DNA of 64,000 nucleotides from positions 9,052,001-9,116,000 of the forward strand of contig NC_092672.1 of NCBI RefSeq assembly GCF_964355755.1, read 5' to 3'. Positions 1-64,000 of the stretch are shown piece by piece. The notes below the pieces were generated by a model that did no database searches, was not told the origin of the DNA, and worked only from the letters and a program-made list of their open reading frames with translations. A program made the position numbers and the translations under genes. Source of the stretch: Antedon mediterranea. Its lineage: Eukaryota; Echinodermata; Crinoidea; Comatulida; Antedonidae. How positions within the stretch are numbered: the first letter of the stretch is position 1; each line of letters begins with the position of its first letter.

Positions 1-2259
1 AAAAATAAGTCCATTTAAATTAAAATAAGAATTTGTTATACAAATACTGTTTTAATTAAATTATGTTTAAATGAAATATTTGAATTGTTTTGGCCTCTAG
101 CTAGTATTGACCCTAATTTTAGCCTACTAAAGGCATAGAATAGTTTTTAGTTAGTATAGGCCTACCTAGGCCCTAGTAATATGGTTTATCGCAAATAGTG
201 TGCGCATGACGGGAAGGATTTGGGAGCAAATGCATGACGCGTACATACATGATTGTTGTACTGTCTAGACGTTTGCTCCCAAACTCTTCCCAATCCCATC
301 GGCATCATGGATTTTGCAATGACGTTCCTCTTGAATTCAAGCCAGTTGCGATAAATAAACCTTGTGTTCTTGATTTTTAAATAATTTTAACCCTTGGCCT
401 ACTAGGCCTAAAGCCTACAAGCATAGATGGAGCTATAAAATTATATAAAAAATATAAACTAATTTTATACTTTATATAGCTCCCCATCCATGGACCATGC
501 TACAACAACTAACCCTGCCTGGCTTAGGCTCTAGTCTTAGCTTAAATCTATCCCGAACGACTAGAGAATCTCTCCGCCTAGCCTAGGCCTAGCATAGGTA
601 CCTAGCCTAGCTAGCCTAGGCTACCTGTCCTGCTGGGCCTATTCGGTCCTATTCCTAACTAGCCACAAGCTAGTCTGGCTGGGGCCTAGCCTATCCCGCC
701 TAGCCTACTCCTAGCTAGCCTTCCTAGCTAGGCCTAGCCAGCACATAAACAACAATAGAAACGCGGGCGATGTAGCCTATAATATACTTTTACCTAAAAG
801 CAGAGCCACAATAAATTAGTGTAGTTGTTATACATTTTGTAAACGTGTTTATAGGCAGGCTGTACACCACACACGACACACGAAAAAATAATGTGGAGTC
901 CTGTGGAGACCACGTGTGTGCATTTGCTCATTTTGCTTGCGTCGCCTGTGAAAATCAAAAGACAGCCCTCAACTATTGAGGGCTCTCTTTATACAATTCA
1001 GAAGATTTCTCATAGTTTCAACACACTAATTTTAATTAAAATTTGTTAGCTACAGTAGGCCTACAGGCATATTCCCACAGAACTACTCATTCAGAAGCTC
1101 TATCTAGCGGAAGCTATAGTTCTAGAGGCTGACAGTTTTGGAATATTGTAAACTCGTCCGGGTCATGCTCAAATTACAAACCCCAAGGCACGTCTGGAAG
1201 AAGATAATTCGCCGTCAGATAATCATTGAATTATGATCAAAACAGTCCATAGTAAAGTTTTTGTTTGTAATAGAATACAATTTGTTCACATTTGAATGTT
1301 CTTTATAAATTATATAGCACCTCACTGGCCATTTATCACTTGTTGACATCTATACTTGATGAAGTTACCCCCAGACTTGACCTTAGCAATACAGATAAAC
1401 TATTAACATATTAGATATAATCCACATTGGTGGTATTATTTGCTTTGAATGATTTGAATTAAATAAATTCAAAGTAGGATACTTTTTTCTATTTGTGTGT
1501 GGTTAAGTGAGCTATACACTACTATAATTTAGTTTATGATTGTATTTTTGTTGTACAGTAGGCCACACTATATTTACGTATACAAAATGTTTACTACTGA
1601 TTGTTGCATGCTGGAAGTCGTCGTTAATTGATTGTCATACAGAACATTCGAGGACGGGCTTTTCCGTTTTGTGATTTCTATGGTTCCCGGTTCTCATGTT
1701 ATTAACCTTTTAATCGTTTTTCCGGGATGCGAAATACAGTAAGAAACAAAAACAAAAAAAAATCACTTATAAAAAGACAAAAAAAAAAACCAGTAATTTC
1801 AACCAATTTCCCTTAATTTCTAAATCTCATTTCTTCCATTTTGTCTTTTTATTGTTTTTCTTTGTATTACCAGAAACAGAAGATACAACACTGCTTAAAA
1901 CTAAATTCTTCTAAAATAATAGAGAACCTGCAGTCACATACATTTGGAAATGAATTGAACGTATCTCCAACGTCAACAGGTTAGTAGGCCTACCTTTACG
2001 AATCGCAGAAACCTTGCCTAAGTGTCATATTTGGCGCTGTAATTTTAATTATTTCCATAATAATTATAATACGAAAAGATGAAGATAAAATTTAAATGGA
2101 ATCATAATCTTAGTTAAGTTTCACTTTAAACTAGAGGTGTTCCCATAACTTAACGTAAATTTTGTTTCACTGAAAAGTTGAGTGTCCCCTGAAAAGAGAT
2201 GTTTCAGAAAAGGTAATTTCTAATTTCCATTTATTTTTATATTAAAAATCAAATATGTT
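1..2259. other. Intergenic region upstream of the ALP array, no gene seen
   Basis: No coding exon could be supported here. The part at about 500-740 is unusually rich in CTAG, CCTAGG and GGCCTA words. It also contains a small inverted-repeat element (183-362, listed separately) and a perfect hairpin at about 962-982 (arms AGCCCTCAA and TTGAGGGCT). The last few hundred bases (about 2130-2259) are diverged but alignable with 12590-12700 upstream of ALP-2, so the duplicated 5' region of the ALP genes begins before the well-conserved block. Confidence 0.6.
183..362. mobile_element. Small inverted-repeat element (MITE-like)
   Basis: The ends are inverted copies: GGTTTATCGCAA on the left and TTGCGATAAATAAACC on the right. 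A second inverted pair lies inside, about 212-230 (gggaaggatttgggagcaaa) against about 271-291 (tttgctcccaaactcttccc). There is no coding capacity. This is the structure of a non-autonomous foldback element; no target-site duplication was clear. Confidence 0.55.
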
Positions 2260-2599
2260 AAGATGGTTTATTGACCTGACTACTGTGCACAATTTGTGTA
2301 CATAATTTTTAATGGAAGGAGTGGTATGGTCTACCGCATTCCAGGACTTAGTTAGCACGTACTAAGGTGGAAATAAACGAAGAATATTCTAATTATGTTA
2401 CTTCATGACAGAAATTACTAATCTTCTGTATTATAAGTTTTGTTATTACGAACTTCCTGAAATAAACACGTATTTTTTTATACAGAGCGAAAACACGCCC
2501 TCTTTCATCAACAACTGTTATATAATAGTGTTATTTCTAGTAAACTGTTCATTATTGTTCTATGATATGATAGGACGCAGTGCCAGTGTTGAAATAAAG
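2260..2599 (+). promoter_or_regulatory. ALP-1 proximal 5' region, duplicated in front of ALP-2
   Basis: About 340 bases before the ALP-1 start codon match 12791-13145 before ALP-2 closely, while most introns of the two genes cannot be aligned. Shared parts include ATTGACCTGACTAC, a block reading CCGCATTCCAGGACTTAG, a GCCCTCT/GCCCCCT motif, and TATATAAT at 2519-2526, about 75-80 bases before the ATG. The latter is a plausible TATA box. ALP-3 and ALP-4 keep only short traces such as the CGCCCTCT or CGGCCCTCT word. Promoter function is inferred from conservation. Confidence 0.55.
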
Positions 2600-5500
2600 A
2601 TGTTTCGGTATTTTTATTCAGTTGTTTCATTGTCTCTTTGTTTCGTGTACGTTCAAAGTGAGTATAAATTGAAGTTATTTCTTTTTTAATAAGTTATAAT
2701 TCTAAATATTAACTTAATCATTTGAAGTATAAAACTAATTTAAAATATATGTATTGCGACATACTTAATTAATACTTAATGAAAGTTATGAATACTTCTT
2801 TATACTTACATTTTCCCTCTTACATATTTATATAATATTTGTATTTTTTAATGTATTTTTCAAATATAATAAATTAGCCTATAGTCGCAAATATTGTACC
2901 AGTATGTATACATACCTAATAATATTTCAAGATCGCTTATTGTTGATAACTTTCCCATCTATATTATAACATTACAAAATAACAAATTCTCATTTAAAAG
3001 AGATCCATATTGAATAAATAATGATTATCAATATTTTACATCAATACTATTTCTAAAAACAATGTTGGTAATGTTTGTTTTTTTAGCGGCAAAAATGCAT
3101 AATCTGAGGAGCCATGCACATCGAATGACTGCAGACGGTTGTAAGTAGACCTTTATCTCAATCTTCATAATAAGCTGAAAATAAAGTCTGATCTACACTA
3201 GCAAACTCTTTTTTTTTTTATAAACTCTGTGTTTGCTCACCCAATTCTGCAGCTGCCAAGAGGCTATGATTCGTATCTATGACTGTTGACAATCTACCTC
3301 ACGAGATGCAGAATAATTGTGGAATTCCCTACCAATTTTAAACAGTGTACTACGGTACTCTAAACTTCTCCAAGACCCAGTTGAAGTTTATTTTACCGGT
3401 TTTAATCATAAGTATACATTTACATTGAAACTAGTCAAACTATTGTTACAACTTGATTTTCCACCGTTTGAAGATACTCCTTAAATATACTGGAGGCTGC
3501 CCAACTGAGGATCACAAAAGATTGGTGACACTGAGCCTCATGGCAGCCTTCGGTAACAAAACCGTCTCCAACAACAAACAGTGGGCAACTCTGAGTTTTA
3601 AAAAAATTGTCTGATTACACACATGTTATCTGGTGGTTTGTTTCTCTTCGTTTATTTACAGTTCCAATAAATAAAAATAATGTTTATATCATAGGATATT
3701 TACAATTTTATTTTTATTCTCAGCTGATGAATACTCAAAGTATTGGAATGATTTGGCGGAAGATGAGCTGGAGAAGGCGTTACGTGCGCAAATTCTTAAT
3801 CAAAATGTTTCAAAAAATATGATATTGTTCGTTGGGAGTGGAATGGGCGTATCGACAGTGTCAGCAGGAAGAATTTTTGTAGGGCAACTTGCAGGCAAAA
3901 CGGGTGAAGAATTCCAACTATCATGGGAGACGTTCCCTCATGTAGCATTCAGTAAGGTGAGTTTAATAGGTAGGCCTAATACGATTTGTTGTTCAAATCA
4001 TACACCTTGACATACGTTGTTTGTATCCAGTACAAGATACTGTACTCTTACGTTTATGAGTTGCAACGGGTGTTGCAAGATTGAAAAAAACTAGCTGTAT
4101 CCGACATATACTAGTTTGGAACCAGATGACATTTTTTTGAACAACTTAAATGATACAGTATTCAATAAATTAAATCTTTTGTATTGTATACATTCGCTTC
4201 ATCCTCTCAGTGCTTCAAAAGTGTTCCTTTGGTGGATAAAATTATTTTTACCGAATGTCATCTGACATTATGATTGTTCTCTAATTGTTCTTCCTCATTC
4301 GGTAGTTTACTATAATGTCGTTTACACCAAAAACGTCGTTTACCAACGTTGTTTTAAATTAATTTAATTGTTTTACTGCACAGACTTATAACACGGATGC
4401 ACAAGTAGCTGATTCAGCAGGAACCGCGAGTGCTTTTTTAACCGGCGTAAAAACGAAGGCAGGTGTGGTAGGCCTAGATGATCACGCAGAGCGTGGAAGT
4501 TGTGCATCAACCGAATCAGCAGCAGTGGATTCAATTCTGCATCTAAGTCAAAGAGCAGGTTTGTTTAAGTTTACATACTGAGTGCAAGTACAAGGTGGAT
4601 TTTCTTTTTAAAAGTAAAAGATTTATAAATATTGCATTCTGGTTTGTAGGAATTCAAGGTGTTCAATCAATAATAAATACGTTTTTATCTGTGCATTTGT
4701 AGAAAAGTCGACTGGGATCGTTACAACTACGCGTGTGACTCACGGCACACCGGCTGCTGCATACGCAAAATCTCCAGATCGTAACTGGGAAAATAACAGC
4801 GACATACCGGATGCAGAGGCTGCATTAGGCTGCAAAGATATTGCTCTACAACTTGTGGAAGATGCTACAGGGATTCAGGTGAATATTTTTTTTATCTTTT
4901 GCCGCTATACGAGGGTTGACCATGGTAAATTAGCTGGGTTTGATTTTTTGTTTTAATACATCAGCTGCTGGTGTTTCTTATTAGCTGGACGTTTACTACA
5001 TTAGCGCTCGAGTATTAGTCAACATTAATGGTTGTTAGTAAATTAGCTGGCGTTTTCTAAGCGATTCTAACACGCATGATGAATCTATATTCTTGAAGAT
5101 ACAAATATGACACTAACTTAATGTATTCCATTGTATCATTTAGGTTGTTTTGGGAGGTGGCCGTCGTGAATTAACGCCAAGATCAACACGCGATCCTCAA
5201 AGCAGTGGGCATCATGGATATAGAACAGACAATCGAAATCTCATCGACGAATGGGTAGCACTACGGCCAGAAGAAACTACTCGTTATGTTTATAATAAAG
5301 GCCAATTCGACGATATTGATACGGACAAGATAGATTATTTGCTTGGTAAGACACTAAATAAAACTAAAAAATAAGAATTGATGATTTTGTCAACATTAGT
5401 AACTATTTGCTTGGTAAGAGTATTTAATATGACTTGATAATTTATTTACGACTTACATTAATAATACAATCATATCATGATCAATTAAACATATTTTTTT

Positions 5501-7742
5501 TGCAATTATTAAGAATGTTCGAAAACTGCGCATAGGTCTACATACCCAAAATTATTGTTACCGGTATACAATTACACTAAAAACTGATATCATAAGAACT
5601 CAAAAGTATACGTCTTTAGGAAAAGAATCTGCTAGTTTGAAAGGTGGTGATTGAAATGTAGTTATTATGAAAATAGTATTTTGTAACAGGAATTTTGATG
5701 TTGAAATTTTGATTACAGTAATTTTATCTCCAAGTAGGTCTATCGATCGTTTGACAAAACGTACTATAAAATACAAACATACGTGTATTTTGGAAAATAA
5801 CAAATTGTTTCATTTTACTTATTCGTCTTAAAAAACAAAAATACAAAGGTACAACAATAAGCTGGAAAACCAAAAGTGAACTAAATCATTGGCCTAAACC
5901 TTAGGCCTACATTGGCCTAAACCTTAGGCCTACATTGGCCTAAACCTTAGGCCTACATTGGCCTAAACCTTAGGCCTACATTGGCGTAAACCTTAGGCCT
6001 ACGTTGGCCTAAACCTTAGGCCTACTTTGGCCTAAACCTTAGACCTACATAGTTCCTTTTGTAGTAGAAACAGTGGCGTATAATTCGTAAATAAATGAAA
6101 TGGAACAAGATCGTGATCCTATAATTGTATAATTTTTAAGAGAAATGTGTCGTAAGGGAGATATGTGGCCTTACTTTTGAGTCATATTATTATTTGTGAG
6201 CTACAGTAGGCCTATATAAATATTTCCTTTGCTTTTTATAGGACTATTCGACCGTACACATATGAATTTTGAATCAGAGAGAGACACTTCATACGACGGT
6301 GACCCATCGTTAGAGGAGATGACAGAAAAAGCGATTCAGATATTACAAAAGAATGAAAAGGGATATTTCCTTATGGTTGAAGGTAAACATTATTTGCATA
6401 GAGTAATAATATATCTCAGTTGAAACGTATACAATATAAATTTCTCAAAGGTATACAGAGAAAATACAATTGTTACATCTGATCTTGTTTTATTAATACT
6501 TTACTGATATTAAAAAATTAAAAATATCAAAATTGCTCATGTCAGAGAGAGATTTTTAATTATACTTCTGTAATTTTTTTTTAATTGGCAGCATGGAGTG
6601 ACAGTTATTAGGCCTATTATTCAAATCATTTATTGGTTATATAACTTTACAATTACAATAGTCAAATTAATAAGCCTCAATATTCTTTGAAATGTTAATA
6701 ATTTATAACCTGTTAGTGGCGGTTTCATCGCTGTTGGTTGTCAACTGTAGAAAATAGAATAAAAAATAAATAAAATAATTTAAATATAACATTATTTGGA
6801 TATTTCAGGTGGTCGAATTGATCATGCTCATCACAGAGGAGAGGCGTATAATGCATTGAATGAATTGAATCAATTCCATTTGGCTGTTGCTAAGGCGAAA
6901 GAGATGACAAGTGAAGAGGACACATTGATTATAGTGACGGCAGATCACAGCCACACGTTATCATTTGGCGGTGATTACCCCGACAGAGGACATCCAATTC
7001 TAGGTACGAATCAACCACTTTATTACATCTGCACCATCTAAATGTTTACCTGTTTTTGTCACTTTTCCTCGTTTTTCAGTGGGTCAGAGTTGAATGTCTT
7101 ATGATTTTAAACTATCAATAATGTGTTTTTCCTCATTTAGGTAACAACATTGACGACAACGACGTATCTGATGACTTACCACATACCACATTGGCGTATG
7201 CAAATGGACCAGGTGGCGAGAAAGTATCTGAATCGTACAAAAAGTATGGTCACCGGCCAGATAACACAAGAGTTGATACAGGTAGAACAAATTTATTTAT
7301 AGTTCTTATATTTCTTAAAAGAAATGTAGGCGTATTGAATTAATACTATAATTCTAATGTAAATTGTATGATGATGTAATTGTCTGACGAGTTTTATAAA
7401 GATACTTACATAGCCGGCCTAGGTCCACCACACGACCCTTATGCAAAATGTATGAATCCGCGTGGCCTGGATTTCACTCATTTTGCTGGTACAGTTAGGC
7501 CTATAACCAAACTTTTATTAAATGTGTTTACAGAGGACGAAGAGTATGTGCGAGACGCATTAGTTCCACTCGACGAAGCTACGCATGGTGGTGAAGATGT
7601 TGTAATCTACGCCAGCGGACCAATGGCTCACTTATTCCACGGTGTCCATGAACAAAACTACATCATGCACGTAATGCAATACGCCTCATGTGTTGGTTAT
7701 AATAAAGAACATTGCGAGATCGTTGGCGGTGGAACCAAATGA
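2600..7742 (+). CDS. ALP: Alkaline phosphatase copy 1 (ALP-1), probable secreted pseudoenzyme
   Basis: Exons: 2600-2657, 3087-3140, 3724-3956, 4384-4558, 4703-4878, 5144-5345, 6242-6382, 6809-7003, 7141-7281, 7534-7742; all phases agree and give 527 aa. The start codon opens a hydrophobic signal peptide. The nucleophile motif DSAGTASAF (Ser126), THGTP with the following DRNW arginine, [17 protein letters not shown] and ATHGGEDV are all present. Two things are odd. The metal-ligand Asp of the usual GDGMG motif is Ser76 (VGSGMG, codon 3837-3839); in human placental and E. coli enzymes this Asp holds Zn and Mg. Compared with the other copies, one extra base near 7735 turns ACA-AAT-GAT into ACC-AAA-TGA, so the C-terminal GPI signal is lost although its relic follows in another frame. 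Family membership is certain; loss of activity and of the membrane anchor is inferred. Confidence 0.92.
5888..6048. repeat. 23-bp minisatellite, 7 units, in ALP-1 intron
   Basis: Seven head-to-tail units of attggcctaaaccttaggcc + tac fill exactly 161 bases. The first four are identical; the last three carry one or two changes (ggcgta, acgttgg, agacctac). The unit is built from two copies of the GGCCTA word common throughout this window. It lies in the intron between the fifth-from-last and fourth-from-last coding exons of ALP-1. Confidence 0.95.
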
Positions 7743-10137
7743 TTCGACTCTACATTATCAAACATTTCTGTCTTAGTACTATCATTTAGTGTTTATTAGC
7801 ACCTGACTTAGTATTATATATAGAAAGAATTATACTAAAAAGTGGTCCAGAATTGAGACCGTGGTCCCAAAATTTAATGGAATGGTCCTTGACCACATAT
7901 CTATCTATATTTTCATTTTGGTAAAGATCTTGTAATTACTTTTTGAGTAATGCTGCTAACAGGATTATTCCTCCTTGGCGGAGGTAAATGAAGGGTTATT
8001 GGTGCTTGGTGTTTAAAATTATAATGCTAACAATCATGTGTAGAGCTGAATCTGTAGTCAATAATTATCACACATTCGACGAATTGTTTTTATATTTCCT
8101 GTTTTTTGGCAGGATGGTTTGTTATTGTGTAAGGAAATTATAATTTAGTAAAAGGAAAATTACCAAACTCTCTAATAGTCAATGATCAGTTAATAAAACG
8201 TGAAAAAATTGGTAGGCCAACATAATTATTTTGGTAGGCCTACATAATACTGTTTGATGCCCAGCTTTAAAAAATACGGTTGCTGGTATTCCACCCGAAT
8301 TATATATTACTGCTACCCTCGTCATCTACCCTACTCTGAACTTATTAAATGTAAGTTTCTAGCAAACTTTTCGTATTGGCTGTCTAGCTTTCAAGGCAGT
8401 TACCTCATCCGTATTTTCAAAATGCTTTTGGTTATATTTTGGCCATTTACCTAAAATTAGTATTTTAAAAATACAATTTAATTACAGAGTCACTATTTTT
8501 CTATTTTCTATTTTGATTATAATTTTCCTATCTCCGTAAACAATAACAAACACACTGTACTCAGGGATCACAATCCATCTATAAAAAAAAAGTAAATTTT
8601 TACATATTAATATACTCAACAGTTTTCTTTATATATGCATGACATTAGGCCTACTACAGATATTCTATAACTAAACTCCATTTCATTAACAATATGAACA
8701 TGGTATTTTTTTTCCTACAGTAGCGATATTTTTGTTGTAACTTAAAATGGAATTCAAGTATTTAAAAGACTTTCTTAAGAGCCACTTTCTTTGCAAATTA
8801 TCGTCTTTTAATTGCATATTGTATTCCAAAACCAAGTTAAAATTATCTCAATAAACAATCAAACATTTTAATCAATTAATGAATCAATAATAATTCATTT
8901 CTCAAATAAAAATAAAATACAATAAAATGAGAAAAGGGGTACCAGACTGGAAGCTTAAGCTTTTAAATGTGGGTCCAGGCAACAATATTTAAGTAAGGTA
9001 AAGGTTAATGAATGTTGTCATCTGTAAATGTTATTTCCTATTTTTTATTATACAGTATTAAGTCAATAATTTTACTTTTATGAAAATGTTATATATAGTA
9101 ATATAGTATTTTGAATGTATTTTATTTGTTAATTTCTGAAAAGCGCCTCTTTAAGTTAAAACTAACCTCTTGTAATAAAGTAATGCTGCAATAAATAACA
9201 GCTATATAGCCTACACATTCTCAGAAAATGTAATTTTGTTCGTTGTGTACTCAGTGAACTGTTCTAGTCATCTCTGTCATTGTCTGCTTTGATAAAGTGA
9301 ATGAACTATCAGTTATTATAGCCAGAATGACCAATAACCAATAGAATCAGACATTTCTCAGCGAGGGTTTATTTGAGGAAAAATAGGTTTTAAGTAAAAC
9401 CATAAATTGAATTTGTGTGACAAATTTCATATGGTGTAAGAAACCAACCACAAGCGATGATTATGTCGCTTTCGCTTGCCATTGGTCAACTCTATTGTGT
9501 TACCGTACGTCTCTATCTAGTAGGAACCACATGATTTATGTCATGTCGAAAGAGTAGGCCTACTTGTCCAACTACATTAAGGTCAAATGCTCAAATGGAA
9601 TTCCCGATATATAATTATATACAAATTATGTAAAATATATGCACTTTCTTCAAAACCATGGAAATAGTGCATGCATGGTATAAGTAGTCACACTATGGAT
9701 ATCTAGAGAAAATTCATGTTATACGGTAGTATCAGGGAACGGTGGAACTCTTCTCTGGTAGTTTCATACATTTCTAAAGTATAAAGTATAATAAACCAAA
9801 CTACATAAAAATACACACAAATGGCCAGTGTGTACCTTTAAAAATCATGAACGGAAACTCTTACATAGCTCTGAGATATTCATTTCTGTAATTGTAATTT
9901 TATTAACATTCAATGATTTCATTTATAATTCACTTCAATCATCGGACGATAAATATAAGCCGACGATAGATAAACATGTATAATAGTTTCCTTGCGGAAA
10001 ACCAAAGTAATCGAAGCTATAGCCTAACTATTTAACAATTTATGCTGTCTTTGATATACTATATTTTTAAATCCAATCAAATGACATGATCATGAACAAA
10101 GAACTAAATAAAAAACGCTGTATCGTCACGATATCAT

Positions 10138-10375
10138 TGCTCTTACTACTGATCGTGAGGTCGAGGTTCGAAATCTTGCTGCATTGCTTGTATTCTTAGG
10201 CAAGATACTTTACTTACGTTTGCCTCTCCCCCCCCCCCCCCCCAGGTGTATAAATGGGTACCCGGTTAAGGAAGTATTTTTCCATACGTGTTTGATCCAA
10301 AAAAATGACTGGTAATAATGTTCAGGGGTAATAATGTTCAGCGCTATATAAATCCAGGATATTATTATTATACAG
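10138..10375 (+). mobile_element. tRNA-derived SINE, sense copy
   Basis: Reads GATCGTGAGGTCGAGGTTCGAAAT followed by cttgctgcattgcttgta, ttaggcaagatactttactt, a poly-C run at 10229-10244, aggtgtataaatgggtaccc and a tail ending in repeated ATT. GGTTCGAAATC resembles the B box of a tRNA-type RNA polymerase III promoter. The same sequence occurs in reverse orientation at about 16495-16722, with a better B box (GGTTCGAATCC) and an A-box-like GTGGCGCAGTATGTTG. Two copies, a tRNA-like head and a simple tail make a SINE the best call. The 5' limit is approximate. Confidence 0.7.
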
Positions 10376-11595
10376 TATTTGGTGTGACGCTCGTTTAATT
10401 GAATATGTTACAAAGAGGCCTACTGCAGTCAAAGCAAAACAGTACTAGTAGGAGGATAGTAACTGGTTGTTGTTTGTTGTTTTTTATTTGATTTCCAAAA
10501 ATTATACATAATAAATTTCTTTATAAATAATTAATTTGGTATAAATGTGGATGGTGGTCAAAATAAGTCTAAAACTAGATTTTAAAGCTCAGGTACAGGC
10601 ATGAATTTTAAATATAATATCTGGTTAATTGTACATAAATCAAATATTTGTAACAGAAATCAAGACGAAAAACCATGAATTTCCCTTAATATTGTCAAAT
10701 ACAAAATTTGGCAAAAATCTGCCAAAAAAACCAGGAAGACTTTTTTTCAGTAGTTATAGGTAGTTAATGTAATAACATGTCTGGTGACTCCCTAGAAGGT
10801 GAAAAAAGATGGTGGATATACGGTGGATAATTTTTGCTATTGCATGAATATAACATTCTGAAGTTGAATAAAAATACCAGAAATGTAAAATTTATTTTTC
10901 ATAGCTTTTTAAAATGCCTCTCTATTTTCAAAATTTGTGTACAAAAGAATAGAGATTTTACTGTGTAATTTGAACTATCCCCCCACTGATATGAAAGTGC
11001 TAATTTTCAACAAGCTCCTGTAACACAAATAAAATCCCAAAAATTATGAAACATAGGGGAAACTATAGATCGATAATTATTGGAATGTATGATCAATAGA
11101 AATGTTTTGCCCGCACCTGGCCTTTAATCAGTGGCCACCATTTAAAAAATAGAAAAACATTAGATCTACATTGAAGTTACAGTACAATATTTAATTAGAT
11201 AAATAAATAAAAGGTAGAGTGGTTTATAATCTATCTTCTTCGGTGACTGTACATAATTCAGATGAATTAAAGTTGATTGTTGATTTGTATGGCCTGGAAC
11301 GAGAGTGGGCCTGTCCGTTTAATATTACAGTTCAAATATTGTTTTCAGGATTCGATATTCATTCCAGTTATGCATGTGATCGATGTGTTTTACCAATACA
11401 AATGTGTATTTCAAAACACACCGAAATATTGCTGAAAATGGAACTACTGACTGGCTGAGCAGCAACCTGAAAAATGGAAACATATACACAGTTTATAATG
11501 CCGCAAAATGTAATCTCAATCCAATTTTTATCACCTATAAATGCCTAGTTGTAGTGAAGATCCTGTAGGCCTAATACATGTATAGCGAAGTTGAA

Positions 11596-11732
11596 AGGAG
11601 TCAAGTCAAGTCGCCCCATCGCAAAGTCGCCCCATACAAAGTAGGGTATGTAAGATTTTGCGATAGGGCGACTGTGCCGGGGCGACTTTGTTTTGGGGCG
11701 ACTTTGCAATGATGCGACTTGACTGGATCCCA
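11596..11732. repeat. Foldback hairpin with GTCGCCCC repeats
   Basis: AAGTCAAGTCGCCCCATCGCAAAGTCGCCCCAT on the left is answered by GGGGCGACTTTG..., GATGCGACTTGACT on the right, so the stretch can fold into a long imperfect stem. It has no reading frame. It may be a small foldback element or the fused ends of one. Confidence 0.6.
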
Positions 11733-12111
11733 GTTGGGATATAGCCTAACAAATAAAATGTAGTATTTAGAAGATTTGACAAGAAATGAAATACTGTAAT
11801 AAAAACATATACATTAGGCTTAATTTAAACACGTAAATAAAATTAGAAATTGAGAAAAGTATTCATTAATTAAATTTCGTGTTGTTGGATAGTAAAATAT
11901 TAATTATTCTAAAATGTCTAATAGGCCTATACTCAAAATTAAGCTGGTGTCCAAGGCTTCGTGTAAATTTATTTATTTAACAAATATTTATCAAGGATTA
12001 CACAATCAGGTGAAAGAAAAACAAGTTTTACATTGTGGTCCAGTCCTAAATATAAAATAAATCGGGGAGGTGGGGGGAATAGTTTTGTACATTTATTTGT
12101 ATTAGACATTT

Positions 12112-12240
12112 TAAGATAGTTTATTGACCTACTGTCCACATTTTACATAATTTAATTTTAATGGAATAAATTATGGTTCGCCGCAATGCATTACATAACG
12201 TTTAATTAGCACGTACGTAGGGTGAAAATAACGCATAGTC
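12112..12240. repeat. Third, diverged copy of the ALP 5' region
   Basis: This stretch (aagatagtttattgacctac ... taattttaatggaat ... ttagcacgtacgtagggtg) aligns with the start of the conserved upstream blocks at 2260-2380 and 12791-12905 but with many changes. It is probably a relic of an extra duplication of the ALP promoter region, not a working promoter, since no first exon follows it directly. Confidence 0.5.
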
Positions 12241-12790
12241 ATAATCCTTACTTTAAATAGATTAACTATTCCAAGAACAGGTACGTGTTGGCCCATTTAT
12301 TTGTTTTTTATACTGGGTAGCCTCTTCAGTCAAAGACTGTTCTCCCAGAGGGCGCAGTTATAAGTTGCTTTGTATGACAGTGGCTTTATGTAATACTTGT
12401 ACACCGGAGTGTATCTCGAAAGATGTATGGGTTTTTTCAAGTGCACATGAGCTAGATGTGTACACTGGACCTACAGTTTATAGTCCTTATCCGTGAAGAC
12501 CACTACCACCAGAACCATAGAGCAATTAGATCCTCGAACCCTTGATTATGTTACGACTACGTAGGCCTAATTAGGGTTACACTGTTAAAACATTTCACTG
12601 GAAAGTGTGTCTTTAATTAATTGAAGTGTCCCTTGAATAGAAATGTCTCAAAAGAGGTTATTTTTACTTTTTTTTTTGGGTTATTAAAAGTCAAATATTA
12701 TTTTTAGATTATTAGTTATTAGAAATGTTCCAAAAACCAAGAATTAGTATGTAAACTACAAACCAGAAGAACATTTTCAATCATTATTGT

Positions 12791-13145
12791 AAGATGTTTA
12801 TTGACCTGACTACATGTGCACAATTTGTGTAAATAAATGTTAATGGAAGGAACAGTATGGTCTACCGCATTCCAGGACTTAGTTAGCACGTACTAAGGTG
12901 GAAATAAATGAAGAATATTCAAATTATGTTATTTCATGACAGAAATTACTAACCTTGTGTAATATGAGTTTTGTTATTACGAACTTCCTGAAATAAACAT
13001 ATTAGACAAAGCGAAAACACGCCCCCTTTCACCATCAACTGTTATATAATTGTGTTATTTCTTGTAAACTGTTCATTATTGTTCTATGATATGATTCTAT
13101 GATATATGATTTATGATAGAACGCAGTGCCAGTGTTGAAATAAAT
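12791..13145 (+). promoter_or_regulatory. ALP-2 proximal 5' region
   Basis: Close copy of 2260-2599 before ALP-1, including ATTGACCTGACTAC, CATTCCAGGACTTAG, TTAGCACGTACTAAGGTGG and a TATATAAT at 13043-13050, about 100 bases before the start codon. A small insertion (atgattctatgatatatg) just before the start distinguishes it from ALP-1. Its role as promoter is inferred from position and conservation. Confidence 0.55.
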
Positions 13146-16100
13146 ATGTTTCGGTATTTTTATTCAGTTGTTTTATTTTCTCTTTGTTTCGTGTACGTTC
13201 AAAGTGAGTACATAATATTTAAGTTATTTATTTTGTCATTTTATGAGTGAAAATAGTTTTTTTTTCAGGGTTTTTTTCTATGGAAGTGATTAGGCCTAAG
13301 TTTATTAAAACTACAAAATGGCCTATTCAAAGTATGATTTTATTAATCTTCATTCTTCATGTTTTTGAGGGACAATACATCTTTAAAATTCTAATAATAA
13401 TGTTTTGGCCTAATCGAAATTTACAATTTCTTTTTTATATTATTATTTTCAGCTAATGAATACGCAAAGTATTGGAATGATTTTGCGGCAGATGAGCTAG
13501 AGAAGGCGTTACGTGCGCAAAATCTTAATAAAGAAATAGCAGAAAATACTATAATATTCATTGGAGATGGAATGAGCGTACCGACTGTGTCGGCAGGTAG
13601 AATGTTTGTAGGGCAACTTGCAGGCAAAACGGGTGAAGAATTCCAACTATCATGGGAGACGTTTCCTCATGTGGCATTAAGTAAGGTAAGTTATATTGGT
13701 ATATGACTGTGTTTGTACACATCATACACACCTTAGACACGTTGAAATTAAATATACGCATACGTTACCTATTCTGCAAGAGGTGTTGTTGAAGAAAATA
13801 ATTGGACTGGCTGTAGGCCTCTATGCTGTGACAGACACACAGATACGGCACCAAATAACATCGTAAAAACATTTAAATAACATAATAAATATAAAATCCT
13901 GTTGTTTAAAAGTGTGTGTATACGCCTAGTTGTTTAAAAGTGTTGGTCATTGGTGAAAAAATTACAGTGGTGTGTTCCATGCCATGCGCACTAAATTTCT
14001 TCTTCATTCTGTAATAGTATAGACTTAATTGCCCCAAGTCTGTATTGTTTTTTTTTTATTTATTTGATTTTATTTCAACCGCGATTTTTGTCTGAAAATA
14101 CAAACTAAAGTAATACACGTATGAAACGCCATATGTGCAAAAATATTTATATTTTTAGTAATATTAAAACAAAACTACAGTACTACTATAACTTACCATT
14201 AGATCTACATTCTCAAATTGCGTTTTTCAATTTTATTCATCCTTAATTAAAATTAATTATTTTACTGCACAGACTTACAACACGGATGCGCAAGTTCCGG
14301 ACTCAGCAGGAACCGCGAGTGCGTTTTTAACCGGCGTAAAAACGAAGTCAGGTGTGATAGGCCTGGATGATCACGTGGAATTTGGAAGTTGTGCATCAAC
14401 CGAATCAGCAGCAGTGGATTCAATTCTGCATCTAAGTCAAAGAGCAGGTTTGTTAAATTTGCATTTCATATTGATTTCAAATACAATGTCAATTAAGTTC
14501 TTCCACAATCCACAAAGTTTGTGCAAATTAATATAGTATAGGTTGTTTTTGTGGAAGGTGTTATTATTAAATTGTTTGTGTATGTTTTGTATACGGATGT
14601 ACTATCCAAAATAAAAATTAAATGAATGTGGTGGTCTGTGGTTCCATAAATCAGGAACGTAGCAGTATAGTAGGCCTAGTGTAAGTAAACTCTGATTTGG
14701 TGGACTTATAATCACCCAGTAATCAATGCCTGTTTGTTTTAGGAAAGTCGACTGGGATTGTCACAACTGCGCGGGTGACTCATGCCACACCGGCTGCTGC
14801 ATACGCAAAATCTCCAGACCGTGGATGGGAAAATAACAGTGACATACCAGATGCAGAGGCTGCCTTAGGCTGCAAAGATATTGCTTTGCAACTTGTGGAA
14901 AATGCTACAGGAATTCAGGTGAATATTTAACCAATATTCAATCACAAATTATTATTTTGAATATGATCAAACGTAGTCAACTTTGCACGATAGAACGAGC
15001 CAAAGCGTGTATGTGGGTAAGCTTGGTTCCTACTAGTGACGCACCGTAACGCAACCTACGCAACGTAAGGAAATTTCCTTCCGATAATTGTGTTTGGCTC
15101 GTCTGTTTACAGCACTGTTGGGTCGTCGGTTCCCACGTGTGATTTCACAATACAGCATTTTGCGTCAATACGTCGCTGCGTTGCGTTACGTTGCGTCGCC
15201 AGTGGGAACCACACTAGGGGTTGTTAAATCCTATTAAAATAACGAGCTGATCAATTGCGATTAACCATCCCGCAACAATGTATACCTCCCTCTAATATGT
15301 ATGCAGCCACAAAAATGTAATAATCCAAAATGCTCATAATCTCGGGTAATGATTAAGAGTAGACTGTTTTAAACAAAAATGTATTGCGCATACTTAATCT
15401 CGATTCCTGGAAAAAACAAAATCAAAAACTTACGGTATTTTATTGTACCATTAGGTTGTTTTGGGAGGTGGCCGACGTGAATTAACGCCAACATCAACAC
15501 CTGATGCTCAAAGCAGTGGGCGTTTTGGATATAGAACAGACAATAGAAATCTCATCGATGAATGGGTAGCACTACGACCAGAAGAAACTACTCGTTATGT
15601 TTATAATAAAGGCCAATTTGACGATATTGATACGGACAAGATAGATTATTTGCTTGGTAAGACACTAAATAAAACTAAAAAATAAGAATTGATGATTTTG
15701 TCAACATTAGTAACTTATATGTCTGTAACATTACTATTAAAATAACGTTTGAAATGTAGATTTCTTATTTAGGCAATGTCAACATTGCTAAAGCAGTTAC
15801 TACTGTATACCTGTACTGCAATAATATAACGACTAATTTCAGTTGTTTCTTCAAAACACTGCATGATAGGCTAGCATTAACATTTATAAAGCTCCGTCTA
15901 CACTATCTATCAAACTAGTTTGACAAAAAACGTGATGTGATATGCTCAAATATGGTAGTGATTTGACATCATCATATCTACATGGGCAAATCACATTTTT
16001 TGTCACATAACGTGTGGTATTGTAGACAAGGCTTAGTCCATGATTAAAAAGTTAGTATAATAATATACTTATATAATATACGAAACAAACGAGGTTTATT

Positions 16101-17888
16101 CTGTAATTATGAAAATGGGGAGGTATACGACGTACGCCGAGAAATCCTCTCTTGTTTTCTATATTAATAAATAAATTAGAACATTAAAGTAACCTGGTTA
16201 ATACACTGCTATAATCTTATTCTATAATGGATGCCTTGTCTTATACGTATAGAATTGACTAATCTACTTATTAATTTGCTTTTGATAGGATTGTTCGACC
16301 GTACACATATGAATTTTGAATCAGAAAGAGACACTTCAGACGACGGTGACCCGTCGTTAGAAGAGATGACAGAAAAAGCGATTCAGATATTACAAAAGAA
16401 TGAAAATGGATATTTCCTCATTGTTGAAAGTAATAATAATAGTTCATTCTTATATAATCATTATATAAGCAAGCTGTCAATGCGCTAAACATTATTACCC
16501 CAGTCATTTTTTTGGTCAAACACGTATGGAAACATACTCCCATAATGCAGCTAGTATCAGCGCAAAGTTGTTTCTTGATCTAATCAAGTTCCCATTTATA
16601 CACCTGGGTGGAGAGAGGCAAACGTAAGTAAGTATCTTGCCTAAGGATACAAGCAATGCGGCGAGAGGTGGATTCGAACCTCGATCTCACGATCAACATA
16701 CTGCGCCACACGCTTTCACAAGTAAATTATATACATTCTGTCGATTTAGATATTTGTATAGAGATAAAACATAATTGATTGATCTATGTTAGAATAGAAA
16801 TTAGATTTTGAATACTGCTAGATTAAAAACAAACTATTCAACTAGTCAAAGAACACATCGATAAATGGTTACTTTAATAACTTATATCTTTACAATACTG
16901 ATGTATTCATCTTATTACGTAATATCGTTTGAATATTCCAGGTGGTCGAATCGACCATGGTCATCACAGAGGACATGCGTACGATGCATTGAATGAACTG
17001 AATCAATTACATTTGGCTGTTGCTAAGGCGAAAGAGATGACAAGTGAAGACGACACATTGATTATAGTGACGGCAGATCACAGCCACACATTATCATTTG
17101 GTGGCGACTCCAGTAGAGGGAACCCAATTCTAGGTAAAGCTCTGTTAAGCTTGGTTCCCACTAGAACGTAACGCAAGGACGTAAACGCAACGCAAGCGTT
17201 TTAACCAATGACAGGCGAAGTTATAGACAGTTTTGACAATTTCATCCCCATAGTGTTTATGAGAGTTGAATTGCTTAGAATTCTGTTTATATTTCTATGT
17301 TTATATATTTATGCGTTCATCTTCTTTAGGTCTTGCTGACGGTTCTGTCGGATCAGATGGTTTACCATACACCACATTAGCGTATGCAAATGGACCAGGT
17401 GGCGAGCAAGTATTAAAATCGTTCAAGGAAAACGGTCGCCGACCAGATAACACTAAAGTTGATACAGGTAAATTCATTTACGTTCAGTTTAACTATAAAA
17501 AAAATACAAAATTCCTCAAGGTTGTTAATAATTGGATAGCTACTTGGGATTTTTTTTACTTTTATGATTGATTTTTTACCGTAGCTAAATTTCTTTAATG
17601 TTCTTTACAGAGGACAAAGAATATAAGCAAGACGCTTTAGTTCCAAGAGAATTAGAAACGCATGGCGGTGAAGATGTTGCAATCTATGCTAGCGGACCAA
17701 TGGATCACTTATTCCACGGCGTCCATGAACAAAACTACATCATGCATGTAATGAAGTACGCCTCATGTGTTGGTTATAATAAAGAACATTGTGAGATCGT
17801 TGACAATGGAACAAATGATGCCTCTGTACATTATCCAACATTCCTTACATTTATCATGTCTATCTCAGTATTCAGGTGTTTTCTCTAA
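13146..17888 (+). CDS. ALP: Alkaline phosphatase copy 2 (ALP-2)
   Basis: Exons: 13146-13203, 13453-13685, 14273-14447, 14743-14918, 15455-15656, 16289-16429, 16942-17133, 17330-17467, 17611-17888; phases agree and give 530 aa. Hydrolyses phosphate monoesters outside the cell. Signal peptide at the start; metal-ligand Asp58 in IGDGMS; nucleophile Ser108 in [16 protein letters not shown] plus DRGW arginine; [22 protein letters not shown]. The two cysteines expected near SCAST and LGCKD and the C-terminal pair (ASC, EHC) are present. After DNGTNDAS comes a hydrophobic tail ending SVFRCFL, a likely but short GPI-anchor signal. Odd points: GMG is GMS next to the metal ligand, and the small second exon of ALP-1 and ALP-4 is absent, with no room for it in the 249-bp first intron. 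Probably active; membrane-anchored by inference. Confidence 0.93.
15019..15217. mobile_element. Harbinger-like MITE, in ALP-2 intron
   Basis: Left end AAGCTTGGTTCCTACTAG and right end CGCCAGTGGGAACCACAC are inverted copies. The inside carries GTAACGCAAC-type words in both orientations, as in the copies at 17148, 43434, 54485, 54515 and 54836. No coding capacity. Confidence 0.7.
15890..16033. mobile_element. Palindromic MITE, GTCTACACTAT family, in ALP-2 intron
   Basis: Left end AAGCTCCGTCTACACTAT, right end ATTGTAGACAAGGCTTA; the middle reads caaatatggtagtgatttga. The whole element is an imperfect palindrome. Related full or half copies occur at 31707, 32139, 33483, 38785 and 49480, so this is a repeated family. 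Confidence 0.75.
16495..16722 (-). mobile_element. tRNA-derived SINE, antisense copy, in ALP-2 intron
   Basis: On the minus strand this reads GTGTGGCGCAGTATGTTGAT, GTGAGATCGAGGTTCGAATC, attgcttgtatccttaggca, gtatcttgcc-type text and aggtgtataaatgggaac. The A-box-like and B-box-like (GGTTCGAATCC) words and similarity to 10138-10375 support a tRNA-derived SINE. It lies between the exons ending at 16429 and starting at 16942. Confidence 0.75.
17148..17231. mobile_element. Half copy of the Harbinger-like MITE, in ALP-2 intron
   Basis: Begins AAGCTTGGTTCCCACTAGAA and continues through gttttaaccaatgacaggcg to ttatagacagtt. It is almost identical to the left halves of the elements at 43538 and 54515 but the right half is missing. 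Confidence 0.75.
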
Positions 17889-19366
17889 TGTAGCTTAATA
17901 GTTTATTTGAGAGGTATATAAAAGAACGTGGATGTAGGCCTACTGGGGTATATTAGATCCTTTTTTATTTAATATGTGTTTTGATACCTCTATAGATTGG
18001 TTCCTACTATATTTAACTTTATCTGAACTAACTACATACAGCAAGTTACATTCCGACTGATTTCTTCTAATTGAAACTGAAAACAAAGTAAATGAAGGGT
18101 GGTCTGAAACTTTTTTAATAATTGTACTATTTTAATGTTGATAATCATGTGTACAAAGCTGAATCTGTAAATTAATGTTATGGTATAACATTTTAAGATA
18201 TATATTTTTTAATTAAGGAAATTATATGTGAATATAGGAAAAAATAAATATTACCAAACTCTCTGATAGTTTAAATAAGATAATTAGTTGTGTTCATGAA
18301 ATATATTTTCTTGATAGGCATTGTTGATGCTTAACTTAGCAAGGCCATATGCATGGTTGCAGTCGCGTGCTCAAATTTGAGTTAGTGTTTACCGACCAAC
18401 CGACCGACATGGTAAGCTGAAGAGTCGCGTTTGCACGTGACTAAAAATACGGCTAAAATTGTTGAGAGGTTAAGCATATAATTTTGACCGTTTGATCTGA
18501 AACTGTTCAATTGAAATGGTCCTACTCATTGAATGAAAATGCACAAGAAATATTTAATCAGAAATTACAGTAAGATAGCATCAGATATATGGGCATATCA
18601 ATAAGGTATAGGGTCTATTTGTGAAAAAAGGAGAGATCTTGCATAAATTAATTAAAATCATAAAGGAAAATAAACAATTCATATCAATAATTCGGTCAAA
18701 TTAACTGAATGTCTCTTGTATCAAATTATATACATATTTTTAACTCATGCTTTTAAATCATAAATTTAAATTGGGGTGTCTAGAAAACTCAGATCTAGAA
18801 AACTCAGATCTCAGATATATCTGAGTTTTCTACCCTTTAAATTGATGTAAATTGTAATGCTTGTTGTTTATACTAATACTATTTTTATATTTTGTGATGT
18901 TAAGAACAATTGTACATTTTGTTAATGGAACGAATAATAAAGTGTGATTTAATTTAAGATTTAATTGTAAAATATATTTTTAAGTTTTAAATTACATCAG
19001 CACAATAACCAACTTAAATAAGTTATTACAAACTGCGAACACTATATTGCAAAGCGCGAGAGCCTAACTAAGTGCGACAGAACAAAGTGCGACAATAGAT
19101 AGACAATCTGGATTGGTTAAATCTGTCCATTATTTAGGACAGCGCCCCTCTCAATCTGACAGAAAACTCCTATGATGAAAATGAAAATTTCATCAACCCT
19201 CTCAGCACAACGTGTGGCACCCTGATTATTACAAAGTGCAACGATACCAAAAGTGCGAACAGAAGACGCCCTCTGTCATAAGCTTACTATTATTAGTCCT
19301 ATGTCAACTTGAATGTTCATTTTTGAAAGGAGATTCCTTGAATTCTGGTAGTAGGATACTGTTAAC
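17889..19366. other. ALP-2 3' flank and ALP-2/ALP-3 spacer
   Basis: The first 350 bases are probably ALP-2 3' UTR, since CATGTGTACAAAGCTGAATC resembles the ALP-1 3' flank. At about 18779-18830 there is a hairpin built from repeated CTAGAAAACTCAGATCT and its complement. No exon is supported. Just before ALP-3, ACGCCCTCTGTCATAAG echoes the GCCCTCT word of the ALP-1 and ALP-2 upstream regions. Confidence 0.5.
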
Positions 19367-22300
19367 ATGAATATGTTTCGGTCCTTTTATTCCCTTGTTT
19401 TATTGTCTCATTGTATCGTATACGTTCAAAGTGAGTAATCGAGTGATTTCTTATTTTGAACTTTTTATGTTGAACATGGCCATGGAGGTTTAGTTTAAAC
19501 TGCAATACAGTAGTGCAATATGGATAACCACGGAATATATACTTGTGAATGTGAACAATGACGATACAGGATATCTAGGACATTAGAAGATAAAGAAAGA
19601 TGTAGGAATAAGGCAGGACCAAAATCTCAGTTACTTTACTTAAAAGGTTTTGCTGATCACTTTAGGTGAATCGTAGGCCTAATATAAGGAATATGTAATT
19701 AGTTTTATTATTGAGTCTACAAGATCTAAATAACCTAGATCATTCACAAATTAATTTTTGAATTTTGGGAAACTGTTTAGATTAATAATTGATTTGAAAT
19801 ATGCAATTAATACCTGCATGATGTAATGACAAGTAACAAATAGATTCACTAGAATTTATACATCGCACTGTGTGCAAAATAAATGGAGATACTGTATCAC
19901 AGTACCATAACACGATATTAAGTGAAAGAGGATATATCATTAATACAGTAATAGTCACTTGAACATTAGACTCACAGGCCTTTATCTGTAAAAGCTTTGG
20001 GAAGTTTCCACATGCAGTGTTTAAAAATATTAGCGGGCAGAGAATTTCCATTTAGGCTAAGTTACATTACCTATTAAGATAAAGGTACACAAATACACTG
20101 TTGTTATTATTTAGAAACAAACACTAAGAATATATGTTATGATAAAAGAAGAATTTCAACAGTATCACACTAATTTTGTAGTTATTATCTACTATATTAA
20201 AAAGTACCTGACAAAGTAATCAATGTAAACATTCGCTTGGCGGGTTATCTATCTAAATTTGCACAGTGGTCTCAATTGTGATTGCCGGTAACACAAATCG
20301 TTATTCCTATGACTGCATGTCCATAAATTGTATAGCAAAACCAACAAACATGTGCGCACAGACTCAAAATATATTATAGGCTACAGTATTCTAAGTAAAT
20401 TAAGGGTACATTAAAAAAAGTAGGCAGATGCCCGATAAGATAAAACCTTGGGCGAGTCTAAACAAACGACAGAGAGCAATTAAAAAAAAATACAGGGTGT
20501 GAACAGGGACAATACAAGACAACCACGGGGGGAGGGGGGACGAACGGAAAAACAGCTATTCTGAGACAGCAGATCATGTCTTGATTAAGGACTGAAATTG
20601 ATACAAACATTTCATCAACAAAAAAGTTCTAATTTCAGCTGATGAATACGCAAAGTATTGGAATGACTTGGCGGCAGATGAGCTGGAGAGGGCATTGCGT
20701 TCACAAGACCTCAACAAAAATATAGCAAAAAATGTTATAGCATTCATTGGAGATGGAATGGGCGTAGCAACAGTGTCAGCAGGAAGAATTTATGTAGGGC
20801 AACTTGCAGGAAAAACGGGTGAAGAATTCCAACTATCATGGGAGACGTTTCCTCATGTGGCATTAAGTAAGGTAAGTTAGAGAATGTTGCTCTATGAACA
20901 TAAGCATGTGCTTAATACATTAAAGGGATATACAGCATTACCCACTGCCATTACTAAATCCAAGAAATTATGTAGTATGTTTAAGCGGATATTAGCCCTT
21001 GGTGGCATTTGCAGCAATAAAGAAATTGAATTGAATTGAATAGAAATGGTCAAAAAAATATCTATTTCCAATGGTCCATTCTAAATACGCACTCTGTGAG
21101 ATTCATTTTACAAAGTATGTTTAGGTTACAAGAATATTAACCAATTAGAAGTTTTAAATTTTGTTTTTCCATATCATGGACAAACCAATATATACCTGAT
21201 CAATCAAATTCCACTTTCGGCATAATGCAACCCTTACTGCACAGACTTACAACACGGATGCACAAGTAGCTGACTCGGCAGGAACCGCGTGTGCTTTTTT
21301 GAGTGGCGTAAAAACGAAGGCAGGTGTAGTAGGCTTAGATAATCACGTGGAACGTGGGAATTGTGCATCAACAGAATCAGCAGCAGTGGATTCAATTGTG
21401 CATCTAAGCCAACGAGCAGGTTTGTTAAAGTGTGCATAAGTATAGGTACAATGTGGAGGAATGGAATTTTTTTAAACCGATAATGTAACAAACTTCTACA
21501 TTTTAGGAAAGTCGACTGGGATTGTTACAACTGCGCGGGTAACTCATGCAACACCGGCTGCTGCATACGCAAGATGTCCAGAACGAGACTGGGAAAGTAA
21601 CAGTGACATACCAGAAGAAGAAGCTGCCTTAGGCTGCAAAGACATTGCTTTGCAACTTGTGGAAAATGCCACAGAAGTACAGGTGAATATTTAACTCACG
21701 AATAGTATTGATCACACTTGGTTTACTTGAATGTTAACTTTTCACGACCCGACTCATATTTGTTTAAAGCGTGTACCGTACTGTATGATTTTAGATATGT
21801 GTATCTTATTATTAAAAGTAATACCAGCGATTGCATCACTACCGAAAGCAAACATTTACTCAACTGAAGCGTGCAAGCACAAAACCATCTACTAAAAAAA
21901 GTGTATATTTGGATAACTGTTTGGAAAACGTTTATTGCGCATGCTTGTCGCGATCTTCTGACATTAACAGGGCCGGGAATACTTTTATCTTTAGGTTGTT
22001 TTAGGAGGTGGCCGACGTGAATTTATGCCAAACACTACAGCTGATCCTCAAAATAAGAAATATTTTGGAAAAAGGACAGACAAACGGAATCTCATCGACG
22101 AATGGGTAGCACTACGGCCAGAAAATACTACACAATACGTTTATAATAAAGGCCAATTTGACGATATTGATACGGACAAGATAGATTATTTACTTGGTAT
22201 GTGTCTAAAACCAAGACCATTTATAGAGTTGAATTTATAAATAGAATCAGGTATTTTTTAAATGAAGGTTATACGAGTTTTATATAAAATGAAAACAATA

Positions 22301-23322
22301 CCAAAAAATCATGATGACCATGATCATCTAATTAACCTTCTTTTCTTCGTCTTCCCTCATTGTAATTTTTATTGTAATAATATTCGTTAAATACACACAT
22401 TCGGAATTATTCATCTCAACACAATATCTGTATACGAGATCATAACAGATGTACATTATAGTTTGAATAAAGTGTTGTAAACAGTAAATATTCTCCAAAC
22501 TAAAAGTACCGGGTCTGGTAACCACAGATTGACTCTTTTATCAGTTATATGCTCGTTCTATAAATTGATGACTAGTTTGTTAATATGAAAGCAAGTTGAT
22601 CGAATCAGTACCGTTGTAATGTATGATCATTCTGGAAATTATCTCACAAAGTTTAATACTATGGGATATGAATTTTGTAGGATTATTCGACCATACACAT
22701 ATGGATTACGAATCAGAGAGGGACACTTCATACGACGGTGACCCATCCTTAGAAGAGATGACAGAAAAAGCGATTGAGATATTGAAAAAGAATGAAAAAG
22801 GATATTTCCTCATGGTTGAAGGTAAATACATCCGTTTTGTTTAAAATATATTAGGCATTATAGGTCCAAAGGCAAAATACTGAAAAAATGACAATGCTGT
22901 GGTTATCAGTGGCTGGATCTCAATGAAGATACATAAAAAAAGCGAAAGGCTAAATCAAAACGATAAAGTTAAACAGCCAGAAAAGGTAGCAGAGATTTCG
23001 GGCAACACCTTATCAGTGCAAGTGAAGGAGATATATGAACAGGGGTTGTATATTTGACTGTGTTATTTGAATATTCTAGGTGCTCGAATTGACCATGGTC
23101 ATCATAATGGTCAGGCGTACGATGCATTAAACGAACTGAATCAATTACATTTGGCTGTTGCTAAGGCGAAAGAGATGACAAGTGAAGACGATACATTGAT
23201 TATAGTGACGGCAGATCACAGCCACACGTTTTCATTTGGTGGTTACCCTGACAGAGGAAATCCAATTCTAGGTACGAAACATCCCCTTTATTTACCTGAA
23301 CACATGCCAATGTTTCTTGCAA

Positions 23323-23353
<31 letters not shown>

Positions 23354-24300
23354 CAAAAAACACACTTACCTTGTATGGGTCAAAAAATGACAAGAGAGAA
23401 CATTATTTTGGTGTGCTACAGTGGATCCGAGTTAAATATTGTGTATATTATTTCAATATTATCAGTAAATGCCCTATGTTTAAACACTTCGTGCGTTCCT
23501 TCATTCAGGTCTAGTCAATACCGGCGTCGGATCAGATGGATTGCCGTACACCACATTGGCTTATGCAAATGGACCAGGTGCCAACAAAGTATCTCATTCG
23601 TTCAATGCAACTAATCAGCGACCAAATAACACTGGCGTTGATACAGGTGAACTAAATTAATGTATATCTCTGCTCCAACTATAGGAAGCCTCAAGATTAA
23701 ACAATGTAGAATAATTGAAGACTTTTAAAAATGTCTGTTATTTCTAATAATCCAATGTACAATGTAAAGATGTCTGTCAAAGATCTTGAATCATTGATCG
23801 AAATGTTAATAGCCTGAAATACAAAAAAAACGCAACATTTATTAGATAATAGTTGTCAATTGTTATATAGTTAATAGTTATTCTGATTAGCAATAGTGGC
23901 TACAGTGGATAGATTTAAAACAATCGCACTTTTATGATTTATCTCAGTTTTATCGTGTACTCTTGGTTGCATAGACTTAGGCTTAAACACATTTCCTTTA
24001 TTGTTTACAGAAAACAAAGACTACGAACAAGACGCTTTAGTTCCATTAGCTTTAGAAACGCATGCCGGTGAAGATGTTGCAATCTACGCCACCGGACCAA
24101 TGGCTCACTTATTCCACGGCGTCCATGAACAAAACTACATCATGCATGTAATGAAGTACGCCTCATGTGTTGGTTATAATAAAGAACATTGCGAGATCGT
24201 TGACAATGGAACAAATGATGCTACTGTACATTATCCAACATTTCTTACATTTATCATATCCATCTCAGTACTATTGATTCAAAGGTTTTCTGATTTATAG
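19367..24300 (+). CDS. ALP: Alkaline phosphatase copy 3 (ALP-3)
   Basis: Exons: 19367-19430, 20639-20871, 21245-21419, 21507-21682, 21995-22196, 22681-22821, 23080-23271, 23509-23646, 24011-24300; all phases agree, giving 536 aa. The start chosen (MNMFR...) leads a hydrophobic signal peptide; a second in-frame ATG six bases on is possible. Metal-ligand Asp60 in IGDGMG, nucleophile Ser110 in [16 protein letters not shown] plus ERDW arginine, [11 protein letters not shown] (Ala where other copies have Gly), TADHSH and ETHAGEDV are present. The tail after NGTNDAT is hydrophobic ([12 protein letters not shown]) and fits a GPI signal. A poly-C tract at about 23322-23340 lies in an intron. AATAAA words follow the stop at about 24310 and 24331. 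The small second exon is missing. Predicted active ectophosphatase. Confidence 0.93.
20970..21042 (+). mobile_element. LINE 3' end fragment with GAATT tail, in ALP-3 intron
   Basis: Reads AGTATGTTTAAGCGGATATT, agcccttggtggcatttgca, then AATTGAATTGAATTGAAT. A second copy of the same text with the same short tail repeat is at 35648-35721. Repeated 3' ends carrying simple tails are typical of 5'-truncated LINE insertions. No reverse transcriptase part is left. Confidence 0.6.
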
Positions 24301-24585
24301 TCCCCCAAAAAATAAATAGAAATGTTATAGAATAAACTATTAGGCAGCGTAAAGCTAAAAGAAAAAAAAACAATCCATAAAAATGCTATGTATTTTTGTT
24401 TCATCCTTATGTTTCTTGACATCTATAATTTATCAGATTTATTCCTAATTGTTAACAACTAGATGGCACGCTCGCTTCGCTCGCGTACCATCTAGGGGTG
24501 CTCACAGATGGTTCTCGAATACAGTAGAATAGAATAGAGACAACAAAACCAATACTGGATTCCATAAAGGACAATTAATTTATGT

Positions 24586-26028
24586 GGACTAAAGAAATTA
24601 GGGAGAAATGGAAATGTATGTACCGGGGAATTGGGCGGCACGTGGTGGTGGTGATGGAACCGCAGTAATAAAGTTGATTGTATTTATATATTATAAGAAC
24701 CAAACTAAATAAATAGACCTAGACATTCTGCGAAATGGAAATCGGAAATTCAAGCTCCTATTCAGTGAAAAATTAAACTGTAGTCTACCTAAATATTTAG
24801 GGCAAATCATCGGTTGTGGTGGTTGAAATTCCTGTAAACATTTGTGTGAACCAAACTGGGTCGAATTTCTGTCATGAGTACTGATTTGTTGGCCTGTGAT
24901 TTATGACGCCTAAGAGATCTATCTAGACTTATTTTTTAGAATAATGTACGTACCTGTCAGATACAATTGTCTTGTGTCGTATAATAAATAAGTACTGTAA
25001 TAGTTACTGAAGTTACTATTACAATCTCGTCAATGAAAACACGAAAATGTATATGCACTTACTTATGAAAACGTATACAGTATTATACTCAGTTATTGAA
25101 ACAGTAGGTTTAAAAAAGTTTCGTTTGTCTGTAAAATGATGTAATCAAGCTGTTTACATGAGTCTTAATTTATAAGCACATCAATAATAAAATAGTTTAT
25201 CTATCCTGTAATTGGCGAGATTATGGTCGCTGTTGAATGAAATAAAGCCAATCGGTATCATATTTGTACAGAAACGTTTTCGCGGCCGAAGGGTGTAACC
25301 TAAATTTGGACTAAAGAAATTAGGGAGAAATGGAAATGTATGTACCGGGGAATTGGGCGGCACGTGGTGGTGGTGATGGAACCGCAGTAATAAAGTTGAT
25401 TGTATTTATATATTATAAGAACCAAACTAAATAAATAGACCTAGACATTCTGCGAAATGGAAATCGGAAATTCAAGCTCCTATTCAGTGAAAAATTAAAC
25501 TGTAGTCTACCTAAATATTTAGGGCAAATCATCGGTTGTGGTGGTTGAAATTCCTGTAAACATTTGTGTGAACCAAACTGGGTCGAATTTCTGTCATGAG
25601 TACTGATTTGTTGGCCTGTGATTTATGACGCCTAAGGGATCTATCTAGACTTATTTTTTAGAATAATGTACGTACCTGTCAGATACAATTGTCTTGTGTC
25701 GTATAATAAATAAGTACTGTAATAGTTACTGAAGTTACTATTACAATCTCGTCAATGAAAACACGAAAATGTATATGCACTTACTTATGAAAACGTATAC
25801 AGTATTATACTCAGTTATTGAAACAGTAGGTTTAAAAAAGTTTCGTTTGTCTGTAAAATGATGTAATCAAGCTGTTTACATGAGTCTTAATTTATAACCA
25901 CATCAATAATAAAATAGTTTATCTATCCTGTAATTGGCGAGATTATGGTCGCTGTTGAATGAAATAAAGCCAATCGGTATCATATTTGTACAGAAACGTT
26001 TTCGCGGCCGAAGGGTGTAACCTAAATT
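24586..26028. repeat. Recent tandem duplication, 722-bp unit
   Basis: 24586-25307 and 25308-26028 are two direct copies. Reading through them I found only two differences (aagagatct/aagggatct and ataagcaca/ataaccaca) and no length change. Both start GGACTAAAGAAATTAGGGAG and end gggtgtaacctaaatt. No gene is inside. The near-identity means a very recent duplication or an assembly artefact. Confidence 0.95.
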
Positions 26029-26229
26029 CGTTGTATTATCGTCAAGAACTAACTGTAACTAAACTTACATAGAAAGTAGGGTATCATAAATTTGGCCTTA
26101 GCACTCGGGGGAGTGGCTAAGATGTCCGTGGGACTACTAAATATAAATTGTAATGAACCTCGAGGGACATAAATAGGAATATTTCATGTTTCATTATCAA
26201 TGTATAATAAATGGAAACTGTTTACCGAT

Positions 26230-27760
26230 TCAAATAATATAAATTGGTTTTTAACATTTTCCGAACCTATTGCAAGTTTATTCTCAAAGGGCCCATATAT
26301 TTACCTACCGTATGTGTTAAACCAAGGGCTCATAAATTTACCTACAGTACTTGTGTTAAACCAAACTCTGGCAGACTGAGAGATTGGGATGTTCCATTCA
26401 TCGCAAATCAATACATTTGTATAATCGTATATTAAATCTATCAAAATAGTATTTTTTAAAAGAAATCGGCCTGTCTTCAACATTATGATGGTGTACTCTA
26501 GCTGTTCAACCGGTTTTCAGCTATTAAAAACAATTATCGTAGGAGGAGATAGAAAAATGCGAAGCCTTCTCGCATTTTTTTGGCGGGTATTTTTCAAGAC
26601 GGACATCCATTAGACAGTGTATACCACGATCGGAAAACACCCCTATTTGGGGCAAATCGTTGAACCTAAATTCGTTTTAATCGTCAATAACTAATTATCT
26701 AACTCAATTTAATTAGTAAACAGGGTTACATCAGGCGGTTAAAATCAGTACCGAAAGTACGAACCAACTTTACATACCATCGAGTGAAAATTCTAGAAGT
26801 AAGGCGCGATTTACCGAATTTCGCCCTTACGTAAATTTATATATAGATAAATAGAGTAAAACATTTCCGATTTAATAACTGTTAAAATTGTCACTGTCAT
26901 AGTCGATTGAAATAGTAAAGTACATGTAACGATACACCACCACGACGTTTATATTTTTTTGTAATTATTAATCAATACAAACGTTGAGAAGCAACTGTCA
27001 GTAATAAAGTATTATATTATTATGTGTTTATAATCTAAAAGTAGGGGCTACCCACACTCACAGTAATAAAGTTTATTAGTATATTTGTTTATATTATAAT
27101 AAACAGTAGGCCTACCAACGCACACAATAAGAAATTTGCGATTCAAATGGCTATCAAAAGTGGTTAATACCTATTTACAGTATTGTATAGGTTTACAATA
27201 CTATTTATGTTTATTCTCAAAGGGCCCATAAATTGACCTACTTGTGTTAAATCATGGAGGTATGCAAGCATGGTTAAACCAAATAATTTGGAATGTTCCA
27301 TTCATCGCAAATCAATACATTTGTATAAACGTATATTAAATCTATCAAAATAGTATTTTTTAAAGAAAATCGGCCTGTCTTCAACATTATGATACTCTAC
27401 TCGAGCTGTTCAACCGGTTTTCAGCTATTAAAAACAATTATCGTAGGAGGAGATAGGAAAATGCGAAGTATCCTCGTATTATTGTGTACAGGTATTTTTC
27501 ATGAGGACATCCATTAGACAGTGTATACCACGATCGGAAAACACCCCTATTTGGGGCAAATGGTTGAACCTAAATTCGTTTTAATTGTCAATAACTAATT
27601 ATCTAACTAAATTTAATTAGTAAACAGGGTTACATCAGGTGGTTAAAATCAGTACCGAGATTATGACCAACTTTACATACCATCGAGTACACATTCTAGA
27701 AATAACGCGCGATTTACAGAATTTTGCCCTTACGTAAATTTATATATAGAAGCTATAAAA
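26230..27760. repeat. Older direct duplication, offset about 904 bp
   Basis: The stretch beginning TTCTCAAAGGGCCCATA and running through TTCAACCGGTTTTCAGC, aggaggagata, cagtgtataccacgatcgga and TACGTAAATTTATATATAGA occurs at about 26280-26850 and again at about 27210-27750. The copies differ at many bases and by small gaps. The word AACCTAAATTCGTT links this family to the end of the 722-bp unit just before it. Possibly an old satellite-like or element-derived tandem array. Confidence 0.85.
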
Positions 27761-28109
27761 GTTTATATTTAGTTGTATTTTGAAAAGAAAGCCTGTAGTC
27801 AGAGGTGAGGGTAGTGCAGTGGATAGGGTGTGGTGAGATGGACCCAACTCCACCGTTTGCTACTGTAAGACTTTGATTGTCTTAAAATTACAAATTTAAA
27901 AGACAATTGTTTGACTTAATTTCAGAAAATAACAATGTTTTCGGTAGATTATTCCTGAAAGTTAATAAAGCTAGTAGCGTCCTATGCTAATAATATTAGT
28001 GTAGGTTCAAGGGTTAAATTTTGCGGCAAATAATATTTCTCCAGTCTCTGTCATTCCTAACACCAATCAAGAACATTTATGTGAAACGCCCTGTAGGCCT
28101 ATGACACAC

Positions 28110-29246
28110 GGGTGTCACGAAACCTAAGACCACGAAAGCTAATACCCCCTAAGATCTAAAATCACAAAAGCTAAGACCCAAGACCTAAGATTACAAATAT
28201 TTATCTTTCGCACCTGCCTTGTATTTTAACTCCCAACATTTATTCTGAATACCACACCTTAGAATTGGCACTTTTATGAAAAAGAATCACATAAAAAGTA
28301 ACAAATACAATTTTAAATTGATGATTTTACAGACGTTTTTCTCGCACACAAACTGTTTGCAAATTTCGCATGACTTATAGCCTACAGTACAGTATGCCTA
28401 CCCCTGTTCAATGTTTTTGTTTCTATGGAACGTCAAAAAAGCAAAAATTATATAGAGGGCTGAAAACTATGTGGAGTCCATCTACAGTGTGGATGGAACA
28501 ATGTAAAATTAAAATTGTAATGATAATAGTATAATCATGCAAGTACGAAGAAATAAATACTGGCAAATAAATTTTAATTTAAAAATCATGATAATAAGTT
28601 TTTTTGTTTCGTTTTCTTTCTGTTTTTATACTTGTACTATTATTTTTGCTCTTTTGGTGCTTCATAGAAACAAAAACATTGAGCATGGGGGGAACTCGAG
28701 GAGTTACAGGTATAGTAGAGATATTATAATAGTTCACTATAATATCTCTATGAGTATACAAAGAAACATGTCTCTAAAATCATCAATTTAAAGGATTTAT
28801 TTATTTGTTTTTATGTGTTTCTCCTTCTGAAAGTACTTTTAAATCCTAATTTTAAAGTGTGGTATTCAGGATAGAGTTAGTCAACAAATTTGGAGTCAAA
28901 ATACAAGAAAGGCAGGTGCGTAAGAAAAACATCCTCTGAACCAACACAATGGAGTAAATATATACTAACAAACGACCCGTCAAGTTTGTTTGTTGTAAAG
29001 AAAAAAATATACATTTACTCAACGGGCGAAAATAATGTGAGTTTATCTATGTTTTGCAGTAGTATTTAATTATATTTATGGTAATAAATGAAACCTACTG
29101 TGTTTAAAATTATGTATGGATAAACAAGTATTGTTTTTAAGCTGTAATATATCTTAGAATTTGTAATCTTAGGTCTTGGGTCTTAGCTTTCGTGATCTTA
29201 GGTCTTAGGGGGTCTTAGCTTTCGTGGTCTTAGGTTTCGTGACACC
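28110..29246. mobile_element. Foldback transposon, about 100-bp terminal repeats, 11-bp target duplication (MULE-like)
   Basis: The ends are long inverted copies: GGGTGTCACGAAACCTAAGA on the left and CTTAGGTTTCGTGACACC on the right, continuing inward for about 90-100 bases of AAGACC/GGTCTTAG-type text. CTATGACACAC stands on both sides (28099-28109 and 29247-29257). Long terminal inverted repeats plus an 11-bp duplication are what is known for Mutator-like elements, so that class is suggested. There is no transposase. The element sits about 120 bases before the ALP-4 start codon. Confidence 0.8.
28205..28930. mobile_element. Second foldback nested inside the 28.1-29.2 kb element
   Basis: Inner arms 28205-28275 (TTTCGCACCTGCCTTGTATT ... 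gaataccacaccttagaatt) and 28845-28927 (reverse complement with small changes) are unrelated to the outer repeats. A one-arm relative lies at about 34483-34566. A perfect hairpin (AGAGATATTATA and TATAATATCTCT) lies at 28717-28749 within it. An 84-codon reading frame inside has no recognisable domain. Confidence 0.6.
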
Positions 29247-29366
29247 CTATGACACACACGCGGCCCTCTATCATAAAATTAAACTGATATAGCGCTATGC
29301 CAACTGAAAATGCTCATTGTCGAAAGATTATTATTTGCTGGTAGTAGGACGTCAGTGAGAGTTGAT

Positions 29367-32300
29367 ATGAACATGTTTAGGTCCCTTCATCCAGTTGTGT
29401 TATTGTCTCTCTGTTTCGTGTACGTTCAAAGTGAGTATAAAATTTATCTTTTCTTTACTTTAAGTTAAACCACATTTAGAGGCTTACTCTAAACTAACGT
29501 CCATGCTATAGTAGTGCAAGAAACATATTTAGATAAAAATGTAATTAATAGTACATGCTGTAAATGTCTACAATACCCATAGTAACAACTCAGCTTGGAA
29601 ATACACAACAATTATTTATACGGGCATCAATAATAAGTGCATTGTTCAGGCAATCATCAGGCAGACGGCATAACCATTGGCCCAGCTTGAGTCTAATCTG
29701 GTTCAGGCCCTTGAATATATTAAAACAGGGTAGTAGTGTTGACATAAGTCAACCATGTTGACCCCTACAGTTTACTTGCTGAAACATGAGTAGTGTTTGT
29801 ACATAGTACATTAGTAAAGATAAATCAGCAGCCTTTCTCACAATGATACTGATACACTATCTTTATATTGGTCTTTGAGCGGCAAAAGTTGAAATAAAAG
29901 ATATCATCAAGCGGCAATATTAGTTAATATACAGTATATTAACTTTTTTTAAGTTTGTGTCATAAAAAAATTAATCTATTCATTATTATAGTTTATGCTA
30001 TGTCTATTCTTTCATCAGGGATACATTTTTAATGAATACGTTTTAGCTTTAGTGATTAAACTATAATGAGACTTATCAATTTGATACTTATAATCAGTTA
30101 CAGTTATTGACACAAGTGATTACTACGTGGTGGTTGACTCTCATATTGCTAACATTAGACTGTTTTTTCAGTAAAGTTGTTTCTTTATGTGATTACCAAG
30201 TGGGGTTATAGAATAGGGGGTATGCGACCATCCGATCCATCCGTCGTCATTGCAAAATCTCCCATTTCACAACATTGCACCCGTGGCGATGTTGCTGCAA
30301 TTACATGTGGGGTTTTTGTTTACATTCACAGCGAAAAAAAATCACCACTTGCAGCTTCTTCAAATTTTATTTTCCTTACTATTAGTATTTTTCGTCGTAC
30401 TATTTTATGGTCGTTTATAATCGGTATTCATTCCATTTTCCATCGAAAGTGCATCCGTCATTCCGAATCCGATCGTCGTTTTGGGTGTATTAACCTATAT
30501 ATAACCTTCTTTATTTGAGTATTAGGCTCGACTATCATGCACTGCTGTTTCGACTTTTGCTATACAACCATGCATCTTCATTCTACCATCAACTTTATTT
30601 ATTTATTATAATTTGTTAACAGAAATGAATTGTGATATTTGAATTATGATCGAATTTTTCACGTTGACATTCTGAAGTGTAAAGCTGCCATTCGACAATC
30701 AACCTTTATTATCAACATTGTAAACAGCTGCTTTGTCTTAAAATAACAATATAATTTCTTCTTAAAATTCAGAGTCATATTTTGAATCGTAAACGAGAAC
30801 GCAAAAACACGATGTAGTTACATTACTTTTCCAATTTACGACCGGTAACAGTAAGCGGAAAACCGCGTAGCTTGTCCCACGTAGAATCTGTATCTATCAT
30901 CAATCATGAGCGAAAACCGCCCGTCCGCTCCACGCTGTGTGTATAATTTGTATTACCGTTACCGTTGTAGTCAGAAGACGCGATACTGTACACTTTTTAT
31001 TGACCCTAGACTGGTCTTTTTTCCGGCCGCAATTCTATATTTAGTAGGAATTGCTTTACATGTATCAGTCATTCGAGAAGGGATTATTCCTCCGTGATCT
31101 AATTAAGACGACAATCAACGAATTCATTGACAATTATATTCGAACATCGTATTCTATTTTAACAATTTATCTGGATTATATTATTTTCGATTAACTTGGA
31201 AAGATTCAATTTTGATATTGATACAATGTTATTTTATAATTAATACATGTCTATTTGAATTAGAAGAATTTACATAGTAAATAAAATATAAAAATAGTTT
31301 AAAATGATTATATTCACACACTAATGTGGTAATCGTAATGTCTACCTGTGTACTATTGACACCTCACAACGTTAACACTATCTTGGTCTGTTCATCCTTA
31401 TACTTTCGATGTCAAATAATGCTGTCTCTGATTATACATACCCCTAATGGACGCAAATAGTAATACAAACACATTTATATAGCGAAATGGACTTGTATGA
31501 TATGCGCTTTTCTATAAGAATTCATTGAAATATTCTTTTCTGTAGTATTTACCTACCAGTATATTTCTGAGCATCTGTTAACCATCATTATGCAATTGCA
31601 ATGACATGATGATTCGTTGACTTTCACTTTTTTAGTTATATATGTTTGTTTTGAAACATTAAAGATGTTGATAATTCAAATGACCGACCCCATTTACGAC
31701 ATAATGTAAAGCTCTGTCTACACTATGAGACTATGTGACAACAAATGCGATGTGCCGATATAAGGACATGATGATAAGATCAATTTTTATTGAAGGACCA
31801 ACTTACTGGAATAAACTCCAGTCTACTCTAGAACAAAATCACATGACCTCACTCCCTATGCTAAAGTACAATATTAAAAAGATGATATTTGAAACATATT
31901 GCTATAGCTACTATTGCTACTGAAAAATTGGGGTTGTAAACATTTAGCTTAATATCACTTTGTTGTGTTTGTGTTTTTTTCTTTTTCTGTCTCAAAATGT
32001 CTTTTTTTGTTAATGTAATGCGTTCGTATAATAGGTTTTATGTTTATGCTTAGGACTACAAAGACAAGCCACTTTGGCTTCTGTGTATCTTAACCGATAA
32101 ACTTTGTAAAATATTGAATATTGAATAAATGTTGTTGTAACATCACTACCATATTTTAAGCATATTACTATCATATTTGGGCACTTCACACTTTTTTGTT
32201 TGTTTGCTAGTTTATACTGTGTAGACAGAGCTTATAAGCTAAAGGCGTATGATCCTATTGCCAGTTTTTCGTCTTGTGTGTCAAGTGTCAACCTGACTTC

Positions 32301-35300
32301 AACATAATTATTATTGTTTTGTAACAAATGACCCTCTGACTAAATTCTAATTAATGATTGCTATATTTTGCTGACATTTTAGCTAAATACTACACCGTTA
32401 TGCAATTCACACAGGACCCTGATGTCTTCTTATTCGGAATTCCGTAGGGTATCCCGTTCTAAGCCAATGCATGAATCTTCTCACCGGTGTGCATCTTTCA
32501 ATGCGGAATTCCGTAGGGTATCCCCGTTCTAAGCCAATGTATGAATCTTCTCACTGGTGTGCATCTTTCCATGCACCAGTGATAGTCAACAGTGCATTGA
32601 AAAATGAATGTTTTATCTGATTCGTAATTGAAGCTTAGACGCTGTTAATAGTCGAGATCGGATGTTTCTGCTTGTGTAAGTAACACAAGCGTGATAAAAC
32701 CTTTCTCTGTTTTAATGTGGCATTTGGGACTCATCGGTATTCTTAGATAACGTATGCTTGATAGTGTTGCATTTAAAATATAATATTGTATAATCTCACA
32801 ATTTATTGGTTGTTCGCAATCTATAGTTGTTTTCCATGTCTAATGATGTTGCCTATTAAACACTTAACATAAGAATACTGTACATAATACAGTACATCCC
32901 GGATGCTTGATTTTTTTGTGTGTGTGCTTTACTTAATGTGTACGTCACCGACAAAACATTTTAAATTTTTGTTATTTTTTCGAATTCAATTTATAACATA
33001 TCCATGTATGAATATAAGAATCTGAACCATTCATGTTTAAACTCAACAAGATATCTTCTTAATAGTCTTAATAGGAGTGTCCTTTGAATAGGAGTTTGAC
33101 ATCGTGTACAACATAATACTGTATGCCTGCCAATTGTTTTAATTGATTTCATATGACAGTGTTCGTTGAAGACATGTCTGTAAATGAAATTTATCGTTTG
33201 ATTAATGAATGAATTATTCTATTTTGATTTCTGAGGTTTAATAATTGATAAACAATTCAGGTATATAGAAAGAATAAATGTCTAAACCCTGTGTTAACAT
33301 TATACGTTATATAGCAACATATTCCAGACTTCCAACATTTGACCCTTAATTAAAAGATTGTAATCGGAAAGGGCCTTAAAATTGAAATGAACCTTTGGAC
33401 AGTTAAACACGTCTACGCCTTGTCAGTAATTATTGTGATTTCCACCTTCCGCAATTGGAAGTGGTAATTCTTGGATCTATAAATTAGATATCATCGTGTC
33501 CATATGACCACATCACATTTTTTTTGTCACATAAAGTTTAAAAGTGTAGACAGAGCTTTAGACTACCACACCCACAAAGAAGTCGCAATACAAAGTAATA
33601 CTTATATAAAAAGTAATACTTATATAAAAAGTAATAGTAAGTAAGAAAGTATAAAAAGATGTAGAAAACAGCAGTTAATTAAACGGAAATCTTCAATTTT
33701 AATCTCATTGGTCAATTATGTACCAATTCGTTTGACGGAAATGCATAGTTATTTAATTTAAGATTGTTTTAAACACTTTATTAACTTCAAGTTAATGCTG
33801 AATTAAATCTTCTAATATACCGAACAATTATAAAAAACTTAAACATAAGAAACATATTTTACATCAACCTTTTTCATTTTTACACTTGTGCTAAACAGCG
33901 CATAGAGACTATTTGTATTTTGCGCTATATAAATTTAAAACCATTAAACCATTACACATATTCATACATTAAACATATTCATACACTAAACACATTAAAC
34001 ATATCCAAAATTTGATTAATGTAGTCAGATTATTAAAGTAGTAATGAAGATAATAATAAAGATTCAACGTAATTTAAACATAATATCAGACCTTAATTTA
34101 TAAATATAAGAGGACAGCTCCTAATGGCTCTCCTCAATATGTTGAGGAGAGCCATTATTTTGATTAAGTATCCGAGGCACAGGCCCACCATGGTTGGGCC
34201 TGTGGCGAGCCGAATTTTGATAATTGACACCTCTAGATGGCCGGAAATGGTACTCTCGCACGTAAAATTCATCGTAGGTCATTTATTCTCTGAACGTAGT
34301 CCAACGATGTATTGTTATGATATAATTTTATCTACGCGTCGATCGTAGGGTGGTTCGTAGGGTTAGTAAACACCATTGTCATCGCCTTTAGAAGCATGGA
34401 CAATGCAAACAAACAATGTATTGTTTGCTAATTAAAATCCTATCTAAAGATAGTAGACGTCAATTTTTGGGCGCTAGTTCCGTTTCGCACCTGTTTTTAT
34501 TTCGACTTCCTTTTGACTCCAAATTGTTAAGCAACTTATTGTGAATACCACACCTTAAAATTGGGCCTATATATATCAATAAAAAAAAAGTTAAATGCAC
34601 TATGTTATAGACCAAGATAAACATGATTATAAACGCATATTTAGCTAGCCACCCCGTTGCAATAGGGCAACGAATGAAACAAAAAATGAATCAGGAAGGA
34701 GTCAGGAAATGCAGGTAGTTATTTTCATTCTTCCCTGGTTAGGTTTAGAACAAAGACAAATCATTTTTATTACCGTAGATTGAAATTAATAACGTAAGGG
34801 CGAAAAAATAATTTAACCTCAATTAAGTACCTTTATTATGGTAATAACTTGTTATACTCTATGTGTACATGATTTTGCCCAATCCCTAATACAAGCATGT
34901 ATTAACCTAAACCAGACTAAGGTTAAGTATAGAGGATATCATATTAGGATTACAAATACATGTAGCTGGCATTCTTTAACATTGTTATTATTTAATAATC
35001 ATAATGTACCGTATACTTAATAATTAAGTTAAACCCTATCTGTCAATGACTTGCTCGATTACCATAATATCATGGTGTGGAAATCGTTAGAGATCTATAT
35101 CGAAATGGAATTAAGTTTCGTAATGTTTATTTTTATAATAATCACGTTTTTAAAGTCACAGTCAGCTAACCTTTCTTATTATGTATGAAGTGAATTGCTA
35201 ATACTGAACACTAATAGCCTTATTAATAGTAAACTGTATATTGGATAAGCAAGTACCGCTGGGTACTGTTAATAGTAATGACATTGTGTAAAGTTATCGG

Positions 35301-38300
35301 AAATTATCAATATAGCTATAAGGTTAAACATGATAATACCGCTGGGAACGCATGGATGACATAAGTAGATAGCTTATATTGTATTCTAGATATTTCTCAT
35401 ATCCCACGTGTTCGATTCATTGTCATAATCCACTCTTATTATGCTCTTATTTCTTATGTCAAAAATAGATACCTTTATATTGGCGTATATAATATTCTAA
35501 TCATCGTAAGCCTCGCTTGTTCATTTTTAACCTACATTTCTGAGGGATTCATTCATTCATCTTTTTATTTCGGAATACCATGATTATATTATAATATATC
35601 CATATATAACAACAATTTTAAATGTAAATATGTATATGTTTGTATGATGTAGTATGTTTAAGCGGATATTGGCCCTTGATGGCATTTGCAATATAGAAAT
35701 TGAATCGAATTGAATTGAATCAACAGAAAGAAGCTTGATCTAAGAAATCATAGTACAGTAAGTAAAAATAGGAGTTGAGGTTGTACAGAAAACAGACAAA
35801 TATATAAAGTCAATGCAAGAAGTCATTCCACTGAATTCACGATTTGTAGAGTGGTTTAGAAACTATTGGAAGTATGTATGTCATTAGACCCACGGCAGCC
35901 GTAAACTAATAATCGTCATTCTTAATTACCTATTTTCATCTGTTTTTTTCTTTTGTATATTTATGTATTTCATGAATGGGTGGGACGTAATATCGGTATA
36001 AAGAAAATTGTTGAACAAACGTGTTTTTTAATATAATCATATTTAATGCATAATACAATACAGCAAATATGCCTAGTGGTTCCCGTAATTAAACCTAATT
36101 AAGTAGAGGATTTCCATAATCAGACCTTGAAAATATATGAATTACAGGTTTTGATTTGGAACAGTAACAACACTTTTCATGTGATTAATGTTGGCTGAAG
36201 AGTAAAACAATGGTATAAATCAGAGAAGAGTGAAAATCAAACAACTTAAAATAGTATCCGCAATTACCTGAAGGAGATCAACAGTGATAAAAAGCAAAAC
36301 GGATTATTAATAATTATTTGTGACAAAATTATTTTCCGAACAATAGTTTTTTACATAATTATTTCGGTCATGGCCATGAAAGAGAAATACTTTGTTGCAC
36401 AAACTAACTATAAATAATATATTTATGTCAAATGTATTCTGTGTCATTTATCAACGAAACCCCTACTTAACCCACATAGAACCAGAGGTTAAGTTCTAGC
36501 ACGATTGAATAAAGTAGAAGAGACTATTAATTCTTAAAGGTGTTATTTTTGTATTGTAAATTGTAACACTTTAAATAGATTTTTGCATTTGATTGAATGA
36601 TAAGACATGTTATTCAATAACTACTTTATTGAACTGTTACGTCATCAAGAGTGCAATTTTGTTATATGCACGTTCATTCTTCACTGATCACCATTATAAT
36701 CGTCGTAATATGCCCTCTAAAATCCTGTGTAGGCCTACGATTTTTTTAGGAGTAAGGCAAACTAGGGTACCAACATTAGTGATATTACTTTAAAATATAC
36801 AATTCAGTTAGCCAAGTTGCACTTCGAAATTTACGCGCTTACCTAGTAGGCCACAATCATCATATCAAGTTATTATCAATTTTATTTAATTTTCAATTCT
36901 GTAAATTATAAATATATTTTCACATTAACACATTAATACCTCTTTAATATGTATAATATACAGCAATTACAGTAAGTGATTTGTATTGGTATTTTTATTG
37001 ATGATTGTATTGTAAAACACGTGTTTTTTTGTAATGAATTTAAGTCAAGTTACGGATAACACTTAAGTTTGTTCGATCTACTTAAGGTTTATATACCCAG
37101 TCAAACATTAATGGTAATTCCACTTAAGTGAGTACTTCTGATCCAATACTATTTTAATGTAGCCGACTCTGGGCACTTATGTGCTGAACACAATCCCTTA
37201 TATCCACACTTGTATCACTGCTTGTAGGGTTAAGTGTCAGATACATTCTAACATACTTATTATAAGCTATAAGTTTCTCATAATAACTTCGGCACATAAA
37301 AAGTACAAGAGATACTGCATCTGAACTGAAGTTATGGGTGTATGATTATATTTTGGACACTGAAAATCCACTTTAGGAAATAGATTCGTTGAGATTCGTC
37401 TTGGACATAGATAGAGAATTCTCATGTGAATATTTTGAGAGTGAGCGCGTAGACAGAAAATCGCAGTTTAGTTGCTTTAGCTCAATTGAGATTTTAAATT
37501 TACTATTTCGATTGCTGATCACTTTACTGTTAGTGAATTGTATATGGAATCTTTAAAAGATTGAGTTTCAGATCCGTTGTTCCAATTACCAATTTGGTCT
37601 ACTGTTTCTACAAGATCCATATTCTATATTGAATAACTTACTTAGATGATATTGAATTGTGGGAAGCTAATTGGATTGTGGGTAATATTATATAAAGTAT
37701 AATCAGCCATTTGCCTTTGAAATATCATCATGTAAATAATGTTGGATATTTGTACATAATAGATTAATACATTATTAAGTTGACATAACTTAGGCCTATA
37801 TGAAAAAAAAAATGTAATTCGACTAATGGTAAAATCTGGCACTTGAACATTAGACTTGCAGATTGTTACCATTGTCTGTTTTAACCTCCCAAATATTAGG
37901 CCTAGTTATATTTACCCTATTAAAGTGGACAAGTAAACAAAAATGCCTTTGAAAAGCATTTAGAATTCAAGGGTTAAATTTAATGGTTAGCTTTTCTACT
38001 ATCATCCCTACTTAACACCTGACGAAGTAACCATGCAAATATTTGTAAATTTGCACAGGGGTCTCAAAAGGTTATTGCCGGTACCAACAAAATAGGTTTC
38101 CTCCTCGTGACGCGACTATAGTACATCATAGGGAGAAACAAGCAACACACATACGCAAATACAGATGCCTTGCGAAGCAATGTTATTCCACTTCACACTT
38201 TCAAACATTGCTAGGACAATATTAATATTGTAATAAACAGGAACGCTAACCTTCTTGCTTTTTATATTATGTATACACACATCCAATACAAGCACGTGTC

Positions 38301-41300
38301 AATTATCTTTAAATTAATTAAAACTTTATTTGCACGAGACTGATTAATAATCACTACAGTAATGATGGTAATAAAGGTACGCGTTGACACCGTAATCAAT
38401 GCATGACATACATTAAGAGCATATAGTGGTTGGGTAAACATTGTTATTTAACTACACTTATATTCTGTACTATTATAACCTATACGCCTAATATTTCAAA
38501 GTATGGAGTAATCTAGTTGAAAAAAATGCGCTATCATATCAGAAATACCATGTATGTTTGTGACAAGCCTGTGAAGTAAACATTCTAAAAACTCTAAATC
38601 TATTAAAATTTGACATAATGCTTTTAAACAGACATTTATTTACCAATGCCTTCACTTATTAATTCATTTACACGGATAATATTCGATCTTTAAACTAATG
38701 TTTCTGTTTGATTTTTTTTTTAACAGCAAAATGTCATAACAAGGATCATACATTTAAGATTACTGGAGGAGGTTGTAAGTATATCTGCTTTCACTACCAT
38801 ATTTGGGCATATCACTACCATATTTCACATCATACCTATTTTGTCTAGTTTGATAGTGTAGACAGAGCTTTAGACCATCTAATGCATGTGAAGGGTCCTC
38901 AGACCATTTCGATTTTGATCTTGTTCAACATAAAAATAATGTTAATAACTAACTAACATAACAGTGTTGTTTTTAATTAAATTTCGTGTGTGCAGGCATG
39001 AGAATACCGTAATTTAATATCGATTGATGGAGTTTAGATTACAGCAAACAAACCGTAGTTGCTTAGTCTTAAGTTTGTATCAATTTCATGAATGTTATTA
39101 AGTTTTCCACTGTACTTTGTTCTAAAACATTGCTCATTTAAAATAGATTGTCTCATCTTTTTCGTTAAAAAACCTATCTGGGCGGTTATCAATTCTATCC
39201 ATTGACATTTAAAAGTATAATACTATCTATCAGAGTCGTATCTCCATATAGGACAATATTTGTCCAGTAATCATAAGCAAATTCCGTATACAGCATATCA
39301 TGTATATCACATGGCTGCTTCATGAAAGGGTAAATGCTCTTCTCTGTGGTTAGAATAAGGTTAATGCAATGGTATTGATAGGCCTACAGGTGTCACATGT
39401 GAAATACATATATATGATAATATATACATGGATATGATAATGGACACATGTGGATGTAGTACTAAAATATCTGTTTAAAATCTCAGCTGAGGAATACGCA
39501 GAGTATTGGAATGATTTGGCGGAAGATGAGCTGGAAAAGGCGTTACGTGCGCAAAACCTTAATCAAAACATAGCAAAAAATGTTATATTATTCCTTGGAG
39601 ATGGAATGGGCGTAGCGACAGTGTCGGCAGGAAGAGTTTTTGTAGGGCAACTTGCAGGCAAAACGGGTGAAGAATTCCAACTATCATGGGAGACGTTTCC
39701 TCATGTCGCATTAAGTAAGGTAAGTTAGATAAGATTTGTTGCTTTAATTATACAGTACATTTGCCTACTTTTATAATACTGCCAGGTTTGAAAGAATAGT
39801 TTGTATACATAATCTACAAACGTGGACAAGGTAAGACAATAAAGCAAAATCTGATTCGGTCGATATACCTTAAGAGTGTTATATTTGTTAAAGTACATGC
39901 CATCTCATATGTATTGTTTGAATGTTCTATGCTGTGAGATTAGTTTTAATATACCGTCGTATAGTAATTAAATTTTTAAGGCGGTAGATTTTTTAATATT
40001 CTTGCAGAGAATCCTTACGTAGTTTTATATACTCAATAAATGTAAAGATACCTCCGTAATTTAACTCATTTTTTATTGTACAGACTTACAACACGGATGC
40101 CCAAGTTTCGGACTCAGCAGGAACCGCGTGTGCATTTTTGAGCGGCGTAAAAACGAAGGCAGGTGTGGTAGGCCTGGATGATCACGTGGAACGTGGAAGT
40201 TGTGCATCAACCGAATCAGCAGCAGTGGATTCAATTCTGCATCTAAGTCAAAGAGCAGGTTTGTTTAAGTTTGTATAGAGAGAGGTTTTGTGTTCGATAG
40301 ACTTTCGGACATGCAAAAGTAGCGTAAATATTAAGCTCTGGTTTTAAGGAAAGATTTAACTAATATTTCAATTTTATTTCTAGGAAAGTCGACTGGTATT
40401 GTTACAACTGCGCGGGTGACTCATGCCACGCCGTCTGCTGCATACGCAAGATGTCCAGATCGTGACTGGGAAAATAACAGTGACATACCAGAAGAAGAAG
40501 CTGCCTTGGGCTGCAAGGATATTGCTCTACAACTTATTGAAAATGCTACAGAGGTTCAGGTAAATTGTTAACCAATAGAATCACCAAAATCTCAAATATT
40601 GCTGATCTTACAATGATCAACGGCGACTCTACTTTGTTCCAAGCTTGGTTTTAACTTAACTCCGTACTGTAATTTGTGATCAACTCACGTGGGTTTTGCC
40701 TCCATATTGTTGTCCAAGTGGAAAACAATATTTAAATGTGTATACTACTGTATTTATGAAGTACTTGAATCTTAACAGCAACAACAGCGATGCAATCACA
40801 TACGACTAGTTACAATCAACACCATTTCTTCTTCTTGAGTAGGCCTATGTATCATTTTCTTTCAAATGACTAATGATTAAGGCTGTAGGCCTACTAGACA
40901 TTTGGACTTCAAAGCTTAATCTCAATAATCTTAAGAAATAAAAAGATACTACTTATTTATCTTTCAGGTTGTGTTGGGAGGTGGCCGACGTGAATTTACG
41001 CCAAACACCACAGCTGATCCTCAAAGTAAGGGATATTTTGGACAAAGGACAGACAAACGGAATCTCATCGACGAATGGGTAGCACTACGGCCAGAAGATA
41101 CCACACAATACGTTTATAATAAAGGCCAATTTGATGATATTGATGCTGAAAAGATAGATTATTTACTTGGTAGGTGTCTAAAACTTGATGATGTGATAAA
41201 GAGTTACAAATGAACAGTTAAAATAAACAAATCATGATAAATTAAGATTATTTTGAAACTATTATTTCTAAAATAATGTATTATTAAAAATATTAAGAAC

Positions 41301-43236
41301 ACCGTTTAGGATGGAATCGGCAAAACAAAGAACAGTTAAGAACTGTAATTAGCATGATGAACATGGTATACAACGAGCAAAACTCACTTGTGTTCAATTT
41401 GGGAAAATGAACAGCTTTACATTTGAAAAACCTCACACCTAAATGATCTATTTGTCTTTCTTTTCCTTTTTATAGGACTATTCGACCGTACACATATGGA
41501 TTACGAATCAGAGAGAGACACTTCAGACGACGGTGATCCATCGTTAGAAGAGATGACAGAAAAAGCGATTCAGATATTGAAAAAGAATGAAAAGGGATAT
41601 TTCCTCTTGGTTGAAAGTAAATAATGTTGTCAAATTAAATGCATTTGATATTTGATTTCGGGGTACTATAGCATGCATTGCAACATGGAGGATACACAAA
41701 ATAGGAATCCCTCCAAAAAGGTCTACACATTACAAGTTTTACGGTTAATAATCAAAAATTCAATTTGGCTGCAATGATTCACGTGATAGGCCTAGTGAAT
41801 ATATACATATGCCAATTAACAAATGTTTTATGAGTGGACATTTTTTATTTTTTGAAAAGATATGACTGACTCATGGAGGTTTGTTTTATTCACAACCGTA
41901 ATAGTAACTTCAATATTAAAATGGAAGAAAATAATGAACAGCTCGTGTAACGATAATTAACTATGCAATGGCAAGGATAGGTTTGTTATAAGAATCTAAA
42001 AGTACTATATTATTCTATACAAATGTATTAATTTAATTATGTAATGTTATTTAAATATTCAAGGTGGTCGAATTGACCATGCTCATCATGGAGGAAGGGC
42101 ATACGACGCATTGAATGAACTGAATCAATTCCATTTGGCTGTTGCTAAGGCGAAAGAGATGACAAGTGAAGACGACACATTACTTATTGTGACGGCAGAT
42201 CACAGCCACACGTTATCATTTGGTGGTTACCCTGACAGAGGAAATCCAATTCTAGGTAATAAAATGAAGCAACCATTTCTAACTCGCATACATTTTTTGC
42301 CAACATTTACCTGTTTATCATGGTTATCCAAATGGATTTTAAAGATGTCTAAACTGTTTTTATGTTTTCTTTCAGGTCTTGTAAATAATGACACCGGATC
42401 AGATGGATTACCATACACCACACTGGCGTATGCAAATGGTCCAGGTGGCAATCAAGTATTTGAATCGTACAATAAAACTGGTCAGCGACCAGATAACAGA
42501 GGAGTCGATACAGGTGAACTAAATTAATGTGTATTATATTTCTATTTTTTTTTTTTTTTTTAATAAAATTGTATTATTTGGGTGTGGTCAAAGACCATAC
42601 TAGAATCAAATCTGGAATATTTGTATCCATAATAATATATTTAATGTATTCAATACAGAATGTTAAATATTTTTCATAGCATTAATAGTAGGCCTGATTA
42701 ATGTTATTATTGCACATACTTTTGCCTAGTCCCGTGCCTAGGTTTATACCGCTATTATGAAATTACTTTCTTGTAGATATAGATCTCATTTCTTTTCACA
42801 AAACTCAATCTTTTTTTTTTCTCAATTGTTTGTTTCTAAGACCTCAAGGTAAAACAGGCCTTTCTTTTGTGAAATCCTACTTTAGATAAATAAATACAAT
42901 TATTGATTGCTTGTAGGTCCATCCACATTTTCTCTAATTATGTTTTTTTTTACAGAGGACAAAGACTATAAGCAAGACGCATTGGTTCCTAAAAGTTCTG
43001 AAACGCATGGCGGTGAAGATGTTGCAATCTACGCCAGCGGACCAATGGCTCACTTATTCCACGGTGTCCATGAACAAAACTACATCATGCATGTAATGAA
43101 GTACACCTCATGTGTTGGTTATAATAAAGAACATTGCGAGATCGTTGGCAGTGATGCCTCAGTACATTATCCAACATTCCTTACATTTATCATGTCTATC
43201 TCGGTACTATTGCTCAGAGGGTTTCTGGCCGAATAG
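29367..43236 (+). CDS. ALP: Alkaline phosphatase copy 4 (ALP-4)
   Basis: Exons: 29367-29430, 38727-38774, 39487-39719, 40084-40258, 40384-40559, 40968-41169, 41476-41616, 42064-42255, 42376-42513, 42956-43236; phases agree and give 549 aa. Signal peptide in exon 1; the 48-nt exon 2 adds a short linker rich in Lys, His and Gly. Metal-ligand Asp76 in LGDGMG, nucleophile Ser126 in [16 protein letters not shown] plus DRDW arginine, [17 protein letters not shown] and ETHGGEDV are all present. The tail after IVGSDAS is hydrophobic ([13 protein letters not shown]), a likely GPI-anchor signal. Introns 1 and 2 together exceed 9 kb before the catalytic exons, far longer than in the other copies, and intron 1 contains many transposon fragments. 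A foldback element lies directly upstream of exon 1. The assignment of exon 1 across this long intron rests on homology and phase. Predicted active, membrane-anchored ectophosphatase. Confidence 0.9.
31707..32235. mobile_element. MITE interrupted by a LINE 3' end
   Basis: The left half of the GTCTACACTAT family MITE ends near 31775, and its right half resumes at about 32139 and finishes TGTGTAGACAGAGCTTA. Between them, 31776-32138 encodes a short peptide with GPTYWNKLQSTLEQ, a form known from the C-terminal tail of non-LTR reverse transcriptase ORFs. This is followed by an A/T-rich 3' region, aagccactttggcttctgtg and an ATTGAATATTGAATAAA tail. The order suggests a 5'-truncated LINE that jumped into the MITE. 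Confidence 0.65.
32434..32571. repeat. Two-copy tandem repeat, 69 bp
   Basis: CGGAATTCCGTAGGGTATCC, then gttctaagccaatg and gaatcttctcac, occurs at 32434-32502 and again at 32503-32571 with only a few changes. GGAATTCC inside is palindromic. No known function. Confidence 0.9.
33483..33556. mobile_element. Half MITE, GTCTACACTAT family
   Basis: Contains catcacattttttttgtcac and ends AGTGTAGACAGAGCTTTA, matching the right halves of the copies at 15890 and 38785. The left half is missing. Confidence 0.6.
34122..34203. repeat. Twin perfect hairpins
   Basis: AATGGCTCTCCTCAA pairs perfectly with TTGAGGAGAGCCATT around a 4-base ATATG-type loop (34122-34155), and 24 bases on ACAGGCCCA pairs with TGGGCCTGT (34179-34203). 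Both stems are GC-richer than their surroundings. They may be the remains of foldback element ends; no transcript or terminator role can be shown. Confidence 0.6.
35648..35721 (+). mobile_element. LINE 3' end fragment with GAATT tail
   Basis: AGTATGTTTAAGCGGATATT, ggcccttgatggcatttgca, then repeated ATTGAATCGAATTGAATTGA; the same text is at 20970-21042. Probably a 5'-truncated LINE in the first intron of ALP-4. Confidence 0.6.
38785..38876. mobile_element. Half MITE, GTCTACACTAT family, just after the ALP-4 small exon
   Basis: Reads CACTACCATATTTGGGCATA and ends GATAGTGTAGACAGAGCTTT; it matches the right half of the family. It begins about 10 bases after the donor of the 48-nt exon. Confidence 0.65.
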
Positions 43237-43433
43237 TAGGAGTACTGTACATGGAATGCTGTAGAATGTTTTGTATTCTATCAGTTTAGTATGTGTTTTG
43301 ACATTTCCAATTGATCAGATTGGTTCATAACTTAAAAGAGTTACATTCCTACTGTTTTATTCGAACAGAAAACAAGGTAAATGAAGGATTAGAAACCCTG
43401 AAGCTTTGGGAGTTTATATTATGTATACTATAA

Positions 43434-43767
43434 AGCTTGGTTCCAATTTGGACGACGTACGCACAACTTACTAAAGTGAGTTGACCAATCATAAGCGACA
43501 GTTCAGATGCTCGTGTCGTGATTGGTCAAATTACTTAAGCTTGGTTCCCACTAGAACGTAACGCAAGGACGTAAACGCAACGTAAGCGTTTTAACCAATG
43601 ACAAGCGAAGTTATAGACAGTTAGCAATCACAAGCGAATAAGTCATCGCTTGTGATTGGTCAATTCACTTGCGTTGCGTTACGTCCTTGCGTTGCGTCGC
43701 TAGTGGGAACCACGCTTTAGGCGAGTCTACGTCCTTGCGTTGCGTCCAAATAGGAAACCAAGCTTTA
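43434..43767. mobile_element. Harbinger-like MITE with a second copy nested inside
   Basis: Outer ends AAGCTTGGTTCCAATTTGGA and GTCCAAATAGGAAACCAAGC are inverted, with TAA on each side. Inside, 43538-43718 is a complete second element (AGCTTGGTTCCCACTAGAAC ... GCTAGTGGGAACCACGCT) flanked by TTA on both sides. A 3-bp TWA target duplication and short inverted ends are known for PIF/Harbinger-type MITEs. There is no transposase here. Confidence 0.8.
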
Positions 43768-44967
43768 AAGACGATATATTTTCTAGAAAAAGTACCGTAT
43801 TTCGTAAAATTATTTGAAATATTCTGATAGAAATTTGACCGTATATTAAAGACAAAGATTTTTGTTGGTAGGTCCCTTAAGTGCCCTAATTGCCGAATAA
43901 AATGAATACAATAGACCTACTTTTATACACATGAAGCATCAATATCGGTGTTGTGTACTATGTACATGTTATGTATAAGTATTGCCCCAATTTGATAAGA
44001 AGTAGATTATAGAAATTATGGAGGTTTTTGCAACCTTACGATAATGAAAACGCAAAGGTATCTATATACGATATCATTATACTGCCAATAAATAATAATG
44101 TGCAGCACACAAAAGTATGAATACGATAAGAACCAAATAACAGAAACCAAAATAACATTCCTTATCATTTTGTTTTATTATACACAATAATGAATAATGC
44201 AGCGAAGTTTTGCAATTAGCATTCTTATCCTATATTTAAGATGATCTCTTAATAAAAACCAATGCAATATAGGCCCTATATATTTTTAAATGGCACGAAT
44301 GATTTTAATATAAATAATATAAGGTTGTGAAATGTTCTCCTGAGTCTTCAGTGAAAATATTCTGAATTAAAGTAGTATAATGCTAATGCAAAGTCCTTAA
44401 TAATTGATAACAATAACAATAATAAATATGTACACTGTTCCCGTAATAAATATTGTAGGTGGTTGATCATATCATCAACAAAAATGTATCCAATTGAATA
44501 CAGAATAAAATACAGATTTGGCACGACGACTGATTTTAATGTAAATATAAGGTTGCGAAATATCATCTTTCTTAATTTTGTCTTTAGTGTAAATATTCTA
44601 AAAAAATAAAATACAGTTAGTAGAAATGACATGTGGATATTCCTTGTCTCATTTATACAAATAATTCATGAAAGTCAAACAGTACACTGGTTGTGGTTCG
44701 TCGGTTCGAATCGTTCGTTTAAATGGAATCTCTTTCAGTTGAGAATATGAATAAAAATGGCAGTTTAAATATTATTGGCAGTTTTATTCCTAAATGCTCT
44801 CTATACCATACCCTATTGATATTTTGTATGTCTATGGACAATTATTATTATTCTTTGTTTTCTACTCTTATTCAGTCTCCTTTTGTTTTACTTCTGTTAT
44901 TCTTGTCCACCCAGGCAGCACTTGCCAGTTCTTATACTATGACGTTATCCAAATTCCTTCACTTGCA

Positions 44968-45009
44968 CTGATGAAGGGCTAGTGTTGCCCGAAAGCCCTG
45001 CCAACTTTT
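44968..45009 (+). ncRNA. Hammerhead-ribozyme-like motif, possible Penelope-like element end
   Basis: CTGATGA (44968-44974) is followed by a GGGC...GCCC stem and then GAAA (44991-44994), which is the conserved core order of hammerhead ribozymes. The sequence around it (gggctagtgttgcccgaaag, then tctgactgttttactt) resembles, from memory of the class, the ends of Penelope-like retroelements that carry such ribozymes. A proper third helix with a cleavage triplet is not clear (the best candidate gives only two pairs), and helix I pairing is weak, so it may be a decayed copy. Confidence 0.4.
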
Positions 45010-45142
45010 CTGACTGTTTTACTTTATCGTTTTGATTATGCACAATTATATATATAAATAGCTCGATATACTTTTAAATATATAAAATTAAATATATTAA
45101 TTTACAATAACTACTATCCTCCGTCAAATAATGTGTTGTTGT

Positions 45143-47332
45143 TCAAACACGAGTGGCCGACGAAAAGAACCTAACCTCACTATCCATTGCACCTCTGTAA
45201 ATAATCTCCAGTTCATTCAGATCCAATTGGTATTTCTCAGCATAGACATCAATAAATCCTACAAGACTGCCACCAGTCCTGTTGCCAATAAGATTTTTCT
45301 TTATCCAGGAGCTGTAGACATTGGTGTCACTCTGAGAAGGAAAAAAAAGGAAAATGACAAAACAACACGTGTATTCTTCCTTGGGCCCGTTCAGACTTAA
45401 GTTCGACAAAAACTAACCAAAACGCTTTTCGTTTTACATTACGTTTTCTTTTTCATGTAAATATACATATTTCTATTAAAATACATACAAATTATTTCTA
45501 GGCCTAATATACATACTACAAAATAGAAACAAGTGAAAATTACTGTTTTTCATTGATTTTCTATTTTTTGTGTGGAAAATCGTCTGCCCCTATGACGTAG
45601 TGATATCGTAAAATACTTACGATTCCTGATTGTATTTCCGTAGCCAACCAACTCCATAACATGGAACACGGCAACATAGCAACAAGTAGGTAAAATGGAT
45701 GTTTAGTTTCGGCAACATTTCTTCCTAGTGTTATGTAAGTGCGAACTGCCTCTCCTAGTTTGATGGCTGTTGGGTCATTTAAATGCCAGTCTTCGAGTAT
45801 CGAACTCGCATATCTAGATGGTAACGTGTTTAAACACAGAATATCACGGTTGTCTATGTATCGCAATTATCCCGTCAAACCTTGTTATCTATTACACAAA
45901 TCGAACATTCATGATTGGTTGCGCATTAATTTGTTCGCATCACAAAAGTGATTACGCATGCGCATAAACCAACGCTTTCGATTCCTACGAATACATTTGA
46001 ATTTATGGAAAAAAAGCTTTAATGCAACCCAAGTAGTAGAGTTTGCTCTACAAATTAATAACATACAGTACATTAATTACGATATCTCATAAACTATATG
46101 GAATTTGTCAAAGTACTGATTATAAATCTACTACTACTGGCTTTCGTTGAATGTTGCTTTATGTTATTTATCCCTAATAGGCCTAAGAAAAAAATTAAAA
46201 TAAAAGTGTATAATATTGTAGGCTTAATAGTACTTACTCTTTCATCATATCTTTACGAGCTGTAAGAAAGTTCACCATTAAAATATCATTTTCATCTTCA
46301 GCCTTTATTTGTGCTACCTCAACCGTTTCTGCCGCTTGATAACAATAAACAGCATCTTGTAATGTATATTTACCTAACAATAACATAGAACATTATTTTC
46401 ATGTCATTTCATGCCAAATTAGCAACAACAACAAAAAGCCTAACACCGAAAACAGGTTTAAACTTTTAGCTGAATCGTCCATAAACATTCACAGACTCAA
46501 TCAAATAGTCCAGCTTTGAACCACGATCGTTGTACAGTATATACTTTTTTAGCCTATAAATCTTCCATGTTTGAAATTAGCATTAATTAGCATTAATTCT
46601 AAATACCAATGTGACATTGACTGTTTTAGACCTTTCAATATCTTTTCATCCATGGCAATGAAGCTAGTATGTCAAACATAATTACGAATTTAAAAAAAAT
46701 ATAAATTGTATTCTTATAAATAACACAATCCAAAAACAGGGTAGGCCTATGCGTGGTCAACTGTAAGTCTGGTATATTCGGGCATACTTTTAAGTACATT
46801 AGTAACTTTTGTCACAGGCCTATCATTAATATATCAAAATGTTTCGTTTGGTATTTTTTTTATATTTTTCTCTTCAGCCATGATTTTTCTGTGAATATAC
46901 GTCAGTACCGACAAAATGTTAAATCCGGTTTCGCACATAATGCATAATTGGCCCGTCATACCGTCATACGCAGTTAAAAGTTGAAACTTCGCCATGCCCA
47001 GCTAGCCAGGGGGCGAAAGAACCCGTCGGTTTTCACTTTTTTTAAAAGGATAACTCACCATATGATGTAGGATCTAGTAATCCAGACTGTATGCCTTGAA
47101 TAAAGTCAGTGTGTAAAGCTTCGTTAGCTTTATCTATATTTTTGTTCCACAAAATATTAGACAGACGTTTTGCGGGTAATGATGATGTGTTTTTTGTCGT
47201 TATGTCTAGGTCTAGGCCTAGTAGGCCTAGGCGTTGCCATTGACCACCTGCTGGCTTCACTGCTGCTGAAGAAGAAGGTATGTGTTGCCCTTCGCTTAAG
47301 CCTATTTTCCGAGACTTGTCTAAAACGGGCAT
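45143..47332 (-). CDS. TenA/thiaminase-II-like (haem-oxygenase fold) protein
   Basis: Four exons on the minus strand: 47059-47332, 46238-46373, 45621-45813, 45143-45331; phases agree and give 263 aa. After about 55 low-conservation residues come NILWNKNIDKANEALHTDF, IQGIQSGLLDPTSYGKYTLQ, DAVYCYQAAE, DWHLNDPTAIKLGEAV, VAMLPCSMLWSWLA, VYSSWIKKN, GFIDVYAEKY and IYRGAMDSEVRFF. This order fits the TenA/PQQC-type helical family. Asp98 and Tyr101 in LQDAVYCY, Cys186 in MLPC and Glu253 in DSEVRFF lie where TenA enzymes carry substrate-binding and catalytic residues. No signal peptide is seen, so a cytosolic protein is likely. Bacterial and yeast relatives split or salvage thiamine pyrimidines; that this protein does so is inferred. 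An inverted CCAAT word lies just before the ATG. Confidence 0.85.
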
Positions 47333-47462
47333 TTTAAGTCGGGTGATTGGTTATAGTTCTGGGGGTATACTCATTATGGCTGAAAAATCAAGTGCAGGTC
47401 GGCTGCTAGTCGATTCGGTCTACAACCAAAGATTGTATAGCGCGGTCACAATAGTCTACTAA

Positions 47463-48307
47463 TAAGAGGTACGAAACGGTCATGTTTATGGCGCGCCACT
47501 GTCGTCATAATGTACGTGGTTTATTTCTGCCAACTTCGCTGCCTAAAACTTAACTGTTGCTTGTTTAATCTTATATTAAGCAAAATCAAAAGGAACAGAC
47601 TTTCACACAATTTCCAACCATGTGACATTTTATTTTTTAACATCTTAATGCAATATAAATGCTATACATAATGTCAAATTCTTTTAACAATGCACGTAAC
47701 TAAAACTTTACAGATTATTGAATGAGATAAAACAAAATAAATAGGCGTAACACGTAAGCATATCAATATATATTAAAAATATTTACGTCAAGAACTCAAA
47801 GGAAATAAAACAATATTCAAATTGAAATGTATGAAAATTGGACGACGGCAGAAAATAGAATGTTTTGAAAAGATCGGTTTTGATTTAAAAAAACACAAAA
47901 ATAATTCAAACCATATACGAAATAGAAATTTAGTATTTTAACGCATTTTTATGAACTTGTAAACCAAGTGTAATGTATAACTGTTTATTGTGTCTTTTTA
48001 TAAACCGACATCATTAGTATTTTTGTTTGTTGTGTGAGTATGTGAGAGTGTGGGGGGGGGGAGGGGGGTGGGGTTTAAGGTGTTAGAATATTTATGTTTA
48101 AAAAAGTAAAGTGTAAGTAAAGATGTTATACATCTTTATTTTGTTCATTATTTGGTGACAATACATCATTAAATCTACACGACGAATTCCATTCATAAAG
48201 ATAAATTAAAGTGCCTTGATTTTTTTGGAGAAAAAAAAAGGCAGTTTTCACCTTTTACAAACGCCGATATTTAATTTTACAACCAACATAAATGCCAGCC
48301 CAGATCT
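47463..48307. other. Spacer between the TenA-like gene and the mosaic gene
   Basis: No exon supported. It holds the 5' side of the TenA-like gene and the probable 3' UTR of the mosaic protein gene (both on the minus strand), plus a G-rich run at about 48052-48072 next to gtgagagtgt repeats. Confidence 0.5.
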
Positions 48308-51300
48308 TTATGTCCATTTGTATATCATCAAATTCCCGTTTGAAATATCATTAACCGTACATGTTTCTCCATATTTGTTGTTTTCAATGATATAGACTTC
48401 ATTATCCTTGACAAAAGTATCCCATCCGTGGGATCTACAAGTGTCTTTCTTAAAATGTTTTATGAAGTAATTTCCTTCAAACCGATAAAACTCTGCCTTT
48501 AGGCCACTAAACGCATCGGTGACAACGTCCGTATGTGGTGTCAATATAAGGTATAGTTGCTTGTAAGCCTGTAAATAAATAATCACAGTATTAAAAATGT
48601 TTAGTTTTTTGATTTACCTAGTGGAAAATCGGCTTTAATGGTACGATGACAATTTGTCTTTGGGAGAGTATAACATAGGAATTCCGTCAATTCAGTATAA
48701 TAAAGAAGCTCGAAATTACCTCGACAAGTTTAAAATGTAATGTTTTATATGGCTCATAAATTGACTGATGTGGCTCAAACAGTTCTGTTGATTTACTGTA
48801 TTTATACACATGGGTTAGCATTGGGCGATCTACACTGTCTTGTGTACTTTGTACAACTATATAATACTTTCCGTTGTATTCAAAGGAGTCCGCATGCATC
48901 GGGTCATTTGTATCCGCAATAGTTTGATATAATTCCCAAGACTTCACTGAAACGCAAAAGGTTGATCAATATTAATGCTAAACCAGACAGTATTTGAAAT
49001 CTAAATCATTATGATGGAGGAATGTGATGGTGAATAAAAATAACTAAAATAACAGAGCCTTGTGGAAATGAAACAAAAAAATGAAGACAAGCATTGGAAC
49101 AATATATGAAGACGATAACATATAAACGATAAATAATATTTAAATAATAATATACATATAAACTTACCTGTACTCATCATAAGCGTTGCGTCGGATTCGG
49201 TACGACCTAAACAACTTGTTGTGCCACCAGCATCATAACCACTGTCACCACAATAACATGCGGTGTTCAAGATGTCAACACCAGCATATTTGTAATCCAA
49301 ACCACGGCATAGTTCAAGACAATCCCAGGCTGTTACACCAGGCGACTTCAGAATGTAACTAGAAAGCGCTCTCTCAGCCCCATTATCGAGGTAACAGTCT
49401 ATAATTACTGTCAATTAAATATTTGAAATGCAACATCATTTTCTTATGTCACAACACATATATTACGGTATCTTCTAAAGCCTGTCTACACTATCAAACT
49501 TTATGTGTCAAAAAAGTTTGATGTGCCCATATATGGTAGTGCTATTCTTAAATATGGTAGTGATATGACATCATCATGTCCATATATGGGCACATAACAT
49601 TTTTCAAGTTTGTTTTCATTAGCTTACCATCTGACGTGGCCTTTATTGAGATGTTTTTATCAGAGTACATAAAAATTGGTCGTGGTTCAGTCATTTCGTA
49701 AGTACATCCTTCAAACGTCCATATTCCCATCCATAGTTTGTCATTTTGGCAATTATCAATGACGTCATATATGGCAAAATAACTGTTGCCATTGGGTCTG
49801 TAAGAATAAATCTGGTTTTAATAAAAAAAAAAAAAAACAATTACGAATCGGTCAGGTCAATTTAAATGTATGGTGTATGCGACCATTTTATTGAAGCCTA
49901 ATTTTTCAAAAACATAAACGTATTTGGCCTATGCCATTTTAAATTACCTTCATTCTGTTAAATTTGTGGGTAGTTGTTGTTGTGTTGATTTGTTCTTGTG
50001 TATAACTAACCTTGTGTAGACCATTTTAAACTGTGCTGGTGTTTTAGTACGAAGGTCTTTCCACGGATAATTTAACAGCCTTTCTTTGGTGAACCATTCA
50101 GTTTTACTAGCGCCAATAGCGTTGAATATTAGCGACAATTTAGATTCTCCATTGTCATATAAAGCAATCTTTACCTTAAATAGAGAAATATTATATCTTT
50201 AGTTTGGTCTAGCGAATACGGTATTACGTCATTTTAAAATAATCCTGCCATATCAGTGTTTTGTATGAATGAAATACTGTACCACCGTTAAGCCAATGCT
50301 AGTGCAACTTACTTTTGAAACCTTATCCCAGGCGTCAACTAGGCTGCTTTTGTAATGGTCTCTGAAGGAATCATCAAGCTTCATGGCATCTTGGTTTCCT
50401 TCATTCCTTGATCCTGATGTGCTCCACAGATCATACAGTTCAACGCTATTAACACCAGAGACAGCTTTCAACACAAGTTTCCACCCTTTAGAAATATGTA
50501 ATAAAAGTTATCTTATTTGAAAACTTAGTTGAAAGTTACGAGAAAAAAACAAATGATTAAGAAATGTCAATATCAATCAATAAATAAATTAGAAAATATG
50601 TATAAAAACAATGTTAATGCATAGAAAAAATGAATGTTTCCAGAAAACAATATTGAACAGTAGAACATATATTAGTTCACGGTTATGAAAATGATTTTTT
50701 TTTTAAATAGTGGTTGAAAAATAATAATTAGTTCTATTGAATGGCACTATACAATATTGATTATTATTTATTACGTGCAATGTATTTCAATATTTTAAAA
50801 GATGATGAAATAAAAGTGGTACGAAACCACATATAAGACAAAACAAGTTTGCTTGTGTTGACTAGGTTTGAAATCACAGTTTTAACACATAATATTTTGC
50901 AACATATATACAGTTACTCTCGATATAAATAGCATACTACATTAGGTTGGATGAGGAAAGAGTGATAACATCTATTGTATGTTGTGACAAAGGCACCATG
51001 TTACCGTAACAAGTAAACGAAACTGTTTATACAACATTAATTATGTTACATTTACATAAAAACTTACGTTTTGCTACGTGGTAGGACAGAACAACAATTT
51101 GAAATAAAATATTTTCATATTTAAAGCATAATATTATTATCATCAACATCATATCACCACCGCCACCGTCGTCGTCGTCGTCGTCACTGTCGTCGTCGTC
51201 GTCGTCATAATCAACAACATCATATCACCACCATCGTCTTCATCATCATCATCATCACCGTTGTCGTCAGTCATCATCATCATCATTAACAACATCATAT

Positions 51301-53144
51301 CATCACACCGTCGTCGTCGTCGTCACTGTCGTCGTCGTCGTCGTCGTCATCATAATCAACAACATCATATCACCACCATCGTCTTCATCATCATCATCAT
51401 CACCGTTGTCGTCAGTCATCATCATCATCATTAACAACATCATATCATCACACCGTCGTCGTCGTCGTCACTGTCGTCGTCGTCGTCGTCATAATCAACA
51501 ACATCATATCACCACCATCGTCTTCATCATCATCATCATCACCGTTGTCGTCAGTCATCATCATCATCATTAACAACATCATATCATCACACCGTCGTCG
51601 TCGTCACTGTCGTCGTCATAATCAACAACATCATATCACCACCATCGTCTTCATCATCATCATCATCACCGTTGTCGTCAGTCATCATCATCATCATTAA
51701 CAACATCATATCATCACACCGTCGTCGTCGTTATCATCATCATCACCGTTGTCGTCTTCATCATGCTCATCATCATTAACAACATCATATCATCACACCG
51801 TCGTCGTCGTCATCATCATCATCACCGTTGTCGTCATCATCATGCTCATCATCATTAACAACATCATATCATCGCCACCATTGTCATCATCATCATCATC
51901 ACCACCGTTGTCGTAATCATCATCATCATCATCATCATTAACACCATCATATCATCACCGCCGTCGTGATCATAATCATAACCGTTGTCGTCGTCATCAT
52001 CATCATCATCATCATCATCAACATTAACAACATCATATCATCACCACCGTAGTTATCGTTGTCGTCGTCATCATCATCATCATCAACACCAATGCATCAT
52101 CTTTATCAGAATAAATGTTTGTATTATTATTTTTTTTTTATTTATTAAAAAATAAAAAAATAATACAAACATTTATCTGTCACCGCCATCCTCGCATACC
52201 CTTTTTTAGGTATTTCAGATCAGTAATATTTTATTATAAATAAGTATTCAACCTACTGCAGCTTGTTGCTGGAGTTCCAACATCACAATATTGCCATATT
52301 TCTGCAGAAGTTGTAAAACACCAGGGCTGAGTGTCACTATCAGGGTTACGGCAATAGTTGTGGTCTCCTAAACCGAAACCAGGCGCTGCTTCTGGTGAGA
52401 AGCTGTGTGTATGAGGCGTTTGGTCTGTCCACTTTTGACACGTGTAACCGCCAGTGGTGGTACTTACTATACCTCGATAATCAACACCATCAGTAGCAGT
52501 ATAGCATTCTGAATCAAAGATGAGTTTATTATCAAATGAATATTTACGTTGTATTTTTACTGGCATTTGACATTTAGATTTTTTAGTTAATTGTTTTGTT
52601 TTTTTGCAAAATCTTTTTTTTCTAATTCTTCTAATGAACGTAAGCAACTTGTTTCCAACTACATTATCTTGTTATTGGATTACTTTTTGTATTTGTTTCA
52701 TTTCAACGAATACTTACATGTTACATTTATTGTACATTTTTCGTTGAAATCCTAACGTTTTGCTTACTATTAGTTTAACATGAAAGACAATAATTATTAC
52801 CTTCATTTAAAATGAAAATGGCAAACACAGATGCTGTTTTTGGTCGTCCTGAAATAAAAAAAATTAAAATTAAGTGCTCAGAAATAAGTGGCAATGTGAA
52901 GAGACAAGCTAGACATGAAACAGTACCACCCGTGTAATGGTTGTTTATTCAAGCTTTTATTTGATTACATAACTGGACCAGGTAATAGATTTATTGTCGG
53001 TTTCTTACCGTAATCGTGACGTTGTTGATATATCAATGTGTCTTTGAGATCTCCAGCGTCATTGACAGACTGCAGTAAAACTAGATAGTTACTTCCGTCC
53101 ATTTCAAACATATGTGAGTCAGATATTCCATTTGTTTCAATTGT
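48308..53144 (-). CDS. Mosaic secreted protein, C-terminal part: EPTP repeat, kringle, unnamed domain, WSC, EPTP repeats
   Basis: Minus-strand exons, in order: 53009-53144, 52801-52848, 52257-52508, 50313-50485, 50011-50174, 49628-49797, 49168-49407, 48720-48946, 48308-48568 (stop TAA); phases agree. First exon: an EPTP/EAR blade (MFEMDGSNYLVLLQSV). 52257-52508 is a kringle with six cysteines and NYCRNPD and QPWCF motifs. 50485-49628 is an unnamed domain (WKLVLKAVSGVNSVELYDLW ... TKTEWF-like ... MGIWTFEGCTYEM). 49168-49407 is a WSC carbohydrate-binding domain (DCYLDNGAERAL, CLELC, ACYCGD). The last two exons are EPTP blades (SFEYNGKYYIVVQS, TFVKDNEVYIIEN). Secreted, binding proteins or glycans by inference. 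The first exon starts in phase 0 without a start codon, so this is most likely the continuation of the 55.6-57.8 kb exons through one exon I could not find. Confidence 0.85.
49480..49620. mobile_element. Palindromic MITE, GTCTACACTAT family, beside a mosaic-gene exon
   Basis: AGCCTGTCTACACTATCAAA, then atatatggtagtgctattct and ccatatatgggcacataaca; nearly full-length copy of the family at 15890. It lies immediately downstream of the donor of the exon at 49628-49797 (minus strand), that is, within 10 bases of the splice site. Confidence 0.7.
51125..52095. repeat. Complex CAT/CGT trinucleotide satellite in mosaic-gene intron
   Basis: About 970 bases of CAT, CGT and CAC triplets. A longer unit of roughly 115-130 bases (catcatcatcatcaccgttg, tcgtcagtcatcatcatc, attaacaacatcatatcatc, accgtcgtcgtcgtcactgt) repeats several times with varying numbers of CGT and CAT. 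It lies in the intron between the exons at 52257-52508 and 50313-50485. Reading frames through it are low-complexity and are not genes. Confidence 0.95.
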
Positions 53145-53382
53145 CTTTATAAAAGAAAAACAAAAACGTTTAAACTAATCTTAATTGAATTTTTTCGCAT
53201 ACTAATTTGCTTTTTACATTACAAGCGAAGATAAGAGTCTTTGTAGGCTAAAGCCCATTAAAGTATCGTCTGTTTGGTAGAATTCCGAAAAGTCAATTTT
53301 GAGCGTTGAGACTTGATTACATAGAAAGCAAAGCTCTTGCGGGTGGAAGTTAATTTAACAGTTGGTCTCGCACATCAAATAG

Positions 53383-54271
53383 TATGGAACGCCGTTTACG
53401 CAACATTTCGATGATATGAATTTTATGACGCGATATGTGAATGAAATGCATCGATATGAATTGAATGGCGTAATATATGAATGAAATGTTTTGAATTGAA
53501 TGCTTTGAATTGAATGTTTTGAATGAAATGTTTTGAATGAAATGTTTTGAATTGAATGTTTTGAATAAAATGTTTTGAATGAAATGTTTTGAATGAAATG
53601 TTTTGAATTAAATGTTTTGAATGAAATGTTTGAATTGAATTGAAAAGTCAAACTATTGGCGGCGTATGTCATTCCCGCTCGCGATTTTTTTTCAACCTCT
53701 TAATAGGCCTAAGCATGGGTACCCTCATCTCCTTTCAACGCTGTCATCAATTTGAATCCTTTACAGAGACTCCCTAACAGACCTGAAACATTGGAATACA
53801 TATTTTCGAACCCAGGTCTGTTATGATTCTCTGTAAAGGCAGCGTGGAAGAAAGGAGATGAGGGTACCCAGGCTTAGGCCTAATAGGTTGAGAAAATAAT
53901 CGCGAGCGAGAATGACATACGCCACCAATAGTTTGACTTTTCAATTCAATTCAAACATTTCATTCAAAACATTTCATTCAAAACATTTCATTTAAAACAT
54001 TTCATTCAAAACATTTCATTCAAAACATTTTATTCAAAACATTTCATTCAAAACATTTCATTTAAAACATTTCATTCAAAACATTTCATTCAAAACATTT
54101 CATTCAAAACATTTCATTCAAAACATTTCATTCAAAATATTCAATTCAAAGCATTCAATTCAAAACATTTCATTCATATATCGCACCATATAATTCATAT
54201 CGATGCATTTCATTCACATATCGCGTCATAAAATTCATATCATCGAAATGTTGCGTAAACGGCGTTCCATA
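53383..54271. mobile_element. 889-bp near-complete palindrome with 6-bp target duplication
   Basis: Left end TATGGAACGCCGTTTACGCA and right end TGCGTAAACGGCGTTCCATA are exact inverses. Pairing continues through two arrays of a 14-bp unit (TTTTGAATGAAATG and its complement) and a GCTCGCGA-containing block to a loop of about 27 bases near 53786-53812. AAATAG stands on both sides (53377-53382, 54272-54277). The right array is longer than the left. No coding capacity; it is a foldback transposon in a long intron, or between two genes, of the mosaic locus. Confidence 0.9.
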
Positions 54272-54484
54272 AAATAGTGTACTATTCAAAATAGTAATTG
54301 GAGGAGTAATTGGCCTCCCAATGAGCTTGCTTGCCATTGGTTCAGATAGTTTAATTCCTTTAGTAAACCGAATAATGAAAATACATTGTTACATGATTTT
54401 AAAACTGCTCGTTTCATCAACTTCGAATATATAATGGTATAATCGCCATCTGAAATTAACTTATAGTAGGTAAAATAGTAGGCC

Positions 54485-54977
54485 TAAAGCGTGGTTCCCA
54501 CTAATAGACCGTAAAGCTTGGTTCCCACTAGAACGTTTAACGCAAGGACGTAAACGCAACGCAAGCGTTTTAACCAATGACAAGCGAAGTTATAGACAGT
54601 TAGCAATCACAAGCGAATAAGCCATCGCTTGTGATTGATCAATTCACTTGGGTTGCGTTACGTCCTTGTGTTGCGTCGCTAGTGGGAACCACGCTTAACG
54701 TAACGTAACACAGCGACGTATCGACGCGTACTCACAAGTGGGAACCGACGAAGCAACAATTCATTTTCTTACGTTGTGTAGGTTACGTTGCGTCGCTAGT
54801 GGGAACCAACCTTTAAAACTGATGTTTCTATGTAATGCTTGGTTCTCACTAGAGACGTACCTCAACGACGTAACGCGTAAGGGATTTGACCAATCACAAG
54901 CGATGGGTTTATTCGGCTGCCACTTGTCATTGGTCAACTCGTTTGCGCTACGTCCTAGTGGGAACCAAGCATTAGGA
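54485..54977. mobile_element. Cluster of three Harbinger-like MITEs, one nested
   Basis: Outer element about 54485-54814 (AAAGCGTGGTTCCCACTAAT ... CTAGTGGGAACCAACCTTTA) is split by a full inner copy at 54515-54695 (AGCTTGGTTCCCACTAGAAC ... AGTGGGAACCACGCT), which is flanked by TAA on both sides. A third element follows at 54836-54977 (TGCTTGGTTCTCACTAGAG ... CTAGTGGGAACCAAGCA). Same family as at 43434. No transposase. Confidence 0.8.
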
Positions 54978-55621
54978 AAGTTGTATTTACCAAATGATAT
55001 TCATTATCAAATCCATGTCTTGAGAATGAACTTATTTTAGAGTGCGTAGTCTTATCAGGATTTCTGTACCGGGCAACAAAAAAAGTCGCGTCTCCCCTAC
55101 TATCTTGCAGAAAAGACGACGTGCATTTCCCACAAACCACTGTACTTGGATCATGAAATTGTTCTTTAAGAAAAGTTTGAAAATATGGTTTAGTGATAAT
55201 CTTCCATGGTTAATATTAACATGTATGTTCTTAGTTTTACAAAAATTCACGTAAAATAAATTGTTTGCTTTTGGTGATTTGTATTCTGTTTAAGTTTGTT
55301 CTTATTTATTTGAATCGAGTATTTCTCAAATGTATTCTTAATCTAGTTTTAGCCTGTATACTGTATAAGGCATGCTTCTGAGCGCTAATTGTGCAAGACA
55401 AGGACGTTCATGTAGCCAGAAATCTGTCAAATCAAAGCGAATGTAGGAAACAGGCGCCTGTGATTGGACAAATGTGTTGCTCCCGCGTTGGCCTTTGTAA
55501 TGAGTCATACAGGATCCACAATTCTCAATTGGAAAATTAAATGATTTATTCAAACCATCAAAATGAAGGCAATAAACACACGGTGTACTGCAAACCTAAC
55601 TTTATCAACCCTATATATTAC

Positions 55622-57813
55622 CGGTTTCTTTGTTGAAGTGAAAGACTGACATTAAGTTTGTAGTATACAATTGACCCAATGCGACATACACATCATCATC
55701 AAAAGTAAATACATTAGACTCCCACATATAACTGTTTGTAATGAACTGTATCTGCTCAGATGTGGACGTTTGAATGTTGTATTTAAAAACATAGAGACCG
55801 GATTCTCTGAAAACAAACATACATTTATACTATTTCAATGCGATTAGATAGACCGCTGCGGCTTGGTAGCATTACAAAGTATTAAGAATTATCCAAGAGT
55901 CCAATTCACTTGCAACAGAAATATAACAGATGGCCATATCCCGGTACAATCCCACCGATTTGTACTGCTTCCACGTGCTAGTTTGGTTTGTAATCGACGT
56001 GCGGTAATATGGGTATTTGTAGTTAATAAATTTATTCACTTCCACAGAAAAAAAACACGATAAATGTAATGGTTTTTATTTATAAAAAGACAAAATAACA
56101 GCTAAATTTAACCAAAAACCAATTGCCATTTTTTGTTTAAATTACTATTCTTTAGGTACATAATTGTTGTAGATCCATTTTTTGTCGAAGTGAATAACTA
56201 CCACTATGTGACATTAAAATAGCGTATTCGAAAAAAAAAGTGGCTTAAAATATTTTTATGGAAACAATATATCTTATATTTACACTGATATTGATCTGAG
56301 AAAACTAAAAACTAAAATGAAACAAGTACATTTTTACTTACTTACTGGCGGCAACGATGTACAAATTACCATTAGACCAAAAATGATTTGTACTGTAAAT
56401 TTTCGCTATCGGAATAGTTGACTGTAGAATAAGTCTATCCATCACTCCTAAAGTAAATCGAAATTATTGTCGTGTAAGTGATTAAATAATGAGTCGATCA
56501 GACACTGTATTGTAAAGAAATCTTTATTGTTTATTATAACATGGGTACAAGGATGTAGCCAATCAGACGCGCTGAAATGAGTCACATGTTAGGATAACGA
56601 ACACTCCTCATGGAATCAAACTTGTTTTCGTTGCCCTGACATGAGGGCCTGAGATTTGGTTGCCCTTTCAATATTGTTGTATTCCACAAAATGCAAAAAT
56701 ATAACATTGTAGGCCTAATCTTATTTTTTAAATATTTTACTTCGGCAATTTGAGTTTCCCTACGTAGCCTACATTTTTGGTTGCTCCAGGACCATAGGCA
56801 ACTGATTTTGCGAGGTGCTATGTACTGCTTTTAAAACGTGTGTATGTGTGGCTATATTTGTTATGATAAATTTACTAGGAAACCTAGTAATCTACTATTC
56901 GATTATCAGTTCTGTATCCTGATACATCTCCAGATACAGTACTGATAATCTCACTCTTGTCTGTGAGTATACTTACCATGTTCACAGTTAATGCCTCTGA
57001 ACCTCTCAGTACAAATACAGCTGTAACCTCTATCACTACAGTCGTTAACGCAACTTGCTCCATTCTGACACAAGTTTCCCACTGAACACGTTCCAAAATG
57101 ACTCTAATGAATATAAAATTAAATACAAATGTATGTGTAGCGTTACCGCTCGGTTGTAAATAATGTTCAATTCAATTTATTTCCATACATAAAACAACAT
57201 TGTATTACTTTTTTTTAATGAAAATAATGTAATGTATTACAATACTACATTTTAACAATAGAATATTGTTTCATCATCAACAACCATATACAATTGATGT
57301 ATTATTATTTTATATAACCCTTTTTTCCTCTATTTTTAGACTTTCTCTTAAAGGGAATATTTAAAACGCACCGGGAGTATTACATCGAGAAAGCACAATC
57401 TACTACACTTCCTTGGCATTGGTAAGTATGTTTGGTCAACATGTGGTCAACAATATAACTTACGGTCAATCTAGACTTACCCGTTCTCTGGGTGTTACTT
57501 GAAGACCATCGAAATGCACAGATTTCATATCTTTGACAAGCTTCCTAGTATTCTTGCCCACCTGGATCGAATACAATGTACAGGTGTCTTCAGCAACCAC
57601 GAACGATTTACAGTTAGTGTCTTGACGACAAAACACTGAACAACTCGCCGAGTCAGTATCGTTGTAAGTAGTCATAGCATCTGGAATTGTCCAGTGATTG
57701 CGACCATGATATATAGCATTTGTTTCTGTATTGGGGCATGTTACCACGGCACTTGTAAGAGGGAAAAGACACAAGCATAAAACAGCTTGGGAAATTGTAA
57801 TTTCCGTTGCCAT
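55622..57813 (-). CDS. Mosaic secreted protein, N-terminal part: signal peptide, PAN/apple, EGF, EPTP repeats
   Basis: Minus-strand exons: 57481-57813, 56977-57103, 56342-56447, 55622-55806; phases agree. Residues 1-22 (MATEITISQAVLCLCLFPLT...) are a signal peptide. The rest of exon 1 is a cysteine-spaced PAN/apple-like domain (SCSVFCRQDTNCKSF). Exon 2 is an EGF domain with six cysteines (CSVGNLCQNGASC ... YSCICTERF ... INCEHG). Exons 3 and 4 are two EPTP/EAR propeller blades (HFWSNGNLYIVAAS, VFTFDDDVYVALGQL). Exon 4 either splices at G|GTAATA in phase 1 into a missing exon, leading to 53144 and on to 48308, or reads through to a stop at 55611-55613 with AATAAA about 60 bases on, giving a 253-aa protein. 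I favour one long gene because one blade type continues downstream. Confidence 0.82.
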
Positions 57814-58169
57814 TGTGAAAATAAACTGAAATGAATTGTTTAGACCTATATATTATGCTTAAGACACTAAGTTATAGATCTAGTTATTGAATTTAATAAT
57901 CAATAATTATGTTAGATATTGCGTTGTTTATAATACATGAAATTGTCCCCAATTATAAAATCGACTTTCATCGCGCATTACTTATTAGGTTTCCGCATGA
58001 AAAACGCCTTTATAAAATTCATAAACAATTCAATAATCAATATATCCAGTCCGTCTTCATATCAATTACTCATGTAGCTAGATCAACTTTTGTATGCACT
58101 TTCAGGTCCAGAGAATTTGACTTCAGAAATTGGTTTAGAGTGGTCAAACAATCTTTTTTGGCTTTTTGA

Positions 58170-58730
58170 AAATGTGGCGAAGGTCAAAAGTTAGGTGAAA
58201 GGTTATAAGACCAAACACTAATAGGTCCTAAATCTATAGACAACCACTGATCACAACAAGGTCTCAAATTGATTAGAAGATATACATTATATTTAGTCTA
58301 ATGGGACATTTTATTTTTTTAAATATCCGGAAATGCCATTTCTGACCTTTGACCCACAACCCAGAGCATGTATGTATCCTATACTGGTCGCATTTGGTCT
58401 TAAATTGTTCGAAATATACCTTTTGTTATTTGTTACACATTTAAAAGAAATGTTACAAAAGGGGAGGGTCAAGGGTTATATGAACACACACAAATAGGTA
58501 CTTGTATCTCGGCAACCACTGGTCGCAAAAGTCAATTTTGGTCTAAATGTTCAGAAGGCATGCATTCATATTCGGTCTAATGGGGCATTTTAGACAAAAA
58601 TGATCAGAAATACCATTTCTGACCTTTAACCCACATACCAGGCCATGTTAATATCTCTGTAAGTACTTGTCGTAGGAAATCGAAATTAGTCTCAAATTGT
58701 TTGAAATTATACATACTTACATTTAATCTA
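58170..58730. repeat. Diverged tandem repeat, unit about 280-300 bp
   Basis: Words such as GGTTATAAGACCAAACACTA / GGTTATATGAACACACAC, ATAGGT, CAACCACTG, TCTAATGGGACATTTTA / TCTAATGGGGCATTTTA and CATTTCTGACCTTTGACCCA / CATTTCTGACCTTTAACCCA recur in the same order in two successive units. Many differences indicate age. Confidence 0.75.
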
Positions 58731-58844
58731 AAAAGAACTTTGGTTAAAAGATGACTGGAAATACCATTACAGAACCATTACCAAACAACTTTTCATTGAC
58801 ATAAAATTTAATGCAATTCAATTAAATCTTTTATTTCGAAATCT

Positions 58845-59676
58845 CTGGGGCCGGATTTATCAAACTTGCTTAGCAAAAAAATCGTCTTAACTTTGCCTTA
58901 AATCCTTGATTTTGCCTAAGTCAGATTTATCAATATATCTAAGCAAAAAAATTTGCTTAATTTTGTCTTAAATCTAAGACGAAAAACACCCTGCCTTAAG
59001 ATGAAAAATTTCGTCTTATCTCATTTCTGCAACAGAAACATTCTTTTTTGACAACGCGAGCGCGCTAGGCCGGAACATTGAACATTCGGAAAGGCTACGC
59101 TAGTGCGTTTTACGCTGTACTACGGACGCTAAAATAATGATATCGATCTTCACAAAGATGGCCTAGAAATTGGACGAGCAAAACTAATATTTTCGGGATA
59201 GGTACGACCCAATTGACTAGCCTTTAGAAAACTGTATCGGCTGCCAAGGGTCGCTGTCATTGATAAAAATAAATAAATGTTGATTTGATTTAAGTTTAGA
59301 GCGAATGATTTTCGTATGTATTTCCGACTGTTGTGCTCTTTCTCTATTTCAAGTAATAAAAACAATAGTAGCCAGAATGCGCCCTCTCTTGTTGGGAGTG
59401 AAAATACGGAGATAAAATGTTATAGCGCCGCCATCGCTAAGAGAAAAAAGGTAATACGCATGCGTAAGCAAGAATTTTTCGTCTTAAGACATAATTTGCT
59501 GCCCTCTAGAGTTTAATTTTGCGCATGTGCAAAGTAAAATTGACCTAAGACAATTTTTCTGCTAAGACATTGCTAAGACGGTTTGATAAATAAGATTAAG
59601 TTATTTGCTTAAGCACTTCTTAAATATTTCAGCTTAAGCAAAAATATAAGCAAATATTGATAAATGCCAACCCTGG
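58845..59676. mobile_element. Foldback element with GGATTTATCAA-type ends
   Basis: Left end GGGGCCGGATTTATCAAACT and right end TTGATAAATGCCAACCCTGG are imperfect inverses. Inside, CTTAGCAAAAAAAT and TTAAGACGA-type words occur on the left and complementary TGCTTAAGC and GTCTTAAGACA words on the right. A short frame inside is not convincing. Non-autonomous element is the best call. Confidence 0.6.
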
Positions 59677-59782
59677 TCTTAATAGAAAGTAAAATTACGT
59701 ATAAATTAATAGAAAACCTGTACTGCTACTCATCTCTCAGGATGGCATTCCACCTAGCATTTTGACTTATATACAGTATTAT

Positions 59783-60190
59783 CAAAGAACTTATAACACA
59801 AGAATCTCCTGTTCGTCCGAAGCGCGTAACAATTTCGAAAGGCATTGTGGGATAGAATAAAGCTATGGGTGGAGCCATTGTGAGCCATGGAGTAGGGCGC
59901 CCGCATCAAATTAGAAAGTCAAAATCATAGAGGGGATCTGCTAATGCTCTAGGGGGATAGAGTAATTGACTGAGGAGTAGGGCGCCCGCATCAAATTAGA
60001 AAGTCAAAATCATAGAGGGGTTGTGCTAATACTCTAGGGGGGTAGAGTAATTGACTTCCTAGTTTGGAGGGGGCGCTGCTCCATGCTGTGAAATGGCGTC
60101 GCCCAGTTTGACCTTTTAACCCTTTACTTCCGATACTGTGTTTTGAATGCAAATTGAAGAACAGGAGATTCTTGTGTTATAAGTTCTTTG
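59783..60190. mobile_element. 408-bp inverted-repeat element, 7-bp target duplication, internal 85-bp repeat
   Basis: Ends CAAAGAACTTATAACACAAG and CTTGTGTTATAAGTTCTTTG are perfect inverses and pair for over 30 bases. GTATTAT stands on both sides (59776-59782, 60191-60197). Inside, GGAGTAGGGCGCCCGCATCA starts two direct copies of an 85-bp unit (59889 and 59974). No coding capacity. Confidence 0.85.
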
Positions 60191-61306
60191 GTATTATGCT
60201 ATTATCTACAGAGTTTATGATCGAATATGTTGTGATTTGCACGGTGCAGTAGCTATCTATCTACATTTATTTCTGTCTGTCGGGCTTCTATCTTTTTTTA
60301 CATTTCTAACGAGGGGTATTTTTCTATGCTCAACAACTCCCATCGATTGTCCCAACAATAATGCAATACTTTGTAACGTTTAGGCCTATATGTTAGATTA
60401 TAAAAGGATCCCAATTATATAAGCTTTTTGGACCGCTATCCTGGATAATCCTTTATAAATGTATTATTTGTAATGTCAGTAATTTATTTTATCACTTTGT
60501 ATATATTTTTTATGATGATTTTCCTAATAAATTCAAATCAAATCAAATCAAGTAGGCAATTCATTATGAATTTGACTCTTTTGAAAACCTAATTTTCAAT
60601 TGCCCATCGGTAGTCATGATTTACACCAGTAGGCCTACAAAACGAAAGTTCTGTACATGTTTTATATTGTTTTCAGCTCCAATCTTCTTTTTTTTTTTCA
60701 ATTGTTGGCCCTCTATTTGAAACAGCAAGATACCTAATTCGAGATCATATGACGCAGTTGTTGTCTTGGTAATCTAAAACGAAACACTGGGTATCAGAAT
60801 CAGTTTCATATCTGTAAACTAAATTTCTGCGGGATATATCCGACTCATTTCATAAGACTAAACTATGCAAAACCACACACTTTTGAATCGTATGTTCGTT
60901 ATATCTATCTGTTATCTTTCGTGGAATGTTTAAACACAAAACGCAAATAGATAAGACTATTCAAATTCGGTTTAGGTCTACGCTTAATTACAAATTATTA
61001 CATATGTAGGTGTATGCACTGTGTGTTACGATGCATGAATAGGAAATCCGGTTATTGAAGATAGATGTTTCCGTCCTCATATCGTATTTATGAGGCCTAA
61101 CAGCAGTTAGTGGGCCTAAGTAAGTAACCAGGCCATGCTCGTTATCTTGCTGGTATGATTTTAAAGTGTTACTAGATGCTAGGCTCTAAAATATCGTTGT
61201 CTTACACCGTTAAAACACATTCGGATCTGATTTGAATATTTAACAGGGTGAGTCACTTTATACAGTAGAATATTATTTCTCATGATTTTGTAGACATAGC
61301 CTACTG

Positions 61307-61703
61307 AAGATCCATTTACACTATAGGACGATAACGATCGACGAAAAATAGATAAACATACATTTTTCTTGAATAAAACAAAAGAAATTAGAACAGTTTT
61401 CGTTCTAGAACTATTAAGATAATCATGTATGCTGTATTTGACAAATAATATTTTAAAAAATCAAATGACGTCATGATCAATAAAAACAATAAAATCGTTG
61501 TATTGTACGATATTATTACTCTTACTAATCATGACGTAATTTGATTGGACGTGTGGAAATATTATTTTCATCAAAGGCAGCATAGATGATAATCCTATAA
61601 TTCTAGGATGAAAACTGTTAAAAAATATTTTGTTTTATGTATGACAAATGCATATTTATATTTTTATCGTCGATCGTTATCACCCTAGTGTAAATGGGCC
61701 TTA
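61307..61703. mobile_element. Inverted-repeat element (CATTTACACTA ends)
   Basis: Left end AAGATCCATTTACACTATAG with ATAACGATCGACGA, right end TCGTCGATCGTTATCACCCT with agtgtaaatgggccttaagg. A further copy of the right end, CCTAGTGTAAATGGGCCTTA, follows at 61723-61743. Inner text (caaatgacgtcatgatcaat and its inverse) also matches about 10075-10140, where a partial relative lies. Confidence 0.7.
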
Positions 61704-62410
61704 AGGCCGCGGATCTGAACGCCCCTAGTGTAAATGGGCCTTAACAACGTGAAGGATTAGATTCAAGTTAAATTACAATAATTGGAATTCTTTGAGTTTA
61801 ATATATGAAACAGTGAGTGTGTTTATTACACAAGCAAAATCATATTAATATCCTTGTTGATATAGTAGGTTTGGAAATCCCATGTTAGATTAAAGTCCTA
61901 CCAATGAGGCCGATAAGTGATATGGATGCACCTTGACCCTCAAATATCCATGTGAATTACAATTGAATTTGTTCTTTCGTTTTTGTCTGTGGTTTCTAAT
62001 AGTCTTTCCCGGAATCTTTATGTTTTCCGGTTTTTACAGCCAAACCCATTTTCAGCGAAAACCAAACTATTGCATAATACAAATAGATGAATTCACAACC
62101 AATTTTCATATATGCCGTTGACAAAATTTGTCAACGGCATGCTTCCATTCTTGGGATGTCATCCAGAATATAAATTATTGTTAAAAATTGTTAAAGTAAG
62201 TTTTAGTGAACTCTAGTAGGATCGATACGGTACCATCAATCAATATGACTGCGCAATAAAGGCTAAGTGCAATCGAAGAGAGGGGACATTTAATCTTTAT
62301 AAAACGCTCTATGGAATTCACTGAAATTATTGGTATGGTCAATTATCAACAAAAAATGTTTAAAATATTTAAAAGATGCACTTTTTTATTTGCAGTAATT
62401 TTACGGAATC

Positions 62411-63193
62411 ATGATGTTTTACTCATTGGTCTTAGGCATACAATTAATAATAGTCACAAAAGTATCAACGGAATTGTCGACCAACTTATCTGCTGGAACG
62501 ACTGACTATGAGGTCTCAACGAACGCATTCTCTTTGGAAACTATAACTGACCCTATCAGTAAAATGTCTAGGCCTGCTACACAAAGCAATACTACGGTAT
62601 CTTATGCTAGGCCCACTACTCCAAGACCCACAGTCACATATCCTGGAAGTCATACACAACATTTATCAACCAACAAGACAAACATTAATGGTGCGTTTAA
62701 TGTTTCTGCAGTTCCTCTTGGAAGTTCATCAGCAAGGGTAAATTGGCATGTACCTTCAAATACTGTAGCGATTAAACACTATGTTGTTTTGAATTACAAA
62801 GACAACTGCAAAAACAATGAATTATCAGATTTAAAACTCGACTCGAAGACAATTTTGGTAAATCTTACTATCAGTTCAGTAATAATAGGTAACCTATCGC
62901 ACGTTACTAAATACTGTGCATGTGTGGTTAGTATATCTTACTCCGAAAAGGATATCTCAGGAGTTAACAACTGTAATAGGTTTACAACAGAGTATGATCA
63001 TCTAAATACGAAAGCTACAGTAGCCCTCTCAATTGCATCAAGTTTTATGGTTCTGTTTTGTATAATAGCTATTTACAATGTTGTGAGGAGTACGCGGATG
63101 TTGTCCAGACAAGCGAAAGATGAAGAGTTAATACCAACTGTTAATCATGACCTATCGACTAATAGTGATGACGACAACATTGAAAATCCATGA
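62411..63193 (+). CDS. Type I membrane protein with a fibronectin type III domain
   Basis: One uninterrupted frame of 260 codons. Residues 1-20 (MMFYSLVLGIQLIIVTKVST) look like a signal peptide. About 22-92 is a Ser/Thr/Pro-rich stretch (ARPTTPRPTVTYPGS). About 94-193 has the strand pattern of a fibronectin type III domain (SSSARVNWHVPS, LKLDSKTILVNL, IGNLSHVTKYCACVVSISY). About 202-225 is a membrane segment (ATVALSIASSFMVLFCII...), followed by an acidic cytoplasmic tail of about 35 residues ending DDDNIENP. Several N-glycosylation sites (NTT, NKT, NVS, NLT, NLS). A good 3' splice site (CTTTTTTATTTGCAG, ending 62395) lies 15 bases before the ATG, so an untranslated upstream exon is likely. 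Function unknown; cell-surface adhesion or receptor role would be a guess. Confidence 0.8.
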   Translation: MMFYSLVLGIQLIIVTKVSTELSTNLSAGTTDYEVSTNAFSLETITDPISKMSRPATQSNTTVSYARPTTPRPTVTYPGSHTQHLSTNKTNINGAFNVSAVPLGSSSARVNWHVPSNTVAIKHYVVLNYKDNCKNNELSDLKLDSKTILVNLTISSVIIGNLSHVTKYCACVVSISYSEKDISGVNNCNRFTTEYDHLNTKATVALSIASSFMVLFCIIAIYNVVRSTRMLSRQAKDEELIPTVNHDLSTNSDDDNIENP

Positions 63194-64000
63194 TATAGGA
63201 ATAATTTATGCTACACTTTTTAAAAATAGTGATATGATGTCGGTCAATACGTAACACTTTTGACATGTAAAATGAACAACAATCAGCTAAATTCATTCGT
63301 CACAATAGCATAAACGTACACTGGTCTTCCGCACCCGCATGACCCCGAGTAGGTCTACTAATCTTTCTCCGTAGGTATGCATTACGTCATTCTATTAAAG
63401 AAGCACGCATTACTGCACGGATTGTAACTAGCGCCATCACGGTGACATGCGAAACTTTTTTACTGAAAATGTTTAACTTAAAATAAAAAGGTGATTTAAC
63501 AAAAGTAATAAATAAGAAACATTCACTATGTACAAACATTGAAACGTAATACTGTACATGACTCTAATAAACACAGTGTTATTAATGCATTTTCAAATCC
63601 ATTATCTTTCATTTCATTTAGCCTCCTACTGTAGTTGTATGGATGTTTAACATGTTTTTTTTAATTATTAAATAAGTAATAAATACTTAATCAAAACGTT
63701 TTTATCTGTATCAGAGATCTTGATCAATTGTGCTTGGTGATTAGCAGTCTGATGATGACGTCGTCTATCGGTCGATAGAGACCGACACGGTCTGTAAATA
63801 AGTTCTTGGTTTAATTAATTATTATCAATCAATTACATAATTATTAGGTTATTCAAGAAAGAAATTGTAGAATCCAAGAACAATTGCACGCGATAGACTT
63901 CGCTCAAGCGTGGCCAATTCCTCCAGAATTATAAATCAATGGATTTATAATTACAGAGATCACAGTACATACACAGCCTACTTGTGCTATTATGTTATAT
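63194..64000. other. 3' flank of the FN3 gene
   Basis: Probably 3' UTR at the start. No further exon is seen up to the window edge. Contains a small inverted stretch at about 63757-63795 (CTATCGGTCGATAG, AGACCGACACGGTCT). Confidence 0.5.

What the first reader, a model, noticed from the sequence alone, without database searches (positions are those of the whole stretch)
3837..3839. ALP-1 has lost a metal-binding Asp (Asp to Ser76)
The motif GDGM is conserved in copies 2-4, but copy 1 reads GSGM. The Asp at this place binds Zn and Mg in known alkaline phosphatases. With all other active-site motifs kept, this looks like a pseudoenzyme, possibly with a binding role.
Basis: partly seen in the sequence, partly recalled or inferred. 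Interest (0 to 1): 0.65.

Follow-up and report, generated by a model that had tools for sequence, protein, structure and literature searches.

The report
Alkaline phosphatase copy missing metal ligand
One of four neighbouring alkaline phosphatase genes in this animal has lost the aspartate that bridges two of the enzyme's metal ions, and also its membrane anchor, yet the gene is intact and still under selection, so it is probably a secreted and nearly or fully inactive relative that was kept for another job.

Summary
Codon 3837-3839 is AGT (Ser); copies 2-4 and the genome's only other alkaline phosphatase (ALP) gene, on contig 8, have Asp there. The residue equals Asp60 of human TNAP and Asp51 of E. 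coli PhoA, which bridges Mg and Zn2. Among bacterial relatives found by profile, 91 of 91 with the position readable have Asp, down to 25% identity. Of 43 columns invariant in 82 close bacterial relatives, the other four copies and mouse TNAP keep all 43. ALP-1 alone breaks two, both at the Mg site: Asp60 to Ser and Ala172 to Gly. The gene is not an obvious pseudogene: nine coding exons, canonical splice sites, no early stop, 340 bp of upstream sequence shared with ALP-2, and omega 0.34 on its branch (omega=1 rejected, p=9e-6; same as its sisters). Best reading: a selectively maintained, secreted pseudo- or very weak phosphatase. Loss of activity is inferred from E. coli mutants, not shown. 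Very recent decay cannot be excluded. A new variant of a known kind, of moderate interest.

The parts
3837..3839 (+). codon AGT = Ser (TNAP Asp60 / E. coli Asp51 position) in ALP-1
2600..7742 (+). ALP-1 gene; coding exons 2600-2657, 3724-3956, 4384-4558, 4703-4878, 5144-5345, 6242-6382, 6809-7003, 7141-7281, 7534-7742; 509 aa, all introns GT-AG, no premature stop
   Evidence: PF00245 E=1.5e-135
3087..3140 (+). optional in-frame 54-nt microexon of ALP-1 ([18 protein letters not shown]); its inclusion makes the residue Ser76
   Evidence: inferred from splice sites, phase and a 48-nt counterpart in ALP-4
4744..4746 (+). GGC = Gly at TNAP Ala172 (between His171 and Mg ligand Thr173); invariant Ala in 82 close bacterial relatives
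7578..7580 (+). GCT = Ala at TNAP Glu452, two residues before Zn ligand His454; usually Glu
7735..7770 (+). lost GPI-signal tail: one extra C at 7735/7736 gives stop TGA 7740-7742; a 16-nt deletion between 7769 and 7770 removes the segment that codes the hydrophobic stretch in ALP-2 to ALP-4
2259..2598 (+). upstream region of ALP-1, 85% identical over 363 aligned columns to the ALP-2 upstream region 12790-13144
13146..17888 (+). ALP-2, 530 aa, Asp codon GAT at 13566-13568, GPI-type tail present
19373..24300 (+). ALP-3, 534 aa, Asp codon GAT at 20752-20754, GPI-type tail present
29373..43236 (+). ALP-4, 531 aa, Asp codon GAT at 39600-39602, GPI-type tail present

Best explanation
ALP-1 is a tandem duplicate of a GPI-anchored animal alkaline phosphatase that has become a secreted, soluble, selectively maintained protein with a dismantled Mg site and a weakened Zn2 site. 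Shown by sequence: the bridging Asp is Ser, the invariant Ala beside a Mg ligand is Gly, the GPI-type tail is gone, and the rest of the protein evolves under constraint. Inferred: Mg is not held, Zn2 is held more loosely (Asp378 and His379 remain), phosphomonoesterase activity is very low or absent, and the protein works as a pseudo-phosphatase. The role could be soluble binding of phosphate esters or partnering with sister copies in mixed dimers; which of these is not known.
For: Codon confirmed. Asp60 position occupied by Asp in 91/91 readable profile-found relatives and in all other copies. Of 43 columns invariant in 82 bacterial relatives, ALP-1 alone breaks two, both at the Mg site; ALP-2 to ALP-5 and TNAP break none. 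The Pfam profile scores Asp 4.5 bits above Ser at this site. Asp60 bridges Mg and Zn2 in TNAP (PMC10329691) and Asp51 does so in E. coli (PMC4438272); Mg removal (E322Y) lowers kcat/KM 88,000-fold (PMC4438272). GPI-type tail lost by two separate indels. Open frame, canonical splice sites. omega(ALP-1)=0.337 against 0.344 on other branches, omega=1 rejected (LRT 19.8, p=8.7e-6), and likewise without exon 5 (p=3.4e-5). Neutral evolution over the branch would give about 7.4 stops; 0 of 1500 simulations had none.
Against: No activity, metal, expression or population data. omega averages over the whole branch, so constraint may have ended recently: neutrality over only the last tenth of the branch leaves a 43% chance of no stop. 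Exchange of sequence with sister copies can keep a frame open; a 59-nt identical intron tract shared with ALP-2 shows some exchange. All other ligands and the nucleophile remain, which is unusual for an old pseudoenzyme. The number of ALP-1-only changes at positions shared by the other animal sequences is no higher than in ALP-2 (8 against 8).
Confidence: 0.6

Rival explanations
1. ALP-1 is a gene in early decay: the metal ligand and the anchor were lost recently in a redundant copy and no stop codon has arisen yet.
For: Two losses in one copy; redundancy with three tandem sisters and a fifth gene. Neutrality over the last 10% of the branch would leave no stop with 43% probability, over the last 25% with 10%.
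Against: omega on the whole branch equals that of the sisters; all splice sites and the signal peptide are intact; upstream region shared with ALP-2; the anchor region carries two indels while the rest of the frame carries only in-frame ones.
Confidence: 0.2
2. ALP-1 is still an enzyme: a two-zinc, Mg-free phosphatase with low monoesterase activity or a shifted substrate range, acting as a soluble hydrolase.
For: Nucleophile Ser110, Arg184, the Zn1 ligands tested, and Asp378/His379 are kept. Mg-free E. coli PhoA keeps about 7e3 M-1 s-1 (PMC4438272). Sphingomonas SPAP works without a third metal (PMC3145672).
Against: Unlike E322Y, this change also removes a Zn2 ligand; the mechanistic papers read here treat Asp51 as a ligand of both ions, and SPAP keeps the equivalent Asp (Asp49). 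No replacement Lys is evident at the site.
Confidence: 0.13
3. Sequencing or assembly error, or a rare allele of the sequenced individual.
For: One assembly only, no reads available here (inference; no tool result bears on it).
Against: The change spans three adjacent bases without breaking the frame; it comes with independent ALP-1-only changes A172G, E452A and the lost tail.
Confidence: 0.07

Closest known systems
Human/mouse tissue-nonspecific alkaline phosphatase (TNAP, ALPL)
   Same: Fold family and about 50% identity; nucleophile, Arg184, and Zn/Mg ligands other than Asp60
   Different: Asp60 is Ser, Ala172 is Gly, Glu452 is Ala; no GPI-signal tail; Ca-site Glu235 is Gln (shared with ALP-2 to ALP-4)
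E. coli PhoA engineered at Asp51 (PDB 1URA, 1URB carry Asn51)
   Same: Same position replaced
   Different: Engineered Asn in a bacterial enzyme; here a natural Ser in an animal gene
Sphingomonas SPAP, an AP without a third metal (PMC3145672)
   Same: Lacks the Mg site
   Different: SPAP lost the Thr155 and Glu322 equivalents, keeps the Asp and gains a Lys; ALP-1 keeps Thr and Glu and loses the Asp
ALP-2 (sister copy in the window)
   Same: 85% protein identity, shared upstream region and exon layout
   Different: Keeps Asp, Ala172, Glu452 and the GPI-type tail

Membership tests
Alkaline phosphatase (PF00245) | Sequence match over the whole domain | tested here: met
   452.9 bits against cut-off 24.4
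Alkaline phosphatase (PF00245) | Ser nucleophile, catalytic Arg, Zn1 ligands Asp337/His341/His454, Zn2 ligands Asp378/His379, Mg ligands Thr173/Glu332 | tested here: met
Alkaline phosphatase (PF00245) | Asp bridging Zn2 and Mg (GDGM motif) | tested here: not met
   Ser; 91/91 readable relatives have Asp
Alkaline phosphatase (PF00245) | Phosphomonoesterase activity | not testable with these tools
   needs protein
GPI-anchored animal ALP | C-terminal hydrophobic GPI signal | tested here: not met
   protein ends GGGTK; ALP-2 to ALP-4 have a hydrophobic stretch
Pseudoenzyme | Loss of an essential active-site residue | tested here: met
Pseudoenzyme | Gene maintained by selection | tested here: met
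   omega 0.34, neutral model rejected, averaged over the whole branch
Pseudoenzyme | No catalytic activity | not testable with these tools
   needs assay
Pseudogene | Disrupted frame or splice sites in the conserved domain | tested here: not met

The most novel reading that the evidence does not exclude
A natural alkaline phosphatase pseudoenzyme: a secreted, anchor-less ALP without the metal-bridging Asp, kept by selection as a soluble binder of phosphate esters or as a regulatory partner of the active sister enzymes.
Probability: 0.5. Interest if true: 0.55.

Novelty: new variant of a known kind. Interest (0 to 1): 0.45.

Why it matters
The bridging Asp is one of the most conserved positions of alkaline phosphatases. 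A natural, selectively kept copy without it would be a test case of what the fold does when chemistry is removed, and of whether soluble inactive subunits regulate active phosphatases. Searches of the held open-access papers found no described alkaline phosphatase pseudoenzyme; absence in that library is weak evidence.

Tried and rejected
Simple pseudogene: rejected for most of the branch by omega and by absence of stops. One-base sequencing error: the change needs three bases or two indels. Anchor loss as a one-base artefact: in the frame without the extra C a stop still comes ([12 protein letters not shown]) before the hydrophobic segment. A-to-I RNA editing of AGT gives GGT (Gly), not Asp, so editing cannot restore the ligand. 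Relatives by pattern search with the animal proteins: none in bacterial genomes or viral contigs; a plasmid-borne relative from Sphingopyxis opened the way. Identifying the animal through a mitochondrial COX1: none in the assembly. The contig-8 copy was left out of the codon model because it is only about 55% identical.

Full report
The site. The window holds four tandem alkaline phosphatase (ALP) genes on the + strand, and the genome (354 Mb, 18 contigs) has one more, on contig C8; no other match to PF00245 was found. Codon 3837-3839 is AGT in copy 1 and GAT in copies 2-4; the C8 copy has Asp too. I built spliced models for all five. Copy 1 has nine coding exons, GT-AG introns throughout, a signal-peptide-like start and 509 residues.

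What the residue does. By alignment with mouse TNAP the position is Asp60. In the human TNAP structure D60 bridges Mg and Zn2 (PMC10329691). In E. coli D51 is a ligand of both ions (PMC4438272; PMC3145672). PDB entries 1URA and 1URB carry Asn at this place. E. coli PhoA without Mg (E322Y) is 88,000-fold slower in kcat/KM but keeps about 7e3 M-1 s-1 (PMC4438272), so 'inactive' should be read as strongly impaired until measured.

How unusual it is. I assembled two bacterial panels. The first (82 loci) came from a pattern scan seeded with a plasmid-borne relative: 80 of 80 readable have Asp, but one of the two patterns contains that Asp, and only 7 readable loci were found independently of it, all Asp. 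The second came from profile searches of about 1000 genomes in two classes and a phylum and has no such bias: 91 of 91 readable have Asp, at 25-53% identity. The panels share a few genomes. In the first panel 43 columns are invariant. ALP-2, 3, 4, 5 and TNAP keep all 43; ALP-1 breaks exactly two, Asp60 to Ser and Ala172 to Gly, the latter between His171 and the Mg ligand Thr173. In the second panel Ala172 is 91 of 92. So the two breaks concentrate on one functional unit, the Mg site. Glu452 to Ala is less telling, since relatives vary there.

The second loss. ALP-2, 3 and 4 end in a hydrophobic stretch ([15 protein letters not shown] and similar) of the kind that directs GPI anchoring. ALP-1 stops at GGGTK. 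One extra C causes the stop, and a separate 16-nt deletion removes the hydrophobic codons, so the loss does not hang on one base. No other frame downstream gives such a tail joined to the protein. ALP-1 should therefore be secreted and soluble. Whether a GPI anchor is in fact attached to ALP-2 to ALP-4 was not tested beyond hydrophobicity.

Selection. Leaving out exon 5, where a 59-nt identical intron tract points to exchange with ALP-2, changes nothing (p=3.4e-5). Exons 2-3, which hold the site, give 0.27 (p=0.004). A neutral ALP-1 branch would carry about 7.4 stops; none of 1500 simulations had zero. But a neutral last tenth of the branch would leave no stop in 43% of simulations. The 340 bp upstream of ALP-1 are 85% identical to those of ALP-2 although most introns no longer align, which hints at a kept promoter.

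The mutation. Against all sisters the change is AGA to GAG over the last base of the Gly codon and the first two of the Asp codon. It is either three adjacent substitutions or a +G/-A pair. It is the only run of three adjacent ALP-1-only differences in the alignment.

Mechanism and verdict. Shown: Ser at the bridging site, Gly beside a Mg ligand, loss of the tail, intact and constrained gene. Inferred: no Mg, looser Zn2, very low monoesterase activity, secreted soluble protein. Proposed without direct evidence: binding of phosphate esters or mixed dimers with sisters. I put 0.6 on a maintained pseudo-phosphatase, 0.2 on early decay, 0.13 on an enzyme with altered or residual activity, 0.07 on error or rare allele. 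It is an ALP by homology but fails two features of the animal type (bridging Asp, anchor signal). I file it as a new variant of a known kind.

Limits. No reads, expression, structure or orthologues were available; the animal was not identified.

Noticed in passing
window 3087-3140 and 38727-38774: In-frame 54- and 48-nt microexon candidates with similar peptides in intron 1 of ALP-1 and ALP-4, between signal peptide and enzyme domain; ALP-2 and ALP-3 were not searched for one systematically.
   Followed up: partly
window 5346-5404 and 15657-15715: The first 59 nt of intron 5 are identical in ALP-1 and ALP-2 while most other intron sequence does not align; likely gene conversion.
   Followed up: partly
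window 13572-13577: ALP-2 reads GDGMS instead of GDGMG and has as many ALP-2-only changes at shared positions (8 of 191) as ALP-1.
   Followed up: partly
ALP-1 to ALP-4, TNAP position 235: A Ca-site Glu of TNAP is Gln in all four tandem copies but Glu in the contig-8 copy.
   Followed up: no
window 29431-39486: ALP-4 has a first intron of 10 kb, far longer than in the other copies.
   Followed up: no
window 5887-6050: 23-bp tandem array (CATTGGCCTAAACCTTAGGCCTA, 7 copies) in ALP-1 intron 5.
   Followed up: no
window 51170-52088, 53478-53635 and 53949-54176: Long TCA/CGT-rich tandem array and two arrays of a 14-bp unit that look like reverse complements of each other.
   Followed up: no
window 48308-57852, minus strand: Exons with EPTP, WSC, kringle and weak PAN matches: one or more secreted or receptor-like genes next to the ALP cluster.
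   Followed up: partly
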